Virus record (IMG/VR): IMGVR_UViG_3300043539_000897
Location: 1 to 64,000 of that record
Reading direction: 5' to 3' (one strand)
From: a virus
Length of the DNA stretch: 64,000 nucleotides
Part shown: in pieces, positions 1 through 64,000 of the stretch
Position numbering within the stretch: position 1 is the first letter of the stretch
Layout: the number at the start of each line of letters is the position of its first letter
Notes under the pieces: generated by a model
Told to the model about the DNA's origin: nothing
Databases searched by the model: none
The model's input: only the letters and a program-made list of their open reading frames with translations
Position numbers and translations under genes: made by a program

Positions 1-36
1 TAAGGTCCGTGAACAGATGAGACAGGAGGGAAAATT

Positions 37-471
37 ATGAGTACTTCAAAAGTATATCAAATAAGATACAACACAGTATCTAAAGACGATACCGAAAGGT
101 GGAGACTAATTGAAAATGGTAATGAAACATTAGTAGCAAATATCATCATTGACGGTTCTACCTACACTACCAAAGACTGGATGGAAGAAATTCAGGACTA
201 TAAATGGCATGTTACTTGTGAGGGTCATTGTGAGGTTAGAAACAGTATTGCTTATATTAAAACAATTAAAGAAAAGTCAGTCCTAAAAAGACATATCATG
301 AAGGCAATTTCCTGGAGGATAATTGGTACTATTGATACCATGATTTTAGGCTGGATTGTTACTGGCAACCCTTTAACAGGTTTAAAAATTGGAGCATTAG
401 AAGTTTTAACTAAAATGACTCTGTATTTTCTACATGAAAGAGCCTGGTATACATGGAGGAAGGTAAAGTAG
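37..471 (+). CDS. DUF2061 membrane protein
   Basis: 144 aa. The C-terminal half (from about residue 87) has the DUF2061 pattern: KRHIMKAISWRIIGTIDT, a hydrophobic stretch (MILGWIVTG), then LEVLTKMTLYFLHERAW. The N-terminal half is a soluble beta-rich segment (RYNTVSKDDTERWRLIENGNE) that I recall next to DUF2061 in T4-like marine phages. DUF2061 is a predicted small membrane domain of unknown role. The start is supported by an AGGAGGG ribosome binding site 7 nt upstream, unusual for this genome. The bases before it (1-36) may hold the end of an upstream gene that I cannot identify. Confidence 0.75.
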   Translation: MSTSKVYQIRYNTVSKDDTERWRLIENGNETLVANIIIDGSTYTTKDWMEEIQDYKWHVTCEGHCEVRNSIAYIKTIKEKSVLKRHIMKAISWRIIGTIDTMILGWIVTGNPLTGLKIGALEVLTKMTLYFLHERAWYTWRKVK

Positions 472-499
472 TGAGTCTTTTTTTTTGCATCAAACACCA

Positions 500-508
500 T
501 ATTTATAA
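500..508 (+). promoter_or_regulatory. Late-type motif TATTTATAA
   Basis: First of about 24 copies of TATTTATAA/TATTTATTA/TATTTATAT in the window, nearly all a short distance before a start codon and mostly before virion, lysis and leader-family genes. This copy is 12 nt before the ATG at 521. It is the reverse complement of the T4 late promoter core TATAAATA, so equivalence to a gp55-type promoter is not established. Confidence 0.6.
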
Positions 509-520
509 TAAAATAAAAAC

Positions 521-898
521 ATGTCACATAAATTAACTTCAAGCAAATCGGTAGTTTACAACGCGCAGACTCTAGAATCATCTTACTTGGTGATCACTTG
601 TCCACAAACTACTTTCGTAGACAACGGCAACAACGGCCCTTTTGGTGGTGGTTCTAACGAACACACTGTAAACATTAACGGTGTTGTATGGGCGAACTAC
701 AGCGGTTCTAACCAACAAAGAGTTGACGGTATGAACTACAATCTTACTGATGTAGAATGGGATACCTTCTTCAGCGGTTCAACCTTAACCAGCACAGGGT
801 CTTATAGTCAGATTCAAGAAGCCTCTTTATTGTACATCAAAGCAAATGTACCTGTAATGTTTGGCATATCTTCATCTAACTGGATCTACTCAAACTAA
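521..898 (+). CDS. Small probable virion protein
   Basis: 125 aa, not recognised as a named family. It is rich in Ser, Thr, Asn and Gly and beta-strand-like, with no signal peptide or membrane segment, which is typical of phage decoration or fibre-associated proteins. It follows a late-type motif and lies among tail genes, so a structural role is inferred from context only. Confidence 0.65.
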   Translation: MSHKLTSSKSVVYNAQTLESSYLVITCPQTTFVDNGNNGPFGGGSNEHTVNINGVVWANYSGSNQQRVDGMNYNLTDVEWDTFFSGSTLTSTGSYSQIQEASLLYIKANVPVMFGISSSNWIYSN

Positions 899-929
899 TT
901 AAAATAAAGAATTGTTATAACAAATAGCT

Positions 930-1199
930 ATGGAACCAATTAAATTAACAGAAGAAGAACTTACTAAGTTCGCTGAAATTCAAGCCAAAAACAACGCAGT
1001 TGTAAACCAGCTTGGTAACCTTGAACTTACAAAGTTACAAGTAGAAAATCGCCGGGTAGAAATCCTTAATTTCTTAAATGAATTAAGAGAGGAAGAGAAT
1101 GAATTCGGTAAAGAATTAACTGAGAAGTACGGTGAAGGAAGTATTGACCTGCAAACAGGAGAATTTCTTCCAACCCCAGCACTCGAGACTGCTGAATAA
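930..1199 (+). CDS. Coiled-coil small protein
   Basis: 89 aa, highly charged and almost entirely helical (heptad-like Leu/Ile spacing through LGNLELTKLQVENRRVEILN), ending in a short Pro/Thr tail. Proteins of this kind occur near structural genes in T4-like environmental phages, but no function is known to me. A terminator follows directly, so it closes the transcription unit that starts before 521. Confidence 0.65.
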   Translation: MEPIKLTEEELTKFAEIQAKNNAVVNQLGNLELTKLQVENRRVEILNFLNELREEENEFGKELTEKYGEGSIDLQTGEFLPTPALETAE

Positions 1200-1221
1200 G
1201 CAGAAGCTTACAGTACTTTAA

Positions 1222-1255
1222 TAAGAAGGTCTCCAAAGGAGGCCTTTCTTGTTTT
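1222..1255 (+). terminator. Rho-independent terminator
   Basis: Imperfect hairpin AAGAAGGTCTCC-AAA-GGAGGCCTTTCTT followed by GTTTT, between the 930-1199 gene and the next late-type motif. Confidence 0.7.
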
Positions 1256-1261
1256 CGGAAA

Positions 1262-1270
1262 TATTTATAA
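1262..1270 (+). promoter_or_regulatory. Late-type motif TATTTATAA
   Basis: 7 nt before the ATG at 1278, directly after a terminator, so it probably starts a new unit. Confidence 0.6.
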
Positions 1271-1277
1271 ACAAATT

Positions 1278-1658
1278 ATGGCCGCAGGAAAATACTCATT
1301 TGTGATAGAACAAGGTTCAACCTTTGAATTAGAACTACAATATAAAGATTCTGCAGGGACTGCTGTTAGTCTGGTAGGGTATTCTGGAAGGATGCAAATT
1401 AGGCCTTCCGTTACGTCGGCTACAGTGTACTTATCTTTAAGCAGTTCTTTGCAGGCAGACGGGACTGGGATTAATTTCTCAGGTTCAAACGGGTCTACCC
1501 CGCCCACTTCTGGTTCAATTGGAATTTTAATTTCAGCAGTCTCTTCATCGGCTTTATCTTTTGACCAGGCAGTTTATGACTTAGAGATTGTTTCCGGATC
1601 GATAGTAACCAGATTGATTGAAGGACAGGTAAAATTAAGCAAAGAGGTAACTCGGTAA
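1278..1658 (+). CDS. Beta-sandwich virion protein, BppU-like
   Basis: 126 aa. The N-terminus (KYSFVIEQGSTFELELQYKD, then YSGRMQIRPS) matches a pattern I associate with small phage tail/baseplate proteins that precede collagen-like fibre genes. It is beta-rich with no signal peptide. The gene is 3 nt before the collagen-like gene at 1662. A tail-fibre attachment or adaptor role is inferred. Confidence 0.65.
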   Translation: MAAGKYSFVIEQGSTFELELQYKDSAGTAVSLVGYSGRMQIRPSVTSATVYLSLSSSLQADGTGINFSGSNGSTPPTSGSIGILISAVSSSALSFDQAVYDLEIVSGSIVTRLIEGQVKLSKEVTR

Positions 1659-1661
1659 ACA

Positions 1662-2015
1662 ATGAGTAACCAAGTCTATATCTCCCAAGATGCTAATGAG
1701 GTAAATCTTGTCAACACCGACAAGCAAATAGTTATTACCGAAATCGGTAACGGCACTTCGGTAAATGTCACCCAGCCCATAACTTCGGTCATCACCGTAG
1801 CAAGCATCGGTCCTCAAGGACAACCAGGAGCCTTACAGTCAAGCAACTCCGGCTCATTCACAATAACCGGTTCATTAACCATAAGTAACATCCTAACATT
1901 AACCCCTCAAACACCATTACCTTCAGGTGTAGCAACAGGTTCATTTGCTGTATCTTCCTCAGCTCCACCAAAGCCCTATTTCTACAACGGTACTTCTTGG
2001 AATGCTTTATATTAA
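1662..2015 (+). CDS. Short collagen-like fibre protein
   Basis: 117 aa. A beta-rich N-terminus is followed by a minimal collagen-like segment (GPQGQPG, about residues 51-57), a Ser/Thr-rich stretch, and a C-terminal APPKPYFYNGTSWNALY motif often found at the ends of phage fibre subunits. It probably works with the neighbouring 1278 and 2035 products as small fibres. Confidence 0.65.
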   Translation: MSNQVYISQDANEVNLVNTDKQIVITEIGNGTSVNVTQPITSVITVASIGPQGQPGALQSSNSGSFTITGSLTISNILTLTPQTPLPSGVATGSFAVSSSAPPKPYFYNGTSWNALY

Positions 2016-2022
2016 TTTTTAA

Positions 2023-2031
2023 TATTTATAA
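2023..2031 (+). promoter_or_regulatory. Late-type motif TATTTATAA
   Basis: Only 3 nt before the ATG at 2035. If this is a promoter, the mRNA would be leaderless or nearly so. Confidence 0.55.
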
Positions 2032-2034
2032 TAA

Positions 2035-2949
2035 ATGGCACTAACTCTCTCACAAACAGGTATAGCACAAACCCAGACAATTAATGCCTGGCACGTAACT
2101 CAGTCCGTGGATGCTTTCACAGGTACAAACGCATACGATATAACCATCTCTGGTTCATTAACAGTTATTGGCCCTTTAAATGCAACAGCATCAGCTGCAA
2201 ATACAGCTTTTATTGCTTCAAATCCTTCAGCAAATACTGACTTCAATCTAGTATTTAAAAACAGTACTGGTGCTCTAGGTGATTACTATCAACTGGCAGC
2301 AGACGGAACAAACGGTCCGTACTACAATCCATCAACCAACCTTTTAAGTGGGTTAGGAGGATTAACAGTCTCCGGTTCTATAGGTAGATTTACTTCAATT
2401 ACCGGTTCATTGCTAGGTAACGTTGCAGGGACAGCATCATTTGCAACTTCTGCCTCTTATGCTTTAACTTCCTCTTATGCTGAGAATGGAGTATCAACTC
2501 TATCAGTTGGTACATTCTACGATACAACAACTCAAACAATAGTATCAGGTGCTTCAGCATCCATTACCCTAAATACCCCCGTCATCAATGACGGAATTTC
2601 AGTAGTATCAAATTCAAGATTAACAGTAACTAGAACAGGTATTTACAACCTTCAATTTTCAACTCAAGTACAAACCACAGTTGGTGGAGGTCCTCAAGTA
2701 TATATTTGGCTAAGAAAAAATGGTGTTAATCAAACATACAGTAATACAGGGCTTGATATTCAAAACCAAAACCACAAATACGTTGGAGCATGGAATTTTG
2801 TTGAAAGCTTAATTGCAGGAGATTTCTTAGAGTTAGTATGCTATGTTAACGGAGGTGCTAGTGTTCAATTAGTTGCCGAAGCTGCTGGACCAACAAACGG
2901 AGGAGTAGCAGTCCCTTCTGTAATCGTAACTCTGACCCAGATCAAGTAA
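2035..2949 (+). CDS. Tail fibre protein with C1q-like head
   Basis: 304 aa. The middle carries the GTASFATSASYALTSSYAEN type of repeat common in phage fibres. The last 150 residues look like a C1q/TNF-type jelly roll: GTFYDTTTQTIV, SRLTVTRTGIYNLQFSTQVQ, YIWLRKNGVNQ, then FLELVCYVNGGASVQLVAE. Such heads form trimers and often bind receptors. It has its own late-type motif and sits just before the neck genes. Receptor binding is plausible but inferred. Confidence 0.75.
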   Translation: MALTLSQTGIAQTQTINAWHVTQSVDAFTGTNAYDITISGSLTVIGPLNATASAANTAFIASNPSANTDFNLVFKNSTGALGDYYQLAADGTNGPYYNPSTNLLSGLGGLTVSGSIGRFTSITGSLLGNVAGTASFATSASYALTSSYAENGVSTLSVGTFYDTTTQTIVSGASASITLNTPVINDGISVVSNSRLTVTRTGIYNLQFSTQVQTTVGGGPQVYIWLRKNGVNQTYSNTGLDIQNQNHKYVGAWNFVESLIAGDFLELVCYVNGGASVQLVAEAAGPTNGGVAVPSVIVTLTQIK

Positions 2950-2962
2950 GCAAATCCAATAC

Positions 2963-2971
2963 TATTTATTA
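2963..2971 (+). promoter_or_regulatory. Late-type motif TATTTATTA
   Basis: 4 nt before the ATG at 2976. It would start the neck-gene operon (2976-5834). Confidence 0.55.
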
Positions 2972-2975
2972 GTAT

Positions 2976-4130
2976 ATGGCTAACGCTCAAATCTGGCCCG
3001 GTTCCTCATCCTTCTTTCCCGGAGATACTCCTTTTGGGTTCTACGATAATGATTATCAGTTTCAAACGGATGCTGATAAGGTATCAAATTTCTGTGCAAG
3101 AAGACTAGGATACCCATTGGTTGATGTCGAATTGCAGGATATCAACTTCTATACAGCTTTTGAAGAAGCAGTAACAACTTACGGAAATGAAATTTATGCA
3201 TTTAAAGTAAGACAGGACTTCCTCTCAATGGAAGGAGCTTCTACCGGATCTAATTTAAATAACTCAGTAATACAACCAAACTTCGGAGCTATTGTTAGAA
3301 TGTCAAATCAGTACGGAGAAGAAGCCGGAGTAGGGGGAACAGTAACTTGGTATACAGGTTCTTTTACAACTATTGCCGGTCAGCAGGATTATAATATGAA
3401 TGTATGGGCTAGTGCTTCTGCCTCTTTAACTCCTGGAGATACAATTGAAATTAAAAGAGTATTCTACGAATCACCTCCGGCCATCGTTCGCTACTTTGAT
3501 CCTTATGCAGGAACAGGGACAGGTATGATGAACCTATTAGATACATTCGGATGGGGGAACTATTCACCAGCAATTAACTTCCTTCTGATGCCAATCAATT
3601 ACGATCTTCAGAAGATTCAAGCTATTGAGTTTAACGATCAAATCAGAAAGTCAAACTACTCTTTTGAATTAGTAAACAACAGACTGAGATTATTTCCAAT
3701 ACCAACTGTGGACGAAGGTAAAATGTTCTTTGAGTACATTAAGAACTCAGAAAGAAACAATCCGGTAATGGCTAACTCATCAGCATTGGTTTCTAACGTT
3801 TCTAATGTTCCCTATGCAAATCCAAACTATACACAAATTAATTCTATAGGAAGGCAGTGGATCTTTGAATATACACTATCTTTAGCAAAAGAAATGCTTG
3901 GATACGTTAGAGGAAAATACGGAACCTTACCCATACCTGGGGCGGAAGTTACTTTAAACTCAGCTGATTTGATTACTGCAGCTACTGCAGAAAAGAATTT
4001 GCTGTTAGATAAACTAAGGAACTACCTAGAAGAAACTTCAAGAGAGAAATTACTCGAAAGAAGATCTTTAGAGGCTGATTATAAACAGAAAGAACTTAAT
4101 ATGGTTCCACAACCAATATTTATAGCATAA
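2976..4130 (+). CDS. Neck protein, gp13-like candidate
   Basis: 384 aa. The N-terminal region (DKVSNFCARRLGYPLVDVEL, then FYTAFEEAVTTYGNEIYAFK) has the pattern of phage head-completion/neck proteins, where a helical domain with an LGYP motif packs on the connector. The C-terminal part is helical (LEETSREKLLERRSLEADYK). It is first in the operon neck, unknown, neck, tail completion, then sheath and tube, the same order as T4 genes 13-14-15-18-19. Position carries much of the call; residue identity to T4 gp13 was not tested. Confidence 0.55.
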   Translation: MANAQIWPGSSSFFPGDTPFGFYDNDYQFQTDADKVSNFCARRLGYPLVDVELQDINFYTAFEEAVTTYGNEIYAFKVRQDFLSMEGASTGSNLNNSVIQPNFGAIVRMSNQYGEEAGVGGTVTWYTGSFTTIAGQQDYNMNVWASASASLTPGDTIEIKRVFYESPPAIVRYFDPYAGTGTGMMNLLDTFGWGNYSPAINFLLMPINYDLQKIQAIEFNDQIRKSNYSFELVNNRLRLFPIPTVDEGKMFFEYIKNSERNNPVMANSSALVSNVSNVPYANPNYTQINSIGRQWIFEYTLSLAKEMLGYVRGKYGTLPIPGAEVTLNSADLITAATAEKNLLLDKLRNYLEETSREKLLERRSLEADYKQKELNMVPQPIFIA

Positions 4131-4131
4131 C

Positions 4132-4449
4132 ATGGTACAGTTAACAGACTTATTAAACGAAGTAACTTATTCAATGTACCAAACTTTGGTATATGTTGAA
4201 TTCTCAGATACTACCAACATTACTGATATTGCACAAATCATCAGAAGCATGAAATATGTTACGGTTGTAAACAATAAAACTGATAAAGAAGATCTTAACC
4301 CAAGAGGACTACTGCAATTAAAAGTAGTAACGACCAAACCAGGGCAGGAAACCTTTGAAATAATAAAAAAAGAATCTCTAGCACAAATTCCAGAACTAAA
4401 GAAATTTAAGTATAGCGTTAAACAATTACAAAAAGTAGAGGAGATCTAA
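4132..4449 (+). CDS. Small unknown protein in neck operon
   Basis: 105 aa, start 1 nt after the previous stop. Alpha/beta, with a basic middle (VVNNKTDKEDLNPRGLLQLK) and a Lys-rich C-terminus. Not recognised. Its place in the neck operon suggests a small structural or assembly protein. Confidence 0.6.
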   Translation: MVQLTDLLNEVTYSMYQTLVYVEFSDTTNITDIAQIIRSMKYVTVVNNKTDKEDLNPRGLLQLKVVTTKPGQETFEIIKKESLAQIPELKKFKYSVKQLQKVEEI

Positions 4450-4941
4450 ATGGCCTTATTTGGAAGAAGAAGAGATATCTTGTTAATTAATAGTATTAAC
4501 CGAGAGTTATTACCTAACATTATAACTCAACAGGTTGGTTACTATAAAATTACTCTGGGAGCTTCTACAACTAATATGTATGGAGAAGCACTCGACAAAT
4601 TTGTTAATGAACCTGTTCTACTTAACGTTTTAATTCAACGTGGAGATCAAACATGGACTTCAGATGCTTTCGGACCCGATACTTCAAGAGCTTTAACTTT
4701 TGCTTTTTTTAGAGATGATTTAATAGAAGCAGAAATTACCCCAGAGGTAGGAGATGTAGTATTTTACTACGAAAACTACTATGAAGTTGATTCAGTAGTT
4801 GACAACCAATACTTCGTAGGAAAGGTACCGGAATACTCGTACTCTGAAGGGTTAGAGAATTACGGCTCATCAATTAGTATAATTGTGCAGACTCACTTAA
4901 TTGCTGCAGATAAACTTGGAATAACTAAGGAGAGAATGTAA
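4450..4941 (+). CDS. Neck protein, gp14-like candidate
   Basis: 163 aa, starting directly after the 4132 gene's stop. It contains VGDVVFYYENYYEVDSV followed by NQYFVGKVPEYSYSEG, a beta-strand pattern I associate with T4 gp14-type neck proteins. Its stop overlaps the start of the next gene (TAATGG at 4939-4944). The call combines this weak motif with gene order. Confidence 0.5.
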   Translation: MALFGRRRDILLINSINRELLPNIITQQVGYYKITLGASTTNMYGEALDKFVNEPVLLNVLIQRGDQTWTSDAFGPDTSRALTFAFFRDDLIEAEITPEVGDVVFYYENYYEVDSVVDNQYFVGKVPEYSYSEGLENYGSSISIIVQTHLIAADKLGITKERM

Positions 4942-5834
4942 TGGCTAACAAAATTAGAAAACCGGTACCAAAAAATCAAAGAGAAATTTCTATCTCTCAA
5001 CAGGATCCATTGTTGGATAATCCAAACAATGCTATCACCCCACTACCTGTTTTTGCTAATCAGAATAATCCCGCTACAGCTAAAGCTTACAGGGCAAACG
5101 AGATCTCAGTTAAAGGAGAAACCGTTAAAGATTACACAGTCGGTATTGGTGATATAGACGAAGCTATTGCTTTCTATTTTGATACTGTAATAAAACCTCA
5201 AGTATACCAGAATGGAACTACTATTGCTGTTCCGATCATCTACGGAAACCCTGAAAGATGGAAAGCAGTTCAAAAAGACGGTTACTACAGAGATAAAAAT
5301 AGTAAGATTATGTGCCCTATCATTATGTTCAAGAGGGCATCGATGGAAAAAAAATATAATATAGGTAATAAACTAGATAGTAATAATCCCATTAACTATA
5401 CTGTTGCTGGAAAAGCCTATCAAAAAAACGATGCATATTCAAATTTTAACCTGTTAAATAATAGAAAACCCGTAACCGTTTACCAGGCAGTAGTTATCCC
5501 AGATTACGTTACTTTAAACTACGAATGCATTATTTGGACTTACTATATTGAACAAATGAACCAAATAGTCGAAGGAATTAATTATGCTTCAGATTCATAC
5601 TGGGGAGACCCTAACAGATTTAAATTCCGTGCCCGGATTGACACTTTTACCAACAACGAAACGTTAAGTCAAGGAGAAGAGAGACTAATTAAAACAAACT
5701 TTAATATAAAAATGTATGGGTATATCATACCTAACGCAGTTAATAAAGAGTTAGTAGCAACTAAGAAGTTTTTTTCAAAGGGCAGGGTGAACTTCACTAC
5801 CGAAGTGGTAAGTGATATCAACGACATCCAGTAA
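4941..5834 (+). CDS. Tail completion protein, gp15-like
   Basis: 297 aa, close to T4 gp15 (272 aa). Shared layout: an early basic strand (TIAVPIIYGNPERWKAVQKD compared with RVPITYASKEHF in gp15), a central segment NYECIIWTYYIEQMNQIVEG aligned with gp15 YELSIFTRYEDDMFQIVEQ, and a C-terminal FNIKMYGYIIPN aligned with LTFEVNGWMYPP. gp15 caps the tail and joins it to the neck. The gene directly precedes the sheath, as in T4. The alignment is from memory. Confidence 0.7.
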   Translation: MANKIRKPVPKNQREISISQQDPLLDNPNNAITPLPVFANQNNPATAKAYRANEISVKGETVKDYTVGIGDIDEAIAFYFDTVIKPQVYQNGTTIAVPIIYGNPERWKAVQKDGYYRDKNSKIMCPIIMFKRASMEKKYNIGNKLDSNNPINYTVAGKAYQKNDAYSNFNLLNNRKPVTVYQAVVIPDYVTLNYECIIWTYYIEQMNQIVEGINYASDSYWGDPNRFKFRARIDTFTNNETLSQGEERLIKTNFNIKMYGYIIPNAVNKELVATKKFFSKGRVNFTTEVVSDINDIQ

Positions 5835-5854
5835 CTTTTTGAAGGTCTAATTAC

Positions 5855-5863
5855 TATTTATAT
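5855..5863 (+). promoter_or_regulatory. Late-type motif TATTTATAT
   Basis: 27 nt before the sheath ATG at 5891; one base off the commonest form. Confidence 0.45.
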
Positions 5864-5890
5864 TAGAACTATCTAACAAACTAAAATATA

Positions 5891-7624
5891 ATGGCAGAAA
5901 CTTTATTATCCCCTGGTGTTTTAGCAAGAGAAAACGATCAGTCGTTCTTAACTGCCCAGCCCGTACAGGCCGGAGCAGCCATCTTAGGACCTACAGTTAA
6001 AGGCCCTATAGTACCGACTGTTGTTACTACTTACTCACAATACCAAAACATCTATGGAACCCTGGTTCAATCAGGTTCAGATTTTTACACCTATTTTACC
6101 TCAATAGCAGCATATAACTACTTCCAAAACGGCGGTGATTCTTTGTTGGTAGGCAGAGTTACGAATGGTACCTACACAGGAGCAACTTCATCTATGATGA
6201 CCACAGGGTCAGGTGGACCTACTTCAGGTGTAGCTCCTTTTGTATTAGAAACATTATCTAAAGGAACCATCATGAACAGCACTTCTACTGAAGGCACTAA
6301 CAATACGTTAGCTTCAGGATCTGCTGATAACGTTAGGTGGGAAATTGTTGCTCCTAACTCAGCATCAGGAACTTTCGGATTACTAATCAGAAAAGGTGAT
6401 GATACTGGGAACTCTAAAGTTGTTTTAGAAACATGGACTAACTTATCGTTAGATCCTAAAGCTTCTAATTACGTTTCAAGAGTACTTGGAGATCAAGCTC
6501 AAAACATCGCAACTGACGGTTCAACCTACTATATTCAAACTTCTGGATCCTACGCTAATGCTTCTGCTTATGTAAGAGTTAAAGCTGTTAACTTCCAGAC
6601 TCCAAACTACTTCGATAACAACGGAACTGCTAAGGCTCAATTTACCGGATCTATTCCAACTGCTTGTTCAGGTGCTTTTGGTGCAGCTATAGGAACCCCT
6701 TTTAACAATGCAAGACAAGCTTTCTTTTACGAAAATGCTGGTTTGACTTTAAATGCAGATTCTCAAGGTGTTACAGGAAGTGATTACACTACCATGTTAA
6801 ACTTACTTGCTAATCCTGACGAATATAGCTACAACGTAGTTTCAATGCCAGGTTTAAACAGAATAAGTGCTGCAACTCAAATTTCTACAATAGTATCAAA
6901 TGCACAGAACAGGGGAGACAATATCGCAGTAGTTGATATGGTTCCTTACGGAACTGCTTTAAACACAGTAACCGGCCAAGCATTAGGAATGGATACATCT
7001 TACGGTGCAACTTATTGGCCTTGGGTACAAGCAGCAGATCCTACTACAGGTAATGCAGTATGGGTACCGGCTTCTACTTTAATCCCTGCAGTTTATGCAT
7101 TCAATGATAACTCAACTGAAGCTTGGTTTGCACCTGCTGGATTTAACAGAGGTGGATTATCTACAGTAGTAAGAGCAGAAAGAAAATTAACTCAAGGAGA
7201 CAGAGATACTTTATACGAAGGTAATGTTAACCCAATTGCTACTTTCCCTAACCAAGGTGTTGTAGTATTCGGACAAAAAACATTACAGAAAAAAGCTTCT
7301 GCTTTGGATCGGGTAAACGTTAGAAGATTGTTGATTACAGTTAAAGATTATATTTCTCAAATTGCTGACAACTTGGTATTCGAACAGAACACTATCGCAA
7401 CCAGAAACAGCTTCTTAGCTCAAGTTAATCCTTATTTGACTTCGGTACAGCAAAGACAAGGTCTTTATGCTTTCAAAGTAATCATGGACGACTCTAATAA
7501 CACTGCTGACGTAATCGACAGAAACCAATTAGTAGGTCAGATTTACTTACAGCCTACCAAGACTGCTGAATTCATCTACTTAGACTTTAATTTAACGCCA
7601 ACAGGAGCTACATTCCCAGGTTAA
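5891..7624 (+). CDS. Tail sheath protein, gp18-like
   Basis: 577 aa. The N-terminus (LSPGVLARENDQSFLT, GAAILGPTVKGPIVP, YSQYQNIYG) and the C-terminus (NVRRLLITVKDYISQIADNL, FEQNT, then FIYLDFNLTP) are standard for contractile-tail sheath subunits. The sheath polymerises around the tail tube and contracts on infection. It is followed after 32 nt by the tube gene with its own late-type motif, and is probably among the most highly expressed genes here. Confidence 0.95.
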   Translation: MAETLLSPGVLARENDQSFLTAQPVQAGAAILGPTVKGPIVPTVVTTYSQYQNIYGTLVQSGSDFYTYFTSIAAYNYFQNGGDSLLVGRVTNGTYTGATSSMMTTGSGGPTSGVAPFVLETLSKGTIMNSTSTEGTNNTLASGSADNVRWEIVAPNSASGTFGLLIRKGDDTGNSKVVLETWTNLSLDPKASNYVSRVLGDQAQNIATDGSTYYIQTSGSYANASAYVRVKAVNFQTPNYFDNNGTAKAQFTGSIPTACSGAFGAAIGTPFNNARQAFFYENAGLTLNADSQGVTGSDYTTMLNLLANPDEYSYNVVSMPGLNRISAATQISTIVSNAQNRGDNIAVVDMVPYGTALNTVTGQALGMDTSYGATYWPWVQAADPTTGNAVWVPASTLIPAVYAFNDNSTEAWFAPAGFNRGGLSTVVRAERKLTQGDRDTLYEGNVNPIATFPNQGVVVFGQKTLQKKASALDRVNVRRLLITVKDYISQIADNLVFEQNTIATRNSFLAQVNPYLTSVQQRQGLYAFKVIMDDSNNTADVIDRNQLVGQIYLQPTKTAEFIYLDFNLTPTGATFPG

Positions 7625-7628
7625 TAAC

Positions 7629-7637
7629 TATTTATAA
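7629..7637 (+). promoter_or_regulatory. Late-type motif TATTTATAA
   Basis: 19 nt before the tail tube ATG at 7657. Confidence 0.55.
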
Positions 7638-7656
7638 CTGATAAACATAAAACAAC

Positions 7657-8145
7657 ATGGCAGTATTAAATCCAAATGAAATCTTCTTCACCGCCTTTGA
7701 ACCCAAAGTAGCGAATAGATTTATAATGTATGTGGATGGTATTCCTTCATACTTCATCAAAGGTGTAACCGGAATTGAAGTAACTGCTGAGGAAATCAAA
7801 TTAAACCACATTAACGTATACAGAAAAGTAAAAGGCAGAAATGCATGGTCAGATATTTCAATGACTTTGTACGATCCAATTACTCCTTCTGGTGCTCAAG
7901 CAACAATGGAGTGGGTACGTCTTCACCACGAATCAGTAACAGGTAGAGATGGTTACAGTGACTTCTACAAGAAGGATTTAACTATTGACATCTTAGGTCC
8001 TGTCGGTGATATCGTTTCAGAATGGATTATCAAAGGAGCATTCATTAAGTCTGCCAAGTTTGCCGATCTTAACTGGGATACTGATGCTGAAGCACAGAAC
8101 ATCACTCTAAACATCGGAATGGATTATTGCATACTCAACTTTTAA
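7657..8145 (+). CDS. Tail tube protein, gp19-like
   Basis: 162 aa, the usual tube size (T4 gp19 is 163 aa). Pattern: an early NRFIMYVDGIPSYFIKGVTG, then LYDPITPSGAQATMEWVRLH, and the C-terminal GAFIKSAKFADLNWDTDA followed by ITLNIGMDYCIL. It forms the inner tube through which DNA passes. It is monocistronic, bounded by a late-type motif and a strong terminator. Confidence 0.95.
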   Translation: MAVLNPNEIFFTAFEPKVANRFIMYVDGIPSYFIKGVTGIEVTAEEIKLNHINVYRKVKGRNAWSDISMTLYDPITPSGAQATMEWVRLHHESVTGRDGYSDFYKKDLTIDILGPVGDIVSEWIIKGAFIKSAKFADLNWDTDAEAQNITLNIGMDYCILNF

Positions 8146-8168
8146 AGTAAAAATAACCTTAAAGAAAG

Positions 8169-8199
8169 AGCCCTCCTATTCATTAGAGAGGGCTTTTTT
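8169..8199 (+). terminator. Rho-independent terminator after tail tube
   Basis: AGCCCTC, a 12-nt loop, GAGGGCT, then TTTTT. It isolates the tube gene from the baseplate genes downstream. Confidence 0.85.
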
Positions 8200-8233
8200 A
8201 TTGTTAAACTTTTCAAAATACCAGATTTATATA

Positions 8234-8242
8234 TATTTATAA
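8234..8242 (+). promoter_or_regulatory. Late-type motif TATTTATAA
   Basis: 24 nt before the ATG at 8267. Confidence 0.5.
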
Positions 8243-8266
8243 GAGAATAGTTATAACAAAAAGTAT

Positions 8267-8995
8267 ATGTCAGAATTCAGCATGCCCACCGAAATAGTAG
8301 AACTACCCTCTAAGGGTCTTCTCTATCCAGAATCAAACCCTTTATCTTCAGGTAAAATTGAGATGAAGTACATGACTGCAAAAGAAGAGGATATCTTAAC
8401 CAACCAATCTTACATTGAGAATGGAACAGTTATAGATAAGCTTTTAAAGTCCTTGATCGTTTCTAAAATAAACTACGATGATTTAGTTGTTGGAGACAAA
8501 AATGCAGTATTAGTTGCAGCCAGAGTTTTAGGTTATGGAGCAGATTATAGCTTTACCTACAGCGGAAAGACTTACAGTGTAGATTTATCAAAGATCGAAA
8601 ATAAATTTTTCGATGAGAGTTTAATTACCCCGGGAGTAAATGAGTTTAAGTTTACTTTACCGAGCACAGGTACAAACATAACTTTCAAGATCCTAACACA
8701 TAAAGACGAAGATGCAATCAAAAGAGAGCTTGACGGATATAAGAAGATTAGTAAAGATGCAAGTCCTGAGCTTTCTACCCGTTTGAAGTACATGATTGTA
8801 TCAATAGAGGGAAATACTGAAGCTAAGACTATCAGAGAGTTTGTAGACACTAGATTACTTGCAAGAGACTCTAGAGCACTAAGAACTTACATTTCTCAAG
8901 TTCAACCAGACACAGATTTAAATTTTTATCCTGAAGACAGTAACGCAACGGTAGCTATACCGGTGGGGATCTCTTTTTTTTGGCCTGACGCCTGA
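8267..8995 (+). CDS. Baseplate/tail assembly protein, gp26-like
   Basis: 242 aa. Matches the T4 baseplate family of gp26: MPTEIVELPSKGLLYPESNP, then GKIEMKYMTAKEEDILTNQSYI, and a final ISFFWPDA. These proteins act in hub assembly and occupy the place of tail-assembly chaperones between tube and tape measure. The last codons run over eight Ts (8974-8981). The alternative frame is open from 8955 into the next gene, which could yield a longer fused product by frameshift. Confidence 0.8.
   Translation: MSEFSMPTEIVELPSKGLLYPESNPLSSGKIEMKYMTAKEEDILTNQSYIENGTVIDKLLKSLIVSKINYDDLVVGDKNAVLVAARVLGYGADYSFTYSGKTYSVDLSKIENKFFDESLITPGVNEFKFTLPSTGTNITFKILTHKDEDAIKRELDGYKKISKDASPELSTRLKYMIVSIEGNTEAKTIREFVDTRLLARDSRALRTYISQVQPDTDLNFYPEDSNATVAIPVGISFFWPDA
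8974..8981 (+). other. Candidate slippery site (T8)
   Basis: A run of eight Ts near the end of the 8267-8995 gene. A -2 or +1 shift here enters a frame that is open from 8955 to 9269. The new frame reads FFGLTPETISQARMNLFSEI, joining the 9015 gene upstream of its ATG. Tail-assembly chaperones often use such shifts; this one is inferred. Confidence 0.45.
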
Positions 8996-9014
8996 GACTA
9001 TTAGTCAGGCAAGG

Positions 9015-9269
9015 ATGAATTTGTTTTCCGAGATACATGAAATAGTGTTTCACGGCCAGGGAGGGTATGACTATAATACAATCTATAATATGCCATTATG
9101 GCTAAGAAAGTTTACTTTCAGTAGAATTCAAGAATATTACGATAAACAAAACGAGCAGACAAAAGCTGCAAGCAAGAAAGGTAACAGTACATCCTTAATG
9201 GACTCTTCAGGAAATGTAAATAAGATGGAAGCTTTTAAAATGAATCCGGGGAAAGTAGAGTATAAGTAA
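9015..9269 (+). CDS. Baseplate hub assembly protein, gp51-like
   Basis: 84 aa from its ATG, or about 104 codons if read from 8955. Pattern NLFSEIHEIVFHGQGGYDY followed by MPLWLRKFTFSRIQEYY resembles the gp51-like baseplate assembly proteins of T4-like phages. The ATG has a modest AAGG 3 nt upstream. The conserved-looking residues LTPETISQAR just before the ATG suggest that some or all product may come from a frameshift out of 8267-8995. Confidence 0.7.
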   Translation: MNLFSEIHEIVFHGQGGYDYNTIYNMPLWLRKFTFSRIQEYYDKQNEQTKAASKKGNSTSLMDSSGNVNKMEAFKMNPGKVEYK

Positions 9270-9285
9270 AACTTGGAGTCTCAAA

Positions 9286-9294
9286 TATTTATAA
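9286..9294 (+). promoter_or_regulatory. Late-type motif TATTTATAA
   Basis: 10 nt before the tape measure ATG at 9305. Confidence 0.55.
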
Positions 9295-9304
9295 CATATA
9301 AACG

Positions 9305-11632
9305 ATGACTCCCGAAGAAATAAGACTGTTACAGGAAGAAAATAGACTTCTAAGAGAAGGAAGAGCTCTACAGCAGGAGAGTTATGATATTTCTGTACGT
9401 GTTGTTGAGTCATTAAAAGAAGTTTTAGGGATTAGAACAAGGCAGACTACCTTTGATCAGAACTTATTAAATACTAATAAGAAAATAGCGGATGCTATTT
9501 TAAACCAAAAGACAGGGTTATCTTCAGTTAAAGATATTACAAATCAGATTAAAAAGAATAAAGAGTTAATTCTTAAAGCTGATCTACAGAATAAAGCAAT
9601 ACTCTCTACTTTAACAAGAGATGAGAGAACCAAATTAAAAATAACAGAGAAATCTTTACAGAGTGTCGAAAAATTAGCTGCTAAAGAAGCTAAGATGTTA
9701 CAATCTGCTGCAGAAGGTAAAAAGATTAGTGCAGCCAAACTAGCAAGATTACAAACTCAAATTGCCGCAGAAGAAGTTATTCTAAGTACAAATGTTGAAT
9801 CACTAAGCACTCAAGCAAGACAGTTACTTTATTCAAAAACAAATACCAACGAACTTAAAAAACAACTTACACTCCGAGAAAAAGAACTAGTTATTCAAGA
9901 AAAGCTAGATGAAAGCTTAGGAGCAGCCGGTAAACTAACAGAGTTTCTTGGAAAAATACCAGGCGTAGGAAATGCAGCAAGAGAAGCTTTAGCTAAAGTT
10001 ACAAAGACTTTACAAGAAGCTAAAGAAAATGGACAAGGAACCTTCTCAAAGGTAGATTCTCTTAGACTGTTAGGAAATGAATTATTCACCAGTCTTAAAA
10101 AAGGTTTAACCGATCCTCTAGTCTTAGGTCTTGCAGTTGCTGGTACTCTAGTAAAGAAAATGTTCGACCTAAACAACCAATTGGTTGAAACAGGGAGAGC
10201 ATTAGGGTACGCTAAAACTCAAATGACCGGTTTAACTACCGAACTTAACGTTGCAGCAATAGCGTCCGGAGAGTTTTTAGCAACCAACGTTGATTTACTT
10301 AAAACAATACAGCAAGCTACCGATCAGTTAGGAGTACAAGGAGATATTTTAGGTTCTAAAAACGTTGTTGGTGCAACAGTTTTAAGAGACCAGTTAGGAT
10401 TGTCAGCAGAAGAAGCAATAAACTTAGCAGCTAATTCATCCATAGCAGGTCAGAATGTACAGGTTATTGCCGACCAAGCTTACAATGCAGTCGATGCTTT
10501 TAACCTACAGAACAAAACAGCGTTAAACGCTCGTAACATTCTACGAGAGACTGCTAACGTATCCAAGGATCTAGGTGCAAGATTTGCATTTAATACATCT
10601 GAGATAGCAAAAGCAGTAACAGAGGCTAAGAACCTTGGATTAACTTTAGGGGAAATAAGCGGAGTTGCTAATAATTTATTACAATTTGAATCTTCAATAA
10701 CAGCAGAACTTGAAGCTGAATTACTAACAGGTAAAGATTTAACTTTAGAAAAAGCAAGGCAGCTTGCTTTAAATAATGATTTAGGAGGGCTTGCTAAGGA
10801 ATTAGAAGCACAGAGTGTTTCAACATTGGAGTATTCTAAAATGAATAGATTTCAACAAGAAGCCATAGCTAAAGCAGTTGGAATGACTAGCGAACAGTTA
10901 GGAAAGTCTTTATACCAGCAGGAATTAAATAACCTAAGTGCCGAACAGTTCAAAGCTATTTATGGAGAACAGAATTATGAGGCTGCAAAACAAGTATCTA
11001 TTCAACAGAGACTTGAAAAAGCAATCACAAAGGTAGCTGATGCATTGACTCCGGTATTAGAATTAATTGCATCTGCAGCAAGCAACGCTGGTTTACTTTA
11101 CGGAGTTATTGGATTGATTGGAGCTGTTTCTTTGGCTAGAACTATTGGAAGTTTGGTAATTATGGCAAGCACTTTAGCAAGCGGTGCAGTAGGAGCAGCA
11201 GGACTGGCTTCAGCATTAACGCTTGGAATAACTGCAGTTGCTATCGTAGGTGGAATTGCCGCAATTACGAGTGCACTATCATCTGCAAACAATTCAGCAC
11301 AATCAGTACAGGACGGTACTGTAGGACCAGGAAAAGGACCTTTCACAATCACAGATAAGTTTGGAGCAACAGCAATTACAGATGCTAGAGACGGAATCGC
11401 AGTATCACCAAATATAAAAAGAACTGCAGAAGGTGATAAAAACGCATCACCAACCATTAGAAGAGCTTCCGAAGAACCTAAGACCCCTACAATAGATTTT
11501 CTACCAATGATTTCAGAATTAAAAGCAGTTAAAGATGTTTTAGGTCAAATATTATCAAAAGAAGGAACTCTTAAAATCGACAGCAGTAAAGCAGGTACAG
11601 CATTTAATATGGGACGCTCTAAAACGCAATAA
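9305..11632 (+). CDS. Tail tape measure protein
   Basis: 775 aa. Long Lys/Glu/Leu coiled coils occupy the first 230 residues. A mostly helical middle follows, then a hydrophobic Ala/Gly-rich region (about residues 598-660, LLYGVIGLIGAVSLARTIGS onward), and a C-terminal region with GKGPFTITDKFGATAITDAR, a form of the DKF.../DG motif seen near the ends of tape measures. It follows the two chaperone-like genes, the canonical position. Tape measures set tail length at roughly 1.5 angstrom per residue, which would give a tail of about 115 nm. Confidence 0.85.
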   Translation: MTPEEIRLLQEENRLLREGRALQQESYDISVRVVESLKEVLGIRTRQTTFDQNLLNTNKKIADAILNQKTGLSSVKDITNQIKKNKELILKADLQNKAILSTLTRDERTKLKITEKSLQSVEKLAAKEAKMLQSAAEGKKISAAKLARLQTQIAAEEVILSTNVESLSTQARQLLYSKTNTNELKKQLTLREKELVIQEKLDESLGAAGKLTEFLGKIPGVGNAAREALAKVTKTLQEAKENGQGTFSKVDSLRLLGNELFTSLKKGLTDPLVLGLAVAGTLVKKMFDLNNQLVETGRALGYAKTQMTGLTTELNVAAIASGEFLATNVDLLKTIQQATDQLGVQGDILGSKNVVGATVLRDQLGLSAEEAINLAANSSIAGQNVQVIADQAYNAVDAFNLQNKTALNARNILRETANVSKDLGARFAFNTSEIAKAVTEAKNLGLTLGEISGVANNLLQFESSITAELEAELLTGKDLTLEKARQLALNNDLGGLAKELEAQSVSTLEYSKMNRFQQEAIAKAVGMTSEQLGKSLYQQELNNLSAEQFKAIYGEQNYEAAKQVSIQQRLEKAITKVADALTPVLELIASAASNAGLLYGVIGLIGAVSLARTIGSLVIMASTLASGAVGAAGLASALTLGITAVAIVGGIAAITSALSSANNSAQSVQDGTVGPGKGPFTITDKFGATAITDARDGIAVSPNIKRTAEGDKNASPTIRRASEEPKTPTIDFLPMISELKAVKDVLGQILSKEGTLKIDSSKAGTAFNMGRSKTQ

Positions 11633-11637
11633 GCAAA

Positions 11638-11646
11638 TATTTATAA
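11638..11646 (+). promoter_or_regulatory. Late-type motif TATTTATAA
   Basis: 14 nt before the ATG at 11661; probably drives the baseplate operon 11661-18314. Confidence 0.55.
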
Positions 11647-11660
11647 TAAATTAACAAACA

Positions 11661-12071
11661 ATGGGACTATTAATAAAATTACAGACTCAAGGCTCTGATT
11701 TAACTACTTTGGACGGTAAAACCCCTGCATCATACAGTGGTGTTAGTAACTATCCGCAGGATTTAGCTAAGTCACAGTTAGATTTAGATGGATTAACACC
11801 AGTGTCTTACGATCAGTTAACTAAATACCCGGAAGGTCTAGCTAAGTCTCAATTAGATTTAGATGGTAAAGATCCTGTAGCTTATGATCAACTCACCGAC
11901 TACCCTGCCGGTTTAGCAAAATCACAATTAGATCTAGACGGAAAAACTCCTACAGGTTATAACCAGCAGACAAACTACGTAGCCGGTCTAGCTAAATCAC
12001 AATTAGACTTTGACGGTAATAAACCAACAATACCCGGAAAATATCCATATTTAGATAACTTACCTAAGTAA
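11661..12071 (+). CDS. 25-residue repeat protein
   Basis: 136 aa. After 16 residues the protein consists of four tandem 25-residue repeats (starting at residues 17, 42, 67 and 92) and a fifth partial one. Consensus: LDGKTPxxYxQLTxYPxG followed by LAKSQLD. Repeats differ by substitutions only, never by length. No known family recognised. It lies between tape measure and baseplate genes and its stop overlaps the next start (TAATGG), so it is probably a virion or tail-assembly component. Repeat number might vary among relatives. Confidence 0.7.
   Translation: MGLLIKLQTQGSDLTTLDGKTPASYSGVSNYPQDLAKSQLDLDGLTPVSYDQLTKYPEGLAKSQLDLDGKDPVAYDQLTDYPAGLAKSQLDLDGKTPTGYNQQTNYVAGLAKSQLDFDGNKPTIPGKYPYLDNLPK
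11709..12008 (+). repeat. Four tandem 75-bp coding repeats
   Basis: DNA behind the 25-residue repeats of the 11661 gene. Copies are diverged at third positions but keep exact 75-bp spacing, pointing to old duplication under protein-level selection. Confidence 0.85.
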
Positions 12072-14119
12072 TGGGGTTAATCGACCTAAAAACTGATCTA
12101 AAGAGTTTAAAATACTCTAAGGACAGGATAGGTGGAGGATCAAGCAATCAACCGTTTGTCCGAAAGTCTATACCTGATGGGTTTAATGCGGTCGGAAATA
12201 CAGGGGGATTAGATGTTTTAACCCGAGGCGGTTCTTTAATTTTTCAAAGTATTGCAGATGATGCTTCTAGATTAACTAAGTTATTATTAACAGCAAATAC
12301 TTTCCAAGGACCTGCTTTTACAATAAAGCAGAATGTACTATCAAGGCAAAACGTCCAGACTCAAGCTAGTCCCAAGGGTCTAAACCAAGGTGCTTATTTA
12401 CCAACTAGTACAATTGCTCAAGCAATAGTTAATGGTGGAGGATTACATTTTAATACATTTGGTAAAAATCCTATTCCGGATAGTATAGGGAGTTTGAGAA
12501 CGTATACAGACGTTGTTACTTCAAGACAGCCTGAAGTTAGTAATAGACTAGTAAAGTTTGCAAATAGTTTTGTTGATGATAGGAAAATATCAAACGTACT
12601 ATACAGCTACCCAGGTGGACCTGGTTCTATTTTAGGAGTTGGCCAAACCAGAATTACTATCCCAGGTGAACAAAGAACAGGGATTAATAACAATAAAGCT
12701 GATTATAAGTATTTAGAAAGATATGTTATACTAAAAGATGCTACTTTATTAACAGGAGCTTCAAATAAAGCATTTCAATCTCGAATTATAAATCAAGTAG
12801 AGTATGGGTACAGTGAAAACAAAACACAGGAAATTATAGGTCTTAATACAGCAAAAGATACATTCTCAGCAATTTACGGAGTTAACTACGTACAAGAATT
12901 ACCTACAGCTGATTCAATTCGTATATACCAAGCAACAGATGGAACCGGTACTAAAAATGCAGTTGATTTAACTACTAATTCAATTTACGCAACACTAAGT
13001 AACCTAACCGGTTCTTTATACATTCCAGTAACAGGTAGTGCTAGTAACTCAGGGAAAGTACCAGATGCTTTTAGGAGAGAATCACAACCGACAGTTACAG
13101 CAGATAAAGATAATGTTGATAATTTACAAAACTTAACAGCATTTACTTACGATCAAGATCAATTACAGCAAAGCGTTTCTTACAGACAAACTGGTCAAAT
13201 TAGAGATTTTAGGAAAGAGCTAAGAAACATAAACAATGCAGACGCAAAAGCAGTAGGTGCTAACGTATTAGCTCCTTCTTATACAGAAGAAAATATTGAA
13301 AAAAGAGTTCACTTAGGAAATCCTGGACTAAAAGGTGATGTAAGTGATTACAGTAAAGGCAAAAGACAGTACACAGTCGGGAATACAGAAGGTGCACGGC
13401 TAGGAGCAGTTGATACAATAAACGCTCTACCTTTATACCAATCTGACAATGTTTCAGGAGATAAAGATAAAGACGTAAACGACCTAGTCAAATTCAGAAT
13501 TGCCGTAATGGATTCAAATGGAATAAATGAAAATAATAAACAGATAAGAACATTTATTCACTTTAGAGCATTTTTAAATAACATAAGCGATAACTATACT
13601 GCAGATTGGCAACCTCACAAATATGTAGGTAGAGGGGAAAATTTTTATACTTATAGTGGCTTTGATAGAAAAGTTTCATTATCTTGGACAGTATATGCTC
13701 AATCAAAAGAAGAGCTTATTCCAATGTATAAAAAACTTAACTACTTAGCTTCTTCATTAGCACCGGATTACAACAACGGTTTTATGAGAGGGGTGTTAGT
13801 AGAGTTGACTATCGGAGGGTACTTCTTTAACCAACCCGGATTCATTACAGGACTAACTTACGACCTATCAGAAGAATCAACCTGGGAAATAGGAATTAAC
13901 GATAATGGCTTTACAGATCCACGAAATAGGGGGGATGATTTTGTAAAAGAGTTACCGCATATGATCAAAGTATCGAGCTTTAACTTTACACCGATTCATA
14001 AGTTTACTCCACAAGTTCAAAAAATCGATGGAAAATTTGAAACTCCTACCAATTTAGGGAACGGACCTCAGAGATATATTGCTTTAGATAGCGGGTACGA
14101 TAATAACTATCAGAGTTAA
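12071..14119 (+). CDS. Baseplate tube/initiator protein, gp48/gp54-type candidate
   Basis: 682 aa. The C-terminal 200 residues carry the recognisable part: FIHFRAFLNNISDNYTADW, YSGFDRKVSLSWTVYAQSKE, then MYKKLNYLASSLAPDY, GFMRGVLVELTIGGYF, and STWEIGIN. I know this pattern from baseplate proteins that extend the tube fold in T4-like environmental phages. The N-terminal 450 residues are low in recognisable motifs. Its stop overlaps the start of the LysM-type gene at 14119. Confidence 0.6.
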   Translation: MGLIDLKTDLKSLKYSKDRIGGGSSNQPFVRKSIPDGFNAVGNTGGLDVLTRGGSLIFQSIADDASRLTKLLLTANTFQGPAFTIKQNVLSRQNVQTQASPKGLNQGAYLPTSTIAQAIVNGGGLHFNTFGKNPIPDSIGSLRTYTDVVTSRQPEVSNRLVKFANSFVDDRKISNVLYSYPGGPGSILGVGQTRITIPGEQRTGINNNKADYKYLERYVILKDATLLTGASNKAFQSRIINQVEYGYSENKTQEIIGLNTAKDTFSAIYGVNYVQELPTADSIRIYQATDGTGTKNAVDLTTNSIYATLSNLTGSLYIPVTGSASNSGKVPDAFRRESQPTVTADKDNVDNLQNLTAFTYDQDQLQQSVSYRQTGQIRDFRKELRNINNADAKAVGANVLAPSYTEENIEKRVHLGNPGLKGDVSDYSKGKRQYTVGNTEGARLGAVDTINALPLYQSDNVSGDKDKDVNDLVKFRIAVMDSNGINENNKQIRTFIHFRAFLNNISDNYTADWQPHKYVGRGENFYTYSGFDRKVSLSWTVYAQSKEELIPMYKKLNYLASSLAPDYNNGFMRGVLVELTIGGYFFNQPGFITGLTYDLSEESTWEIGINDNGFTDPRNRGDDFVKELPHMIKVSSFNFTPIHKFTPQVQKIDGKFETPTNLGNGPQRYIALDSGYDNNYQS

Positions 14120-14415
14120 TGGATAGATATCAAAACATACCACAAACAAAATATAATGGAAAGCGAGCCTATAGGACTTCTCGTTATCCGGAAATACCTT
14201 TGAACGAAAATGATATTTACGTTATTACAACTATTGGAGATCGTTTTGATTTATTAGCACAGCAGTATTACGGTGACAGTTCATTATGGTGGGTTATTTC
14301 AACTGCAAATCAAGAACTAAAGCAAAACTCGTTAGTACCACCTCTTGGAGGTCAAATTAGAATACCTTACAATCCAATTGAGGTCGTTAATCAATTTAAT
14401 ATAATAAACTCGTGA
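14119..14415 (+). CDS. Baseplate wedge protein with LysM-like fold, gp53-like
   Basis: 98 aa. The core VITTIGDRFDLLAQQYYGDS followed by SLWWVISTANQ and PLGGQIRIPY is the LysM-like pattern shared by gp53 of T4 and gpX of P2, which bind wedge or hub parts of the baseplate. It is translationally coupled to its neighbours (overlap upstream, 1 nt gap downstream). Confidence 0.8.
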   Translation: MDRYQNIPQTKYNGKRAYRTSRYPEIPLNENDIYVITTIGDRFDLLAQQYYGDSSLWWVISTANQELKQNSLVPPLGGQIRIPYNPIEVVNQFNIINS

Positions 14416-14416
14416 T

Positions 14417-17400
14417 ATGGGGAACATTACAGGAGAAGGTTTTAAACCACATGTTGCCGATCAGATAAAACAAAGGCAGAAACAACTTGGAGACACTTCA
14501 AGATCTACCTCCCAGTTACTACAGCAAAATGCAAATTCAGCTTGGATAAAGCTTACATCGGCCATTGTAATTAAGTATCCTGACAAATTTAGATATAAAG
14601 ATCCTGATATAGCTAAAAGATATAGCTTGTTCGGAGGTACTTTAAAAGATGGTACTGTGCTAGGTGGGTTGGATTCATATACTGCTTTTGGTTATGAACA
14701 AGGTCCAAGGCCAGCACCGGGCATTGTTTTTTTTGAAACTAAAAATAGAAACAGAGGTTCTATAAGAGAATCTACCATTAACATAAAAGCTTACAGTAGA
14801 GAGCAGTTTGAACTGCTAGATATACTTTACCTAAGACTTGGATATTCAGTATTTATAGAATTTGGAAATAGCTTATACTACGACAACGAAGGTAACTACA
14901 CAGCATTTAAAGATTCAGACACATTAACATCTAAATTTTTAGATAATACATACACAGGTGATCAAGCTAAGCTACTCATTGATATCGAACAAAAGAAGAT
15001 AAATACATCTGCTAACTACGATGCAATCTTTGGTAGGATAAGTAATTTTACTTGGAGCTTCCTTCCAGACGGATCCTATGATATTACAGTAGTTATAATG
15101 AGTTACGGAGATGTTATTGAATCTCTAAAAATGAACGTTATGCCAGAGGATAGTCCCAGCGGTATACTAACTCAAGAACAGAAAAAACAGGAAGCACAAG
15201 CTAAGGCAGATCAACAAGCAAAACTTGCAGATGCTAAGACAGATTATGAAGTTATTGATATCTTAAAAAATATCAGCGTTTTAGGTCGATTATTTTATGA
15301 TATTAGGCAAGATTTAATTAAAACAACAACAAACGGTACTTTCAGATGTAGATCTTTAGCTACTGCTAATCCTTTCAGGTTTAAAGGAGGTGTTTATAAA
15401 AAATACGATGCAATAAAAATTTTTAATGCAGAAAGTAATGAAATTTACTTTTACATTAGATTCGGTGCATTGCTACAGTATATGTGGGATACAAATATGA
15501 TCTATGTAAATCTTAATGCACAGAACCCACTCATTACTTTAGATAACGACCCTGAGACTAATCTCATATACAAAACACCATATACGGTTTCTGCTAACCC
15601 GCAAATCTGTGTTGTTAGAACCCCAGTAGAACTATTAAATGCAGCCGGAGGAGAAATATTCCCTCAAATCCCAGATGAAGGAATTTTTCAAGACCCAACA
15701 CATAAAGATGCAGGAAGATTAATGAACGTGTATGTTAATATGGCATACGTACTAAAAGAAATAAACGGATTAAAAGACAATAATAACAAAGTACCTATTT
15801 TTGATTTATTAAAATCAATTTGTAACGGTATACAAAGTTCATTAGGAGCACAAAATAAATTAGAGCCTACAATCGATGCCGAAGAGGGAAGATTTTATAT
15901 TGTTGAGGAAGTAGTTATTCCTTCCCGGCAACCCAAACCGTCTACAAGCGGAATAATTAAACTTTACGGATTAAATCCAGACAAAGAAGGCTCTTTTGTT
16001 AGAGACTTTGGAATTAAGACTGAAATTACAAATGAATTAGCTTCAACTATTACGATTGGAGCACAAGCTAATGGGTACATAAAAGGTGAAGATGCTACTG
16101 CTTTTTCTAAATGGAATAGAGGATTGGATGATAGAATACTACCAATTAAAACCAACAAAGGGGAAACTCAAGCCGACAGAGATGCAAAAGCAGCTAAACA
16201 AGCTCAATTAGGACAAGCATATTTAAGTATACAACAAGAATATCTAAACTATATTCAAGGATTGGTTGATTATACATGGGACGAAGAAAAAGTATCTGAG
16301 TTTAGCAGTATTTTAACTAACATGATTACTTTTGCTCAATCAGCGACTGCAGTTAATACTGATACAGCTACCGGAATATTAGGGTTCTTACCAATCAACC
16401 TGAATATGACCATTGACGGAATATCAGGAATAAAGATTTACCAGCAGTTTGCAGTAGATAGTAGCTTCCTTCCATACAATTACGGTTCAACTTTACAGTT
16501 TTTAATAAGAGGAATTGCACATAGAATTCAAGACAACCAATGGACAACCAGTATTGACACAGTAGTAGTGCCAAACTCAGTAGTTGTCCTAAGTAGCTCA
16601 CAAGATTTTGGAGGAGTAAAAGCTTCTGCAGGACCAACAGGAACATCAGGGCCTGCTGCAGCACCGACCGGCGTAGTTGTTTATCCTTCGAATACTCCCG
16701 GACCGGTAAGACTAAAATTGAGAAGATTAAAAGAAGTCACGACTCCTGGGTCACAGACTATTGGACAAACATTAGGAACACTAGAGTTATTTGACAATGC
16801 TGGTAAAAAACTAAAAGACTTCACCACTGTAGAGCTGCTATGGAAAGGTAATAATTCAAGCATAAGCTGTATTCCACCAGGGAGATACCCTTTTACAAAA
16901 TCAAAAGCAAACAACAATCCGGGATTAGGATCTGTATTCAGACTTGGTGATGTTCCTTACCGAGGAGGTATCCTTATTCACGCAGGATCATCATACAAGG
17001 ATAGTAACGGATGTATTCTACCTGGGATTGTAGCTCAGGGAGATAAGACAGGGGATAAAGTCCCTGATAATAAATCAACTAAAGATGCAATGAGAGAACT
17101 GCTTGATGCAATATACCCGGCCGGTGCACCGAACAATACTTATATTATTGAAGTTTATGGAATAAAGGATAAAAAGTATATCGAAGAAAGAACAGGAGCT
17201 GAGTATGCAAACCCATCTAGCTTACCTGCTTCAGATCCAGGAACAGCATCAAGAAGTACTTACATACAGTATGCAAGACTGCTAAATGATGTGCTGCTAT
17301 TAAAAGATGGTTTTGATAACTTGAGACCTCTATTAAAAGCTACTAAAGGTACTCTTAATGATAACGAAGCAGAAGCAGTAGCTAGAATGAGAGGGTTAAT

Positions 17401-17614
17401 AAACGAAAATATAACCCCAGCTGTTTGGAAGAACAAATTAGATTTAAGTAAATTAACCCCATACCACAAGAAGCTATTCAGGGAACAATTTACTGCTTTG
17501 ATGAATGCAATAGTGAGTAAAGTAGGAGCAAAGTCTTTTCCGTTTAAATTCCCATCAACCACTGATCAAACAAAGTACGGTAAAGACAGAATAATAATGA
17601 ATGTAGACTACTAA
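14417..17614 (+). CDS. Baseplate hub protein with DUF5675 domain
   Basis: 1065 aa. Residues 1 to about 700 look like a hub protein (FFETKNRNRGSIRESTINIK, REQFELLDILYLRLGYSVFI, FGRISNFTWSFLPDGSYDIT; near residue 645 LGFLPINLNMTIDGISGIKI). A DUF5675-type domain follows at about 755-915: LGTLELFDNAGKKLKDF, SISCIPPGRYPF, RGGILIHAGSS, NGCILPG. The HAG...GC spacing recalls L,D-transpeptidase-like YkuD enzymes, but catalysis is unproven. A helical tail ends the protein. By analogy with T4 gp27/gp5, the domain may act on the host cell wall during entry. Confidence 0.7.
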   Translation: MGNITGEGFKPHVADQIKQRQKQLGDTSRSTSQLLQQNANSAWIKLTSAIVIKYPDKFRYKDPDIAKRYSLFGGTLKDGTVLGGLDSYTAFGYEQGPRPAPGIVFFETKNRNRGSIRESTINIKAYSREQFELLDILYLRLGYSVFIEFGNSLYYDNEGNYTAFKDSDTLTSKFLDNTYTGDQAKLLIDIEQKKINTSANYDAIFGRISNFTWSFLPDGSYDITVVIMSYGDVIESLKMNVMPEDSPSGILTQEQKKQEAQAKADQQAKLADAKTDYEVIDILKNISVLGRLFYDIRQDLIKTTTNGTFRCRSLATANPFRFKGGVYKKYDAIKIFNAESNEIYFYIRFGALLQYMWDTNMIYVNLNAQNPLITLDNDPETNLIYKTPYTVSANPQICVVRTPVELLNAAGGEIFPQIPDEGIFQDPTHKDAGRLMNVYVNMAYVLKEINGLKDNNNKVPIFDLLKSICNGIQSSLGAQNKLEPTIDAEEGRFYIVEEVVIPSRQPKPSTSGIIKLYGLNPDKEGSFVRDFGIKTEITNELASTITIGAQANGYIKGEDATAFSKWNRGLDDRILPIKTNKGETQADRDAKAAKQAQLGQAYLSIQQEYLNYIQGLVDYTWDEEKVSEFSSILTNMITFAQSATAVNTDTATGILGFLPINLNMTIDGISGIKIYQQFAVDSSFLPYNYGSTLQFLIRGIAHRIQDNQWTTSIDTVVVPNSVVVLSSSQDFGGVKASAGPTGTSGPAAAPTGVVVYPSNTPGPVRLKLRRLKEVTTPGSQTIGQTLGTLELFDNAGKKLKDFTTVELLWKGNNSSISCIPPGRYPFTKSKANNNPGLGSVFRLGDVPYRGGILIHAGSSYKDSNGCILPGIVAQGDKTGDKVPDNKSTKDAMRELLDAIYPAGAPNNTYIIEVYGIKDKKYIEERTGAEYANPSSLPASDPGTASRSTYIQYARLLNDVLLLKDGFDNLRPLLKATKGTLNDNEAEAVARMRGLINENITPAVWKNKLDLSKLTPYHKKLFREQFTALMNAIVSKVGAKSFPFKFPSTTDQTKYGKDRIIMNVDY

Positions 17615-17618
17615 GACT

Positions 17619-18314
17619 ATGGCATACTTACCCAAACATTACGTCAAAACAGGATTAACTGCCAATCCCGGGGAGTATATTGATAGAGCTACGGGTGAAC
17701 CTTACTCTGGTCCTTATTATGAGATTGCAACAGGGCAGTATTTTGCAGGAGTAGGTCCGCAAGATCCAAACGCAAGAGAGATTCTACCTTTTGGAGATAA
17801 CGAAACAAATGCTGGTACTCAATACCAACAGGTTGGAGTTGCTTTTAACTTAGATGTTCCGAATATAAGACCAGGCGGAAGCTCATACGATATCCAGAAT
17901 CAACCAACAGTTAATTATCAGTTATTTCAACAGCAGGTAGTTAATGAGTATACAGCTATTAAAAAATTCACAGCTCAAGACTATCAAGTACGGTTTTTAC
18001 CTTACGGAATAACTCCTATTCCTGATGAGAATGATTATAAGATTGGAGAATATGAAAGATACTTTTGTAAGAAAGCAAATGAGAATCTTTACCTTGAGTT
18101 AGATAAGCAGCAGTTTGATAGCCTGGCATCTGGAGATCCTAAGTTCTTTTGGGAGCAATATGTTCCTTTCTCATTACCTTGGTTACTAGCCGGGCAGGAA
18201 TCTCAAGTATATCAAACAAACCAAAGCATTGTTCGGAAGAGAGTTGTAAACTTACAGCTTTTTGGTTTTGATCAATTCTTAAAAGAGGATTACCTTAAGT
18301 TCTATAAGAAGTAG
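17619..18314 (+). CDS. Probable virion protein
   Basis: 231 aa, 4 nt after the hub gene and last in the late tail operon. It begins YLPKHYVKTGLTANPGEYID and has a conserved-looking GPYYEIATGQYFAGVGPQDP. Proline, Tyr and Gln rich, with no membrane segment. I do not recognise a named family; a baseplate or tail-tip role is inferred from the operon. Confidence 0.6.
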   Translation: MAYLPKHYVKTGLTANPGEYIDRATGEPYSGPYYEIATGQYFAGVGPQDPNAREILPFGDNETNAGTQYQQVGVAFNLDVPNIRPGGSSYDIQNQPTVNYQLFQQQVVNEYTAIKKFTAQDYQVRFLPYGITPIPDENDYKIGEYERYFCKKANENLYLELDKQQFDSLASGDPKFFWEQYVPFSLPWLLAGQESQVYQTNQSIVRKRVVNLQLFGFDQFLKEDYLKFYKK

Positions 18315-18334
18315 GATTCTACATTCAAATCCCG

Positions 18335-18342
18335 TATCTTTA
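18335..18342 (+). promoter_or_regulatory. Weak host-like -7 element
   Basis: TATCTTTA, 10 nt before the ATG at 18353, but with no TTG at the usual 20-nt distance. It marks the switch from tail to replication genes. Confidence 0.35.
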
Positions 18343-18352
18343 GTTAAAGGTT

Positions 18353-19636
18353 ATGTTTTGGCTAGCAGAGACTCAAGAGCAGTTTGATAAAGTACAGTTT
18401 GAATTAGGACCGGAAATCTTTGTACTTCCGATTCAAAGGCATCCGGAAATGCATCCAAGCATTTATGCTCCGTTATGTTTATACCTTAGAGACGTTACCC
18501 AGCCGAAAGGCTTCTTAGTTAACTACTCTCATCCGGAAGCATTACAGTTTGATCCTTTGCAGGTTAAAGAATACCTAAGAACTTTTAAGAAAATCTATAC
18601 TCCGGATAAAAAAGCATTAAGCCACACTTACTTTGGTACAAATACTTACGATCTGAATTTGTTTGAGCATAAAGAAGTAAAAAAGCAGACTCATGCTCAT
18701 AGTTATTTCTCTCAAAGATACCATACAGAGGAGGATCTTAATTTAATAATTCCGATAGTAAAGCATTTTGAGCAGTGTGAGATTATATTCGATGAATATC
18801 TTCCAGTGATTAAAAAATATATCCCTAATGAGTATCATGATGATTTATCTAATGTATTCTGGTTTATAGAAAGAAACGGCTTAAAGGTTAATAGTGCCTT
18901 TGAAAGATACTTTGACTTGAAGAGACCCTTTCTATCCCGCTATAACTCTTATACATTCACTCAATACAACCTCAATACTACTACCGGCCGACCTTCCAAC
19001 ACGTTTAACAGCTTAAACTTTGCTGCTTTACCTAAGGAAAACGGTTCTAGATCGGTTTTTATACCAAGAAACGACTTTTTATTAGAGATTGACTTGACTG
19101 CTTATCATCCTACGTTGATTGGACAGATGGTTGGTTATGATTCACCGACCGGAGATATTTATGAAGATTTTGCAGCTAAGTACGGAATGGACCGAACTGA
19201 AGCAAAAGGATTAGTATTTAAGCAGCTATACGGGCATATCTTCGATCAGTACAAAGACTTTGAATTCTTTAAATTAACTCAAAAGCTTATCGAACAGATC
19301 TGGAGTACGTTTATGAAGACAGGTAAATACACTGTTGAGCAGACAGGAAAAGTATTTAAACAAAGCGATTTACCCAATATGAACCCACAGAAACTGTTTA
19401 ATTACGTTATTCAGCATTGGGAAACTTACAGCAATGTTGCAATCCTTAAAGAAATCATCTATATTATTAATAATAAGGAGACAAAATTAGTACTTTATAC
19501 TTATGATGCTTTCTTATTAGATGTTAATAAGCAGGATAAAGAAGAGATTAAGCAGATATTAACAGTATTTAAAGACAAAAACCTACAAATAAAAACAAGT
19601 TATGGACCAGACTACAACACTTTACAGCCCCTTTGA
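18353..19636 (+). CDS. Short family-A DNA polymerase-like protein
   Basis: 427 aa, much shorter than the 778-aa polymerase at 55681. It has recognisable polymerase I landmarks: NTTTGRPSNTFNSLNFAAL (template/thumb-side motif), motif A as LEIDLTAYHPTLIG with D247, motif B (O helix) as RTEAKGLVFKQLYG with R281 and K285, and motif C as YTYDAFLLD with D385 in place of the usual HDE. Both metal-binding aspartates are present. The N-terminal 180 residues have no exonuclease motif I can see. It could be an active second polymerase, a primase-like or repair enzyme, or a regulator. Confidence 0.7.
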   Translation: MFWLAETQEQFDKVQFELGPEIFVLPIQRHPEMHPSIYAPLCLYLRDVTQPKGFLVNYSHPEALQFDPLQVKEYLRTFKKIYTPDKKALSHTYFGTNTYDLNLFEHKEVKKQTHAHSYFSQRYHTEEDLNLIIPIVKHFEQCEIIFDEYLPVIKKYIPNEYHDDLSNVFWFIERNGLKVNSAFERYFDLKRPFLSRYNSYTFTQYNLNTTTGRPSNTFNSLNFAALPKENGSRSVFIPRNDFLLEIDLTAYHPTLIGQMVGYDSPTGDIYEDFAAKYGMDRTEAKGLVFKQLYGHIFDQYKDFEFFKLTQKLIEQIWSTFMKTGKYTVEQTGKVFKQSDLPNMNPQKLFNYVIQHWETYSNVAILKEIIYIINNKETKLVLYTYDAFLLDVNKQDKEEIKQILTVFKDKNLQIKTSYGPDYNTLQPL

Positions 19637-20057
19637 TATTTATGATAGAGAAACTATCAATACCGGAGACGTGAATAATAAGTTATTTTGTACATTCGTA
19701 CCACTAAATGAAGTGGATTCCTTTATAAAGGATATATCTAGCGAATATACTATTTTATATAATAAGATTTTTGTTTTGCATATCAAGAGCAATGACGAAT
19801 ACGTTTGTACCTACAATGTTGATCAACCTAACATTAATAACATTCCAGAGAATACTATCCTAGTTCATAGAAAAAAAGAGTCAAATACCCTTTATACGAT
19901 TAATGCTTTAAACGAATTGATTAAGAGCCTAAACGAAGGCATTGTTGATACGAACTTTAGAATCAACTGGCTGCATTACAAGAATACGATTTTATTGACC
20001 CAACAAGGTGATCTTAAGCTTCTACGCACAAAGATTCACCAGATTGTTGAACTTTAA
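19602..20057 (+). CDS. Unknown protein overlapping the polymerase-like gene
   Basis: 151 aa, starting 35 nt inside the end of 18353-19636 in another frame, which suggests translational coupling. Alpha/beta, acidic to neutral, no signal peptide (FVPLNEVDSFIKDISSEYTI, NTILVHRKKES, NWLHYKNTILL). Not recognised. A functional link to the polymerase-like protein is inferred from the overlap. Confidence 0.65.
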   Translation: MDQTTTLYSPFDIYDRETINTGDVNNKLFCTFVPLNEVDSFIKDISSEYTILYNKIFVLHIKSNDEYVCTYNVDQPNINNIPENTILVHRKKESNTLYTINALNELIKSLNEGIVDTNFRINWLHYKNTILLTQQGDLKLLRTKIHQIVEL

Positions 20058-20066
20058 TATTTATTA
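20058..20066 (+). promoter_or_regulatory. Late-type motif TATTTATTA
   Basis: 2 nt before the ATG of the first MDNFDL leader gene, overlapping the end of the previous gene's intergenic space. Confidence 0.55.
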
Positions 20067-20068
20067 AC

Positions 20069-20398
20069 ATGGATAATTTCGACTTAAAAAAGTACCTTGT
20101 TGAAAATAGGTTACATCAAGAGTCTGTTGAGTTTAATAAACTACAGGACGATAATGAGTTTGATGATATACCTACTATTAAAATGCAAATTGTGGATGAT
20201 GGGGAAGGGAATTCTCCCATGGTGTTCTTTAAAATGAGCGCAATGTATCATGATGGTTCTAACGGTAAAATGCAAATCTTAAAAGATAATCCGGAACAAC
20301 AGGAAGAGGTTATGGCAACTCTGCAAAAAGAATTTCAAAAGACATTCCGAAGAGTTATTCACGGAATCTTAGGAGAACCCAACGGTCTACCTGAGTAA
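20069..20398 (+). CDS. MDNFDLKKYLVEN leader-family protein 1
   Basis: 109 aa. It starts with the 13-residue leader shared with 22505, 22857 and 23490, then diverges completely (LHQESVEFNKLQDDNEFDD). The rest is acidic with a beta segment (IPTIKMQIVDDGEGNSPMVF) and a Lys/Glu helix. The leader contains LVE, matching the (L/I)XE cleavage rule of T4 prohead protease gp21, so it may be a capsid-targeting leader. Unlike the other three it has no terminator directly after it; the ssb promoter follows instead. Confidence 0.7.
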   Translation: MDNFDLKKYLVENRLHQESVEFNKLQDDNEFDDIPTIKMQIVDDGEGNSPMVFFKMSAMYHDGSNGKMQILKDNPEQQEEVMATLQKEFQKTFRRVIHGILGEPNGLPE

Positions 20399-20430
20399 AA
20401 GCAAACTCTGTAAAATTATTAAACTTTAAG

Positions 20431-20461
20431 TTGCTAGTCTAAAGCAATTTTCATACATTTA
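20431..20461 (+). promoter_or_regulatory. Host-like promoter TTG-N20-TACATTTA (ssb)
   Basis: TTGC at 20431, exactly 20 nt, TACATTTA at 20454-20461, then 10 nt to the ATG. This TTG-N20-TAnnTTAA/TTTA layout resembles the Bacteroidetes -33 TTG / -7 TAnnTTTG promoter and recurs about 15 times in this window, mainly before replication, metabolism and small accessory genes. Confidence 0.7.
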
Positions 20462-20471
20462 AATAAAACTT

Positions 20472-21335
20472 ATGGATATCAATTCAATTAAAGCAAAGCT
20501 GAATGCTTTGCAAACTCAACAAAGCCGTCCTTCCGGAGAGGCACGTAAGAATGTCTTCTGGAAACCTGCCGTGGGCAAGCAAACAATCCGTATTGTACCT
20601 TCCGCGTACAATAAATCAAATCCTTTTTCGGAACTGTATTTTCACTACGGAATCGACAAGAATCCAATCATCTCTCCAACAAACTGGGGTGATAAAGATC
20701 CTATCGTTGAATTCGCCAAGCAGTTAAGAACCAGTAAAGACAAAGAGTCTTGGAGACTAGCACGTAAACTTGATCCTAAAATGAGGGTATTTGTACCCGT
20801 TATCGTTAGAGGTGAAGAAGCAGACGGAGTTAAACTTTGGGGCTTTGGTAAAGAAATCTACATGGAATTACTTTCTATGGTAGAAGATGAAGACATCGGG
20901 GATTACACTGATATCATTTCAGGTCGTGACTTGAATTTGACTACAGTGGGTGCTGAAACTACAGGAACTGGTTTTAACAAAACAACCGTTCGTGCACGTA
21001 CTAAAGAATCTACTTTGACCGATGACGACACATTGTTACAAACTATCTTGAACGATCAACCAGATCCTTTGAAAGTATTCTCAAGAATGTCTTTCGATGA
21101 CATGAAGTCTGTATTGCAGAAATGGTTAGCACCTGACGAAGAAGAAGGAGTAATCTCTTCTGAGCCTGTAACTAACTTTGATGATGCAAAGCCTGCTGCT
21201 CCTGCAAAGGAAGAACTTCCTTGGAAAAAATCTGAGAATCCATTTACTCTAGAATCTCAAGGAAAGAAAGTAGAATCAAAAGCCGACAAGTTCGATTCTT
21301 TATTCAACGACGACACCAACGACTTACCTTTCTAA
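20472..21335 (+). CDS. Single-stranded DNA-binding protein, gp32-like
   Basis: 287 aa (T4 gp32 is 301 aa). N-terminal self-association-like segment (MDINSIKAKLNALQ), an OB-fold core with NVFWKPAVGKQTIRIVPSAY, FSELYFHYGI and VPVIVRGEEADGVKLWGFGK, and a strongly acidic tail ending FDSLFNDDTNDLPF, the usual protein-interaction tip of SSBs. T4 gp32 has a Cys/His zinc site; none is evident here. It is the first gene of a two-gene operon with the recombinase. Confidence 0.85.
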   Translation: MDINSIKAKLNALQTQQSRPSGEARKNVFWKPAVGKQTIRIVPSAYNKSNPFSELYFHYGIDKNPIISPTNWGDKDPIVEFAKQLRTSKDKESWRLARKLDPKMRVFVPVIVRGEEADGVKLWGFGKEIYMELLSMVEDEDIGDYTDIISGRDLNLTTVGAETTGTGFNKTTVRARTKESTLTDDDTLLQTILNDQPDPLKVFSRMSFDDMKSVLQKWLAPDEEEGVISSEPVTNFDDAKPAAPAKEELPWKKSENPFTLESQGKKVESKADKFDSLFNDDTNDLPF

Positions 21336-21341
21336 TAGACT

Positions 21342-22421
21342 ATGGCTAAGAAAGAAAAAGCTTCTTTAACAGAGGCCGTGTCTGCCGAGCTTAAGAAAGG
21401 ATTCTCTTTAGATAAGTTCAAAGAGAAGAAGCTCTTAACAGGTAACGTAAAATTTAAGGATCAGCAGTGGATTCCTCTATCACCATCTTTCCAAGAGGTG
21501 ACTTCAATCCCGGGAATCCCGATGGGTCACATTGTAATGCTGAGAGGTCATTCTGATACAGGAAAGACTACAGCATTGCTTGAAGCTGCAGTATCAGCCC
21601 AGAAAGCAGGCATCCTTCCAGTATTCATTATTACAGAGATGAAATGGAATTGGGAACATGCTATTCAAATGGGTCTGCAAGTAAATCAAACGGTTGATGA
21701 ACGAACCGGTGAGGTTGTTGATTACGGTGGATTCTTTATCTACGTTGATAGAGAGACTCTAAATACAATCGAGGATGTTGCTGGATTTATTCTAGATTTA
21801 ATTGACGAACAGAAGAAAGGAAGCTTACCTCACGATCTTTTATTCCTTTGGGATTCAATCGGTTCAGTACCTTGCGAACTTTCAGTACGTTCTAACAAGA
21901 ATAATAACGAATGGAATGCAGGTGCAATGTCAACTCAGTTCGGTAATGGAGTAAATCAACGGATTGTAATGTCAAGGAAAGAGTCTTCACCGTATACTAA
22001 TACATTAGTAGTAGTAAACAAGGTATGGACTCAAAAGCCTGAATCACCAATGGGTCAACCCAAGCTTATGAACAAAGGTGGATTTGCCATGTGGTATGAT
22101 GCAACTTTTGTAGTAACGTTTGGTAACATTATGAATGCAGGTACTTCCAAGATTAAAGCAATCAAGGATGGTAAACAGGTAGAATTTGCTAAGAGAACTA
22201 ATCTTCAGATTGATAAGAATCATATCAATGGAATTACAACCCGAGGCAGGATCATTATGACACCTCACGGATTTATCAACGATGATGAGAAAGAGCTTAA
22301 GAAGTACAAAGATGCTCATGCCAAAGAATGGTCAGCCATTCTAGGAGGAGGAGACTTCGATGTAGTAGAAGAAGCTTATGAGGATTCAACACCCGGTTAT
22401 TTCCAAGAAGAGCCGGAATAA
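21342..22421 (+). CDS. uvsX: RecA/UvsX-type recombinase
   Basis: 359 aa. Walker A GHSDTGKT at residues 69-76, Walker B-like LFLWDSIGSV, and a RecA-like core continuing through VVVNKVWTQKP. It pairs homologous DNA strands in recombination-dependent replication and repair. Six nt after the ssb gene, which fits joint action of SSB and recombinase as in T4. It ends with an acidic tail. Followed by a terminator. Confidence 0.9.
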   Translation: MAKKEKASLTEAVSAELKKGFSLDKFKEKKLLTGNVKFKDQQWIPLSPSFQEVTSIPGIPMGHIVMLRGHSDTGKTTALLEAAVSAQKAGILPVFIITEMKWNWEHAIQMGLQVNQTVDERTGEVVDYGGFFIYVDRETLNTIEDVAGFILDLIDEQKKGSLPHDLLFLWDSIGSVPCELSVRSNKNNNEWNAGAMSTQFGNGVNQRIVMSRKESSPYTNTLVVVNKVWTQKPESPMGQPKLMNKGGFAMWYDATFVVTFGNIMNAGTSKIKAIKDGKQVEFAKRTNLQIDKNHINGITTRGRIIMTPHGFINDDEKELKKYKDAHAKEWSAILGGGDFDVVEEAYEDSTPGYFQEEPE

Positions 22422-22440
22422 GATTCCAAAAACTTTTAAG

Positions 22441-22469
22441 AAGAGCCCTTGCTTTGCAGGGGCTTTTTT
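22441..22469 (+). terminator. Terminator after uvsX, merged with next promoter
   Basis: AGCCCTTGC-TTT-GCAGGGGCT then TTTTTT. The TTG inside the left arm doubles as the -33 of the promoter below. Confidence 0.85.
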
Positions 22470-22479
22470 CGTTTCTTTA
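22449..22479 (+). promoter_or_regulatory. Host-like promoter merged with terminator
   Basis: TTG at 22449 (inside the hairpin), 20 nt including the T-tract, then TTTCTTTA at 22472-22479, a weaker -7. Followed by a late-type motif before 22505. Confidence 0.5.
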
Positions 22480-22483
22480 AGTC

Positions 22484-22492
22484 TATTTATAA
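22484..22492 (+). promoter_or_regulatory. Late-type motif TATTTATAA
   Basis: 12 nt before the ATG at 22505. Confidence 0.55.
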
Positions 22493-22504
22493 CAAAAGAA
22501 AAAA

Positions 22505-22768
22505 ATGGATAATTTTGATTTAAAAAAGTACCTTGTTGAGAATAAGGTTACTGCAAACTCTAGAATGATAGAAGAAGCAGAAAACGAAAATTCTCACAGT
22601 GCTATTGAAGACTTTGTAATGTCCCATCCACAGTACGAAGATCTATCACCTAGAGAATTAGCTAAGAAAGTAGCGGAGTACGCTCAAGAATGGAAGAATG
22701 TATCTACTAATTATACAGGCATTAAGGACTACTTTAGGGAATTAGAAAAAAGCGGTGACTTACTGTAA
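22505..22768 (+). CDS. MDNFDLKKYLVEN leader-family protein 2
   Basis: 87 aa. Leader MDNFDLKKYLVENKVT, then ANSRMIEEAENE, which contains a second I-x-E tripeptide. The remainder is a small acidic helical protein (IEDFVMSHPQYEDLSPRELA, YAQEWKNVSTNY). It is monocistronic between two terminator-promoter elements. If the leader is a capsid-targeting sequence cut after LVE or IEE, the mature product would be about 65-75 aa and packaged in the head. Function unknown. Confidence 0.75.
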   Translation: MDNFDLKKYLVENKVTANSRMIEEAENENSHSAIEDFVMSHPQYEDLSPRELAKKVAEYAQEWKNVSTNYTGIKDYFRELEKSGDLL

Positions 22769-22792
22769 ATAAAACTAAAAAATAAACACAGA

Positions 22793-22821
22793 AGAGCCCT
22801 TGCCTTGCAGGGGCTTTTTTC
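22793..22821 (+). terminator. Terminator merged with next promoter
   Basis: AGCCCTTGC at 22795-22803 pairs with GCAGGGGCT at 22807-22815; T-run to 22820. Confidence 0.85.
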
Positions 22822-22830
22822 TTATCTTTA
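22800..22830 (+). promoter_or_regulatory. Host-like promoter merged with terminator
   Basis: TTG at 22800 in the hairpin arm, 20 nt, TATCTTTA at 22823-22830. Confidence 0.65.
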
Positions 22831-22835
22831 GATTA

Positions 22836-22844
22836 TATTTATAA
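22836..22844 (+). promoter_or_regulatory. Late-type motif TATTTATAA
   Basis: 12 nt before the ATG at 22857, 5 nt after the host-like -7, giving a possible dual early/late promoter. Confidence 0.55.
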
Positions 22845-22856
22845 CTAAAACAAAAC

Positions 22857-23402
22857 ATGGATAATTTTGATTTAAAGAAGTACTTAGTAGAAAATAAAGT
22901 AACTACTAACTCACAGATAACAAATGAATACTCGAGCAATACGGGTTTTGATTATGATGCCATTGAAAAAATGGAGAAAGAAGCTTCTAGCGAGAAATTT
23001 CACATGTTTGTGAAGGGTGCTGATGCAGTTGCTTTTGATTTACTAGAGAAAGGTTATTCTGAAAAACAAATCAATGATTTTTTAGTTTACACAATATCAA
23101 CTCTATCAATTGATGAAACTGTTTCTGAAGCTGAAAAGAAAGAAGGAGAGCTTAAAAAAAAACCACAAAAAGTTCGTAAAGTCGAATTTCCTAACGGCAC
23201 TACTTTTAAAGTAGGTGAAGAGGATATGGAGGGAGGTATTGTTATCTTTATATACAAGTACCCTAAAGGTTACGGTGTATCTGGACAAGAGTACGATTGG
23301 AACAATGCAGAGTATGGAGAAGAAGCTTATACCTACTGGTATGACTTAGAAGGTAATGAATCAACCGAGAACGACATCGTTCCTGCTGGTTATGCTTACT
23401 AG
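22857..23402 (+). CDS. MDNFDLKKYLVEN leader-family protein 3
   Basis: 181 aa. Leader MDNFDLKKYLVENKVTTNS, then QITNEYSSN. The body has a helical part (EKMEKEASSEKFHMFVKGAD, SEKQINDFLVYTIS) and a beta-rich C-terminus (VRKVEFPNGTTFKVGEEDME, EYDWNNAEYGEEAYTYWYDL) with many aromatic and acidic residues. The body shares nothing I can see with its paralogues. A Lys/Glu stretch near residues 96-110 separates the two parts. Confidence 0.75.
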   Translation: MDNFDLKKYLVENKVTTNSQITNEYSSNTGFDYDAIEKMEKEASSEKFHMFVKGADAVAFDLLEKGYSEKQINDFLVYTISTLSIDETVSEAEKKEGELKKKPQKVRKVEFPNGTTFKVGEEDMEGGIVIFIYKYPKGYGVSGQEYDWNNAEYGEEAYTYWYDLEGNESTENDIVPAGYAY

Positions 23403-23425
23403 AGTATAGTAAAAATAAACACTTA

Positions 23426-23453
23426 AGAGCCCTTGCTTTGCAGGGGCTTTTTT
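23426..23453 (+). terminator. Terminator merged with next promoter
   Basis: AGCCCTTGC-TTT-GCAGGGGCT and six Ts; the same stem as at 22441. Confidence 0.85.
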
Positions 23454-23463
23454 CTTATCTTTA
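23433..23463 (+). promoter_or_regulatory. Host-like promoter merged with terminator
   Basis: TTG at 23433, 20 nt, TATCTTTA at 23456-23463. Confidence 0.65.
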
Positions 23464-23468
23464 GATTA

Positions 23469-23477
23469 TATTTATAA
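23469..23477 (+). promoter_or_regulatory. Late-type motif TATTTATAA
   Basis: 12 nt before the ATG at 23490. Confidence 0.55.
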
Positions 23478-23489
23478 CTAAAACAAAAC

Positions 23490-24203
23490 ATGGATAATTT
23501 TGACTTAAAAAAGTATTTAGTAGAGAATAAGGTAACTACTAATTCTAGAATGATAAACGAGTACTTTGAAAAAGAGACTCAAGACTTAGCAGAAGCTTTT
23601 GCACAAGCAGGTATTGACATGAACAAACCGGTTGAAGTAGTTGAAGCTGGTGGCGGACCTGGAGGGTCTATGGAAGAGCGTAAGGAAATGGACCCTAAAG
23701 CTTTATTACAGATGTTAGAAAAAGAAAAAGCTTCTTTTGAAGAGGATAGTGACGAAGGGGAGGCTGTTATGTACGACTTTGAAGCAGGAGAAGGATATCC
23801 TGGTGCAAAATTAGCAGTGCTATTCAGCGATCAATATGAGTATATTATTTACCAAAAAACTTCTAGTTCTAAAATGATGAACGAAGCTGCTGAAAGCAAA
23901 GTATTATTTGATTTCCCCGAAGGTGAAGAGTCCCAAGATCACTTAAACTATGAAAAACTAGGGTACACAGTTGTAATGGACGATTCAGCAAACGATATAT
24001 TATCTGCAGAGTTAGATTTAACAAAATATGATTGGATGGCTGTTCTTGCAGCATTAGAAGATGCAGCACATTACGGCCTACATCCAATGCTAAGCTACAA
24101 CGGCAAACAATATTCTAGCGAAGAAGCTATGCAACTAGCAGATGAAAAAGCAGCTAGGGATACCTACAGTGATACAGGTATTGGAGCCAGTAGCGGTAGA
24201 TAA
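23490..24203 (+). CDS. MDNFDLKKYLVEN leader-family protein 4
   Basis: 237 aa, the largest member. Leader MDNFDLKKYLVENKVTTNSR then MINEYFEKE, with LVE and INE tripeptides. A repeat of the second element appears at about residues 128-135 (SKMMNEAAESK), as if two modules were joined. The first half is acidic with a Gly-rich loop (EAGGGPGGSMEER); the second half is alpha/beta (VLFDFPEGEESQDHLNYEKL, DWMAVLAALEDAAHYGLHPM). Not recognised otherwise. Confidence 0.75.
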   Translation: MDNFDLKKYLVENKVTTNSRMINEYFEKETQDLAEAFAQAGIDMNKPVEVVEAGGGPGGSMEERKEMDPKALLQMLEKEKASFEEDSDEGEAVMYDFEAGEGYPGAKLAVLFSDQYEYIIYQKTSSSKMMNEAAESKVLFDFPEGEESQDHLNYEKLGYTVVMDDSANDILSAELDLTKYDWMAVLAALEDAAHYGLHPMLSYNGKQYSSEEAMQLADEKAARDTYSDTGIGASSGR

Positions 24204-24224
24204 TTAACAAAAAATAAACATTTA

Positions 24225-24252
24225 AGAGCCCTTGCAAGTCAAGGGCTTTTTT
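24225..24252 (+). terminator. Terminator merged with exonuclease-gene promoter
   Basis: AGCCCTTG at 24227-24234 pairs with CAAGGGCT at 24240-24247, followed by six Ts. Confidence 0.85.
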
Positions 24253-24262
24253 ATTATATTAG
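24232..24262 (+). promoter_or_regulatory. Host-like promoter merged with terminator
   Basis: TTG at 24232 in the hairpin, 20 nt, TATATTAG at 24255-24262, 8 nt before the ATG at 24271. Confidence 0.65.
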
Positions 24263-24270
24263 AATAAGTT

Positions 24271-25311
24271 ATGAAAGCAGAATACAAAGCCTTACTTGCT
24301 AACATCAAGGAGGTAGAAGAAGTAATACCCACAGACGAAAATTTTCACTCCCGCGTATTAGTTATTGATGCATTGAATCTATTCTTTAGAAACTTTGCAA
24401 CTATCAATATGACTAACAACGACGGAGCCCACATTGGAGGTCTGGCCGGATTCATTAGATCATTAGGTTCATTAATTCAACTGGTACAGCCGACAGGCGT
24501 TTACGTAATCTTCGACGGAGTAGGATCTTCTACCAACAGAAAGAATTTACTGCCTGAATATAAGTCAAACAGAGGGATTAACCGAATTACAAACTGGGAT
24601 GCTTTTGAATCCTTAGATGATGAAAATGATGCAAAGGTTGGGCAGATAACCAGGATCATTCATTACCTTCAGTGTTTACCAATTAAAGTTGGGATGATCG
24701 ATAAGGCAGAGGCAGACGATATGATTGCTTACATGGCTAAAGAGTTACCCCGGAGGTTTAATTCACAGATGATTATTGTTTCATCTGATAAGGATTACCT
24801 TCAGCTAGTTAACGACCACGTAACTCTCTATAGACCGGTTACAAAAGTATTTTACGGACCAAAAGACGTTAAGAGAGAATTTATGGTTCATCCAGATAAT
24901 TTTATTATCTACAAAACAATGCTTGGAGACCAATCAGATAAGATTGAAGGCATTAAAGGATTAGGACCAAAGACGCTTTTAAAATTATTCCCGGATATCT
25001 TAGATGTTCCGATGTCAATGCAGGATATCTTCGACTATGCTGAAGATCATTTAACAGAGCACCAGATCTATGCCCGGGTATTATTTGCACGTCAGAACCT
25101 ACTTAACCATTATAAGTTAATGGATCTTAAGAATCCAATCTTAGATGATAGACAGATTGATTACATTAACGGACTCATCAACGAAGAGAATAACGACTTT
25201 CACAAGAACCATTTCGTTGAGCTTTATGAGATGGACGGCCTGGCACATTTTATTAAGAATGTTGATTATTGGGCAACAGATACCTTTTTTAAGTTGTCTA
25301 AATTCAAATAA
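24271..25311 (+). CDS. 5'-3' exonuclease, RNase H/FEN type
   Basis: 346 aa. Metal-binding acidic residues of the PIN/FEN fold are present: RVLVIDALNLFFRNFA near the N-terminus, GVYVIFDGVGSSTNRKNLLP, KAEADDMIAYMAKE, and MIIVSSDKDYLQLV. A helix-hairpin-helix-like DNA-binding part follows (GDQSDKIEGIKGLGPKTLLK). Such enzymes remove RNA primers and trim flaps at the replication fork, as T4 RNase H does. Slightly longer than T4 RNase H (305 aa). Confidence 0.9.
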   Translation: MKAEYKALLANIKEVEEVIPTDENFHSRVLVIDALNLFFRNFATINMTNNDGAHIGGLAGFIRSLGSLIQLVQPTGVYVIFDGVGSSTNRKNLLPEYKSNRGINRITNWDAFESLDDENDAKVGQITRIIHYLQCLPIKVGMIDKAEADDMIAYMAKELPRRFNSQMIIVSSDKDYLQLVNDHVTLYRPVTKVFYGPKDVKREFMVHPDNFIIYKTMLGDQSDKIEGIKGLGPKTLLKLFPDILDVPMSMQDIFDYAEDHLTEHQIYARVLFARQNLLNHYKLMDLKNPILDDRQIDYINGLINEENNDFHKNHFVELYEMDGLAHFIKNVDYWATDTFFKLSKFK

Positions 25312-25324
25312 TTTCATATATTAA
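25294..25324 (+). promoter_or_regulatory. Host-like promoter for small-gene cluster I
   Basis: TTG at 25294, 20 nt, TATATTAA at 25317-25324, 4 nt before the ATG at 25329; a near-leaderless start is likely. Confidence 0.65.
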
Positions 25325-25328
25325 GGTT

Positions 25329-25763
25329 ATGACAAACAATAAACAACAAACGGAGATGAACAAAGAATTTGTACCCTACGAACTTGCTTTAGAGTTAAAG
25401 CAACTTGGATTTGATGAACCTTGTTTAGCTTTTTATGATGGAAAAAATGCTGAATCATTTTACTTTAACAATATAAGAGATGCATCAGGAGATTATATAC
25501 CTTTTCAAAAACATGATAGGTTAAAATGGTTCGGAGCACCAACATTCTCACAAGCATTTAGATGGTTTAGAGAGAACCACAATCTTAGATGTCAAATCAA
25601 TTATATTGGAGGACTAATTAATAAAACTACCTGGTGGGATATTTCTGTTATTGGTCATTATAATACAGACCCTAAACAATGGGAGATGAAATATCAACCA
25701 TACGAAGAAGCAGAACTTGCTTGTCTTAAAAAATTAATTGAAATAGTAAATGGAAAACAATAA
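25329..25763 (+). CDS. Accessory protein, 'EFVPYE..' family
   Basis: 144 aa. Begins MTNNKQQTEMNKEFVPYELA and includes LKQLGFDEPCLAFYDG, FSQAFRWFRENHNL and the C-terminal YEEAELACLKKLIEIV. I recognise this as a protein family frequent in Bacteroidetes phages and prophages, function unknown. A diverged paralogue lies at 26959. First gene of a seven-gene overlapping cluster. Confidence 0.75.
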   Translation: MTNNKQQTEMNKEFVPYELALELKQLGFDEPCLAFYDGKNAESFYFNNIRDASGDYIPFQKHDRLKWFGAPTFSQAFRWFRENHNLRCQINYIGGLINKTTWWDISVIGHYNTDPKQWEMKYQPYEEAELACLKKLIEIVNGKQ

Positions 25764-25971
25764 ACAACAAACGGCAGTGAAACAATTTGTAGCAACTTTT
25801 AAGACAAGTATTCAAATTAGCCCAGATGATTGGAAGGTTATAAATCCATCAATGTTATGTAACGAGAATACAACATTGGGTGAAATTGAACATTTTGTAA
25901 ATAGCAATAACAATATTGGAATACTTGAGTTTAAGGTAATTGAATTAACCTACGAAGGAGGTAACAAATGA
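25750..25971 (+). CDS. Accessory small protein with cassette ends
   Basis: 73 aa, start overlapping the previous gene by 14 nt. Begins MENNKQQTAVK, the same 5' end (about 25 identical bases) as the gene at 43960, and ends LTYEGGNK. The middle (FKTSIQISPDDWKVINPSML) is unrecognised. Its last codons contain GAAGGAGGT, a ribosome binding site for the next gene. Confidence 0.65.
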   Translation: MENNKQQTAVKQFVATFKTSIQISPDDWKVINPSMLCNENTTLGEIEHFVNSNNNIGILEFKVIELTYEGGNK

Positions 25972-26294
25972 CAAACAATAAAATAAATAAACTTAAAAAC
26001 ATAATTCAGGTTTACACAAACACAGAAAATAGGACAAACAATAAGTTAGCAGTAGAGTGGTTAGCAAAATCTTATGTGGATTTACTTACAAAATTAAACA
26101 ATGAGGAAATATCACTTAAAGAATTTGAGATTCAGTATATTGAATTACTTGAACAAGCCAAAGAAATGGAGAAGCAAAGAATTGAAACTGCATACAACAA
26201 AGGAACAGTTCATGGAATTGATTATCCTGAAAGTACGCTACCACTAACTGGTGAACAATACTACGAACAAACCTACGGAGGAGGTAACAAATGA
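25968..26294 (+). CDS. Accessory small protein with QYYEQTYGGG end
   Basis: 108 aa, ATGA overlap with the gene before. Contains a second cassette-like start inside (NRTNNKLAVEWLAKSY), a helical AKEMEKQRIETAYNKG segment, and ends TGEQYYEQTYGGGNK. These elements recur in Bacteroidetes phage proteins. The C-terminal TYGGG codons supply GGAGGAGGT for the next start. Function unknown. Confidence 0.65.
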   Translation: MTNNKINKLKNIIQVYTNTENRTNNKLAVEWLAKSYVDLLTKLNNEEISLKEFEIQYIELLEQAKEMEKQRIETAYNKGTVHGIDYPESTLPLTGEQYYEQTYGGGNK

Positions 26295-26518
26295 CATATG
26301 ATGAATTAATGGCTGATATTGTATTTAAAATAGAGAAATACGAATCACAAAATAATAAAAAGCCGATTGGTATTTTAATGAATGAATCAACAAAAGACTT
26401 CATGATAAGGTCTGTCATTAAAGACTATGAAGGTATTGTAAAAGTTGAAACATTTATGGGTATTAAAATATTCATTTCAAACGATTCAGGAATAGCCCAA
26501 GTAAATTTAGTAATTTAA
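26291..26518 (+). CDS. Unknown small protein
   Basis: 75 aa, ATGA overlap and a GGAGGAGGT site from the upstream gene's end. Alpha/beta (MTYDELMADIVFKIEKYESQ, then VKVETFMGIKIFISND). Not recognised; the fold could be nucleic-acid binding, but nothing specific supports this. Confidence 0.6.
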   Translation: MTYDELMADIVFKIEKYESQNNKKPIGILMNESTKDFMIRSVIKDYEGIVKVETFMGIKIFISNDSGIAQVNLVI

Positions 26519-26534
26519 CATACGGAGGTAACAA

Positions 26535-26732
26535 ATGATAATAACTATTAACAGAACTAACGAAGAAAGACAAACTGCAATTGTAACAATTGACACAAAG
26601 TCTTGTAATTATCCTTATGCTATTAGAGAAGCACTTGAATTAGCATTAAAACTTGATGGATATAGTGATAATACCATCGATGAAGTTTTTGGAAGAAACC
26701 AAGATTGTAAAAAGAAGGTAACAAATGAGTAA
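26535..26732 (+). CDS. Unknown small protein
   Basis: 65 aa, preceded by TACGGAGGTAACAA, a strong ribosome binding site that is the same spacer as before 26959, although here the preceding gene stops before it. Sequence MIITINRTNEERQTAIVTID then a helix ALELALKLDGYSDNTIDEVF. Not recognised. Confidence 0.55.
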   Translation: MIITINRTNEERQTAIVTIDTKSCNYPYAIREALELALKLDGYSDNTIDEVFGRNQDCKKKVTNE

Positions 26733-26940
26733 AGTAATAGTTTGGGGACTTACATGGTTCAATAAAGACCTAAAAGACGCTACCCATCGTGTAACTGCTA
26801 TACATATTGATAATCGTTCACACATTGCAACTTTTATTATTGAAAAAGGTTTCAATGTAGATGAAGTAAAATTATCTATGTCTGCATGTGAAGAATTAGG
26901 AATAATTAATCTTCAAAAATTAGAAAAGTTTTGTAAATAA
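26725..26940 (+). CDS. Unknown small protein
   Basis: 71 aa, overlapping the previous gene by 8 nt with an AAGAAGG ribosome binding site. Beta-rich (VIVWGLTWFNKDLKDATHRV, HIATFIIEKGFN) with a C-terminal helix. Not recognised. Confidence 0.55.
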   Translation: MSKVIVWGLTWFNKDLKDATHRVTAIHIDNRSHIATFIIEKGFNVDEVKLSMSACEELGIINLQKLEKFCK

Positions 26941-26958
26941 AACATACGGAGGTAACAA

Positions 26959-27294
26959 ATGAAACTATACACAGAATTAGAAGACTTAAACTTTTTTGAG
27001 TGGTTAGCTGAGACACACAATCTAGCCGACACTGACATGAAACCTGAGTATCTTGATGAACTACCCCCAGATGATATTCATAGAACAGTGTGTAACGCTA
27101 TGGCATTTAGATGGTTTAGAGAGAAGCACTATGTAGATTCTTATATTGGATTTAAAAAAGACACCGACAAAGAGTTTTCGTTTTACTACTACCAAATAAA
27201 TTGGACGAAAGGATTTGGATTTGAAACCTACGAAGAAGCAGAACTTGCTTGTCTTAAAAAATTAATTGAACAAACCTACGGAGGAGGTGAGTAA
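26959..27294 (+). CDS. Accessory protein, paralogue of 25329
   Basis: 111 aa. Shares AFRWFREKHYV and YEEAELACLKKLIE with the 25329 product but ends QTYGGGE, the cassette end seen in 25968 and 43426. It looks like a hybrid of the two families joined at the conserved KKLIE. Strong site TACGGAGGTAACAA upstream. Function unknown. Confidence 0.65.
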   Translation: MKLYTELEDLNFFEWLAETHNLADTDMKPEYLDELPPDDIHRTVCNAMAFRWFREKHYVDSYIGFKKDTDKEFSFYYYQINWTKGFGFETYEEAELACLKKLIEQTYGGGE

Positions 27295-27326
27295 TGACAA
27301 ATACTAAAATAAGTTTAATTTTCTAA
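27294..27326 (+). pseudogene. Truncated cassette gene (10 codons)
   Basis: An ATGA-coupled start with an upstream GGAGGAGGT opens MTNTKISLIF then stops. It resembles the MTNNK starts of this cluster. The homing endonuclease gene begins 58 nt later, so this is probably the stump of a gene broken by that insertion. Confidence 0.45.
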
Positions 27327-27371
27327 AAAACTTTTTATTTGCAGTATATAGTAGAATGTTGATGTTAAGAC

Positions 27372-27380
27372 TATTTATAA
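27372..27380 (+). promoter_or_regulatory. Late-type motif TATTTATAA
   Basis: 3 nt before the HNH endonuclease ATG at 27384. The second HNH gene (49833) has the same ACTATTTATAATAAATGG context. Confidence 0.55.
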
Positions 27381-27383
27381 TAA

Positions 27384-28112
27384 ATGGAATATTACAAACA
27401 TTACAATTTACTGGTGCAAAAAGCACAGCAAGAAAACAGAACAAAAACAAAAGAAACTTACTACGAAAAGCACCATATAGTACCTAAGAGTGAAGGCGGT
27501 TCTAATACAAAAGAAAATTTGGTATTATTAACAGCTAGAGAACATTTTATAGCGCATTGGTTGTTATATAGAGATAAACCGAATAGTCAATCACGGGCTT
27601 ACGCTTTCTGGAAGATGTGCACTCAGCATAACCCCAAACAAAGTAGGTACACACCTAGCTCCAGAGTATATGAAGAAGCCCGATTAGGATTCAAAGAAGC
27701 TAATTCAAAAACACATAAAGGAAAAACTTTGACCGAAAAACACAAAAAGCAAATCTCAGAACGGAGAAGGGGTAAAGCGACACGAACAGGTATTTCACAT
27801 ACTGAGGAAACTAAGCAGCGAATTTCAGAAGCAAAAAGAGGAATTGCTTCTTGGAATAAAGGAATACCTAGGACTGCTGATGAAAAAAAAGCTATATCAG
27901 AAGCAAAAAAAGGAGTAGAAAATCCAAAAAAATGGAGGGCTGTTTTACAGTTAAATGACAGTACCGGAGAAATTATTAAGGAGTTCAAGAGTTTAAAAGA
28001 AACTGGGGAGTTTGGATTTTCACCATCTGCAGTTCGTAATTGTTGCCATAAGAATCAAGCAGGAGAAAAAGTATTTAAATCTGCAGGGTATAGGTGGATT
28101 TATAAAGATTAA
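27384..28112 (+). CDS. HNH homing endonuclease with NUMOD repeats
   Basis: 242 aa. HNH motif YEKHHIVPKSEGG, then NTKENLVLLTAREHFIAHWL, at residues 30-64. Several NUMOD3-type DNA-binding repeats follow (KQISERRRGKATRTGISHTE, KQRISEAKRGIASWNKGIPR, KAISEAKKGVENPK) and a NUMOD1-like C-terminus (FKSLKETGEFGFSPSAVRNC, KSAGYRWIY). A free-standing selfish gene that cuts a cognate site and copies itself there by recombination. It sits between the small-gene cluster and the helicase. Confidence 0.9.
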   Translation: MEYYKHYNLLVQKAQQENRTKTKETYYEKHHIVPKSEGGSNTKENLVLLTAREHFIAHWLLYRDKPNSQSRAYAFWKMCTQHNPKQSRYTPSSRVYEEARLGFKEANSKTHKGKTLTEKHKKQISERRRGKATRTGISHTEETKQRISEAKRGIASWNKGIPRTADEKKAISEAKKGVENPKKWRAVLQLNDSTGEIIKEFKSLKETGEFGFSPSAVRNCCHKNQAGEKVFKSAGYRWIYKD

Positions 28113-28117
28113 GTTCG

Positions 28118-28125
28118 TATATTAA
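28118..28125 (+). promoter_or_regulatory. Host-like -7 element before helicase
   Basis: TATATTAA with the TTCG prefix common to this class; the -33 position reads TGG rather than TTG. 32 nt before the ATG at 28158. Confidence 0.45.
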
Positions 28126-28157
28126 TTAAAATAAGTTATAAAAAGAAGTTATAAGAA

Positions 28158-29528
28158 ATGGCATCATTAAAAGTACTAAGCGATTACGGCCCGGCGTTTC
28201 AAGTAAAAACAATCGGAGCATTACTAACAAGAAAAGAATTCGTTCAGAATATCTACGATATTTTATCCGATGAGCACTTTCCAAACCCTGCTCATAAATG
28301 GATTATCAATGAAATTTTACAGTATTGGAATAAATACCATACTGTAATCTCAATGGATACTCTAAAAATAGGAGTGAAAAAACTAGATAACGATGTACTT
28401 AAGACTTCGATTGTTGAGCAGATCAAAGAAGCTTACCGACATTCAGATGATGAACTTCAGTATGTAGAAGAAGAATTTACTGCCTTCTGTAAGAACCAAC
28501 AATTAAAAACAGCTCTATTAAATTCAGTTGACCTTCTAAACTCAGGTGACTACGATTCAATTCGGCACTTGATTGATAACGCGTTAAAGGCCGGACAGGA
28601 TAGAAACATTGGACACGAATATAATAAGGATATTGAGACCCGTTACCGGGAGGATTATCGCCCCACCGTTCCTACTCCTTGGCCTATGTTGAACCAATTA
28701 ACCCAAGGAGGTTTTGGAGCTGGTGATTTAGGTATTGTATTTGGTAACCCAGGGGGAGGTAAATCTTGGATGATGGTTGCAATGGCAGCTCACGCAGTTA
28801 AGATGGGTTACAATGTCATTTACTATACTCTAGAATTAGGACAGGATTACGTTGGTAAACGATTTGACTGTTACTTTACCGGGCATTCAATCGAAGAAGT
28901 ACAGCATCACCGCCCGGAGGTTGAGAGCATAGTTGAGGGTCTGGCCGGTAAGCTAGTAGTAAAAGAGTATCCACCTAAAGCAGCCTCTGTAGCAACCTTG
29001 AAAGCCCATATTCAAAAGTGCATTGACGCAGACATTAAACCTGATATGGTAGTAATTGACTACATCGATTATCTCCGACCACCTTCCAAGAAGTTTACTG
29101 AAAGGAAAGATGAAATTGATGATATGTACGTTGCATGTAAGGGAATGGCTAAGGAATTTAAAGTAGTTGTTCTATCACCTTCTCAGGTTAACCGAATGGG
29201 AGCAAAAGACGATATTATCGAAGGAGATAAGGCAGCAGGATCATATGATAAGATCATGGTTGCTGACTTCTGTTTATCTTTATCCAGAAAGAAAGAAGAT
29301 AAGGTTCACGGAACAGGCCGAGTACACGTTATGAAGAATCGATACGGAATGGATGGAATGACCTTCGGAGCAAAGATCGATACTAACAACGGTCATATCG
29401 AATTAACCGAAGATATGCCGACCTACGAAGATACCACTTCTAACACACCCACAACATTTTCCCAGGTAGATAGCTTCGATAAGAAGGAATTAGCTAAGAA
29501 ATTCATGAAACTTTCATCTTTTTCTTAA
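28158..29528 (+). CDS. Replicative DNA helicase, DnaB/gp41 type
   Basis: 456 aa. N-terminal helical domain (residues 1-160), then a RecA-like motor with Walker A GNPGGGKS at 196-203, Walker B MVVIDYIDYL, and a sensor-like VVVLSPSQVNR, DKAAGSYDKIMVADFCLSLS. Such hexamers unwind DNA at the fork and recruit primase. It is about the same size as T4 gp41 (475 aa). No primase is visible nearby. Confidence 0.9.
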   Translation: MASLKVLSDYGPAFQVKTIGALLTRKEFVQNIYDILSDEHFPNPAHKWIINEILQYWNKYHTVISMDTLKIGVKKLDNDVLKTSIVEQIKEAYRHSDDELQYVEEEFTAFCKNQQLKTALLNSVDLLNSGDYDSIRHLIDNALKAGQDRNIGHEYNKDIETRYREDYRPTVPTPWPMLNQLTQGGFGAGDLGIVFGNPGGGKSWMMVAMAAHAVKMGYNVIYYTLELGQDYVGKRFDCYFTGHSIEEVQHHRPEVESIVEGLAGKLVVKEYPPKAASVATLKAHIQKCIDADIKPDMVVIDYIDYLRPPSKKFTERKDEIDDMYVACKGMAKEFKVVVLSPSQVNRMGAKDDIIEGDKAAGSYDKIMVADFCLSLSRKKEDKVHGTGRVHVMKNRYGMDGMTFGAKIDTNNGHIELTEDMPTYEDTTSNTPTTFSQVDSFDKKELAKKFMKLSSFS

Positions 29529-29558
29529 AAAAACCGGGAATTTTTTAAAAAAACCGGC
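29527..29558 (+). repeat. Short direct repeat before nrdJ
   Basis: AAAAAAACCGG occurs at 29527 and again at 29547, 20 nt apart, with AATTTTTT between, so it could also fold weakly. It may be a regulatory site for the ribonucleotide reductase gene. Confidence 0.3.
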
Positions 29559-29588
29559 TAGTTATTAAATACAATACAAATTAATATA

Positions 29589-31445
29589 ATGGACATTTCA
29601 ACAAAAATTTTAAGCGAGATTACAGTTTTCATGAAATATGCGAAATACCAACCGCATTTGAATAGAAGAGAAACATGGCAAGAGTTGGTTACAAGAAACA
29701 AAGAGATGCATCAAAAGAAGTATCCTCAATTGAAAGAGGAGATTGAAGCAGCTTATAAGTACGTCTATGACAAAAAGGTTTTACCTTCAATGAGATCAAT
29801 GCAGTTTGCAGGACGCCCTATCGAAGTAAATCCAGCACGTATCTACAACTGCGCATTCCTACCAATCGATGATTGGAGAGCTTTCGGCGAAGTGATGTTC
29901 TTATTATTAGGAGGAACCGGGGTTGGTTATTCAGTTCAATACGATCACATCGAAAAGCTTCCTGAAATTAGAAAGCCTAAAAAAAACCGAAAGAAAAGAT
30001 TCCTTATCGGGGACTCTATTGAAGGATGGGCTGATGCAGTTAAGGTATTAATGAAGTCTTACTTTAGAGGAACTTCTTCTATTGAGTTTGACTTCTCAGA
30101 TATTAGACCAAAAGGAGCAAGATTAATTACTGCCGGCGGTAAAGCACCAGGACCAGGCCCTTTGAGAGAGTGTTTGGTTAAGTTACAGGGTATGCTTGAA
30201 GCAAAAGAAGATGGTGATAAATTAACCACCATCGAAGTTCATGATATAGTTTGTCATATTGCAGATGCAGTATTGGCTGGCGGTATTAGAAGAGCTGCTT
30301 TAATTTCTCTATTCTCTCCTGACGATGATGAAATGATTTCTTGTAAGTCGGGTGCTTGGTGGGAATTAAATCCTCAACGCGGTAGAGCTAATAACTCAGC
30401 TGTTTTAGTAAGATCAATTACTGAGAAAGAACAATTCTGGGATATCTGGAAGAGAATCGAAGCATCAGGAGCAGGTGAACCAGGGGTTTACTTCACCAAC
30501 AATGCTGAGTGGGGAACTAATCCATGCTGTGAGATTGCTCTACGTCCTTTCCAATTCTGTAATTTATGTGAAGTAAATGTTTCGGATATTGAGACTCAAG
30601 AGGATTTAGATGGTAGAGTTAAAGCAGCAGCCTTGATCGGAACTTTACAGGCCGGCTACTCTAACTTCCACTACCTAAGAGAGGTTTGGAAAAGAACTAC
30701 AGAGAAAGAAGCTTTGATCGGAGTATCAATGACCGGTATTGGCTCAGGAGTTGTAACTAGCTACGATATGATTAAAGCAGCTGAAGTAGTAAAGTTAGAA
30801 AATGAAAGGGTTGCTAAGATTTTAGGAATCAACAGTGCCGCAAGATGTACTACAGTTAAGCCAGCAGGCACAACCTCTCTAGCACTTGGAACCTCTAGTG
30901 GAATTCATGCATGGCATAATGACTATTACCTAAGAAGAGTGAGAGTAGGTAAGAACGAAGCAATTTATACTTACCTAAGCATTTACCATCCAGAATTATT
31001 GGAAGATGATAAGTTCCGTCCTCATGATACTGCAATCATTACGGTACCTCAAAAGGCTCCTGAAGGTGCAATCCTGAGAACAGAATCACCTTTTGATTTA
31101 TTAGAAAGAGTAAAGCAGGTAACTAAGGAATGGATTAAGCCCGGTCATAGAAAAGGAAACAATACTCATAACGTTTCAGCTACAGTCTCAATCAAGAATG
31201 ACGAATGGGATGCAGTTGGAGAATGGATGTGGGAGAATAGAAAGTTTTACAATGGACTTTCAGTATTACCATTCGACGGACATACTTACGTCCAGGCTCC
31301 TTTTACCGATTGCACGGAAGAAGAGTATAATGCTTTGATGGAAACTTTGAAAGAAGTTGATTTAAGTAAAGTAGTTGAGTTGGAAGATATGACTGACTTA
31401 GCAGCAGAAGCGGCTTGTGCCGGCGGTGCTTGTGAAGTAAAATAA
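29589..31445 (+). CDS. nrdJ: Ribonucleotide reductase, class II (B12-dependent)
   Basis: 618 aa, monomeric-type size. It contains the reductase core: RIYNCAFLPIDDWRAFGEVM, LLGGTGVGYSV, NPCCEI at 311-316, FQFCNLCEVN with C324 and C327, and CTTVKPAGTTSLALGTSSGI. The redox tail ends ACAGGACEVK, providing two cysteines for re-reduction by thioredoxin (a trxA gene lies at 49015). It makes deoxynucleotides using adenosylcobalamin and needs no oxygen or second subunit, which suits a phage depending on host B12. A terminator follows. Confidence 0.88.
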   Translation: MDISTKILSEITVFMKYAKYQPHLNRRETWQELVTRNKEMHQKKYPQLKEEIEAAYKYVYDKKVLPSMRSMQFAGRPIEVNPARIYNCAFLPIDDWRAFGEVMFLLLGGTGVGYSVQYDHIEKLPEIRKPKKNRKKRFLIGDSIEGWADAVKVLMKSYFRGTSSIEFDFSDIRPKGARLITAGGKAPGPGPLRECLVKLQGMLEAKEDGDKLTTIEVHDIVCHIADAVLAGGIRRAALISLFSPDDDEMISCKSGAWWELNPQRGRANNSAVLVRSITEKEQFWDIWKRIEASGAGEPGVYFTNNAEWGTNPCCEIALRPFQFCNLCEVNVSDIETQEDLDGRVKAAALIGTLQAGYSNFHYLREVWKRTTEKEALIGVSMTGIGSGVVTSYDMIKAAEVVKLENERVAKILGINSAARCTTVKPAGTTSLALGTSSGIHAWHNDYYLRRVRVGKNEAIYTYLSIYHPELLEDDKFRPHDTAIITVPQKAPEGAILRTESPFDLLERVKQVTKEWIKPGHRKGNNTHNVSATVSIKNDEWDAVGEWMWENRKFYNGLSVLPFDGHTYVQAPFTDCTEEEYNALMETLKEVDLSKVVELEDMTDLAAEAACAGGACEVK

Positions 31446-31465
31446 TCTTAATCAAAAAAATTTAA

Positions 31466-31493
31466 GAAAGGGTCTGTTAACGCAGACCTTTTT
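31466..31493 (+). terminator. Terminator after nrdJ
   Basis: GGTCTG, a 6-nt loop, CAGACC, then TTTTT. Confidence 0.8.
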
Positions 31494-31494
31494 C

Positions 31495-31503
31495 TATTTA
31501 TAT
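31495..31503 (+). promoter_or_regulatory. Late-type motif TATTTATAT
   Basis: 3 nt before the ATG at 31507, directly after the nrdJ terminator. It would start the envelope operon. Confidence 0.5.
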
Positions 31504-31506
31504 GAA

Positions 31507-31971
31507 ATGAAAGCACTGCTTCTGTTTGCCTTAACTTCTTTGATAACCAGTTTTTCTTCTAGCCAGATTAGGATAGATAAAGCCGGTGACGGATGGGATA
31601 AGAAAATAGATTCAGCGTTAACATTAATTCAAAAGACCGATATTGAAAAATATCAGCTGATTGATAGTGTTTGTAATAGAGTTGAGTTCTGGTCTTCAGG
31701 GTTTTCATCTAATGATGGAAGTTATGGAAACAAAGGAACAATCCTAGTTGCTGTTAAAGATGTAAAGTTAAATTCAATTAACAACCTCGCTGTAGTGTTG
31801 GTTCATGAGAGTTTACATTTGCATGTTTTACAAAAAGGGTACATCATTACTCCTGAACAAGAGGAGGCATGGTGTTACAGGTATGAGCTTACCTTCATTG
31901 ATAAGCTTACTAATCCTGAACCTTGGTTAAAACAACATGCAATAAAACAACTAATTAATATACAAAAATGA
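31507..31971 (+). CDS. Exported zincin-like protein
   Basis: 154 aa. Signal peptide (cleavage predicted before Q20). HESLH at residues 100-104 in VVLVHESLHLHVLQKGY is a gluzincin/zincin-type HExxH, and EEAWCYRYE downstream could give the third ligand. Likely periplasmic or outer-membrane. First gene of the envelope operon, overlapping the next by 4 nt (ATGA). Substrate unknown; peptidase activity is an inference from the motif. Confidence 0.65.
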   Translation: MKALLLFALTSLITSFSSSQIRIDKAGDGWDKKIDSALTLIQKTDIEKYQLIDSVCNRVEFWSSGFSSNDGSYGNKGTILVAVKDVKLNSINNLAVVLVHESLHLHVLQKGYIITPEQEEAWCYRYELTFIDKLTNPEPWLKQHAIKQLINIQK

Positions 31972-33860
31972 AAAAACTCATCGCATTCCTTCTGACGGCA
32001 TTGGCCGTTTTCGGAGTATCGGCACAATCATCTTCAACATCACCTGGAACAGGGCACTGGGTGGTAATTGATTCTGGTTATCAAGTAGCAACCACTACTG
32101 TCGGACAGACTGTTGCCCCTTTGCATTTCTACAACACTTCTACTTCTGAGAAAATTACAGGTGTGCAGTTTCGTGTATTCTACGATAATACTGCATTTAC
32201 TGCAGTTGTACCTACCTTAAAGATCTCTGCTACCGATCAATACTTACAGTATGTTGATAGTAATACTCAAGGGTTCTTAACAGTTACTTTAGCTTACACA
32301 GGTACTAACTCAACTTTTAACTACTCTAATGGAGCAACCTTTGATTTAACTTTTACCCATGCTGGTGAGTCTACATGGAACACTTTAGATTCTATTAAGA
32401 CTTTAAAAGTATCAGGTGTTAAGTCATTCTCTAACAGAGCTGCTACTAACTGGGGTAATGATACTACCTTGGTAGTTTACTCTTACGGTGGTCGTTTCAA
32501 TCAGAAGGTATTAAGATTTGCTACTAAGTTTAAGAACGTTACAGGTACAGATGCTAAAAACTTAACAGTTAGTTTAGAGAAAAGAGCTAAAAGTTCTTCT
32601 ACCTGGACTGAAATTGCAGTACAGAAGACTAACTCTAATGGAGTTACAGTATTTAGAAAATTCTTAGATACTACTTACTGGGATGTTAGAATTGTCGTTA
32701 AAGGAGATACAATGACTCCCGGTAACGTATTCTCTACTGCAGATGCACAGAAGATCAATCAATCTATCTTAGGTCAATACACTCCTGCAGGATTTGATTA
32801 CTACACAATGGACGTTAACGGAACTGATGGTTTAATTAGCATTGCAGACGTTTATTCAGTATATGGAAGATTAGCAGGTAGATTCTCTGCTTGGCCTAAC
32901 TCTAAGAAGGATGTAATGTTCTTTACAGTTGCCGAATATAATGCAATCAACGGAGCAAGCTCTAACTTGACTTCTACTTACTCAACAGTTAATAACTTCA
33001 CATACTCGGTAGATGGAAGAGATTCTATCACTTACTATGTAGCTGTTAAAGGAGATGCAAACTCCACAGGATTTAAAATGGCTCGTTTGACTCCTATTAA
33101 GATTATCAACTCAGCAAATGCTAAAAACTACATTATCGATAACACAGTTCAGTACGACAATGTAACTGAAACTATTGAAGTTAACATGCCTAAAATTAAA
33201 GTTGACGAAGGTAACTTAGTTAACGTTCCTGTAAGAATGCTTACCGACGGAAAACAATTAGGAGCAATTCAATTAGAATTAAAGTATGATACAGCATTAT
33301 TAGAGTTTAAGAAAATCGATTTAACTGAGAAGATGATGAACTGGACTTCATACACTAACCCATCTGACGGAGTAGTTGCATTTGGTGCAGCTGACTTAAA
33401 AGGAAATCAATTAGTAAATGACGGTGAGAATGTATTTAACATTCAGTTCATCGCTAAGAAGCCTCAAGATGAATGGGGTTCCGCAGCTATCTGGACTGGA
33501 CCTAAATACGTGGGAGGTAATGATGCAAGGGATATGAACATTACACCAGCAATGGGAGTGATTGAAGTAAGGAGAGTTAAGAAAGCAATCAAGCTTGACG
33601 AACTTAAAGACTTATTAGTATTTCCAAATCCAAACGATGGAATAATTAATGTTCAATTCAGAGTAGAACAAGAATCACAAACCGAAGTAATGGTTAGCGA
33701 TCTGATTGGCAGAAAGGTAATGGAGGTGTTAAACACCAAAATGCCTGCAGGAGACTACAAATACGTTGTTAACTTAACTAAGTTAGAAGATGGTTTGTAT
33801 TTCTTATCAGTTAAAACAGATACTAAAATTTCAACTTCAAAAATAATTATAAACAAATGA
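31968..33860 (+). CDS. Type IX-secreted protein with cohesin- and dockerin-like parts
   Basis: 630 aa. Signal peptide ending VSA with mature start Q20. A cohesin-like beta domain (about 33-165, TGVQFRVFYDNTAF). A dockerin-like module (about 255-345) with an EF-hand-like loop DVNGTDGLISIADV at 282. A second cohesin-like domain (about 412-530, VPVRMLTDGKQLGAIQLELK). Finally a type IX sorting domain (549-630): LLVFPNPNDGIINVQF, DLIGRKV, LEDGLYFLSVKT, SKIIINK. It should be carried by the host type IX system to the cell surface or medium. Partner unknown. Confidence 0.85.
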   Translation: MKKLIAFLLTALAVFGVSAQSSSTSPGTGHWVVIDSGYQVATTTVGQTVAPLHFYNTSTSEKITGVQFRVFYDNTAFTAVVPTLKISATDQYLQYVDSNTQGFLTVTLAYTGTNSTFNYSNGATFDLTFTHAGESTWNTLDSIKTLKVSGVKSFSNRAATNWGNDTTLVVYSYGGRFNQKVLRFATKFKNVTGTDAKNLTVSLEKRAKSSSTWTEIAVQKTNSNGVTVFRKFLDTTYWDVRIVVKGDTMTPGNVFSTADAQKINQSILGQYTPAGFDYYTMDVNGTDGLISIADVYSVYGRLAGRFSAWPNSKKDVMFFTVAEYNAINGASSNLTSTYSTVNNFTYSVDGRDSITYYVAVKGDANSTGFKMARLTPIKIINSANAKNYIIDNTVQYDNVTETIEVNMPKIKVDEGNLVNVPVRMLTDGKQLGAIQLELKYDTALLEFKKIDLTEKMMNWTSYTNPSDGVVAFGAADLKGNQLVNDGENVFNIQFIAKKPQDEWGSAAIWTGPKYVGGNDARDMNITPAMGVIEVRRVKKAIKLDELKDLLVFPNPNDGIINVQFRVEQESQTEVMVSDLIGRKVMEVLNTKMPAGDYKYVVNLTKLEDGLYFLSVKTDTKISTSKIIINK

Positions 33861-34219
33861 GTATTAAAGAAACAATAAAAAAAGCAGTGGGTTCAACAAC
33901 AGAACCTGCTGCTAAAGTATCCGATACTAATCGATTCTACAACATGCTGCAGGAAATGCAGAACAATAGATGGAAAATTACATTAGTAATCTTAGGGTTA
34001 TTTACTTTAATCATTGTAGGAATTAACTCAGCAGTATTCGTTGGAGTACAGATAGCTGACGACTGGAAAGAAATGTTGTTGATCTTATTAGGTGCCTTTG
34101 TCGGTAACTTAAACAAAGTAATCGATTATTGGTTCAATTCAGAAGATAGAGATAAAATGTTAATTCAAAAAACAGATGAAGAAGACGGAGTATCTTTATC
34201 AAGTACAACAGAGGATTAA
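33857..34219 (+). CDS. Holin-like small membrane protein
   Basis: 120 aa, ATGA overlap with the gene before. Two membrane segments (ITLVILGLFTLIIVGINSAV and MLLILLGAFVGNLNKVIDYW), ending in an acidic tail. The LGAFVGNLNKVIDYWFNSED pattern resembles phage 3TM-type holin or spanin-associated membrane proteins. Inner-membrane location is likely; pore formation is not shown. Confidence 0.6.
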   Translation: MSIKETIKKAVGSTTEPAAKVSDTNRFYNMLQEMQNNRWKITLVILGLFTLIIVGINSAVFVGVQIADDWKEMLLILLGAFVGNLNKVIDYWFNSEDRDKMLIQKTDEEDGVSLSSTTED

Positions 34220-34236
34220 AATAAAAACTAAATAAA

Positions 34237-34548
34237 ATGTCAGAAGAAAAAGAAGAAGGCGTAATGTCAGCAACCAAAAAAGCAATTATTGGTGCTATCA
34301 CTACAGCAGTTACAGCCGGCGGTGCCTGGTTTGCAACCCACTTAGGCGGTGGCGAAGAGCCTAAAGAAGAAGCTAAAACAGAACAAGGTCCTGCTCCTGT
34401 TATTAACGTGAATCTAGAGAACAACAACACAAATCAACAGAAGCAGTCAAGCGGTGGAACAAACACAATCATTAAAGAGCGTGTAGTTGAAAAACCTGTT
34501 GCTGCTCCTGCTACCAAGCCTGAACCTAAAGAAGAAGATCCATGGTAA
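34237..34548 (+). CDS. Membrane-anchored low-complexity protein
   Basis: 103 aa. One membrane segment (AIIGAITTAVTAGGAWFATH) followed by a Glu/Lys, Asn/Gln and Pro/Ala-rich tail (NVNLENNNTNQQKQSSGG, EKPVAAPATKPEPKEEDPW) that is probably extended across the periplasm. It might bridge inner membrane and cell wall. Its stop overlaps the CsgG-like gene start. Not a recognised family. Confidence 0.6.
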   Translation: MSEEKEEGVMSATKKAIIGAITTAVTAGGAWFATHLGGGEEPKEEAKTEQGPAPVINVNLENNNTNQQKQSSGGTNTIIKERVVEKPVAAPATKPEPKEEDPW

Positions 34549-35228
34549 GAAATATCCTTGTTGCTTTTTTATTGGTTATTATGATTGGATGTGGTTCAAT
34601 GAAAACTACAACCGAACAAGACGTTATTGAAACTAAAGATATCTCTTCAGTATCAAATTACACAGATAGCTTGAAATATGCTGTCCAGGTAATTAACGTT
34701 GATATGACTAAAGTTTTAGCTTTGTACCCAGACCTTCAAGAGAAGAACGTTGGGTTAGGATTTGCCGAATCAGTACTAGATTATTTAGATGAAACAAGAA
34801 GATTTATATTCACCGAAGAGAAAGCTGAAATCAAAGAAAGAATGGTTACCCAATTCAAAGCTTCTAAAAAAGGAGTCTTCGAAGAGCCCATTGATGGAAA
34901 GGGTAAGATTAAAGCTGCTCGTTACTTTGTTTATGTTACTGTGGCCGATTTTGCTGTTGATGAAGATGAGACTGTTGAAAAGGGTAAAAGCAAAGTTGTT
35001 GTTACTACTTTCATACGTCTCCAAGTTAGGTTCGTTGATGCTACAACGGGACAGGTCTACATCGGATCTGGAGAAGGAGAGTCAACAAAAGTAGGAGAAT
35101 CGTTCTTGAAATCTCTTGATATGAAGTTTTCACAAAGTACTGTGGGTAAAGCAACTAGAAAGTCTTTAGAGACTGCTACCACCAAAGTAATCGAAAGCTT
35201 AATCAGGAACGGTGTCTTTAAAAACTAA
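34542..35228 (+). CDS. CsgG-like outer-membrane lipoprotein
   Basis: 228 aa. Lipobox MIGC (Cys17). The core resembles CsgG, the curli secretion pore: ARYFVYVTVADFAVDEDE, TTFIRLQVRFVDATTGQVYI, SGEGESTK, FSQSTVGKATRKSLETATTK. The family assembles nine-fold outer-membrane channels. CsgG homologues are known in some marine phages, where their role is debated. No acidic surface-export signal follows the Cys, which fits an outer-membrane pore with a periplasmic face. It overlaps the next gene by 17 nt. Confidence 0.7.
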   Translation: MVRNILVAFLLVIMIGCGSMKTTTEQDVIETKDISSVSNYTDSLKYAVQVINVDMTKVLALYPDLQEKNVGLGFAESVLDYLDETRRFIFTEEKAEIKERMVTQFKASKKGVFEEPIDGKGKIKAARYFVYVTVADFAVDEDETVEKGKSKVVVTTFIRLQVRFVDATTGQVYIGSGEGESTKVGESFLKSLDMKFSQSTVGKATRKSLETATTKVIESLIRNGVFKN

Positions 35229-36597
35229 AATATTATTTTTTTTATTCATGATAGGACTGTCTCTAAACGGGCAGTCCTTTATGTATTCGTACGTTGATCC
35301 TTGCACTAAAGAGATCAAATTTATTAATGCTGATATGTCTACTCCGATTGTAATTGCATACTACGGACAAGTAAAAGCATTCAGCTACCTAGAACTGCAA
35401 GATGGTACTTTTGATTTATGGATGAATAATATTTATAACCAGTACAAAACAACATCACCTTGTCAAGGGGCAGTTACAACCACCACAACTACCACTCAAA
35501 CAAATACGGTTTCAAACATTGTTAACAACGTTATGAACCTAAATTCAATTTCGAATTTAGATTTTTCATCCGTTGGTAGCTCTGCTGGTGCAGGAGTAGG
35601 TAATAACGTTGGCGGTACAACCTCATCTGGTTCGGGAAGTGTTGATTCAAAAAATGAAAACAACCAGTCAAACGAAAAATCAGAAGATGGAAATCCTCCT
35701 CCTCCTAGCGGTAATGGCAGTGATCCTGGTTCAGGCACTGGAAGCGGCAGCGGGAACGGCTCGTCGGGGTCAGGTTCGTCCGGTTCGGGTTCCGGTAGCG
35801 GTTCAGGTTCGGGGTCTGGTTCAGGCAGTGGGGAAGGCAATAAGACAGAAGAGCCAAAAACTGAAGAACCTTCTGCTGAGAAAGTAGAAGAGCAAAAGAC
35901 CGAAACACAAAAATCACAATCCAGTAGTTCGGCTAAGGCAGCCGGTAAAGGCAAGGTCGAGACGGCCAAGCCTGCAATCCTAATGACAGGAGATATTGTT
36001 GGAGTTCAGACTAAAGCTAATGGAGCACAGGATGCAAGAGGAACAGCTTCATTCACCAAAGTAAAAGGAGATGGATCAGCCTCAATAGGCTTCTCAGCTG
36101 ACTACATGGTCAATGCAAAGATTGGAAACTTCTCAGTAGTTAGATCTTGGATAGGAGCAAACAAGAAAGGAAACAAACACATTAATGTAATTTCAGATGG
36201 GTTAAGTATTTTACCTAAATCAATTACAAATACAGCTCTATTTGTTAGAGTAAACTCAGTTAAAAACTTTACAGCACTTTACGGTGCAGCTGGTTCTTAC
36301 GGTAAGATGTTCGGAGAAGAAATGATTTCAACTATCGTTATTGGTGGTTTTATGTATAAAGGAAAAGTAACTAAGAGTTTAGATGCTACAGTGATCATGG
36401 CCGGTGTGTATTCACCGTATTCCAAGTACTACACAGAGTCTCTCTTTGAATCTAAACCGATCGTTATTCCATTCCTAAACCTTAATTACAGACTAACTAA
36501 GACGTTTGGAGTTGGAATTACTGCCGGAGGTACTTATATTGCCGGTAAGGATATCCTAAACTACCAAATACTAATGGGAGCAAAAATGAAAATATGA
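35212..36597 (+). CDS. Exported protein with Gly/Ser linker and barrel-like C-terminus
   Basis: 461 aa. Signal peptide (mature start Q21). An N-terminal domain (22-80), a Thr run, an Asn-rich stretch, and a long Gly-Ser repeat linker (about 165-210) followed by a Lys/Glu segment. The last 200 residues alternate polar and aromatic or aliphatic residues and end in strands (PFLNLNYRLTKTFGVGITAG, LMGAKMKI), like an outer-membrane beta barrel. In frame and order it follows CsgG; it could be the cargo, an adaptor, or a separate pore. Confidence 0.6.
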   Translation: MSLKTKILFFLFMIGLSLNGQSFMYSYVDPCTKEIKFINADMSTPIVIAYYGQVKAFSYLELQDGTFDLWMNNIYNQYKTTSPCQGAVTTTTTTTQTNTVSNIVNNVMNLNSISNLDFSSVGSSAGAGVGNNVGGTTSSGSGSVDSKNENNQSNEKSEDGNPPPPSGNGSDPGSGTGSGSGNGSSGSGSSGSGSGSGSGSGSGSGSGEGNKTEEPKTEEPSAEKVEEQKTETQKSQSSSSAKAAGKGKVETAKPAILMTGDIVGVQTKANGAQDARGTASFTKVKGDGSASIGFSADYMVNAKIGNFSVVRSWIGANKKGNKHINVISDGLSILPKSITNTALFVRVNSVKNFTALYGAAGSYGKMFGEEMISTIVIGGFMYKGKVTKSLDATVIMAGVYSPYSKYYTESLFESKPIVIPFLNLNYRLTKTFGVGITAGGTYIAGKDILNYQILMGAKMKI

Positions 36598-37799
36598 GGT
36601 GGTTAATAGCTATACTATTTTTTTTAACTAACTCCCTGATGGGTCAATTTACCTACTCAGGTTACCTCTACAACGCAAACGGATCTGGAGCAAATAATGT
36701 TCCGGTAAAACTTTATAAAAGTACAGCAGGTGCTACTACTAAATCAGGTACTCTAGCTAAAATAACATCAGGTATTCCTTCTGATAGAGGAAGAGGAACC
36801 TCAGTGCTTTTTTCTAGTGCTAATACAGATGAAACATCTGTTGCTGTTACTTTTCCTTCTGGGTTTAGTCCTTCTTATGCAGGTACTACTTATTCATCAG
36901 GTCACGTAAATGCTAACTCTTGGTTTTGTTTTGGAACAAGCTCAAGCTCAGGATATAATGGAAATGCTACTAGTCCTAATCAACCAACCATTCATATAGG
37001 TTCGGTAGATAATAGCTCTACAGACAACAACGTTTCTTATGTTTCAACTGAAAGTTACACAGATGCAACTTACGGAGACGTGTTTAGAGTAAGATACGAA
37101 GGTAATTGCAAATACAATCAGACAGGAGTAAACTACACCTGGGATTTATATTTCATTAAAAATCAAGCTTCAAAGCAGATAGTGGTTTGGAGAACATTTA
37201 CTGCAGATGGTTCTAACCAGGAGGTGATGGGTATATCAACAGGTAGTGCTTGGTTAGCAAGCACATTAGTTACTTCAGGTTCCTTCTCGGGTACTAGCTG
37301 GGAGATAAATACATCCTCAAGTACTACAACATCCTCCACTTCATTAGATGCTACCGCAAATACAAACTCATCAGGATATTATTCTTTTTCAAGAACTACA
37401 GCAGCCGGTGATCAATTTACAATTCAAGTAGACGCTCCAACCAGAATACAGGCCTATACTACAGCAGACATTCAAGCTGTTTCAAATACTGTTTTAAATA
37501 AGACTGCTAGAACCGGTTTATCATTTCATATGTTTGATGTAAATGACGATGGAATAATTTCTGTTGCAGACAAATACTACGTTGCTGCAAGGAAGGCTGG
37601 TAGGTTTTCTAAATGGAGAATAGCTCCTGATGTGAGAATCTTTACAACTGCTCAGTACAATGCTATTGCTGCAGGTACAACAAACCTAAGAGCAACTTAT
37701 CCGGGAGTAACTAACCATACTACCTCCACTTTAACATCAGGAGGAACACTTAACCTCTATATCATTGCACCAGGATACTCCGGGGCAGTAACTTACTAA
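36594..37799 (+). CDS. Exported dockerin-like protein without sorting domain
   Basis: 401 aa, ATGA overlap with 35212. Signal peptide with mature start Q18. Ser/Thr-rich beta domains fill residues 20-280. A dockerin-like module (about 289-401) with DVNDDGIISVADKYYVAARK and AGRFSKWRIAPDVRIFTTAQ is homologous to that of 31968-33860 (STADAQKIN, DVNGTDGLISIADVYSVYGR, AGRFSAW). The protein ends where the larger paralogue continues into its second cohesin-like and sorting domains, so it may be held at the surface by another protein or be a truncated form. Confidence 0.7.
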   Translation: MRWLIAILFFLTNSLMGQFTYSGYLYNANGSGANNVPVKLYKSTAGATTKSGTLAKITSGIPSDRGRGTSVLFSSANTDETSVAVTFPSGFSPSYAGTTYSSGHVNANSWFCFGTSSSSGYNGNATSPNQPTIHIGSVDNSSTDNNVSYVSTESYTDATYGDVFRVRYEGNCKYNQTGVNYTWDLYFIKNQASKQIVVWRTFTADGSNQEVMGISTGSAWLASTLVTSGSFSGTSWEINTSSSTTTSSTSLDATANTNSSGYYSFSRTTAAGDQFTIQVDAPTRIQAYTTADIQAVSNTVLNKTARTGLSFHMFDVNDDGIISVADKYYVAARKAGRFSKWRIAPDVRIFTTAQYNAIAAGTTNLRATYPGVTNHTTSTLTSGGTLNLYIIAPGYSGAVTY

Positions 37800-37808
37800 T
37801 ATTTATAA
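37800..37808 (+). promoter_or_regulatory. Late-type motif TATTTATAA
   Basis: 3 nt before the ATG at 37812. Confidence 0.55.
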
Positions 37809-37811
37809 CAG

Positions 37812-38261
37812 ATGTTAAACCTACTTGCTACCGTTTTATTTGCTTTGGCTCCTGCCGATTCAACCTTCTTCCATGTTGATGTTGTTAACAATACTAAAAT
37901 TGAAAAGGTTGGAGGAAGAGACATTACCTTCGGGGTAAAAGAAACAGTTGAGGAATATATTATTGAACAGAAAGGATACTCTCCTAAAGATTCTTCAGGG
38001 TTTACAGTCACTGTTTATATCGATTCTGTTTATTCTCCACAGCAAATGCTTAATATTATGGGCATTCAATGGTTAAGAAAGGATTATATTGTTAAAACTT
38101 CAGTAGCCTTTAATACAGGAACTTGGGAAGGAATAGGAGAAAGACGCACTTTCGTCTTTGCAATGTTCTTAAATGTTGAAAATGGTGAGGTTCCTTTGAA
38201 TAAAAAAGCATTTTCTAAAGCATTACAAGCCAGTCTTAAGGATGCTTCCAAAAAGTTCTGA
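37812..38261 (+). CDS. Exported protein, envelope operon end
   Basis: 149 aa. Probable signal peptide (MLNLLATVLFALAPA), then an alpha/beta body (FFHVDVVNNTKIEKVGGRDI, FTVTVYIDSVYSPQQML, ERRTFVFAMFLNVENGEVP). The layout recalls CsgG-like periplasmic N-terminal folds, but no motif is decisive. It is the only exported protein here without a Gln at the predicted mature start. Confidence 0.55.
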   Translation: MLNLLATVLFALAPADSTFFHVDVVNNTKIEKVGGRDITFGVKETVEEYIIEQKGYSPKDSSGFTVTVYIDSVYSPQQMLNIMGIQWLRKDYIVKTSVAFNTGTWEGIGERRTFVFAMFLNVENGEVPLNKKAFSKALQASLKDASKKF

Positions 38262-38270
38262 TATTTATAA
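38262..38270 (+). promoter_or_regulatory. Late-type motif TATTTATAA
   Basis: 15 nt before the ATG at 38286; probably starts the lysis operon. Confidence 0.6.
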
Positions 38271-38285
38271 CAAAAGAAAAAAGAT

Positions 38286-38555
38286 ATGAAAAAATTTTTC
38301 CATCAATTATTTGACGATAACAACTCAATCAACGAAAAAAGCGTTGTGGGTTTCATCGCATTCTTAATGCTTTGTATAGCATTCTTAGTAGACATTATCA
38401 CCGGCTATGCAGGTAAAGAATTTGTTGTTAACAAAATTATCTTCGACGGATTTATGGTAATGGTGTTAGGTTCATTCGGTATTGCATCTATTGACAAATG
38501 GACTAACAGAAAGAAAGACATCGAAAGTCCAAAACAAGAAGAAGAAGAAGGGTAA
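38286..38555 (+). CDS. Holin-like protein
   Basis: 89 aa, two membrane segments (SVVGFIAFLMLCIAFLVDII; GFMVMVLGSFGIASIDKW), a short positive loop, and a charged Lys/Glu tail, typical of class II holins. It is directly upstream of the endolysin gene (2 nt gap). It would permeabilise the inner membrane to release the endolysin. Confidence 0.7.
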   Translation: MKKFFHQLFDDNNSINEKSVVGFIAFLMLCIAFLVDIITGYAGKEFVVNKIIFDGFMVMVLGSFGIASIDKWTNRKKDIESPKQEEEEG

Positions 38556-38557
38556 TC

Positions 38558-39391
38558 ATGTTACTAAAAAGAGGTGATAATAACGAAGACGTTAAAAAAC
38601 TTCAAGCCAAATTAGGCGTTGAAGCAATAGGTACTTTTGGACCTAAGACAGAAGAAGCGGTCAAGGCATGGCAAAGAGCTAATGCATTAACTGCTGACGG
38701 TATAGTAGGAGACGGAACATGGAATAAGATGTTCGGGACAACTCCAGGTACTGCCCCTGCACCAGCTGCAGCTTCTATCCCATCAGGTCCATTTAAATTA
38801 GACAAACTAAAGGGACACATTCCCGACGCAGTAATAGCTCAAATTGCTGACACTGCTGTAAAATTTAATATCACCTCTCCTTTAAGACTTGCTCACTTCT
38901 TGGCCCAATGCGGCCATGAATCAGGTGGGTTTAAAGCCGTTCAGGAGAATTTAAACTACTCCTCAAAAGGACTACAGGGCATCTTTGGAAAATACTTTCC
39001 AACTTTGGCTTTAGCTGAAGCTTATGCTCGTAAGCCAGAAAAGATTGCTTCAAGAGTCTACGGAGGTAGAATGGGTAATGGAGTAGAAGCAACAGGAGAA
39101 GGTTTTAAATTCAGAGGAAGAGGTTACATTCAATTGACCGGAAAAGCAAATTACATGGCTTTCGACAAGTTTGTTCCTGAGGATACAACAACCAATCCAG
39201 ATTTAGTAGCTACAAAGTATCCTTTAGCATCAGCTGCTTGGTTCTTTGATACAAATAAGCTATGGGGCATTTGCGACAGAGGAGCAGATGATGCAACAGT
39301 TACTGCAGTTACTAAAAGGGTTAACGGTGGTACAATTGGACTTGCTGACAGAATTAAACATTTCAAAGAGTATTACAATTTACTAAAATAA
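38558..39391 (+). CDS. Endolysin: peptidoglycan-binding + GH19
   Basis: 277 aa. Residues 1-65 form a PG_binding_1 domain (LLKRGDNNEDVKKLQAKLGV, WQRANALTADGIVGDGTWNK), then a Pro/Ala linker, then a glycoside hydrolase 19 (chitinase-like lysozyme) domain at about 80-277. The catalytic Glu is E121 in CGHESGGFKAV, and YGGRMGN plus FRGRGYIQLTGKANY are family hallmarks. It cleaves cell-wall glycan during lysis. No signal peptide, so it depends on a holin. Confidence 0.93.
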   Translation: MLLKRGDNNEDVKKLQAKLGVEAIGTFGPKTEEAVKAWQRANALTADGIVGDGTWNKMFGTTPGTAPAPAAASIPSGPFKLDKLKGHIPDAVIAQIADTAVKFNITSPLRLAHFLAQCGHESGGFKAVQENLNYSSKGLQGIFGKYFPTLALAEAYARKPEKIASRVYGGRMGNGVEATGEGFKFRGRGYIQLTGKANYMAFDKFVPEDTTTNPDLVATKYPLASAAWFFDTNKLWGICDRGADDATVTAVTKRVNGGTIGLADRIKHFKEYYNLLK

Positions 39392-39392
39392 G

Positions 39393-39773
39393 ATGAGCGA
39401 ATTTACATTACCAGAAGGACAGGGTTACATCTACGTGGGCGAATACGTTCATAAGTTCGGCAAAGAAATGCCTTTAAAAGAAAAGAAGATTGGTAAAATT
39501 GATTCTTTAACTAAAATTCCACAGATTGATGATTATGCTTTTAGCTTAGACTTTATGGCATCCGACATCTACCTGGTTGAGAATGTTGATAAAATTTATA
39601 GCGCACTGATTGCTATCTTAGATCATGACAATCTAAAAGAAGATTGGTTTGAAGATACAGACAATGATCTAAAAGAGAGAGTGGCTAGTTTTATGAAAGC
39701 ATTCGGATACGTTGAAATATGCGACGTTGACGGTGACGGCATTCCAGACCACTTAGATGATTTTATAGGATAA
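39393..39773 (+). CDS. Degenerate GIY-YIG/T5orf172-like protein
   Basis: 126 aa. GYIYVGEYVHKFG, then KKIGKIDSLTK and EDWFEDTDNDLKERVASFMK fit the T5orf172 branch of GIY-YIG nucleases, but the catalytic Arg expected after KIGK is missing, so nuclease activity is doubtful. The C-terminus DVDGDGIPDHLDD looks like a calcium-binding thrombospondin type 3 loop. It lies inside the lysis region, an odd place for a nuclease; it may have been recruited for another role. Confidence 0.4.
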   Translation: MSEFTLPEGQGYIYVGEYVHKFGKEMPLKEKKIGKIDSLTKIPQIDDYAFSLDFMASDIYLVENVDKIYSALIAILDHDNLKEDWFEDTDNDLKERVASFMKAFGYVEICDVDGDGIPDHLDDFIG

Positions 39774-39774
39774 T

Positions 39775-40176
39775 ATGAAGACGACGATTCTTGCAACATC
39801 AGCAGCATTTGCATTCATTTGCAGCTACTTTTTTAACCTAGCAATGGAAAACTCAGAGCAGTACCTTGCCGTTGTTGCAGTAATCTTCATGGATGGTTTT
39901 TTCGGTATCATTGCCGGAACTAAAAGAGAAGGCTTTAAGACTTACAAAGCAGTTAGAATCTTAAAAACATTAACTGCCTGGATCATAACCTTGACGGCCT
40001 TAATAATGGTTGAAGCTGGATTCAAAGGAACATCCTGGTTATCAGAAACGATTCTAATCCCATTAATAGTATTTCAGGTAATCAGTGCATTAAAGAATGC
40101 AGCACAGGCCGGCTTCATTAAGAATGAAGCTTTGACAGCGATCCTAGATAAGATCGATAAACATAAATCAGAATAA
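39775..40176 (+). CDS. Phage holin-family membrane protein
   Basis: 133 aa with three or four membrane segments (ILATSAAFAFICSYFFNLAM, YLAVVAVIFMDGFFGIIAG, TLTAWIITLTALIMVEAGF, TILIPLIVFQVISAL). The MDGFFGIIAGTKREGFKT loop matches small toxin/holin-type families (phage_holin_4-like). One of three holin-like proteins in the 33.8-40.2 kb region. Confidence 0.65.
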   Translation: MKTTILATSAAFAFICSYFFNLAMENSEQYLAVVAVIFMDGFFGIIAGTKREGFKTYKAVRILKTLTAWIITLTALIMVEAGFKGTSWLSETILIPLIVFQVISALKNAAQAGFIKNEALTAILDKIDKHKSE

Positions 40177-40177
40177 C

Positions 40178-40208
40178 TTGCCCTTTAGTTATTTATTACA
40201 TACATTAA
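40178..40208 (+). promoter_or_regulatory. Host-like promoter TTG-N20-TACATTAA
   Basis: TTG at 40178, -7 at 40201-40208, 4 nt before the ATG at 40213. A late-type TATTTATTA (40190-40198) lies in its spacer, so the gene may use both classes. Confidence 0.6.
40190..40198 (+). promoter_or_regulatory. Late-type motif TATTTATTA
   Basis: 14 nt before the ATG at 40213, within the spacer of the host-like promoter. Confidence 0.45.
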
Positions 40209-40212
40209 GAGT

Positions 40213-41244
40213 ATGGGTAAAAAACTGTTTCCATATATTATTGCATTCTCAGCTCTAGCAGTTTCAGCTTCAGCTGCATTCTATTCTGTGTCCGGTATAA
40301 TGAAATTATTTGCCGGAGCATCTTTGGCAGTAGGAATCATGGCTGGATCACTAGAAGTAGCTAAACTAGTTACTGCTTCACTCCTATATCAATACTGGTC
40401 TGAATTAAATAAGGTACTAAGAACCTATCTAACAATTGCAGCCTTTGTGTTAATCCTGATCACCTCGGCAGGTATTTACGGATTCTTATCATCAGCCTAT
40501 CAAGAGACAGCAAATAAAGCAACCATTGTCGACCAGCAGATCCTTGCTCTTGAAACTAAGAAGAAACTTTATCAGCAGACCCAAGAAGGAATCTACAAAG
40601 AGAAACAATCTTTAGCCGGATTAAAAGAGAGTTTATCTAAAGGATCAACAACTCAATTCACAGACAAAAAAGGTAACTTAGTAGTTAGGTCCAATAATGC
40701 AAGCATCAAACAAATCGAATCAGCATCTAATTCAGACGAGAAACTTTCCAGTAAACTCGATAGAGTTAATGATTCTATCTTCTCATTAGAGAATAAAATT
40801 TTAGAAGTTAAAACAAACTCAACAGTTTCTTCTGAGTTAGGTCCTTTGAAATACCTTTCCGGGCTTACAGGACAGCCCATGGATAAAATCATCAACTGGT
40901 TCTTACTGGTTATTATTTTTGTATTTGATCCATTGGCGATTGCTTTGGTGATTGCTGCTAACTTTGCTTTTACAAAGAAGGAAGAACAGCCTACTCCTAA
41001 ATTAACTGAAGAAGATAAGGAATGGTTAGACGCACCCTTAGTTAAAGAAGAGGAGGATGATTGGAAAATCGAAGATGAAGAAAAAGAACCTTACGAAGTT
41101 TACACCGGAGAACAGAAACCCCCTCTACAGACCCAAATTGAAACTATCGAAAACGATAAGCATCTTTCAGCCTGGGGTAAGAGATCAAAGATACAGGAAG
41201 CTTCTAATCGAGCTAAGACTGATGATTTAGGAAAAGTTTACTAA
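40213..41244 (+). CDS. Membrane protein with coiled coil
   Basis: 343 aa. Three N-terminal membrane segments (IIAFSALAVSASAAFYSVSG; AGASLAVGIMAGSLEVAKLV; YLTIAAFVLILITSAGIYGF), a long coiled coil (about 105-205), a fourth segment (WFLLVIIFVFDPLAIALVIA), and an acidic Glu/Pro-rich cytoplasmic tail. I recall the SLEVAKLVTASLLYQYW pattern as a widespread T4-like and Bacteroidetes phage membrane family of unknown function, possibly a superinfection or lysis-timing factor. Confidence 0.65.
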   Translation: MGKKLFPYIIAFSALAVSASAAFYSVSGIMKLFAGASLAVGIMAGSLEVAKLVTASLLYQYWSELNKVLRTYLTIAAFVLILITSAGIYGFLSSAYQETANKATIVDQQILALETKKKLYQQTQEGIYKEKQSLAGLKESLSKGSTTQFTDKKGNLVVRSNNASIKQIESASNSDEKLSSKLDRVNDSIFSLENKILEVKTNSTVSSELGPLKYLSGLTGQPMDKIINWFLLVIIFVFDPLAIALVIAANFAFTKKEEQPTPKLTEEDKEWLDAPLVKEEEDDWKIEDEEKEPYEVYTGEQKPPLQTQIETIENDKHLSAWGKRSKIQEASNRAKTDDLGKVY

Positions 41245-41247
41245 TAG

Positions 41248-41278
41248 TTGCTTTATTGAATTATTGTTCGTATCTTAA
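41248..41278 (+). promoter_or_regulatory. Host-like promoter TTG-N20-TATCTTAA
   Basis: TTG at 41248, 20 nt, -7 at 41271-41278. Drives 41302 and following genes. Confidence 0.65.
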
Positions 41279-41301
41279 GTATAAGATAAAAAAAATAAGT
41301 T

Positions 41302-41397
41302 ATGAAATATTTAGCAGTACTATTCCTCTACGGATTAATCGCCCTTATTGTGGCAGCAGTTCAAAAATACTCTTTTGAAAATCGATATAAGAAATAA
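41302..41397 (+). CDS. 31-aa membrane peptide
   Basis: Short gene with one membrane segment (YLAVLFLYGLIALIVAAV) and a basic C-terminus (KYSFENRYKK), preceded by AATAAGTTATG, the same lead-in used by other host-promoter genes. The next gene starts 5 nt later. Small single-span phage peptides are common, but this one has no named family. Confidence 0.55.
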   Translation: MKYLAVLFLYGLIALIVAAVQKYSFENRYKK

Positions 41398-41402
41398 AAG
41401 TT

Positions 41403-41759
41403 ATGGAAAATACATTCATTTACAATTTAAGCGAAACCGAGTACCTGGTTTTTAAACCTCAACGAGATCATTTTGAACTATTCAGCGGGCATGAAGGTTC
41501 AACTACTAACAGCAAATTAGCTACTTACAAGAGCGGTCGATGGATCTTTGACGACTATCATCAGCAGAAACTATTCTGGTTCCTGTTTAGTATCTATAAG
41601 ATAGATTTTGGCAAAGCTTTAAAGCAGTATACTAGAAGCTTAGAAGGAAAGCCAAAGACTTATATGATTACTTGTGCAAAACGACGGGTAGATATCAAAG
41701 TAACTAAAATGAAACGCAGTTGGTCAAACTGGTTCTACGGAACTTTTTACGGAAGATAA
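41403..41759 (+). CDS. Unknown protein
   Basis: 118 aa, basic, alpha/beta (FIYNLSETEYLVFKPQRDHF, RWIFDDYHQQKLFWFLFSIY, MITCAKRRVDIKVTKMKRSW). No signal peptide. Not recognised; it is the second gene of a host-promoter unit. Confidence 0.6.
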   Translation: MENTFIYNLSETEYLVFKPQRDHFELFSGHEGSTTNSKLATYKSGRWIFDDYHQQKLFWFLFSIYKIDFGKALKQYTRSLEGKPKTYMITCAKRRVDIKVTKMKRSWSNWFYGTFYGR

Positions 41760-41761
41760 TT

Positions 41762-42412
41762 ATGAGCAAAATAGATAAAAATAGTAAATTTTACAAACCA
41801 CCAACGCTTAAAGAGCGTTTAGATAATATCAAGTATAGTATATTATTTTGGAGAGGACGCAGTAAAGGAAGGATTTATACTCGTAACATAGAGTTAGATG
41901 ATTTCCGTTTCATATTCTTTCCTAAAGGATTTGAGAAGTATGGGTATTTAGGAACACAAATATGGGATGAAGGAGGTGATTACTTTAATGCTCTTTATCC
42001 TCTAGTACTCGCTATGGACTATGAAGCTAAGCCTAAATTCTGCCCAAGATGGTTTTTACGCTTCTTACATGTGTTTGGTAGTGATAAATCTATTGTAAGA
42101 GTTCGTAACTGGACTTTGCATAACTTACTACGCAAGCTAACTAAAGGTATTGCTTTTGTAGATTGGAAGACTAAATGGCAAGACTATGACCTACGTATCT
42201 CTATTCATGCACCTAAACATTTGCAAGATCTAGCTGATGATATTGAAAGTGGGTTTTATAGCAGAGGCAGGCAGGAAGAGTTAGTAGCTGATATTATGAG
42301 ACTAGATCCTAAAGCAAGTATTATCTGGGGTAGTATTGATCGTTTAGAAAGGCAATTAGAAGAATTAGAAAAGAAACAAACTAGGTCTTCTACAGAAAAA
42401 GACATGGATTAA
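41762..42412 (+). CDS. Unknown protein
   Basis: 216 aa from the ATG at 41762; a start 42 nt upstream would overlap the previous gene and I judge it false. Aromatic and charged (YSILFWRGRSKGRIYTRNIE, RFIFFPKGFEKYGYLGTQIW, WTLHNLLRKLTKGIAFVDWK) with a C-terminal coiled coil (RLERQLEELEKK). Not recognised. Terminator follows. Confidence 0.6.
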   Translation: MSKIDKNSKFYKPPTLKERLDNIKYSILFWRGRSKGRIYTRNIELDDFRFIFFPKGFEKYGYLGTQIWDEGGDYFNALYPLVLAMDYEAKPKFCPRWFLRFLHVFGSDKSIVRVRNWTLHNLLRKLTKGIAFVDWKTKWQDYDLRISIHAPKHLQDLADDIESGFYSRGRQEELVADIMRLDPKASIIWGSIDRLERQLEELEKKQTRSSTEKDMD

Positions 42413-42420
42413 TTTGAGGA

Positions 42421-42446
42421 AAGGCTTGCTTATGTGAGCCTTTTTT
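42421..42446 (+). terminator. Terminator merged with next promoter
   Basis: AAGGCTTGC-TTAT-GTGAGCCTT then TTTT; a different stem from the 22-24 kb copies but the same overlap of TTG with the arm. Confidence 0.8.
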
Positions 42447-42456
42447 CGTATATTAG
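42426..42456 (+). promoter_or_regulatory. Host-like promoter merged with terminator
   Basis: TTG at 42426 in the hairpin, 20 nt, TATATTAG at 42449-42456. Drives small-gene cluster II. Confidence 0.65.
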
Positions 42457-42470
42457 TATAAATAAAAGTT

Positions 42471-42749
42471 ATGAAAGATAAAGCATTTAAGACAATGGTT
42501 GAGAGAGGCTACAATAAGGGCTTCCAAATGACCTTCGAAAACGGATGTACTATTAGCGTTCAGTTCGGCAAGCACACCTACAGTGATGCTGGTGAAACAA
42601 CAGCAGAAGTAGCTGCTTGGGATAATCAAGGGAATTGGTTGATGACTGATGGAGAGAGATGGTTTGAGATTGTAGATGGAAGTGATGTTATGCCTCGTCA
42701 AACAGCAAGTGATGTTGCTAAATTAATCTACACTTTAAGTCAATGGTAA
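42471..42749 (+). CDS. Small protein, phage family
   Basis: 92 aa. The pattern NKGFQMTFENGCTISVQFGK, then TTAEVAAWDNQGNWL, is one I recall in many T4-like environmental phages (GFQMTFENG..SVQFG, AAWD..GNW). Function unknown; soluble, beta-rich. First gene of a dense cluster running to 45468. Confidence 0.65.
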   Translation: MKDKAFKTMVERGYNKGFQMTFENGCTISVQFGKHTYSDAGETTAEVAAWDNQGNWLMTDGERWFEIVDGSDVMPRQTASDVAKLIYTLSQW

Positions 42750-42750
42750 T

Positions 42751-43068
42751 ATGGAAATAGATCAATATAGAAGAGTAGCACTAGAAATTATTCATGAATA
42801 TTATTACGCACTGCCTAATAATGGTTCATTAAATCATGGGCTTATGAGCTGTGATAGACGTTATAAAGAAGCAATACAATGTGCTTTAATAGGTGTTAAA
42901 CGACTTATTCTAACATTAGAATTTATATCAGTAGAATCAAATGATCCTAGGATTATGAGTAGAATAAATATCTATGATAAAGTACAAGATGAATTGTATA
43001 AAATGCAAGCCGATAATAGTAGAATGACATTAGATGAACTTCCTAAAGTATTTAACAGCAATGAGTAA
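42751..43068 (+). CDS. Unknown small protein
   Basis: 105 aa, one base after the previous stop. Helical (YRRVALEIIHEYYYALPNNG, RRYKEAIQCALIGVKRLILT). Not recognised. Overlaps the start of the next gene. Confidence 0.55.
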   Translation: MEIDQYRRVALEIIHEYYYALPNNGSLNHGLMSCDRRYKEAIQCALIGVKRLILTLEFISVESNDPRIMSRINIYDKVQDELYKMQADNSRMTLDELPKVFNSNE

Positions 43069-43231
43069 CAGTAAAATTAAAATTAGGTTTGAGTATTTTG
43101 AAAATATAGTAGAAATACTTCCTACAATTTATTACTACAAACAATCTTTTAGGGAAAGATTTGGGAATGGTGTTATTGTAATAGGTTGGTTAAAATGGGG
43201 TATTGTAATTTATAAAAATAATGAGCAATAA
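43061..43231 (+). CDS. Unknown small protein
   Basis: 56 aa from the ATG at 43061, which overlaps the stop of the previous gene as is usual in this cluster; an upstream in-frame ATG at 43034 would lie deep inside that gene. Beta-rich and hydrophobic (KIRFEYFENIVEILPTIYYY, GVIVIGWLKWGIVIYKN). Not recognised. Confidence 0.5.
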   Translation: MSNSKIKIRFEYFENIVEILPTIYYYKQSFRERFGNGVIVIGWLKWGIVIYKNNEQ

Positions 43232-43439
43232 TATGAAAACAGTAAACATGGATGAAAATACATTAAAAAATGTGTTTGAGGATTTAGATTTCTTATCTAG
43301 ATTAATGGACGACATGATTTCAGATTTACACAATGTAAAGGGCGGTCAACAAGCAAGACACAGTTATATGCTTTATAGAGAGTATATGTGGAAAATTAAA
43401 GCTGTATTGAAAAAAGGCATAATAAATGAGCAACAATAA
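43221..43439 (+). CDS. Unknown small protein
   Basis: 72 aa, acidic helical (LKNVFEDLDFLSRLMDDMIS, LYREYMWKIKAVLKKG). Starts MSNNMKTVNM and ends INEQQ; both ends overlap neighbours by about 11-14 nt. Not recognised. Confidence 0.55.
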   Translation: MSNNMKTVNMDENTLKNVFEDLDFLSRLMDDMISDLHNVKGGQQARHSYMLYREYMWKIKAVLKKGIINEQQ

Positions 43440-43647
43440 ACAAACATCAATAGAACAGTTATTCCACAAGTTATGGGATACACCAAAGGATAAATTCATT
43501 TGGTATGCTATATTAGAGGAGCATATGGCAATGCATAAGAGTGAAATTATATGGGCTCACGGAATCAAAATGAAAGGAGTGAACAATTTACAATGTGTTT
43601 CGGGCGAACAATACTACCAACAAACCTACGGAGGAGGTGAGCAATGA
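43426..43647 (+). CDS. Accessory small protein with QYYQQTYGGG end
   Basis: 73 aa. Start MSNNKQTSIEQL resembles the MTNNKQQTAVEWL cassette start; end SGEQYYQQTYGGGEQ is the conserved cassette end whose codons carry GGAGGAGGT for the next gene. Helical middle (HKLWDTPKDKFIWYAILEEH). Bacteroidetes phage accessory family, function unknown. Confidence 0.65.
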   Translation: MSNNKQTSIEQLFHKLWDTPKDKFIWYAILEEHMAMHKSEIIWAHGIKMKGVNNLQCVSGEQYYQQTYGGGEQ

Positions 43648-43973
43648 GCCTTGACTTAAACAAACTTGAAAACAAACTTGATGAAGCATTAAGCAATGAA
43701 ACAACTGAAACACTAAACAAATTTTTAAACGATAAAAGAATGGAAAACAATAAACAAAGGTTTAAATACATCAAGTACCAAGAAAACCCACAATGGGATA
43801 GGATTGACATTCAACAAGAACTTTCCCAATGGAGTATAAAAGGTTATCCAGACGGGGATGTTGGAATTGAATGTGCATTTTTAGGTATAGAAACATTATT
43901 CTTAAACCAAGACGAATTGAAACAACTAATTGAATTTTTGCAATCAAAATTAGCGAGCAATGACAAACAATAA
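43644..43973 (+). CDS. Unknown protein with internal cassette start
   Basis: 109 aa, ATGA-coupled. At residue 33 it contains MENNKQRFKYIKYQENPQWD, which looks like the start of a cassette gene; the first 32 residues (LDLNKLENKLDEALSNETTE) could be a remnant fused upstream, or the true start may be at 43740. The body includes GIECAFLGIETLFLNQDELK. Not recognised. Confidence 0.5.
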   Translation: MSLDLNKLENKLDEALSNETTETLNKFLNDKRMENNKQRFKYIKYQENPQWDRIDIQQELSQWSIKGYPDGDVGIECAFLGIETLFLNQDELKQLIEFLQSKLASNDKQ

Positions 43974-44178
43974 ACAACAAACGGCAGTGGAGTGGTTGTA
44001 TGACAGATTCCTTTTTGCAGGTTATTCAATACCTTCTGAATGGAAAGAACAAGCCAAAGAAATGGAGAAACAACAAATCATTGATGCCGCTAATACTTTA
44101 TTGTACGCAGGACCTGGACCTGGCGATACATGGGCAGAACAATACTACAACGAAACCTACGGAGGAGGTGAGCAATGA
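43960..44178 (+). CDS. Accessory small protein with both cassette ends
   Basis: 72 aa. Start MTNNKQQTAVEWLYDRFLFA shares about 25 identical bases with 25750; AKEMEKQQIIDAANTLL is shared with 25968; end AEQYYNETYGGGEQ. The cleanest example of a cassette gene in the window. Function unknown. Confidence 0.65.
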   Translation: MTNNKQQTAVEWLYDRFLFAGYSIPSEWKEQAKEMEKQQIIDAANTLLYAGPGPGDTWAEQYYNETYGGGEQ

Positions 44179-44255
44179 TAATGTTAGCAGCACTACTAAT
44201 AGCTTTACCTTTATGGCAAATAGTTTTTGAACTAAGAAAAATAAATAAGCAATAA
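44175..44255 (+). CDS. 26-aa membrane peptide
   Basis: ATGA-coupled to 43960 with a GGAGGAGGT site 7 nt upstream. MIMLAALLIALPLWQIVFEL is a membrane segment, followed by a basic RKINKQ tail. It lies directly downstream of a cassette end, so it is at least well placed to be translated. Confidence 0.5.
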   Translation: MIMLAALLIALPLWQIVFELRKINKQ

Positions 44256-44281
44256 TTAAATAGAAATACAAAACTAAAATT

Positions 44282-44464
44282 ATGCCTAAATTAATTAAAA
44301 TAGAAAGAACTGAACGCATCTACGAAGTAGAACTTACTGAGGAGCAATACAAACTCTCAAAAGAGAGTGGGGAAGGTTTTGATGAGATCTATGAAGAGAT
44401 GAGTGATAAGTTAGAATTAGCAAGAATAAAGGAAGGTCTAAATAGTAAATTTACTCTAGAATGA
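44282..44464 (+). CDS. Unknown small protein
   Basis: 60 aa, acidic helical (IERTERIYEVELTEEQYKLS, FDEIYEEMSDKLELARIKEG). Not recognised. Couples to the next gene by ATGA. Confidence 0.6.
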   Translation: MPKLIKIERTERIYEVELTEEQYKLSKESGEGFDEIYEEMSDKLELARIKEGLNSKFTLE

Positions 44465-44703
44465 TTAAATGGAAATATAAACCGTCAGGTAATTGCCCGG
44501 TACAGGCAGAAGGTTGGTTCTTAAAGCAACCCTTCTACTTTAGAGCAAGAGGTGAATTGGCTACTATTGAGTTTGGAAATCACTTCTATGTTCTAACTAA
44601 AACAGAACCTTACATGGCAGGTTGGCTACCTAAGTGGATATGTAAGTTGCTAATTTACAAAGGATGTATTAAATTTATACTTAAACACAAATCAGATGAG
44701 TAA
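44461..44703 (+). CDS. Unknown small protein
   Basis: 80 aa. Pattern NCPVQAEGWFLKQPFYFRAR, ELATIEFGNH, then PYMAGWLPKWICKLLIYKG. I recall similar small phage proteins (CPVQAEG..., FYFRAR) but no function. It overlaps the next start by 8 nt. Confidence 0.6.
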   Translation: MIKWKYKPSGNCPVQAEGWFLKQPFYFRARGELATIEFGNHFYVLTKTEPYMAGWLPKWICKLLIYKGCIKFILKHKSDE

Positions 44704-45049
44704 GATTAAACAAACAAAAATACCGATGATCCTAACTGAGGATAATGTATTTAAAATTGCTGTTGAGCAAAGAGTAATTGAAAACGAATTTAACTGGAAA
44801 TTAGTTCGTGAACGTGATGGCTTAGTTAATCAATCCAGGGATATAAAATGGTTGGAATGGAACGAGGAAGGTAGAGTTAAGCAAGACTGTACTGAACCGG
44901 CAATAGGACGATCATTACTTATGTCTCCGTTTAATGATTTCTTTACTTGGATGACAACAGATATTACAGAAATAGTTGAATCTTCAGAGGATGGTTCGTA
45001 TCTTAAGTTTAATACAAGGAACAGCGTATACGAATTATTTAAGTTATGA
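44696..45049 (+). CDS. Unknown protein
   Basis: 117 aa, alpha/beta (VFKIAVEQRVIENEFNWKLV, FFTWMTTDITEIVESSEDGS). Not recognised. ATGA overlap with the next gene. Confidence 0.55.
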   Translation: MSKIKQTKIPMILTEDNVFKIAVEQRVIENEFNWKLVRERDGLVNQSRDIKWLEWNEEGRVKQDCTEPAIGRSLLMSPFNDFFTWMTTDITEIVESSEDGSYLKFNTRNSVYELFKL

Positions 45050-45468
45050 ACGAAGAATACGATCAATGGTACTGGAAACTCTACAGGTGGGTAAGATGGG
45101 AACTACCCTACCAGTACAAATATACTAAGTATGGAGTTAAAAACTTGTATAAATGGTTTTGGGTCATTTGGAAAGATAGAGACTGGGATCATCATTATAT
45201 TTTTCAGGTATTAAAATTTAAATTAGAGAAACAGGCTAAACACTTAGCCCATGTTGGTTTTCATAATGGCGCCCAACGTGATGCTGAATTAATGATGACC
45301 TGTGTTAGACTAATCAATAAAATACAAAACGAGGATTATTATGCTGAATATTATGATACTAAACCTATGACTGGTGAAATGTATTATAGAATACAAGCAC
45401 AGCATAATAAAGCCAAACGTTTATTGTTCAAAATAATGAACGATAGGATTGAAGAATGGTGGGATTGA
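45046..45468 (+). CDS. Conserved phage protein, unknown function
   Basis: 140 aa, Trp/Tyr rich. Contains WKDRDWDHHYIFQVLKFKLE, AQRDAELMMTCVRLINKIQN and a helical end. I recognise the WK.RDWD..YI..LKFKL...A.RDAE.M..C..LI pattern as widespread in T4-like and jumbo environmental phages, always unannotated. Last gene of its unit; the next starts from its own promoter. Confidence 0.7.
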   Translation: MNEEYDQWYWKLYRWVRWELPYQYKYTKYGVKNLYKWFWVIWKDRDWDHHYIFQVLKFKLEKQAKHLAHVGFHNGAQRDAELMMTCVRLINKIQNEDYYAEYYDTKPMTGEMYYRIQAQHNKAKRLLFKIMNDRIEEWWD

Positions 45469-45469
45469 G

Positions 45470-45500
45470 TTGGAATTCTGAAAGATTATTCGTATATTAA
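45470..45500 (+). promoter_or_regulatory. Host-like promoter TTG-N20-TATATTAA
   Basis: TTG at 45470, -7 at 45493-45500, only 4 nt before the ATG at 45505; the transcript is probably leaderless. Confidence 0.65.
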
Positions 45501-45504
45501 GGAT

Positions 45505-45810
45505 ATGGTAAAACGATTAAGTAGAGAAGAGAAATGGAATAAAGCAGTTGTTGAGCTAATCAACAAGATGTTTGAAGTAGCCGGTCACGAAGTCACTTAC
45601 GAGGATATCAAGGACCGAAAAGACGATTGGTATGCTCAATGGACTATGACTGTTGAGCAGAGTGAAGAATGGAAAGCATGGGGTAAGAAATACCTTATGA
45701 AGGAACTTAAGCTATATGCTAAAGTAGCCGAACGCGAAATGGCTATGTGCAGCTTAATGTGGGGTCTTAAATTCAGTAACTGGGAGGAATACAATAAAGA
45801 TGAAAAGTAA
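45505..45810 (+). CDS. Conserved phage protein, unknown function
   Basis: 101 aa. WNKAVVELINKMFEVAGHEV, then WYAQWTMTVEQSEEWKAWGK, and REMAMCSLMWGLKFSNWEEY, another pattern I recall from T4-like phages (WTMT.EQ...W..WG, AE.EM...S...GLK). Helical, soluble. Probable leaderless start. Overlaps the next gene by 11 nt. Confidence 0.65.
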   Translation: MVKRLSREEKWNKAVVELINKMFEVAGHEVTYEDIKDRKDDWYAQWTMTVEQSEEWKAWGKKYLMKELKLYAKVAEREMAMCSLMWGLKFSNWEEYNKDEK

Positions 45811-46225
45811 AATAGAATTTGAAAACCGGTACCGGGACATCTATACGTTTAGTAAAACTGACGAAGGAGATATTCTGTTTGAAGGAGAGTTTAAATGGAT
45901 GCGATGCGGGTGGCCTAACGTTTATAATAGAGCTTATGAAGCCTATTGTGCTGATGTTGATACTGATAAACAAATGACTCTAGGTAAGTTTAAAGAAGCC
46001 GTTCACGAATACGATAAGAAAACATTTGAATCAACTCCACTATCTAAAAAATACCGAGGTTTAGTCTATTCAGATACTACTAAAATCGATATGATCGATC
46101 CTTCAGGCGGACCTTATCTACATTCAGGATATGATATGGGAATGTTTGACGAATCATTTAAAGGAATGATTGCTGAAGAATTTAAATCAGTTCCGGAAGG
46201 ATACTTAATCAAGATTAAAAAATGA
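45800..46225 (+). CDS. Unknown protein
   Basis: 141 aa. WMRCGWPNVYNRAYEAYCAD, then DPSGGPYLHSGYDMGMFDES. No known family; soluble, slightly acidic. ATGA overlap with the next gene. Confidence 0.55.
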   Translation: MKSKIEFENRYRDIYTFSKTDEGDILFEGEFKWMRCGWPNVYNRAYEAYCADVDTDKQMTLGKFKEAVHEYDKKTFESTPLSKKYRGLVYSDTTKIDMIDPSGGPYLHSGYDMGMFDESFKGMIAEEFKSVPEGYLIKIKK

Positions 46226-47019
46226 CAGTTAAAGACGCACTTGTATTAGTAGCCTTGAGCCTGGTAGTGGGATGGGTGGTAGTAGAATCAAAACCTGCCG
46301 TTAGAGATCCTTTAGCCTGGGGTGAATTACCTCAAGTAGATACTATCAAGCAGGATACAATCAAACAAGACACAGTCCTTTCAGTTAAAGGAAAGAAGGC
46401 TTTGTTTATTGGTGATTCACACTCGGCAGCTGACTACGGATGGCAGCATCAGCTCTGTAAGAAGACTAAGATGACTTATTTGAATACTGCCGTTGGCGGG
46501 AAGCAAACAGCATGGATGGTTGAACAGGCAAGAGCAAAAGTGACTGAGTACTTTGATTACTGCTTCATCTACGGAGGTGCTAATGATATGGCCGGTAACA
46601 GACCGCCTATGAAATCAGTTAAGAATATTCAGGCAATTGTTAATATGTGCAACCGACACGGAGTAACTCCAATTGTTATTACCGGATTTGATCCGGTGAC
46701 TTGTATTAACATTAAGGGAAGGGATGTATATAAAGGTTATCCTCAACGTTATGCTAAGTTCCAACAGTATCTTATTGATTCTATTAAAGGAGCAGTAGTC
46801 ATTGAGACACACTGCATTTCAAGAACTGATTGTGGAGACTTTTTATGTCATATGACCGCTACAGGGCATAAAAAGATGGCACTATGTATTATAGATAAAT
46901 TAAATTTAAAGATCTATGAAAATACATCGTCAAAGAAAAAACACCAAGAAAAAGAATTACGGGTCAACCAAAATTCCAAAGTCACTGTCAAACAATCCAT
47001 GGTGGAGGTTGATAAGTAA
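46222..47019 (+). CDS. Membrane-anchored SGNH/GDSL hydrolase-like protein
   Basis: 265 aa. N-terminal membrane segment (DALVLVALSLVVGWVVVES), a VDTIKQDTIKQDTV linker, then an SGNH-type domain: block I GDSHS at 64-68, block II around VGGKQT, block III GGAND at 118-122, and the D/H pair in GDFLCHMTATGH (D206, H210, one residue wider than the usual DxxH). These enzymes are esterases or acetylhydrolases. It may modify envelope glycans, which would fit surface remodelling. The last 35 residues overlap another small gene. Confidence 0.7.
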   Translation: MTVKDALVLVALSLVVGWVVVESKPAVRDPLAWGELPQVDTIKQDTIKQDTVLSVKGKKALFIGDSHSAADYGWQHQLCKKTKMTYLNTAVGGKQTAWMVEQARAKVTEYFDYCFIYGGANDMAGNRPPMKSVKNIQAIVNMCNRHGVTPIVITGFDPVTCINIKGRDVYKGYPQRYAKFQQYLIDSIKGAVVIETHCISRTDCGDFLCHMTATGHKKMALCIIDKLNLKIYENTSSKKKHQEKELRVNQNSKVTVKQSMVEVDK

Positions 47020-47062
47020 GGTTACTGAAAAAGAAGCAAATACAATCTACGAAATTTTTTAG
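46916..47062 (+). CDS. 48-aa basic protein overlapping the hydrolase end
   Basis: Small gene in another frame starting inside the 46222 gene. Product is basic (MKIHRQRKNTKKNYGSTKIP) and ends NPWWRLISKVTEKEANTIYE. Amino-acid use looks protein-like in this frame and low-complexity in the other, so the true end of the hydrolase may be shared or the overlap real. Tentative. Confidence 0.4.
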   Translation: MKIHRQRKNTKKKNYGSTKIPKSLSNNPWWRLISKVTEKEANTIYEIF

Positions 47063-47093
47063 TTGCTTTTGTAACTAATAGTTCGTATCTTTA
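47063..47093 (+). promoter_or_regulatory. Host-like promoter TTG-N20-TATCTTTA
   Basis: TTG at 47063, -7 at 47086-47093, 15 nt before the ATG at 47109. Drives the operon 47109-49263 including queC and trxA. Confidence 0.7.
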
Positions 47094-47108
47094 AGTATAA
47101 TAAAAGTT

Positions 47109-47309
47109 ATGGCATACGTTCCTAAACCACCTCCGGCTCCTTTGGACAAATACGTTCGGGAGTATGTTAATGAAACAGGGATAGTATCTACTTGGTATTA
47201 TGACAAGAGCGTATCTACCAGCGGACCTTACCGCGTAGATCACAAATATTCAAAAGAGTATTTAGATTCTTTAAAGGAAAAAAAGAAAAGAAAATTAAAA
47301 ACAAAATAA
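47109..47309 (+). CDS. Small phage protein, unknown function
   Basis: 66 aa. MAYVPKPPPAPLDKYVREYV, GIVSTWYYDK, and a Lys-rich tail (KEKKKRKLKTK). I recall similar short proteins in T4-like phages. The basic tail could bind nucleic acid; nothing more is visible. Its stop overlaps the next start. Confidence 0.6.
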   Translation: MAYVPKPPPAPLDKYVREYVNETGIVSTWYYDKSVSTSGPYRVDHKYSKEYLDSLKEKKKRKLKTK

Positions 47310-47509
47310 TGAATAAGGTTACACAAAAAAAATTATGGAAAGGATTCGCTCTTTTCTCTTTAGTCGCTAACATTCTCGGAATGATTCTAGGAGTGTGGGT
47401 AGGAACCGCTTGGATTGCATTCGGGCATGGAATTTCTGCTGTAATATCAGGTCTCATCTACTTAGACACTCTTAATGAAGGCCCGGAGGACAATGACGAT
47501 GAGCAGTAG
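47309..47509 (+). CDS. Two-span membrane protein
   Basis: 66 aa, two membrane segments (GFALFSLVANILGMILGVWV; WIAFGHGISAVISGLIYL) with an acidic cytoplasmic end (NEGPEDNDDEQ). Not recognised. Confidence 0.6.
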   Translation: MNKVTQKKLWKGFALFSLVANILGMILGVWVGTAWIAFGHGISAVISGLIYLDTLNEGPEDNDDEQ

Positions 47510-47750
47510 TATGGAATTCAAATCACTCTTCGACTTTTTAGGCAAAGCTGCTGGTCGTGAATTAGGATTGGAAGTAGCTAAAGCAGCTCTCGTAGAAGGA
47601 ATTGTGGTACAAACAAAAAATGTTTCTAACAGACAATACAAAGGAGAAATTAAAATGTACCCTGTATATTGGCTAGAAGCATATTTTGACACAGGAGCTA
47701 CGCCAAGCACAAAGATTCTTTACAACGAACCAGACGACTTACTTCTTTAA
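47499..47750 (+). CDS. Unknown small protein
   Basis: 83 aa from ATG 47499 (MSSSMEFKSLFDFLGKAAGR), overlapping the previous stop; an in-frame ATG at 47475 is less likely. VKAxLVEGIVVQ-like helix and a C-terminal YPVYWLEAYFDTGATPST. Phage proteins with this ending are familiar to me but unannotated. Confidence 0.55.
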   Translation: MSSSMEFKSLFDFLGKAAGRELGLEVAKAALVEGIVVQTKNVSNRQYKGEIKMYPVYWLEAYFDTGATPSTKILYNEPDDLLL

Positions 47751-47753
47751 GCT

Positions 47754-47891
47754 ATGCAAAAAATAGACATTAATTCAGCTTATGAAGCTGAAATTAAGAA
47801 AGTATTAGATGCTATTTGGGAAAATCGTTTTCGAATAAACTTGAATAATTTAGAAAAATTACGTAAATTAGCTAACAAAACAAAATTATGA
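47754..47891 (+). CDS. Unknown 45-aa protein
   Basis: MQKIDINSAYEAEIKKVLDA then WENRFRINLNNLEKLRKLAN; a two-helix peptide. Its stop overlaps the queC start (ATGA at 47888), so it is translationally coupled to queC. Not recognised. Confidence 0.55.
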   Translation: MQKIDINSAYEAEIKKVLDAIWENRFRINLNNLEKLRKLANKTKL

Positions 47892-48706
47892 ATAAACAAG
47901 CAGTGCTTAGCTTATCCGGGGGGATGGATTCCTCAACACTGTTACTACGTCTACTTGCCGATGGCTACGAAGTTACAGCACTATCCTTTGACTACGGTCA
48001 GAAACATAAAGTTGAACTCGAAAGAGCAAAAGCTCTAGTTCAATATTTAAATCACCAAGTAACCCCCTTAGGGTATCCAGTAATCAGATATCAAGTAATT
48101 AAGCTTGACGGTTTAGCTCAATTGCTTAACTCTACTCTAGTTACAGGCGGTGCTGATGTTCCTGAAGGGCATTATGCTGAAGAGAATATGAAAGCAACCG
48201 TTGTTCCGAATAGGAATAAAATCTTCAGTTCAATCATTCAAGCAGTTGCATTATCAGTTTCAGAACAGAAGAATACTAAATGCGTTATTGCAATGGGAAT
48301 CCATTCTGGCGATCATGCTATTTATCCAGACTGCCGGGAAGAATTTAGGGATGCAGACTTTGAAGCATTTAAATCAGGTAACTGGGGTGCAGATAAAGTA
48401 AGCCTTTATACTCCCTATCTAAAGTCAACCAAGTTTGGAATCTTGAGAGATGGAGAGAAGTGCTGCGATAAAATGCATATTGACTTTGATTCTGTTTATG
48501 AAAAGACTAACACCTCTTATAAGCCAATCCAGATCAACGGTAGGTGGTACTCTGATTACAAGTCAGCATCCTCAGTAGAGAGAGTAGAAGCATTCATTAA
48601 ACTACAAAGAAAAGATCCAGTTCAATACGCTGACGAAGGCGGACCGGTAACTTGGGAGCAAGTAGTTGAACATGTTAAAAACGTTTTGAGTAAGCATGAA
48701 GGATAA
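47888..48706 (+). CDS. queC: 7-cyano-7-deazaguanine synthase (QueC), zinc site altered
   Basis: 272 aa. PP-loop ATPase motif SLSGGMDSS (10-15 core), LSFDYGQKH, and GIHSGDHAIYPDCREEFRDA are QueC hallmarks. It makes preQ0 from 7-carboxy-7-deazaguanine. In ordinary QueC the end reads T-W-S-C-Y...C-G-x-C-x-x-C. Here it reads TNTSY (S210), YSDYKSASSVERVEAF (S222, S226, S229): all four zinc cysteines appear to be serine, with slightly changed spacing. It may have lost zinc or activity. Works with QueD (49301) and QueE (50403). Confidence 0.85.
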   Translation: MNKQAVLSLSGGMDSSTLLLRLLADGYEVTALSFDYGQKHKVELERAKALVQYLNHQVTPLGYPVIRYQVIKLDGLAQLLNSTLVTGGADVPEGHYAEENMKATVVPNRNKIFSSIIQAVALSVSEQKNTKCVIAMGIHSGDHAIYPDCREEFRDADFEAFKSGNWGADKVSLYTPYLKSTKFGILRDGEKCCDKMHIDFDSVYEKTNTSYKPIQINGRWYSDYKSASSVERVEAFIKLQRKDPVQYADEGGPVTWEQVVEHVKNVLSKHEG

Positions 48707-48866
48707 GTATTACCTAATAGTAAATAAAGACGGAGAAGCTTATGCCGGTATGGTACAAGGCTCTCTGATCTGGACTCACAACTGGGCTGCAGGAAAAGCT
48801 CTACACAAAGAAAATACATCACGAGTATTAGTATCAAACCCAGGAACAGAATTATTAGAACTATGA
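48696..48866 (+). CDS. Unknown 56-aa protein
   Basis: MKDKYYLIVNKDGEAYAGMV, then LIWTHNWAAGKALHKENTSR. Starts inside the end of queC and ends with an ATGA overlap into the next gene. Beta-rich; unannotated in my memory. Confidence 0.6.
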   Translation: MKDKYYLIVNKDGEAYAGMVQGSLIWTHNWAAGKALHKENTSRVLVSNPGTELLEL

Positions 48867-49018
48867 ACCAACCAGACCCTAAACTACACCAGCTGGTAAG
48901 CTTTTTAAAATCAGCTGTTAGAATCTCCGGCTACGTTGCTCTATTCTGGAGCATCAGCCTTGGAGCATTTATTTTAATCTTATCAGAATTAATAGGTATT
49001 ATAGAAGAATTAGTATGA
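48863..49018 (+). CDS. 51-aa membrane protein
   Basis: MNQPDPKLHQLVSFLKSAVR then one membrane segment ISGYVALFWSISLGAFILIL and SELIGIIEELV. I recognise this pattern (NPKL..F..FIKS..RI..Y, SE..GI.EELV) as common in T4-like phages. ATGA overlap with the thioredoxin gene. Confidence 0.65.
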   Translation: MNQPDPKLHQLVSFLKSAVRISGYVALFWSISLGAFILILSELIGIIEELV

Positions 49019-49263
49019 AGAAAATTTTATATTTTAGTGCACCTTGGTGCGGTCCTTGTAAGCAATTCGGACCAGTAATGGAACAGATGGGACAATCAAT
49101 CCCAGTACAAAAAATTAATGTTGACGATCAACCTGACCTAGCTACTGCTTACTCAGTACGTAATGTACCTACAGTAATCATTGTTAAGGACGGTGAAGTA
49201 GTTAACAGAATGGTTGGAGTTCAAACTCCGACAGCAGTTATGAACGCATACAATAATGCTTAA
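49015..49263 (+). CDS. trxA: Thioredoxin
   Basis: 82 aa, short form. Active site WCGPCKQFGPVMEQM, then VDDQPDLATAYSVRNVPTVI with the cis-proline. It supplies electrons to ribonucleotide reductase (nrdJ, 29589) or other thiol enzymes. Last gene of the queC operon. Confidence 0.9.
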   Translation: MKKILYFSAPWCGPCKQFGPVMEQMGQSIPVQKINVDDQPDLATAYSVRNVPTVIIVKDGEVVNRMVGVQTPTAVMNAYNNA

Positions 49264-49266
49264 GGC

Positions 49267-49297
49267 TTGCTTATATTAAATAAAGTTCATATATTAA
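49267..49297 (+). promoter_or_regulatory. Host-like promoter TTG-N20-TATATTAA (queD)
   Basis: TTG at 49267, -7 at 49290-49297, 3 nt before the ATG at 49301: leaderless start likely. Confidence 0.7.
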
Positions 49298-49300
49298 GTT

Positions 49301-49765
49301 ATGGGAAAATATCAATCAACAAAAGTATTTGACGGATTCAGCTGCGTATTCCGTCAATGGAAAGCAGAGGGAACTCATTGTAAGTACGTTCATGGATACG
49401 GAGTATCTTTTAAAGTATGGTTTGAAGGAGAGTTAGACGAAAAGAACTGGGTATGGGATTTCGGAGGAATGAAGAGAGCTAAAGGAACTATCGACGGAAT
49501 GAATCCAAAAGCATGGATGGACTATATGTTCGATCATACTATGATTATTGCCGAAGATGATCCGTTCCTTGAATCATTTAAGTTAATGGATCGAGCAGGA
49601 GCAGCTCAAGTAAGAATCCTACCCGCAGTAGGAGCAGAGAAATTTGCTGAGCATATCTTTAATAAGCTTCAGGAATTTATTCATACAGAGACAGAAGGCA
49701 GAGTGAGAGTAGTTCGAGTAGACTTTATGGAACATGGACGCAATTCAGCAATTTACGAAGGATAA
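49301..49765 (+). CDS. queD: QueD-like 6-carboxytetrahydropterin synthase
   Basis: 154 aa. GTHCKYVHGYGVSFKVWFEG, NWVWDFGGMKRAKGTID, MDYMFDHTMIIAEDDPFL, PAVGAEKFAEHIF and VRVDFMEHGRNSAIYE match the phage/bacterial QueD branch. Catalytic Cys (in HC), Asp-His (FDH) and the late Glu are present. The usual HGH zinc ligands read HGY, and the earlier FxAxH His is Phe, a trait of this branch as far as I recall. It makes CPH4 for QueE. Confidence 0.8.
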   Translation: MGKYQSTKVFDGFSCVFRQWKAEGTHCKYVHGYGVSFKVWFEGELDEKNWVWDFGGMKRAKGTIDGMNPKAWMDYMFDHTMIIAEDDPFLESFKLMDRAGAAQVRILPAVGAEKFAEHIFNKLQEFIHTETEGRVRVVRVDFMEHGRNSAIYEG

Positions 49766-49767
49766 TT

Positions 49768-49791
49768 ATGACAGTAGAAATTAAAATCTAG
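49768..49791 (+). pseudogene. Duplicated queE start (7 codons)
   Basis: ATTATG then codons for MTVEIKI and a stop. It closely matches the true queE start at 50403 (ATTATG, MSIEIKK). The HNH gene lies between the two, so this is probably the old queE 5' end left by the insertion. Confidence 0.5.
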
Positions 49792-49820
49792 TGTGACCCT
49801 TAGTAAATTATTTTTACTAC

Positions 49821-49829
49821 TATTTATAA
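49821..49829 (+). promoter_or_regulatory. Late-type motif TATTTATAA
   Basis: 3 nt before the second HNH gene's ATG (49833). Confidence 0.55.
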
Positions 49830-49832
49830 TAA

Positions 49833-50372
49833 ATGGACTATCAAAAAATTTATTATCAATTAGTACTGAAAGCTAAGACTAGAGAAGAAATAAGTGGGTA
49901 TTTTGAAACACATCATATAATACCTAGATGCTTACACGGAACTAATAATCCAGATAACCTCGTAAAGCTTACAGCTAAAGAGCATTTCTTAGCCCACTTA
50001 CTTCTTACTGAAATTTACCCAACAAATCAAAAACTGAAATACGCTCTGTGGATGATGGCAACAATGGAAGCAAGCAACCAAAGTAGGTACAGAGTTTCTG
50101 CAAAAACATACCAGAGAATAAAAGAAAGCTTAAATAAAAAAACAGAAGAGCATAAAAAGAAAATCTCAGAAAGTCTAAAAAAAGCTTACGCAGAAGGTTC
50201 TCGAGGAACAAACAAAGGTAAAAAAATGCCAGTTGAAGTAGGTAGGAGAATATCAGAAGCTAAAAAAGGCATGGTCGGTACTAATTTAGGTAAGCTAATG
50301 TCTGAAGAGCAAAAGAAAAAAATCTCAGAAACATTAAAGAGAAAGAACCAAAATAAAAAGTTGGATCTATAA
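49833..50372 (+). CDS. HNH homing endonuclease with NUMOD repeats
   Basis: 179 aa, paralogous to 27384. HNH motif FETHHIIPRCLHG, NPDNLVKLTAKEHFLAHLLL near residues 28-60, then NUMOD3-type repeats (HKKKISESLKKAYAEGS, GRRISEAKKGMVGTNLGK, EEQKKKISETLKRK). It lacks the NUMOD1-like end of its paralogue. Inserted between queD and queE, in front of a regenerated queE start. Confidence 0.88.
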   Translation: MDYQKIYYQLVLKAKTREEISGYFETHHIIPRCLHGTNNPDNLVKLTAKEHFLAHLLLTEIYPTNQKLKYALWMMATMEASNQSRYRVSAKTYQRIKESLNKKTEEHKKKISESLKKAYAEGSRGTNKGKKMPVEVGRRISEAKKGMVGTNLGKLMSEEQKKKISETLKRKNQNKKLDL

Positions 50373-50391
50373 TAAAAAATAACTATATTAA
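50361..50391 (+). promoter_or_regulatory. Host-like promoter TTG-N20-TATATTAA (queE)
   Basis: TTG at 50361 lies in the last codons of the HNH gene; -7 at 50384-50391; 11 nt to the queE ATG. Confidence 0.65.
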
Positions 50392-50402
50392 TAAAAAATA
50401 TT

Positions 50403-51194
50403 ATGTCAATAGAAATTAAAAAACCAGGTCGTATTTTAGATTACAACAAAAAATTACCCATCATCGAACTTTATACTTGCATCCAGTCTGAAGGTTCAAG
50501 GCAGGGAAGACCTACCGTTGCTATCAGAACAACCGGATGTACTCACAGATGTTGGTTTGGCGAAGGCGGATGGTGTGATAGTTGGTATAGCAGTATACAC
50601 CCTGAGAAAGGGCATATTACATTTAACGACATCATTAAAATTTATGATGAGAATCCAACCATTACTGAAATGATGTTGACTGGAGGTTCACCTACCATGC
50701 AGCCAGATCTATGTAATGAATTAACGCATTTTGCTAATCAAAGAGGAATATTTATAACTATTGAAACAGAAGGTTCTCATTTTGTCGAGACGGATTATCC
50801 AATTGGTCTTATTTCCCTATCACCTAAGTTTAGTAATAGTGTGCCTAAGCTTGATGTTACTACTCCAATGGGTAAACTGGTCGACCAGAAGATGATCGAT
50901 CAGCATAATAAGCTACGTTTAAATGATGATGCAATTGAGAAGACCCTTGCATACCATTCGGACTACCATTACAAACCAGTGTATGACGGTACTGAAGAAA
51001 CAATGAATGAGATTGAAGAATTTAGAGTAAAGCACAACATCCCTAAGAATAAAACCTGGTTGATGCCTGCTGGTGATAACAGAGAGGAATTGATCAAGCA
51101 GTATCCAATCTCATTAGAAAAAGCATTCGACATGGGCTACAATTGGACAGGAAGGGATCACATAATAAGCTGGGACACTAAGCGAGCAGTATAA
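50403..51194 (+). CDS. queE: 7-carboxy-7-deazaguanine synthase (QueE), radical SAM
   Basis: 263 aa. IIELYTCIQSEGSRQGRPTV, a cluster motif CTHRCWFGEGGWCDSWYS (C46, C50, C58: CX3CX7C instead of the usual CX3CX2C), TEMMLTGGSPTMQPDLCNEL and TIETEGSHFVE. It converts CPH4 to CDG with a 4Fe-4S cluster and SAM. An IscA-like protein (58219) might help load the cluster. Together with QueD and QueC it gives preQ0, commonly used by phages to modify DNA. Confidence 0.85.
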   Translation: MSIEIKKPGRILDYNKKLPIIELYTCIQSEGSRQGRPTVAIRTTGCTHRCWFGEGGWCDSWYSSIHPEKGHITFNDIIKIYDENPTITEMMLTGGSPTMQPDLCNELTHFANQRGIFITIETEGSHFVETDYPIGLISLSPKFSNSVPKLDVTTPMGKLVDQKMIDQHNKLRLNDDAIEKTLAYHSDYHYKPVYDGTEETMNEIEEFRVKHNIPKNKTWLMPAGDNREELIKQYPISLEKAFDMGYNWTGRDHIISWDTKRAV

Positions 51195-51388
51195 TGAAAA
51201 CAGTTTTAATTATAGTAGCATTAATTCATGCAGACCTTTCACAGGACATGTATAGCTACAAAGCAGTTAAAGTTCGACCTAGGCAGGATAGTACTGCTAT
51301 GAAAAAGATAGATCGCATATGTGATACATTCACAGTGATTTCAGTAATGCCTTATCAAATAGGTCATAAAATTGAAGTAGATCGATAA
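51194..51388 (+). CDS. Small exported or membrane protein
   Basis: 64 aa, TAATG overlap with queE. Possible signal sequence (MKTVLIIVALIHADLSQD, again with a Gln soon after), then a basic VKVRPRQDSTAMKKIDRICD. Not recognised. Confidence 0.5.
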   Translation: MKTVLIIVALIHADLSQDMYSYKAVKVRPRQDSTAMKKIDRICDTFTVISVMPYQIGHKIEVDR

Positions 51389-51789
51389 TGGACTTACTAT
51401 CAACACACCCCGTTAAGAAATCTGATTTAGGCTTTCACGGCAATCTATTCGGAGGCAAATTGCTTTCATGGGTAGATGCTGCCGTGGCAGCTTATGCAAT
51501 GGAGAAATGCCGGTCACAGAATATGATTACTATTGCTCTTGACGAGTGTGTTTTTAGAAAACCTGCCAAGGAAAAACAGCTGATAAAAATCTATGCAGAA
51601 ATGTTTAAGGTTGGAAATACCTCAGCAACGTTCCGGATTCAAGCAAGAGCCTACAATGTTTTTAGAGGCGATGAAGCTATTCTACTTGCAACCAACATGA
51701 CCTTCGTTAGAGTAGACGATGAAGGAATTCCTATCCCAATTTCAGAACAAGTTAAGAGAGCATTTAAAATACCCGAATCTAAATTATGA
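51388..51789 (+). CDS. Hotdog-fold acyl-CoA thioesterase
   Basis: 133 aa. GFHGNLFGGKLLSWVDAAVA, then IALDECVFRKPAKEKQLIKI and RAYNVFRGDEAILLATNMTF are the YciA/acyl-CoA thioesterase pattern with the catalytic-region Asp after GG..L.W.D. An unusual phage gene; it may alter acyl-CoA pools or membrane lipids. Its stop overlaps the next start (ATGA). Confidence 0.8.
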   Translation: MDLLSTHPVKKSDLGFHGNLFGGKLLSWVDAAVAAYAMEKCRSQNMITIALDECVFRKPAKEKQLIKIYAEMFKVGNTSATFRIQARAYNVFRGDEAILLATNMTFVRVDDEGIPIPISEQVKRAFKIPESKL

Positions 51790-51968
51790 CCGAGCCTGAA
51801 AAGTTAGCTTTAATATCTAAGTTGGATTATGAGATGACTAAAGCCATATTAAATGGACACAAATCTGTTGAGGGAGATAAATTCCAGGAACACAGAGACA
51901 CTATTTTAAAATTACGAATTGAATTATTTCCAGACTCGATTTGGGCATTAGGAACAAAACAAGATTAA
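51786..51968 (+). CDS. Unknown small protein
   Basis: 60 aa, helical (EPEKLALISKLDYEMTKAIL, HRDTILKLRIELFPDSIWAL). Coupled by ATGA to the thioesterase gene. Not recognised. Confidence 0.55.
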   Translation: MTEPEKLALISKLDYEMTKAILNGHKSVEGDKFQEHRDTILKLRIELFPDSIWALGTKQD

Positions 51969-51971
51969 GTT

Positions 51972-53135
51972 ATGAATCGATTAGACGAACAATACCAATC
52001 CCTCCTTCAGGACATTATTGACTTTGGAGCCGACAAGCAAGACAGAACAGGAACTGGAACTAAAAGTATTTTTGGTTACATGATTCATCATAACATGAGG
52101 AATGGTTTTCCACTACTAACTACTAAAAAGGTTGCATTTAAAACAATGGCTACTGAATTGATGTGGTTCTTAAAAGGAGATACAAATATTAAATATTTAG
52201 TTGATAACGGATGTAATATTTGGAATGGTGATGCTTACCAAGCCTATATTAAAAGATATAATAAAGGTGAATATGTTGGTAAAACCAAATTATTAGAGAA
52301 TTCTAAGAAAAACAGAACATTAACTGAACCATTTACAATAGAAGAATTCATTGACAAAATCAAAACCGATGATGAGTTTGCTAATACGTGGGGTGAATTA
52401 GGTCCAATCTATGGTAAACAATGGAGAAATTGGGAAGGTGTAACAAAAACACAATTAACATCTACAAGCTATGAATTGGGTTGGGGTAATTTTGACCAAA
52501 TCGCAAACCTAATCTCTGAACTCAAAACAAACCCAGACTCAAGACGATTAATGGTTAATGCTTGGAATGTAGGTGAATTAGACCAAATGGTACTTCCACC
52601 TTGTCATTATGGATTTCAAGTTTATACAAGAGAACTAACATGGGAAGAACAAGTTCAATGGGTTATGAAGAATACTAATGTTGAATGGGAAAATCTTTAC
52701 ATAGTAGAAGAGATAGCTAAACCATCTACTCCTAAGCGAGCAATCTCATTATCTTGGAACCAAAGATCGGTTGATGTGTTTTTAGGTTTGCCGTTTAATA
52801 TTGCTTCATACGGTTTGTTATTAGAAATTATTGCTAAGGTAGTTAACATGGTACCTGAGCATCTGGTTGGCCATTTAGGTGATACGCATCTATATAACAA
52901 CCATATTGAACAAGCAAAGGAGCAGATTAGCAGAGAGCCATTTGAGTTACCTACACTAAATATAAACACCGAATTCTGGCAAACAGAATCAGGAGAATGC
53001 GGAGTAGGTCCAATTAGCACTTCAGGCTTCATTTCAGGCTTAGCAGATGATAATTTCTGTAAATGCCTATTAGAAGATATCCAGTTAACTAATTACCAAT
53101 CACACCCAATAATCAAAGCACCGTTAAGTAATTAA
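51972..53135 (+). CDS. thyA: Thymidylate synthase (ThyA), long form
   Basis: 387 aa, about 120 longer than E. coli ThyA. Core motifs: DRTGTGTKSIFGYMIHHNMR, WFLKGDTNIKYL, catalytic C211 in LPPCHYGFQVY, RSVDVFLGLPFNIASYGLLL and LGDTHLYNNH. The Asn in PFNIASY favours dUMP over dCMP, so it makes dTMP, not hydroxymethyl-dCMP. Extra length sits in two insertions, after NIWNGDAYQ and in EEQVQWVMKNTNVEWENLY. Downstream dUTPase-like and PRTase genes also serve nucleotide supply. Confidence 0.93.
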   Translation: MNRLDEQYQSLLQDIIDFGADKQDRTGTGTKSIFGYMIHHNMRNGFPLLTTKKVAFKTMATELMWFLKGDTNIKYLVDNGCNIWNGDAYQAYIKRYNKGEYVGKTKLLENSKKNRTLTEPFTIEEFIDKIKTDDEFANTWGELGPIYGKQWRNWEGVTKTQLTSTSYELGWGNFDQIANLISELKTNPDSRRLMVNAWNVGELDQMVLPPCHYGFQVYTRELTWEEQVQWVMKNTNVEWENLYIVEEIAKPSTPKRAISLSWNQRSVDVFLGLPFNIASYGLLLEIIAKVVNMVPEHLVGHLGDTHLYNNHIEQAKEQISREPFELPTLNINTEFWQTESGECGVGPISTSGFISGLADDNFCKCLLEDIQLTNYQSHPIIKAPLSN

Positions 53136-53139
53136 TCCA

Positions 53140-53148
53140 TATTTATTA
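53140..53148 (+). promoter_or_regulatory. Late-type motif TATTTATTA
   Basis: 2 nt before the secreted nuclease ATG at 53151. Confidence 0.5.
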
Positions 53149-53150
53149 AT

Positions 53151-53726
53151 ATGAGATTCATTATAGTTTTATTTTTACTTCCGTTATCATTATTAGCACA
53201 GTTAAGAGATTCAATCTATATTAAAACAGACATTTATGAAGCAGTTTATTCCGAGGTTCTTCAACAACCTAAACGAGTATGGTACACAGTTCAATGCACT
53301 GCCGGCACCGCTGCTAGAACAGGCATGGATTTTTATACCGTTCCTGGCATCGTAACCTCAGATGCTAACGACTATGTTGCTAATGTTTGGGACAAAGGTC
53401 ATTGTGCTCCTGCTGCTGATTTTAATTGCACAAGAGAAATGCTCCTTAAGACTTTCTCCTATGTGAACTGCGTACTACAGCATGAAAGACTAAACAGAGG
53501 AGTCTGGAGAATGTTAGAGGTTAGAGAAAGGGAATTAGCTAAACAAGGTAAAGTGTTTGTTGAGATCAGAATGGTTTACTCTCCAAGATCTCAGAAGCTA
53601 CCAACCGGTGCAACTATTCCGGATGGATTTTTTAAGACAATTAAAGTTGCAAATACGACAGAAGTTTATTATTTTTCCAATACAGTTCCAACATTAAGTA
53701 GTTATACGCAGTACAAAATTAAATAA
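53151..53726 (+). CDS. Secreted DNA/RNA non-specific endonuclease (NucA-like)
   Basis: 191 aa. Signal peptide with mature start Q17. The DRGH-type motif is WDKGHCAPAADFNCT with catalytic His H84, then TFSYVNCVLQHERLNRGVWR, matching the N...Q...LN.G.W pattern of NucA/Serratia-type nucleases. It should act in the periplasm or outside the cell. Late expression from its own motif suggests host-DNA scavenging at lysis or destruction of incoming DNA of competing phages. Confidence 0.82.
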   Translation: MRFIIVLFLLPLSLLAQLRDSIYIKTDIYEAVYSEVLQQPKRVWYTVQCTAGTAARTGMDFYTVPGIVTSDANDYVANVWDKGHCAPAADFNCTREMLLKTFSYVNCVLQHERLNRGVWRMLEVRERELAKQGKVFVEIRMVYSPRSQKLPTGATIPDGFFKTIKVANTTEVYYFSNTVPTLSSYTQYKIK

Positions 53727-53731
53727 GTTAT

Positions 53732-54241
53732 ATGGTTCTATTCACAGAAGAGGAAATTCAAACAAGAGTAAAAAGTCTTGCCCTTGAGGTAAGCTACAAA
53801 AACAATCCTGAGAATTCATCAAGGGTTATGATCGGAGTTCTAAACGGAGCATTTATGTTCTTCGCAGACCTGGTTCGTAACATGGAGGTTGATTGTGAAA
53901 TCGACTTTATGCAAGCAAAATCATACTTAGGGCAAGTTCAAGACCGGGTAGATATTCTGAAGGATGTCTCAATTGATTTAAAAGATAAGGACGTCTTTAT
54001 AGTTGACGACATCTACGATTCGGGTAACACTATGAAACGCTTGATAGCCCATCTTCAAACTAAGGGAGCTAAGTCAATTACTCCGGTTACTTTATTTAAA
54101 AGAAGCTATTCCTATATGGAGGATCTTATCTACGGATTTGAATTAAATAATGAAGCATGGTTGGTAGGTTACGGCCTTGATGCAACTAACGGAACTAAGC
54201 GAAACCAGCCTTTTATCACCGGAGAAATAATTGAAGAATAA
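53732..54241 (+). CDS. Purine phosphoribosyltransferase (HPRT type)
   Basis: 169 aa. VMIGVLNGAFMFFADLVRNM and the PRPP loop VFIVDDIYDSGNTMKRLIAH, ending YGLDATNGTKRNQPF, match hypoxanthine-guanine phosphoribosyltransferases. It salvages purine bases for nucleotide supply. It follows the nuclease by 5 nt. Confidence 0.88.
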   Translation: MVLFTEEEIQTRVKSLALEVSYKNNPENSSRVMIGVLNGAFMFFADLVRNMEVDCEIDFMQAKSYLGQVQDRVDILKDVSIDLKDKDVFIVDDIYDSGNTMKRLIAHLQTKGAKSITPVTLFKRSYSYMEDLIYGFELNNEAWLVGYGLDATNGTKRNQPFITGEIIEE

Positions 54242-54242
54242 T

Positions 54243-54752
54243 ATGTTACTAACAAGCAAAGAAATATTAGAGAGAGGGATTGTAATTCCTTCGCAGTACT
54301 CAAAACCAACCCAGGTTGGAATTGACCTTTCAGTATGTAAAGTTGAACGCATTTTAGCAGGTTCAGTAGTTTACAAGGACTTAACTATTATAGATCCTTT
54401 AAACTTCATGGAAGTTGATACCGTTAAGATTGACGGCAAGGAATGCTGGAGATTAGACAAAGGAAGTTACGCAATCACCTTCAACGAAGGATGTAAGATT
54501 CCTGACAATGCAACTGGGTTTGTTCTTCATAGATCTTCTCTGTACAGGACAGGAACTTCGATTGTTTCTCCCGTTTGGGATTCAGGATATGAAACAGAGA
54601 AAATGGGTACGGTGATGATTGTTAGCGTATTCTTAATCTTAGAAAAGAATGCTAGAGCAGCTCAAATGTTCTTCCATGAGAATGCTCCTGTAGACGAACT
54701 CTACGACGGTCAGTGGCAAGGCGGTACTAATGCTTGGGAACAGAAAAAATAA
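54243..54752 (+). CDS. dUTPase/dCTP deaminase-family protein
   Basis: 169 aa from the ATG at 54243. KPTQVGIDLSVCKVERIL, FVLHRSSLYRTGTSIVSPVW, DSGYETEKMGTVMIVSVFL and EKNARAAQMFFHENAPVDEL are the dUTPase-fold signature. It would supply dUMP for ThyA (51972). dUTPase is more likely than dCTP deaminase; the two families are hard to separate by eye. A TTG start 12 nt upstream is unlikely. Confidence 0.8.
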   Translation: MLLTSKEILERGIVIPSQYSKPTQVGIDLSVCKVERILAGSVVYKDLTIIDPLNFMEVDTVKIDGKECWRLDKGSYAITFNEGCKIPDNATGFVLHRSSLYRTGTSIVSPVWDSGYETEKMGTVMIVSVFLILEKNARAAQMFFHENAPVDELYDGQWQGGTNAWEQKK

Positions 54753-54754
54753 CC

Positions 54755-54763
54755 TATTTATAA
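54755..54763 (+). promoter_or_regulatory. Late-type motif TATTTATAA
   Basis: 3 nt before the ATG at 54767. Confidence 0.55.
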
Positions 54764-54766
54764 GAT

Positions 54767-55615
54767 ATGAAACGTTCAGTAATAAAAGAACTTATTAAAA
54801 GATCAATGCGTGAAGTAGCTCCAAAGACAAATTCTGGTGTAATGACTCCCGAAGAGGAGAAAGATGCTGCTGCAATGGCTGCTATCAATAAATACGAAAA
54901 AGAAGAAAAAGAAATGGATCTCCGTAGCGGACCTTCTGTAGTTCCTGGAGCAGTTCCAATGAAGGAGGGTAGTAATATTCCTACCGATATTAAATGGGAA
55001 GTTGCAGACGTATTAGACTACTATGACAATTATAGTGCTGACTTAACTGTACATGGTTATTCACCTACAACAGGTAAGACTTACGGCGGCAGCGTTGTCG
55101 GCACAGAAGCTGGTGGCGGTGACTGGGATTTCCAAGAAAGCGATATAGATTATATTGAAGAAATGCCAGAGGATAGCCCTATAAATGAAGCATCTAGCAA
55201 ATCAGCTGAGATCTTAAACAGACCAGCTCACGCTATAAGCTTTGAACAGATGGGTATGATTATGATGCTTGCTGATGAACTAGGCGAAAATAGACAAGCT
55301 GACGAGTTTCTATCCGGAGTAGTTTCAAAGAAAGCAGCTCAGGCGTATATTGAAAAACTTATAACTAGGGTAGATGGTGAAGACGGTGTACTTGCTGAAG
55401 CAGAAAAAATTGTTGCTGCATGGGCTGAAAAGCAAACTATTAAGGAAGAAATGATCGGTGGGTATATTGATGTACTAGGTTCTGACTTCGAAGACGGTGT
55501 TAAGATGGTAGAGAAAGCTTGGAATGTATGGAAAGCAGGGTCAATGACAGAGCCAGGAATGGTTGACGGTGCTAGACAAGATATTATGACTCACATAGGG
55601 AATGCTCTAATCTAA
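54767..55615 (+). CDS. Possible virion/internal protein
   Basis: 282 aa. N-terminal basic helix MKRSVIKELIKRSMREVAPK unlike the MDNFDL leader, but the gene shares that family's layout: own late-type motif, an acidic middle with GSVVGTEAGGGDWDFQESDI, a PINEASSKSAEIL segment similar to MMNEAAESK of 23490, and a terminator merged with the next promoter. The C-terminal third is helical. Packaging in the head is a guess. Confidence 0.55.
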   Translation: MKRSVIKELIKRSMREVAPKTNSGVMTPEEEKDAAAMAAINKYEKEEKEMDLRSGPSVVPGAVPMKEGSNIPTDIKWEVADVLDYYDNYSADLTVHGYSPTTGKTYGGSVVGTEAGGGDWDFQESDIDYIEEMPEDSPINEASSKSAEILNRPAHAISFEQMGMIMMLADELGENRQADEFLSGVVSKKAAQAYIEKLITRVDGEDGVLAEAEKIVAAWAEKQTIKEEMIGGYIDVLGSDFEDGVKMVEKAWNVWKAGSMTEPGMVDGARQDIMTHIGNALI

Positions 55616-55637
55616 GCAAACCAAAAAATAAACTTTT

Positions 55638-55666
55638 AAGAGCCCTTGCAACCCAAGGGCTTTTTT
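55638..55666 (+). terminator. Terminator merged with polymerase promoter
   Basis: AGCCCTTG-CAACC-CAAGGGCT and six Ts, nearly the same as at 24225. Confidence 0.85.
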
Positions 55667-55676
55667 CATATATTTA
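55646..55676 (+). promoter_or_regulatory. Host-like promoter merged with terminator
   Basis: TTG at 55646 in the hairpin, 20 nt, TATATTTA at 55669-55676; ATG at 55681 is 4 nt further, so the start may be leaderless. Confidence 0.65.
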
Positions 55677-55680
55677 AGTA

Positions 55681-58017
55681 ATGGTTGTCGAAAAAAAGTA
55701 TTACCTTGTCAATAGCAAAGAGCTAGTTGATCTCCTTATCCAGCATATTAACGAGAAAGAGATTCTTGCTTATGATACAGAAACAGACTCTTTAAATACT
55801 CGCAAAGGAAGGATTATTGGTTTTTCTGTTTCGGGTGAAGAAGGAATGGGCTTTTATATGCCGACTATGTTTTGGAATAACGAAACTCAAACTCTTGACG
55901 AGTGTCAGATTGAAAGCATTGGCTGTCATCGAATAGCAAAGAAGATTATTTCGATGCTGGTTGGAAAGAAACTTGTTATGCATAATGCTTCTTTTGACTG
56001 CCGTTATACAGATAACTTCTACAAAGTCAACTTGCTACCTTCACTTTGGGTTGATACTGCTTTACTAGTTCACACGGTAAAAGAAGAAGGAGCATTCGGG
56101 TATGGAGCAAGTCCTTTCGGACTAAAATCAATCGCCATTATGATTCAAGATAAGATCGGTTTGAATGTTGAAGAAGCAGCTAACCAAGAACAGATCAACC
56201 TTAAGAACTCAATTAAGGAGAATGGCGGTTCAGTTACTAAAGATAACTTTGAGATTTACAAAGCAGATATTAACCTGTTGAGTGAATATGCTGCTGCGGA
56301 TACGGATCTTACTTTGCGTATTTGTAATCACTTTCTACCGGTTCTCGAGCATGAAGGACTAACTAAGTTCTTCTTTGAAGACGAAGTAATGCCCCTTTAT
56401 AGAGAGGTTACTATACCAATGGAAATCGAAGGGATAGCCCTTGATATACCTTTGATAGAACAAACTAGAGATGCTATCTTAACTGACCAGGAGAAGTATC
56501 GCCGGGCAGTAATTGAAGAACTACTTAAGCTACAAAAAGTTAAAGAATGGATTATCGATTCAGCATTAACTGAATTCCCTCCAGGTCATAAAGGAACTTG
56601 GGCTTGTACGTTGGTTGATATGTATAAGCTCCCTATACCTAAAAACTCGAGAAACTATTCTTTAAAGCAGGCTAACATCCTTATACTAGAGGATAGTCCG
56701 GTAAAAGATTATTTGCTTTCTGGAGATTTAGATTGCTTAACTGAAGAAGTTGTTACTAAAGTTTCTATGAAGCTTTGGAAAGACTTTAACGACGGGGAGT
56801 GGTTAAATATTCAATCAAAGAAGCAGTTAGGTGATATCGCTTTTAACTACTTGAAAGAGAAGCCGTTATCTAAAACGACTAAAGGCCAAGCTCAATTCGA
56901 TGATGATATGATTCAAGCTTTATCAGACAAATACGAATGGTGTAGGAACTTACGTATCTATAATAAGCTCCTAAAGATTAAGTCAACCTACGTGGATCGA
57001 TTTTACGATCAAGCAGAGGATGGACGTTTCTTCCCTTATTTTAAACAGAACGGAACTGTGTCAGGCAGATACGGATCTGACCTTCAGCAGTTACCTAAGC
57101 CTAAAGAAGATGGAGAAGCAGATCCAATCATCGTTAAATACAATAACGAGATCAGAGCATTCTTTACAACAGACCCTGGTTACTTGTTGATTGATAATGA
57201 CTTCGAGTCTTTAGAGCCTCACATTTTCGCTTCCATATCTAATGACGAAGCCATGCAAGAGATCTTTAGTCAAGGTCATGATTTCTATTCAACGGTTGCT
57301 ATCCGAACCGAAAAGCTTGACGAACAAAGAGATAAGTACCCCGACGGAGTATCAGCTGATAAAAAGGCTCCTAACTTCCTTAAGAAGCTTGATGCACCTA
57401 AACGAAATCAAGCAAAGGGTTATTCGTTAGGAGTTGCTTACGGAATGTCTCCTTACGCACTTGCAATGTCCTTAGGAGTACCTCAAGAAGAAGGAAAGAG
57501 GCTTCACGAAGGTTATATGAAAGGGTTCCCGGGAGTTGCTGAATGGATTGACAATTCAAGAGCATTGTTTAAAAGAGATGGCTTTATTAAAAACCAAGTA
57601 GGTCGAATCCGACACCTTGATAGAGGTAAAGCGGTTTATGATTCTTTTGGAGAAAGGATTATGGATTGGAAGTTTAGAAATGATCTTACTAAAGAGATTG
57701 GAGGAGATAATGTAAAGAGACTCTACGGAGATTATAAGAATGCTTTGAATAACTGCTTAAACTTTCAAATTCAATCTTTAGCAGCATCAGTGGTTAATCG
57801 AGCAGCTTTAGCCATTAATAGGGAGTTTAAGAGAAGAGACTGGGACGGTATCGTTATTGCCCAGATTCATGACCAATTGATCATTAAGATTAGAGAAGAC
57901 TTAGTTCATGAAGCAGCTGAAGTAGTTAAGCATGTTATGGAAACCACTACCCAGCTACCAGGGGTAACCTTAAAGGCACCACCGGAAATAGCAAAGAATT
58001 TTAGGGATGGTCACTAA
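55681..58017 (+). CDS. DNA polymerase, family A with 3'-5' exonuclease
   Basis: 778 aa. Exonuclease domain at the N-terminus: DTETDSLN with D32 and E34, MHNASFDCRYTDN, YAAADTDLTL. Polymerase domain: motif A LLIDNDFESLEPHIFAS (D505, D507), motif B RNQAKGYSLGVAYGMSPYAL (R575, K579), motif C AQIHDQLIIKI (D731). The main replicative polymerase. T4 itself uses a family B enzyme, so the replication set here is mosaic. It has a long insert around 330-420 with a PKNSRNYSLKQANIL segment. Confidence 0.93.
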   Translation: MVVEKKYYLVNSKELVDLLIQHINEKEILAYDTETDSLNTRKGRIIGFSVSGEEGMGFYMPTMFWNNETQTLDECQIESIGCHRIAKKIISMLVGKKLVMHNASFDCRYTDNFYKVNLLPSLWVDTALLVHTVKEEGAFGYGASPFGLKSIAIMIQDKIGLNVEEAANQEQINLKNSIKENGGSVTKDNFEIYKADINLLSEYAAADTDLTLRICNHFLPVLEHEGLTKFFFEDEVMPLYREVTIPMEIEGIALDIPLIEQTRDAILTDQEKYRRAVIEELLKLQKVKEWIIDSALTEFPPGHKGTWACTLVDMYKLPIPKNSRNYSLKQANILILEDSPVKDYLLSGDLDCLTEEVVTKVSMKLWKDFNDGEWLNIQSKKQLGDIAFNYLKEKPLSKTTKGQAQFDDDMIQALSDKYEWCRNLRIYNKLLKIKSTYVDRFYDQAEDGRFFPYFKQNGTVSGRYGSDLQQLPKPKEDGEADPIIVKYNNEIRAFFTTDPGYLLIDNDFESLEPHIFASISNDEAMQEIFSQGHDFYSTVAIRTEKLDEQRDKYPDGVSADKKAPNFLKKLDAPKRNQAKGYSLGVAYGMSPYALAMSLGVPQEEGKRLHEGYMKGFPGVAEWIDNSRALFKRDGFIKNQVGRIRHLDRGKAVYDSFGERIMDWKFRNDLTKEIGGDNVKRLYGDYKNALNNCLNFQIQSLAASVVNRAALAINREFKRRDWDGIVIAQIHDQLIIKIREDLVHEAAEVVKHVMETTTQLPGVTLKAPPEIAKNFRDGH

Positions 58018-58021
58018 GCAA

Positions 58022-58030
58022 TATTTATAT
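58022..58030 (+). promoter_or_regulatory. Late-type motif TATTTATAT
   Basis: 31 nt before the ATG at 58062, farther than most copies. Confidence 0.4.
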
Positions 58031-58061
58031 AAAATAATCGATTATTAGAATAAACATCTAA

Positions 58062-58349
58062 ATGGATAAAACAACACTTGAACGATTAGATGATGATGAT
58101 TGGTACAGCTTAAAACGAAAACCACTCCCATTATCAGCAGAAACTTTACTTAAATTAGGTAGGTGTTGCGGAAATAAATGCTTAAATTGTCCATACAAAC
58201 CAAAACATACCATAGGAAATGAAAATATTCACTTTGACCACGAAAGCCAAATCCCAATTAGACAAACTGATGGTGGAGGAACAATGCACCGAAGATCATT
58301 TTTTAAGAGTATCGGTGAAAGGTGGAGGTTGTTCTGGTCTAACTTATGA
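58062..58349 (+). CDS. DUF5522-like Cys-rich protein with overlapping tail
   Basis: 95 aa as read. Residues 1-50 hold the DUF5522-like pattern WYSLKRKPLPLSAETLLKLG, RCCGNKCLNCPYKPKH with four Cys, possibly metal-binding. From about residue 52 (58219) the frame overlaps the IscA-like gene in another frame for 131 nt, and the sequence there loses protein character. The true protein may end early through a lost stop. Confidence 0.55.
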   Translation: MDKTTLERLDDDDWYSLKRKPLPLSAETLLKLGRCCGNKCLNCPYKPKHTIGNENIHFDHESQIPIRQTDGGGTMHRRSFFKSIGERWRLFWSNL

Positions 58350-58551
58350 TTTAGACTTTGATGATACGATAGTTCCTTTTGATGAAATATCAGAAGATCA
58401 AGGTTTAAAATTAGTTATTGATAAAAGATCTCTACTGTATTTATTAGGAACCGAATTAGACTTTACTGAAGGCCTAAACGGCAAAGGATTCCTATTCACT
58501 AACCCAAACGCAAGCAGGACTTGCGGCTGCGGTGAAAGTTTTGGTATTTAA
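58219..58551 (+). CDS. IscA/HesB-type Fe-S carrier
   Basis: 110 aa. KGGGCSGLTYDLDFD and the C-terminal NASRTCGCGESFGI give the three conserved Cys of A-type carriers. These bind and transfer Fe-S clusters. In this phage a client could be QueE (4Fe-4S) or a host protein. It overlaps the DUF5522-like gene, suggesting coupling. Confidence 0.85.
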   Translation: MKIFTLTTKAKSQLDKLMVEEQCTEDHFLRVSVKGGGCSGLTYDLDFDDTIVPFDEISEDQGLKLVIDKRSLLYLLGTELDFTEGLNGKGFLFTNPNASRTCGCGESFGI

Positions 58552-58560
58552 TATTTATAA
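58552..58560 (+). promoter_or_regulatory. Late-type motif TATTTATAA, distant
   Basis: 48 nt before the ATG at 58609 and just upstream of a host-like promoter; may be incidental. Confidence 0.3.
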
Positions 58561-58568
58561 TAAACAAG

Positions 58569-58598
58569 TTGCAATTTAAATAAAAGTTCGTATATTAA
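58569..58598 (+). promoter_or_regulatory. Host-like promoter TTG-N19-TATATTAA
   Basis: TTG at 58569, 19 nt (one shorter than the rest), -7 at 58591-58598. Drives the chaperonin operon. Confidence 0.6.
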
Positions 58599-58608
58599 AA
58601 GTAAAGTT

Positions 58609-58896
58609 ATGGATAAAAAAGAGAAAAACTCGAGTATTTACACGATTACCGATCCGTTATTAGAACCCTATTACATTCAATACGATCAGTATTGCTACAC
58701 AGCTATTAAGAAAATTATTGCCGGAACTTCCGGAAGAGAGAGAGATCAAACGATTGGTTACTATTCTGATCTAGAAAGATGTTTAGATGTGATTGCAGAA
58801 GATTCAATTAAGAATAAAGATTATGATTCCCTGCAGAAATTTATCTCCGGTCATAAAACACGTTTACAAGAACTAAAACAAATAACAATAAAATGA
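58609..58896 (+). CDS. Unknown protein before groS
   Basis: 95 aa, helical and charged (LLEPYYIQYDQYCYTAIKKI, RERDQTIGYYSDLERCLDVI). ATGA overlap with the GroES gene. Not recognised. Confidence 0.6.
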   Translation: MDKKEKNSSIYTITDPLLEPYYIQYDQYCYTAIKKIIAGTSGRERDQTIGYYSDLERCLDVIAEDSIKNKDYDSLQKFISGHKTRLQELKQITIK

Positions 58897-59204
58897 AATT
58901 AAAAGCAATTTATAACGCAGTTATCCTTAAGCCTTACGAGTTGGAGGAAGAGTTACACGGGAACATCATCGTTCCAGATTTAGGAAATGAAAAGAATAAG
59001 ATCGGCCAGGTAATATCTGTCGGAGACGGAATAACAATCCCAGGAGTTGGTTTCGTAAAGACTACAGCCAAGTTCGGTGATATTGCCGTTCTACCAACGA
59101 TGGGCTTTACTAAGTTCGAATTCAAAGGAGAAGATTACTACATCGGTCCAGAGAATCAAATCTTAGCTATCATCGAAGACGATTTTACATCAGTACCTTT
59201 TTAA
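58893..59204 (+). CDS. groS: GroES-like co-chaperonin
   Basis: 103 aa. YNAVILKPYELEEELHGNII, then NKIGQVISVGDG, VKTTAKFGDIAVLPTMGFTK and YIGPENQILAII fit the GroES fold. The mobile loop (EEELHGNIIVPD) is present. It caps GroEL; the groEL gene follows 3 nt later. Confidence 0.88.
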   Translation: MKLKAIYNAVILKPYELEEELHGNIIVPDLGNEKNKIGQVISVGDGITIPGVGFVKTTAKFGDIAVLPTMGFTKFEFKGEDYYIGPENQILAIIEDDFTSVPF

Positions 59205-59207
59205 GTT

Positions 59208-60836
59208 ATGAGCAAACAGATAGAATATTCAAACCAAGCACGCAAGAAATTATCAGAAGGAATTGATAAGATTGCAAATGCAGTTACAGCAACTTTAGGA
59301 CCTAACGGCCGGAATGTTGTTTATAGAAATGAGACAGGTGAAGTTCGTTCTACCAAGGACGGAGTTACGGTTGCAAAGATTATCTCTTTGAAAGACCCAG
59401 TACATTCAATCGCCGTTGATATGCTTAAACAAGCAGCTATCAAGACAGCAAACATTGCTGGTGATGGAACTACTACAGCAACCCTACTTGCTCAATTCAT
59501 TACCAATCAAGGATTAAAAGCCTTAGATAACGGAGGTAATGCAGTACAAATTAAACGCGATATCGATAAAGCAGTTAAAGAAGTAATTGCTTACATCAAA
59601 GAAAATATCGCTGAAGATATTACTTCAGAGGGGCAGTTAGACCAGATCGCTTCTGTGTCTGCAAACAACGACCCTGAGGTAGGTTCTCTAATCACTTCAG
59701 CATTAGCTGCAGTAGGCAGAGACGGGATTGTTACTATTGAAGAATCTAGGACGGGTGATACCTACTTAGAGACAGTTGAAGGTATTCAGTTCGATCGAGG
59801 ATTTAAATCACCTCACTTCGTTACTGATAATGCAACTATGTCTTCAGTGTTAGACAATCCCTTAGTTTTAATTTATGATGGGAAGCTTTCACAGGCTAAG
59901 GACTTACTTCCTATCCTCGAATCAGTTTCATCTGATAATAAATCGTTGTTGATCATCTGCGAAGATATTGATAATGAAGCTTTGGCTACCTTGATTGTAA
60001 ATAAGATGAGAGGTACTATTAAAGTATGTGCAGTTAAAGCTCCTGACTTCGGAGATAGAAGAAAGCTTATCATGGAAGACATTGCAGTCTTGACAGGCGG
60101 TCAAGTAATCTCTCCTGAGAAAGGAATGAAGTTAAGCCGGGTAGATAAAGCATGGTTAGGTGAAGCACGCAAGGCTAATATCCAGAAAGAATCTACTACT
60201 ATCATCGACGGTAAAGGTGAAGTAGAAGCTATTACTTCTCGTATTGAAGACTTGAAAGCTCAGATCGATAATGCAAAGAGTCCTTTTGAGATGGAGAAGC
60301 TTCAGGAGCGTTTAGCTAAATTTACAGGCGGGGTATCAATCATTCACGTTGGAGGTAATTCAGAACTTGAAATGAAAGAGAAGAAGGACCGAGTAGAGGA
60401 TGCTTTACATGCTACAAGAGCTGCTATTGCTGAAGGAATTGTTCCTGGCGGCGGAATTGCTTTACTACGAAGTATGCCTAGCTGGACTGCCAGTGAGACA
60501 AGTACCGGATATCAAATTATATACATGGCATGTACAATGCCATTCTATAAAATTCTAACTAATGCTGGTTATGAGTACCAACAAATATCTGATATTAGCG
60601 GGCAAATTTGCGCGAATTCCGATAAGTGGACAGGTTGGAATCTTACAGAAGAGAATGTTACTAATTTAAAAGATGCTGGTATCATTGATCCATTTAAAGT
60701 AACTAGAACGGCTCTAGAGAATGCAGCATCAGTAGCAGGAACAATCCTATTGACTGAATGTGTAGTTGCAGATGAACTTACAGAGAACGGTTCTAACAGC
60801 ATGGACGATGCGTCTAATCAATTAATGCTAGGGTAA
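59208..60836 (+). CDS. groL: GroEL chaperonin
   Basis: 542 aa, normal length. ATPase motif GDGTTTATLLAQ (85-90 core), TVEGIQFDRGFKSPHF, APDFGDRRKLIMEDIAVLTG, VPGGGIALL and DPFKVTRTALENAASVAGTI are all conserved. The usual Gly-Gly-Met tail is replaced by SNQLMLG. Phages usually supply only a co-chaperonin; here the complete GroEL/GroES pair is encoded, probably to fold the phage's own capsid or other large proteins. Confidence 0.95.
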   Translation: MSKQIEYSNQARKKLSEGIDKIANAVTATLGPNGRNVVYRNETGEVRSTKDGVTVAKIISLKDPVHSIAVDMLKQAAIKTANIAGDGTTTATLLAQFITNQGLKALDNGGNAVQIKRDIDKAVKEVIAYIKENIAEDITSEGQLDQIASVSANNDPEVGSLITSALAAVGRDGIVTIEESRTGDTYLETVEGIQFDRGFKSPHFVTDNATMSSVLDNPLVLIYDGKLSQAKDLLPILESVSSDNKSLLIICEDIDNEALATLIVNKMRGTIKVCAVKAPDFGDRRKLIMEDIAVLTGGQVISPEKGMKLSRVDKAWLGEARKANIQKESTTIIDGKGEVEAITSRIEDLKAQIDNAKSPFEMEKLQERLAKFTGGVSIIHVGGNSELEMKEKKDRVEDALHATRAAIAEGIVPGGGIALLRSMPSWTASETSTGYQIIYMACTMPFYKILTNAGYEYQQISDISGQICANSDKWTGWNLTEENVTNLKDAGIIDPFKVTRTALENAASVAGTILLTECVVADELTENGSNSMDDASNQLMLG

Positions 60837-61144
60837 TGGTTGGCAAGGGGAGAATAGTTCTTATACAGGATAACATGTATGAGGTTGTTAGGATCTTAAA
60901 GCTTCGACCTGGAGCTGTTCTCCCTACCGAATCAGCCAATGAAATAAAAGAGGCATGGCATGCCGAGAAAGTATTCAAACACGGAGACGAATACTTCTTT
61001 GTTAATGAAGTACAAACAGTTGAACCATTAGAAGATGAACAAGACAGAAATCAAGGAGAGCTTACAGTTGATAGCACAGAGAACACCGCCGGGGGACAGA
61101 TGGACCTTGGAGGGGGAGATGGAGATCAGGAAGAGCATAACTGA
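60836..61144 (+). CDS. Unknown protein after groL
   Basis: 102 aa, TAATG overlap with groL. MVGKGRIVLIQDNMYEVVRI and EAWHAEKVFKHGDEYFFVNE, then an acidic low-complexity tail (GGQMDLGGGDGDQEEHN) that overlaps the next gene by 110 nt. The first 65 residues look genuine; the true end is uncertain. Confidence 0.5.
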   Translation: MVGKGRIVLIQDNMYEVVRILKLRPGAVLPTESANEIKEAWHAEKVFKHGDEYFFVNEVQTVEPLEDEQDRNQGELTVDSTENTAGGQMDLGGGDGDQEEHN

Positions 61145-61301
61145 TGCTTTAGAAGCTTATTACCAGAAAGCAACCTCAAAGCCTTTAGCCTACCGTCTGG
61201 AACCAATCCAGGGTAAATTATTTGCAATTAGAACTAGTGAAGTAGAAATACCAGAAGAACAACCAAAACAATATTCCATTTACGGAGATTACGAATTATG
61301 A
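61035..61301 (+). CDS. Unknown small protein
   Basis: 88 aa, helical N-terminus (NKTEIKESLQLIAQRTPPGD, MEIRKSITDALEAYYQK), then beta. It overlaps the tail of 60836 in another frame. ATGA overlap with the next gene. Confidence 0.5.
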   Translation: MNKTEIKESLQLIAQRTPPGDRWTLEGEMEIRKSITDALEAYYQKATSKPLAYRLEPIQGKLFAIRTSEVEIPEEQPKQYSIYGDYEL

Positions 61302-61543
61302 AACAACAAGACTTAAAACTCAACATCGACCTTAAAAATACCCAGCCGGTATTATCACCAGAAGGTAACCACGTTTTTGCCGAAGGAATGATCCTAAGGA
61401 AAATCTCTCGCTTTGTTGCAGGTACTGACGAAGATGCAGTAATGCCCATCCCAGTATTCTACGACGTTAAGACAGGAAAGATCCTATTAGATACTTTACC
61501 TAAAGACTTAAGAGAGGAATACGCTGATGAGCAGAAAGATTAA
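61298..61543 (+). CDS. Unknown small protein
   Basis: 81 aa, beta-rich (NTQPVLSPEGNHVFAEGMIL, VMPIPVFYDVKTGKILLDTL), acidic end. Overlaps the next start by 17 nt. I recall similar phage proteins without annotation. Confidence 0.6.
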   Translation: MKQQDLKLNIDLKNTQPVLSPEGNHVFAEGMILRKISRFVAGTDEDAVMPIPVFYDVKTGKILLDTLPKDLREEYADEQKD

Positions 61544-61763
61544 TTATACTAACTTCATTCCTGATTCTATTGTTGATTCTATCTTAAATAAGTTTGTTGA
61601 TAGAGCCGAGATGGGCTTTAAGAAATACAGCAACACTCTCGATAGAAAAGATCTAAGTAAAGTAGAATGGATCAACCACGCCCAAGAAGAACTCATGGAC
61701 GGTATTCTATACTTAGAAAGACTTAAACAGGAGATCGATGATCAAGTTACCGAAAGTAATTAA
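61527..61763 (+). CDS. MazG-like helical protein
   Basis: 78 aa. DRAEMGFKKYSNTLDRKDLS followed by WINHAQEELMDGILYLERLK is the small MazG-like nucleotide pyrophosphohydrolase pattern of phages (KYG.TL.R.DL...W..HA.EE..D...YLE). E/D residues for Mg are present in HAQEELMDG. It may remove harmful nucleotides or modulate alarmones. It overlaps the nuclease gene. Confidence 0.65.
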   Translation: MSRKINYTNFIPDSIVDSILNKFVDRAEMGFKKYSNTLDRKDLSKVEWINHAQEELMDGILYLERLKQEIDDQVTESN

Positions 61764-62691
61764 GCAGATCCGGGAGCATAAGCTTCTGGAGATCGACAAA
61801 GAGACTCAGAAGAACATCTCTTACTCTCAAATGCAGGTCTATAATCAATGTCCTCACCGTTGGAAGCTAACTTATAAAGACAAGATTAAAGTCTATAAGC
61901 CTTCCATTCATACTGTGTTCGGTAAAGCATTCCATGAAACAGTTCAGGACTGGCTAACAACCCTATATGAAGTATCAGGAGTGGCAGCCGATGCGATGGA
62001 CTTAGAAGATAAACTTTACGAAGGATTAATCTTCCATTACTCAGACGAGAAGAAGAATAACAACGGAGAGCATTTTGTTACTGCGAAAGACTTACAGGAG
62101 TTCTACGAAGACGGCTGCACTATCCTTAAGTATATTAAAAAGAATAGAGCAGCTTACTTCGGCAAACAGGGTTGGCATTTAGTAGGAGTTGAAATTCCAC
62201 TAATGATTCAACCTATTGAAGACCATCCGGGAGTATTATTCAAAGGCTTTATTGACTTAGTTCTATATCATGAACCTTCAGACGAGTATCATATCTTTGA
62301 TATCAAGACTTCGACCAGAGGTTGGGGTGACAAGGATAAGAAAGACGAGATGAAACAATCTCAATTGATCCTCTATAAGAATTTCTTTAATAAGCAGTTC
62401 GGAGTTAATCCGGAGAAGATTCATATTAAGTTCTTTATTGTTAAAAGAAAGCTTTGGGAACAATCTGATTTCGTTCAGAAGAGAGTGCAGGAGTTCATTC
62501 CAGCTTCAGGTCCGATTAAGACTAAGAAAGCAGTTGGTAAGATGGAAGAGTTTATTAAAGAATGTTTCGAACCGACAGGGGAGATAAAAGAGAGAGTGTA
62601 TGCAAGAACACCCTCGGCTAGTGCTTGTAAGTTTTGTCCGTTCTACGAACAGCCAAGGCACTGCGAGCATGCAGGGGCGAAGTTTAAATAA
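61738..62691 (+). CDS. PD-(D/E)XK nuclease, RecB/Cas4-like
   Basis: 317 aa. SYSQMQVYNQCPHRWKLTYK at the N-terminus, KGFIDLVLYHEPSDEYHIFD and IKTSTRG give the D...D-x-K core, and CKFCPFYEQPRHCEHAG closes a four-Cys set with the first Cys, as in iron-sulfur AddB/Cas4-like enzymes. It probably processes DNA ends in recombination. No Cas genes or CRISPR array are present. Confidence 0.82.
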   Translation: MIKLPKVIKQIREHKLLEIDKETQKNISYSQMQVYNQCPHRWKLTYKDKIKVYKPSIHTVFGKAFHETVQDWLTTLYEVSGVAADAMDLEDKLYEGLIFHYSDEKKNNNGEHFVTAKDLQEFYEDGCTILKYIKKNRAAYFGKQGWHLVGVEIPLMIQPIEDHPGVLFKGFIDLVLYHEPSDEYHIFDIKTSTRGWGDKDKKDEMKQSQLILYKNFFNKQFGVNPEKIHIKFFIVKRKLWEQSDFVQKRVQEFIPASGPIKTKKAVGKMEEFIKECFEPTGEIKERVYARTPSASACKFCPFYEQPRHCEHAGAKFK

Positions 62692-62719
62692 ATCTAGATC
62701 GCGAATTTAGGACAGTATA

Positions 62720-62728
62720 TATTTATTA
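62720..62728 (+). promoter_or_regulatory. Late-type motif TATTTATTA
   Basis: 13 nt before the ATG at 62742; a second ATATATTTATG touches the start codon. Confidence 0.5.
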
Positions 62729-62741
62729 TAAAGATATATTT

Positions 62742-62930
62742 ATGACAAAAGATACAACTAAAACAATGGTATTAACCTCCGTGAAGGTGGAACAAGACCA
62801 GTTCAATGATTTTAAAGTAGAGTGCGTACGCGACCGGTTCACTCTGCATAACCTTGTAAATAAATGCATTCACCTTTATTTGAACGATAAAGACTTTCGA
62901 AAGGCAATTATCGATTATCAAGAGAAATAA
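62742..62930 (+). CDS. Ribbon-helix-helix-type small protein
   Basis: 62 aa. MVLTSVKVEQDQFNDFKVEC, then RFTLHNLVNKCIHLYLND fits a short beta strand plus two helices of Arc/MetJ-type DNA-binding proteins, a pattern also seen in T4-like phages. It is monocistronic and could act as a transcriptional regulator. Confidence 0.65.
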   Translation: MTKDTTKTMVLTSVKVEQDQFNDFKVECVRDRFTLHNLVNKCIHLYLNDKDFRKAIIDYQEK

Positions 62931-62932
62931 GC

Positions 62933-62963
62933 TTGCCTTCCTCCCACTAATTAGTTATTTTAA
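62933..62963 (+). promoter_or_regulatory. Host-like promoter TTG-N20-TATTTTAA
   Basis: TTG at 62933, -7 at 62956-62963, 9 nt before the ATG at 62973. Confidence 0.6.
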
Positions 62964-62972
62964 AGTTATATT

Positions 62973-64000
62973 ATGAAAGACGGTTACATACGAAAAGACA
63001 AACGAAAGAAAATTTTATTAATGTGCGATGACATTCGGGTTCATTCCGGTATCGCTCACATGGGTCGGGAGCTTGTGATCAATACAGCTCACCACTTTAA
63101 TTGGGTTAACTTAGGAGGAGCTGTCAAGCATCCAGAAGCTGGTCAACGCTTTGATCTCTCCGAGGATACTAACAGGCAAGCCGGCATCCAGGATTCCTCG
63201 GTGATGCTCTATCCGACAGACGGGTACGGAAATCCCGATCTAACCCGCCAGTTAATTCAAATGGAGAAGCCGGATGCAATCTTCATCATTACCGATCCAA
63301 GATATTGGACTTGGTTATTCCAAATGGAGAATGAGATCCGGAGACACATCCCGATCGTGTATTTGAATATTTGGGATGACTATCCGGCACCTCTCTACAA
63401 TAAAGAGTTTTATGAGTCGTGTGATGCATTGTTCGGCATTTCAAAGCAGACAGTTAATATCAATAAATTAGTCTTAGGAGATAAAGCTCAATATAAAATG
63501 ATTGAGTATGTACCTCATGGAGTAAACGAAGACAATTTTAAACCGTTAACTGAAGACGTATTAGGTTCAAAAGAGTTTACGGAGTTTAAAAAGCAGATGT
63601 TTCAAGGAAAGGAGATCGACTTCGTCGTTCTATTTAATTCCAGGAACATTCGCCGGAAACAGATCCCGGATACAATCTTAGCATTCAGACACTTCGTGGA
63701 TAGTCTTCCAAAAGAGAAAGCAAAGAAGTGTTTACTTCTTATGCATACCCAGCCGGTTGAAGAGCATGGAACAGACTTAAATGCAGTCGTTGAATTATTC
63801 TGTTCGGAGGAGCATATCAACGTTCATTTCACAGGAGGTATGTTCGATCATACTCGGATGAACTGGTTGTATAACCTCGCAGATACTTGCATACTATTAA
63901 CCTCGAATGAGGGATGGGGTTTATGTTTGACTGAGGCTCTACTTGTAGGTATGCCTATTATTGCAAACGTTACCGGTGGAATGCAAGACCAGATGAGATT
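62973..64000 (+). CDS. Glycosyltransferase, GT-B type (3' end outside window)
   Basis: 342 codons visible, running off the window. VVLFNSRNIRRKQIPDTILA, LLLMHTQPVEEHGTDLNAVV and the donor-binding SNEGWGLCLTEALLVGMPII followed by ANVTGGMQDQ are the GT4/GT1-type signature. N-terminal KKILLMCDDIRVHSGIAHMG. It may glycosylate modified DNA bases, proteins, or host surface sugar; the substrate cannot be read from sequence. Confidence 0.85.
   Translation, partial: MKDGYIRKDKRKKILLMCDDIRVHSGIAHMGRELVINTAHHFNWVNLGGAVKHPEAGQRFDLSEDTNRQAGIQDSSVMLYPTDGYGNPDLTRQLIQMEKPDAIFIITDPRYWTWLFQMENEIRRHIPIVYLNIWDDYPAPLYNKEFYESCDALFGISKQTVNINKLVLGDKAQYKMIEYVPHGVNEDNFKPLTEDVLGSKEFTEFKKQMFQGKEIDFVVLFNSRNIRRKQIPDTILAFRHFVDSLPKEKAKKCLLLMHTQPVEEHGTDLNAVVELFCSEEHINVHFTGGMFDHTRMNWLYNLADTCILLTSNEGWGLCLTEALLVGMPIIANVTGGMQDQMR

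Follow-up and report, generated by a model that had tools for sequence, protein, structure and literature searches.

A leader peptide shared by unrelated proteins of T4-type phages is a probable head-targeting, protease-cleaved tag

Why would proteins with otherwise unrelated sequences begin with the same residues? The question arises from a window of 64,000 nucleotides (positions 1 to 64,000 of the 166,276-bp IMG/VR record IMGVR_UViG_3300043539_000897), where four open reading frames, all on the plus strand, share the exact N-terminus MDNFDLKKYLVEN ahead of unrelated bodies (Table 1). The initial annotation had described this common 13-residue start, its continuation as KVT(A/T)NS in three of the four genes and an LVE within the leader, all of which the sequence confirmed, with the LVE at residues 10-12 in each gene; the range of 87-237 aa that it gave for the bodies refers instead to the whole proteins. 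A degenerate DNA pattern with up to three mismatches matched the window exactly four times, at these four genes, with zero matches expected from shuffles, and neither this pattern nor a leader profile found a further copy in the whole record. Judged by eye, the window encodes proteins that resemble sheath, tube and baseplate components of T4-type phages, together with a GroEL, and the phage is of the T4 type. We consider it very likely that the leader serves as a capsid-targeting propeptide at the N-terminus that would be cut by the prohead protease, with the cargo behind it injected at infection.

Table 1. Leader genes, predicted cut sites and upstream elements in the window
Feature	Position	Strand	Remark
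Leader gene 1, 109 aa	20069..20398	+	upstream of gp32-like ssDNA-binding protein gene
Leader gene 2, 87 aa	22505..22768	+	
Leader gene 3, 181 aa	22857..23402	+	body with relatives, among them L025
Leader gene 4, 237 aa	23490..24203	+	body homologue in L076 (3584)
LVE codons (residues 10-12), gene 1, predicted prohead-protease site	20096..20104	+	sequence, motif statistics
LVE codons (residues 10-12), gene 2, predicted site	22532..22540	+	sequence, motif statistics
LVE codons (residues 10-12), gene 3, predicted site	22884..22892	+	sequence, motif statistics
LVE codons (residues 10-12), gene 4, predicted site	23517..23525	+	sequence, motif statistics
IEE codons (residues 22-24), gene 2, second predicted site	22568..22576	+	sequence, second-site statistics
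INE codons (residues 22-24), gene 4, second predicted site	23553..23561	+	sequence, second-site statistics
Terminator-like hairpin with T run 5' of gene 2, part of the repeated cassette	22442..22469	+	
Same terminator-like hairpin before gene 3	22793..22820	+	
Same terminator-like hairpin before gene 4	23426..23453	+	
TATTTATA, 21 nt 5' of gene 2 ATG	22484..22491	+	
TATTTATA, 21 nt 5' of gene 3 ATG	22836..22843	+	
TATTTATA, 21 nt 5' of gene 4 ATG	23469..23476	+	
TATTTATT before gene 1	20058..20065	+	one mismatch to late-promoter-like TATTTATA

We found the leader to be shared far beyond this record. Scanning IMG/VR with the patterns MDNFDLK and KYLVEN[KR][VL] matched 381 stretches, of which 214 were confirmed and 79 loci kept; together with the window and Flavobacterium phage vB_FspM_immuto (immuto), these provided 156 leader proteins, which single-linkage BLAST grouped into 85 body families, many of them singletons. 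Sharing of the leader between different bodies, on which the initial annotation had staked its proposal, is hence found in relatives as well. The body of gene 1 is conserved in L005-L009, and the seven largest records, searched with the leader profile, hold 3 to 8 leader copies each, often in tandem. Upon tblastn of the leader against 50,697 phage records at E<=10, the only isolate recovered was immuto (four records), which has the same head block as the window phage and whose gene 3 is a leader gene adjoining ssb, as is gene 1 in the window. Genes 3, 179, 194 and 195 of immuto (host Flavobacterium sp. LMO8) encode its candidate head-packaged products. Among 84,980 cellular species genomes, two places passed the search. 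One sits inside an unrelated reading frame and was rejected; the other, the sole true cellular match, lies on a contig that carries other phage-like leader proteins and was binned with an archaeon, and is apparently a misbinned phage contig. As the leader is essentially absent from cellular genomes, it is a phage feature. A full-text literature search for the leader peptide returned no paper, and virion proteomics turned up for none of the leader-bearing phages.

The conserved part of the leader centers on a motif that resembles a prohead-protease site. Residues 10-12 read (L/I)xE in 83 of 84 family representatives (middle residue A in 38, V in 36, T in 5, I in 4 and S in 1), and all 84 have F4 and a Y or F at residue 9, to be compared with Y4 and F7 in T4. 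Part of this conservation is a product of how the relatives were recovered, the search patterns biasing the first part of the leader and not the second site. In 67/84 representatives (80%), another (L/I)xE follows at residues 15-26, compared to a mean of 10% in equal downstream windows and, in a shuffle control, a mean of 21 and a maximum of 33 of 84; the reported count of representatives that miss a second site is 15 of 84. In the window, the initial annotation had proposed IEE, TNE and INE as second sites. The IEE of gene 2 and the INE of gene 4 do fit (L/I)xE, whereas the TNE of gene 3 does not, and gene 1 has no second (L/I)xE close to the leader. At its variable sites, leader likeness was 0.805 within a contig, 0.827 between homologous bodies in different phages and 0.673 between unrelated ones, with 0/1000 permutations indicating that leaders follow phage lineage. 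Because homologous bodies across phages are equally alike, the likeness within a phage may reflect lineage only, and the comparison of within-contig leaders with those of homologous bodies gave no support for concerted evolution of leaders beyond descent.

At the DNA level, the three tandem genes (genes 2 to 4) share sequence that reaches upstream of the leader, in a cassette of ~65-80 nt that comprises a terminator-like hairpin and the motif TATTTATA. As this one duplicated cassette is common to them, the three window copies of TATTTATA are not independent. The motif occurs 45 times on the plus strand and lies at most 70 nt upstream of 32/216 plus-strand genes, including those for sheath, tube, portal and core, and in relatives it precedes 39/108 leader genes compared to 91/751 other ORFs. 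We read TATTTATA as a putative late-promoter-like signal. With a terminator and a promoter-like motif in the shared DNA, one could suppose that a cassette of terminator, promoter and start region spread as DNA by duplication or recombination and encodes a functionless peptide. We regard this as very improbable, because in relatives the upstream DNA differs and the leader residues are kept constant with varying synonymous codons, and because leaders unrelated in sequence can substitute for this one.

Such substitution of leaders on homologous bodies is the strongest evidence. One body (body C, FAETRGxGAAKI) carries MNLLDILKE in the window phage (record position 127,378), MRLLELLRE in immuto and MDNFDLRKYLAE in two further contigs (L032 and L058), with LKE, LRE and LAE falling in the same alignment columns. 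Another (body A, DUF5872) is found behind three unrelated leaders, each with LSE immediately before the body. Three further scans, with bodies A, B and C, gave 75 distinct N-termini with leaders such as MDRLKKIIQEVLQE, MIKLSDILKQILFE, MKRSELVQLIKE and MDTFDYKAYLKNNPLLKE; an (L/I)xE stood 2-10 residues before the body in 71/75 of them (31/32, 22/22 and 18/21), where a few long N-termini are probably misplaced starts and those within a family are not mutually independent. From these alignments, it appears that the sequence preceding the motif can vary freely but the motif cannot. The same swapping bears on the idea that the leader genes are ordinary paralogues whose bodies diverged past recognition, as the three tandem genes with their common promoter cassette might suggest. 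That homologous bodies bear other leaders, and that the bodies include a sigma-70 factor, a DUF5872 protein and a HAD-type domain, with hydrophobic segments in some, makes this scarcely credible.

The prohead protease called for by the initial annotation is encoded in the genome. A T4-type head module is present in the order TerL, portal gp20, protease gp21, core gp22 and capsid gp23, where TerL, gp20 and gp22 were assigned by their order and by reference to how immuto is annotated. The gp21-type Peptidase_S77 gene lies at 135,843-136,259 of the record (product PF03420, E 5.6e-31), the Gp23 capsid protein matches PF07068 at E 1.3e-73, and the gp22-like protein is acidic. An (L/I)xE at residues 4-17 is present in 12/18 genes of the head block (125.3-139.2 kb) compared to 36/198 elsewhere (p=2.8e-5). 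The 12 include gp21 (MSKNLLIE↓T), gp22 (MTNRELLKE↓A), a 380-aa protein in the core position (MKSLQNRYNLIKE↓G) and gp23 (MSNVQSLLE↓S; arrows follow the motif). The N-termini of gp21, gp22 and this core protein are mostly kept in relatives. Immuto encodes an S77 protease, as do 13/21 other leader contigs, among which are all five that reach 120 kb; the eight of 21 that lack it are possibly fragments, since every one is shorter than 100 kb. A short amphipathic helix could have many binding partners, and the leader might accordingly direct proteins elsewhere than to the head (to a place within the infected cell, the membrane, degradation or a phage-built compartment), with (L/I)xE merely a part of the helix. 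We find this improbable, given that wholly different leaders on one body retain only the (L/I)xE at the junction, that the head proteins themselves have the motif, and that the upstream motif is common to structural genes.

Most of the leader-borne bodies are orphans in Pfam, PHROG and PADLOC searches, the recognizable ones being a sigma-70 factor with regions 2 and 4 (contig L036), DUF5872 and a HAD-type domain. A strongly hydrophobic segment occurs in 6/85 families, and 80% of the bodies are acidic. No defense-inhibitor function was recognized among the bodies; the PADLOC matches, single and weak (E no lower than 3.5e-4), were treated as chance. A match of gene 2 to phrog_15696 ('virion structural protein', E 0.027) was too weak to count, and an AlphaFold model of the gene 1 family (pLDDT 52) was left unused. 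From the one contig that encodes the sigma factor, we hypothesize that such a protein, if virion-borne, would work on the RNA polymerase of the host upon entry. The Alt ADP-ribosyltransferase of T4 is packaged in the head with an N-terminal propeptide that is cleaved, and acts on host transcription. The predicted head-packaged proteins with cleaved propeptides would resemble Alt in this respect, whereas no leader body matched an ADP-ribosyltransferase and the sigma factor would reach host transcription by another route.

The leader could also target proteins to the prohead and be cut there, with the proteins serving assembly only, as scaffold, core or internal structure, and never being injected. 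In immuto, a relative of a leader-bearing body (GYVExMGP...AWxEWKxGPMTEP; gene 202) lies between gp21 and gp22, the place of a core gene, and gp22, gp23 and the 380-aa core-position protein have the same layout as the leader proteins. Yet 85 body families, many of them singletons, are unlike conserved scaffold genes, and a sigma-70 factor is sensible only in a cell. We therefore think an assembly-only role unlikely, if deserving of real weight, and favor the reading of a head-targeted and injected cargo.

How does this compare with known systems? The T4 leaders have the same layout and are cut at MKTYQEFIAE↓A (ipII/ipIII), MKTFKEFTSTTTPVSTITE↓A (ipI), MNEPQLLIE↓T (gp21) and MLKEQLIAE↓A (gp22). 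As with the T4 internal proteins, a short N-terminal leader sits on otherwise different proteins with variable bodies, an aromatic residue stands at position 4 and another before the (L/I)xE site, the genome encodes an S77 prohead protease, and the genes are scattered away from the head cluster; the 24-residue form of the present leader also resembles ipI in having separate targeting and cut parts. The leader works like the T4 capsid-targeting sequence, we infer, because of the aromatic at position 4, the aromatic before the site, the (L/I)xE and this ipI-like 24-residue form. According to PMC9026906, a 10-residue sequence of T4 suffices for IPIII to enter the head, with targeting served by residues 4 and 7 and processing by residues 8 and 10, and infection delivers the internal proteins to the host cell by ejection; the capsid-targeting sequence of IPI, IPII and IPIII is described there after Mullaney and Black (1996). 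The leader itself, MDNFDLKKYL[AV]E[GN], differs from the T4 sequence MKTYQEFIAE, and tblastn against the 50,697 phage records revealed no homology to T4 leaders, with T4 unfound even at an E of 10. Further differences are that leaders here often carry two (L/I)xE sites, that the cargo set is much bigger, at 85 families and up to 8 copies in one record, that bodies are mostly acidic whereas the T4 internal proteins are basic in the account of PMC9026906 on them, and that the one known host of leader phages is a Flavobacterium. No T4 internal-protein family appeared among the Pfam/PHROG matches of the bodies, and no Dar family among the Pfam matches. In phage P1, an N-terminal signal of DarB similarly sends the protein to the head for delivery, but the Dar proteins have no shared N-terminal consensus (PMC9024508), whereas the consensus here is strong. 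In phiKZ and SPN3US, different head proteins are likewise cut after Glu by a diverged gp21-like protease, but the sections of PMC9026906 and PMC5694885 on these phages describe no common leader. What is new compared to the T4 kind is the different leader sequence and a far bigger, mainly orphan cargo set.

Overall, these data support the reading in the initial annotation of a head-targeting leader that would be cleaved by a gp21-type protease. Late in infection, the leader would bind the prohead core of the phage's own particle, and the cargo would therefore be enclosed as the shell forms. The S77 protease would then cut after (L/I)xE, at LVE/LAE and/or at the second site ~5-12 residues further on, which would free the mature cargo inside the head, and the cargo would leave the head along with the DNA and reach the following host cell to act as early effectors. 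As any protein could be addressed by adding the leader, bodies would turn over and the leader persist. More tentatively, and with more doubt than confidence, we propose that this lineage of mostly uncultured T4-type phages maintains an open delivery system with interchangeable leader classes and freely swapped cargo, where a core-binding helix and the (L/I)xE cut site would be all that ties leader classes to the phage, and where the injected set may rank among the largest in tailed phages and include a virion sigma factor that redirects host RNA polymerase.

Our findings suggest that mostly uncultured T4-related water phages tag dozens of unrelated proteins with a common label for head loading and delivery. 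If this is right, injected phage proteins can be recognized straight from sequence data by a tag of 13 to 25 residues, and hundreds of orphan genes in uncultured phages would become candidate early effectors or defense inhibitors, both of which are very difficult to detect by other means. One could try the tag as a means of loading proteins of choice into the heads of Flavobacterium phages, and T4-style head targeting would be a general system of addresses that evolves and whose tags can be swapped.

The phage carries a second leader family: M(I)NLLDI(I/L)(K/S)E opens three consecutive genes with unrelated bodies, two of which have the MDNFDLKKYL-type leader instead in other phages. Many relatives have homologues of both genes adjoining this block directly upstream of their leader arrays, and partial homologues of the Cys-rich one occur in Pelagibacter phage HTVC008M and Methylophilales phage Melnitz. 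In the 282-aa window protein, the GYIDVLGSDF...AWNVWK body forms the C-terminus, following TIKEEMI, while elsewhere the same body is a free-standing protein behind the MDNFDLKKYL leader.

Coordinates of the features discussed (L-numbers denote DNA stretches)
Feature	Position	Remarks
282-aa protein	window 54767-55615	N-terminus MKRSVIKELIKRSMRE; TATTTATA upstream
NLLDI leader block, three genes	record 127378-128646 (L087:6579-7847)	common N-terminus
Cys-rich protein containing ...APLLTE	L087:5118-6134	adjoins NLLDI block
Small conserved protein	L087:8289-8552	adjoins NLLDI block
Sigma-70 factor with leader	L036:6001-6597	candidate virion-packaged transcription factor
Body C (FAETRGxGAAKI) family protein, leader MRLLELLRE	MW353175.1 112261-112575 (L091:20456)	Flavobacterium phage vB_FspM_immuto; annotated tRNA(Ile2) agmatinyltransferase TiaS

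The motif TATTTATA occurs at 45 sites on the + strand of the whole record and precedes many structural genes at a distance of 12-57 nt, leaving almost no 5' UTR for some copies. Its reverse complement matches TATAAATA, the core sequence of T4 late promoters, and its orientation is opposite to that in T4.

As the immuto product is a body C family protein with the leader MRLLELLRE, its TiaS annotation looks wrong. A protein related to the leader-bearing sigma-70 factor is encoded, without the leader, by the phage of the record itself (L085:4568). Another contig, binned as an archaeon, is apparently phage; a 520-aa protein encoded there (L103:3439) contains two copies of a leader-like segment (MKDNFDIHAWNRERYLG...SNDFDLREWNKKRYLG). 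In Methylophilales phage Melnitz-3 (L333), N-termini such as MQGFKTFLSE/A and MKNFKNHIAE/E (slash, predicted cut position after the (L/I)xE motif) resemble T4 targeting sequences, hinting that such leaders may be common in marine T4-type phages.

Follow-up and report, generated by a model that had tools for sequence, protein, structure and literature searches.

The closest described systems are the curli clusters (type VIII secretion) borne by phages. Pelagiphages and the methylophage Melnitz carry CsgG/CsgF and curlin genes, for which superinfection defence, sibling capture, import and lysis timing have been proposed as roles (PMC7029224, PMC9599517, PMC9004378). The locus that we describe here shares with them a phage-borne outer-membrane protein of CsgG fold, exported partners and an absence from known hosts. 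Two cellular systems also resemble it. Cellulosomes and the non-cellulosomal scaffolds of Clostridium perfringens likewise use the cohesin fold, a dockerin-like calcium loop, an anchored scaffold and interchangeable clients; and the type IX secretion substrates of Bacteroidetes have, like our protein B, a conserved sorting domain at the C-terminal end, and a Sec-type N-terminus, which in B is putative. Among isolated phages, a homologous cluster is found in the Flavobacterium phage immuto (gp13-gp19), where the genes were annotated piecemeal (lectin, cohesin, hypothetical), no role being proposed. The literature that we searched held nothing relevant on phage cohesins and dockerins or on phage-encoded cargo of the type IX secretion system (T9SS).

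The DNA analysed (the window, 64,000 nucleotides) covers positions 1-64,000 of a virus record of 166,276 bases. The terminase, portal, capsid, sheath and baseplate genes were placed, by comparison with immuto, at 1-17 kb and 104-140 kb of this record, and long fibre-like genes extend up to 160 kb, virion genes overall occupying 1-17 kb and 104-160 kb. On the basis of this placement, the record is that of a T4-like phage and the cluster lies outside the virion gene blocks, which encode their own fibres. In the window, the cluster sits between the replicative helicase/ribonucleotide reductase genes and the lysis genes. Eight ORFs, named A to H and, like all the window features given below for the cluster and its lysis neighbours, on the plus strand, occupy positions 31507-38261, and most of their stop and start codons overlap by a few bases. 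The original prediction had described an uninterrupted run directly followed by lysis genes, and both parts hold. Indeed, the run is followed by I (38286-38555), a small membrane protein adjoining the endolysin and a putative holin; by the endolysin J itself (38558-39391), with PG_binding_1 and Glyco_hydro_19 domains in Pfam; and by a Phage_holin_4_1-family protein (39775-40176). A 343-aa protein with several transmembrane (TM) segments and a coiled coil, and with a weak Tetraspanin match (0.0034), adjoins these lysis genes at 40213-41244. The predicted lack of matches in classical phage gene sets was borne out, no PHROG family of known function being convincingly matched by any of A-H. In Pfam, only B passed the cut-offs (Cohesin twice, and the T9SS C-terminal sorting domain), none of the other genes having a match above them.

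When viral contigs were searched with E, 122 relatives came up, and its homologue from immuto yielded 113; 80 loci were kept from each of the two scans. The set B-D-E-F-G-H is shared, as a core, by about 160 viral contigs, which form three clades, and by immuto, whose host is a Flavobacterium. The gene order is B-(C)-D-E-F-G-H in clade 1 and G-B1-B2-D-E-F-H in the immuto clade; clade 3 has a third arrangement, with A mostly on the other strand. B, D, F and H were present in all 60 loci with enough flanking DNA, and G in 58 of these 60. A and C are accessory and the six other genes constitute the core. For the cluster genes, nearly all comparisons give a dN/dS of 0.06-0.25, which indicates purifying selection. 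These low ratios, together with a synteny conserved across the three clades, demonstrate that the run is not due to chance. Compared with the window, immuto has B split in two, lacks A and C, and does not have the endolysin adjacent to the cluster. Next to its cluster, immuto gp12 (L088, 9935-10513) matches Endonuclease_NS (1.1e-25) and has an apparent signal peptide, and is thus possibly a secreted phage nuclease; relatives of gp12 lie within or near the cluster in many loci.

Outside these contigs, the cluster is scarce. Homologues of B, F and G were found only in the four immuto records among 50,697 phage records searched, and the only match of E outside immuto, partial and marginal, was in two Enterococcus phage records that are unannotated; no homologue found was a known tail part. 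In 84,980 prokaryote genomes, E was matched in only three contigs, each time surrounded by cluster genes. These contigs (L234, L235 and L236) are filed under Sphingomonadaceae, Bacteroidetes and a Flavobacterium MAG, respectively. Since E is flanked in them by this cluster or by parts of it, they are probably phage contigs binned into MAGs, and we rejected a cellular origin of E. Host contamination as the source of the cluster was ruled out by the T4-like virion genes in the same record and by immuto.

Protein B (630 aa, 31968-33860) combines features of a scaffold and of a type IX substrate. Behind a putative signal peptide (a hydrophobic N-terminus, by reading and a crude scan), it carries a first cohesin-like domain (residues 47-152, 32106-32423; a Pfam stretch with boundaries from the model), a transthyretin-like domain, a dockerin-like module (about residues 247-306, 32706-32885), a second cohesin domain (residues 401-535, 33168-33572; Pfam, model and Foldseek) and a type IX C-terminal sorting domain (residues 551-628, 33618-33851; Pfam and structure match). 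The Cohesin match covers two stretches (7.8e-14, 52.5 bits for a cut-off of 24.1). The type IX-sorted protein of the original prediction is confirmed by the Por_Secre_tail match (1.6e-12, 48 bits for a cut-off of 27), which ends two residues before the stop, and all 107 distinct C-termini keep the PxP motif of this domain. Four beta domains (47-152, 175-244, 401-535 and 559-628) are seen in the AlphaFold model, whose mean pLDDT is 60.8, the dockerin-like part being poorly modelled, with a low pLDDT. Nearly all of the best 20 Foldseek matches are cohesin structures, the top ones cellulosomal, with E-values around 1e-9 and TM-target values of 0.75-0.83; the second beta domain resembles transthyretin-like proteins and the last one matches solved T9SS C-terminal domains. 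As modelled, B carries the cohesin jelly-roll fold. In immuto, B is split into gp14 (cohesin-like and dockerin-like) and gp15 (cohesin, 36.7 bits in Pfam, and T9SS signal). In a collection of predicted viral structures, B is matched over its full length only by an uncultured phage protein named 'secretion system C-terminal sorting domain', and the next matches are two proteins with approximately the lengths and identities of gp14 and gp15.

Protein G (401 aa, 36594-37799) could provide the counterpart of these cohesins. A dockerin-like module with the calcium loop DVNDDGIISVAD lies in its C-terminal half (approximately residues 281-340, 37434-37613; by motif and profile), a part of G that also occurs in the central region of B. 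Of the 104 distinct G proteins, 103 have a complete loop of the DxNxDGxIxxxD type, and the remaining one is cut by a contig end. This is the second loop of the module and the first one is degenerate, so that G does not have two complete F-hand loops. The best Dockerin_1 score in Pfam is 20.4 bits for a cut-off of 22.9, yet this family ranks first for five of the seven modules tested; when a profile of the module was compared with the PDB, the best matches were repeats or a nuclease, true dockerins appearing only at E-values of 0.1-1. The dockerin-like exported protein of the original prediction is thus supported, though below the Pfam cut-off.

In front of this module, or inserted in the beta domain that precedes it, G carries an exchangeable module. 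The types are a C-type lectin (Lectin_C, 7.5e-16), a lectin with a nested laminin-G (Laminin_G_3, 2.3e-14), PA14 (1.4e-5), GEVED (1.6e-13), Ig with lectin (Ig_7, 4.7e-14) and an unnamed domain of about 200 aa, as in the window; immuto gp13 is made of a lectin and the dockerin-like module. The same types are found in more than one clade. EPN and WND are the motifs of calcium-dependent, mannose-type sugar binding; in the G lectins, EPN is present in 58 of 59 and WND in 59 of 59. The exchange itself is visible at the DNA level. The related locus L009 is 94.1% and 95.5% identical to the window over the 4.0 and 3.6 kb that flank positions 36726-37428, and has no similarity to it inside this stretch; L030 and L031 show the same swap pattern, with a GEVED-type G. 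The tree of E for 75 loci of clade 1 requires no fewer than 23 changes of G module, as compared with 31-43 for shuffled labels, which indicates that modules are inherited for short times and often replaced. One locus (L175) has two G genes in tandem (4494-5762 and 5766-6770), with an unnamed module of the window type and a C-type lectin.

Protein E (228 aa, 34542-35228) is the most conserved core gene product and is predicted to be an outer-membrane (lipo)protein. Its first 22 Foldseek matches are all curli CsgG entries (best E-value 1.3e-6, for a model with a pLDDT of 68), and in VIA-align it scores Z 11.8 with CsgG, more than with PelC, LptE and further lipoproteins whose fold is similar. 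By sequence, it has neither a PDB profile match nor a convincing match to the CsgG of the Pelagibacter phage HTVC008M; against Pfam CsgG, 5 of 22 relatives match below the cut-off (best E-value 0.011) and the window protein does not match. Of the CsgG-like lipoprotein first proposed, the fold stands; the lipobox is present in the window and in most clade-1 relatives, but absent from most of the immuto clade. Neither CsgF nor Curlin_rpt has a Pfam match in the cluster proteins, whereas HTVC008M has both. Hence, E is CsgG-like by its modelled fold and the cluster is not a curli system.

The other products are less readily assigned. C (120 aa, 33857-34219), with two predicted TM segments, and D (103 aa, 34237-34548), with one TM helix and a periplasmic linker ending in an invariant Trp, correspond, by sequence reading, to the two inner-membrane proteins announced by the original prediction, and C may be holin-like. 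A spanin reading of D-E was rejected: D reached only an E-value of 0.3 in PHROGs, and E is a CsgG-fold protein. F (461 aa, 35212-36597, GTG start) has a signal peptide, a domain with two conserved Cys, a low-complexity linker rich in S, G and N and a strand-rich C-terminus. It was described as exported and barrel-like; the strand-rich end comes from a reading of the sequence, and a barrel fold is not confirmed: F has no family or structure match, and the chance matches, like those in PHROGs, concern only the linker. H (149 aa, 37812-38261) is a small conserved protein, whose predicted export agrees with a signal peptide in many relatives, and it belongs to no family; comparison of profiles was negative for a second CsgG-like protein. 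Finally, A (154 aa, 31507-31971) had been called a signal-peptide zincin. All 25 relatives compared keep its HExxH (H100 E101 S102 L103 H104) and a Glu further along, consistent with an exported putative metallopeptidase, but it has no family or structure match, no solved relative and none in phage records. A is missing from the immuto clade, and elsewhere lies on the other strand or after H.

The observation behind the original prediction is confirmed, and its interpretation is partly supported. The proposed span from inner membrane to cell surface agrees with proteins that are predicted to span the envelope, one of them with a surface-sorting signal. This predicted span, the surface-sorting signal and the distance from virion genes make host-surface remodelling a better fit than a tail part, and this role can now be specified as one of swappable glycan-binding modules. 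What had not been seen before are the cohesins of B, how these pair up with a module of dockerin type, and the replacement of the module in 36594-37799. We lean towards the view that the cluster encodes a platform that shows swappable, mostly glycan-binding modules on the surface of infected Bacteroidetes cells. B would leave the cytoplasm by Sec, then, owing to its C-terminal signal, cross the outer membrane through the type IX secretion of the host and remain at the cell surface as a cohesin-bearing scaffold. G, likewise exported by Sec, would use its dockerin-like module with the calcium loop to dock onto one of the B cohesins, either in the periplasm, G then travelling with B, or outside; it would thereby display its exchangeable module (C-type lectin, PA14, laminin-G or GEVED). 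D, E, F and H may form an accompanying envelope complex, in which E could be an outer-membrane pore or an assembly platform for G or F. The passage of G over the outer membrane is the weakest step, because G itself lacks a T9SS signal: the type IX system might carry it along with B, or E and F might form a conduit for it.

The most likely targets of the displayed lectins would be glycans on cell surfaces in the host population, and our first choice is that these lectins shield receptors from competing phages; superinfection exclusion by the cluster is plausible. The lectins could also stick cells together. That adhesion is the main function, infected cells being bound to uninfected siblings or polysaccharide particles so that progeny find hosts, seems to us rather unlikely. 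Lectin, PA14 and laminin-G are adhesion domains, sibling capture has been proposed for pelagiphage curli (PMC7029224, PMC9599517), and in our analysis HTVC008M has PA14 on curlin repeats; but Melnitz, which carries csgGF, gave no clumping (PMC9004378), and frequent exchange of modules fits competition between phages equally well. It is unlikely that the cluster is a lysis module, in which the CsgG-fold pore E would, with D, F and the zincin A, open or weaken the outer membrane as the endolysin acts. J lies within 8 kb in 12 of 14 evaluable clade-1 loci and 26 of 31 clade-3 loci, C and I are beside it, and a role in timing was proposed for the phage CsgGF of Melnitz (PMC9004378). However, J is that close in only 4 of 15 evaluable loci of the immuto clade, which weakens the outer-membrane breakage at lysis suggested by the original prediction, and the cohesins, the T9SS signal and the swapping lectins are left without explanation. 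Receptor shielding or adhesion is preferred to lysis for two reasons: lysis has no need of lectins that are swapped, and the endolysin, although often nearby, is not always there.

Decoration of the virion, with exported B and G binding released particles as extra adhesins of receptor or mucus type, we regard as very improbable. The swapping of modules does resemble the exchange of receptor-binding domains, and C-type lectin folds are known from phage receptor-binding proteins. Unlike a tail fibre or receptor-binding protein, however, the cluster proteins have signal peptides and, in B, a T9SS signal, and they are encoded away from virion genes that include their own long fibres.

The cluster also differs from the known systems. 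In HTVC008M (KC465899, our locus L151), a gene of the csgF/csgG cluster listed as hypothetical (10638-11963) encodes PA14 together with curlin repeats, whereas here PA14 is carried on a dockerin-like module. Judged by this PA14-curlin gene, the two groups of phages appear to have reached the same design on different scaffolds, i.e., a CsgG-fold protein, a scaffold and a module of sugar-binding type. The present cluster differs from phage curli by its cohesin/dockerin-like scaffold with a T9SS signal, its other hosts and its many module types. As compared with the cellulosome, it is phage-borne, has one complete calcium loop, would rely on T9SS and not on Gram-positive cell-wall anchoring, and has no catalytic clients: no dockerin-bearing catalytic enzyme was found, the modules of G being lectin, PA14, laminin-G, GEVED, Ig or unnamed. 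B also differs from usual type IX substrates in being encoded by a T4-like phage.

If the display model is correct, an assembly of the cohesin/dockerin type would, for the first time in the literature searched, play a part in phage infection, and a phage would make use of type IX secretion. Together with pelagiphage curli, the cluster would then represent a general strategy by which phages alter the binding properties of the infected-cell surface, and the re-dressing of a host cell with interchangeable sugar-binding domains appears not to have been described for any phage. A further step, possible in our opinion but held tentatively, is that of a programmable lectin-display cell, in which dockerin-like plug-ins, swapped like cassettes on a type IX-exported cohesin scaffold, alter cell binding or the exclusion of rival phages. 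Immuto and its Flavobacterium host make the display model directly testable, and the exchangeable lectin modules constitute a natural collection of calcium-dependent glycan binders.

Three other regions of the record deserve mention. An ORF resembling an HNH homing endonuclease lies just upstream of the replicative helicase (27384-28112), and a 542-aa protein that, on a reading of the sequence, resembles a GroEL-type chaperonin is encoded at 59208-60836. At the end of the window (62973-64000) and in the adjoining 64-80 kb of the record (L002), genes resembling those for glycosyltransferases and sugar-nucleotide enzymes could form a second surface-modification island.
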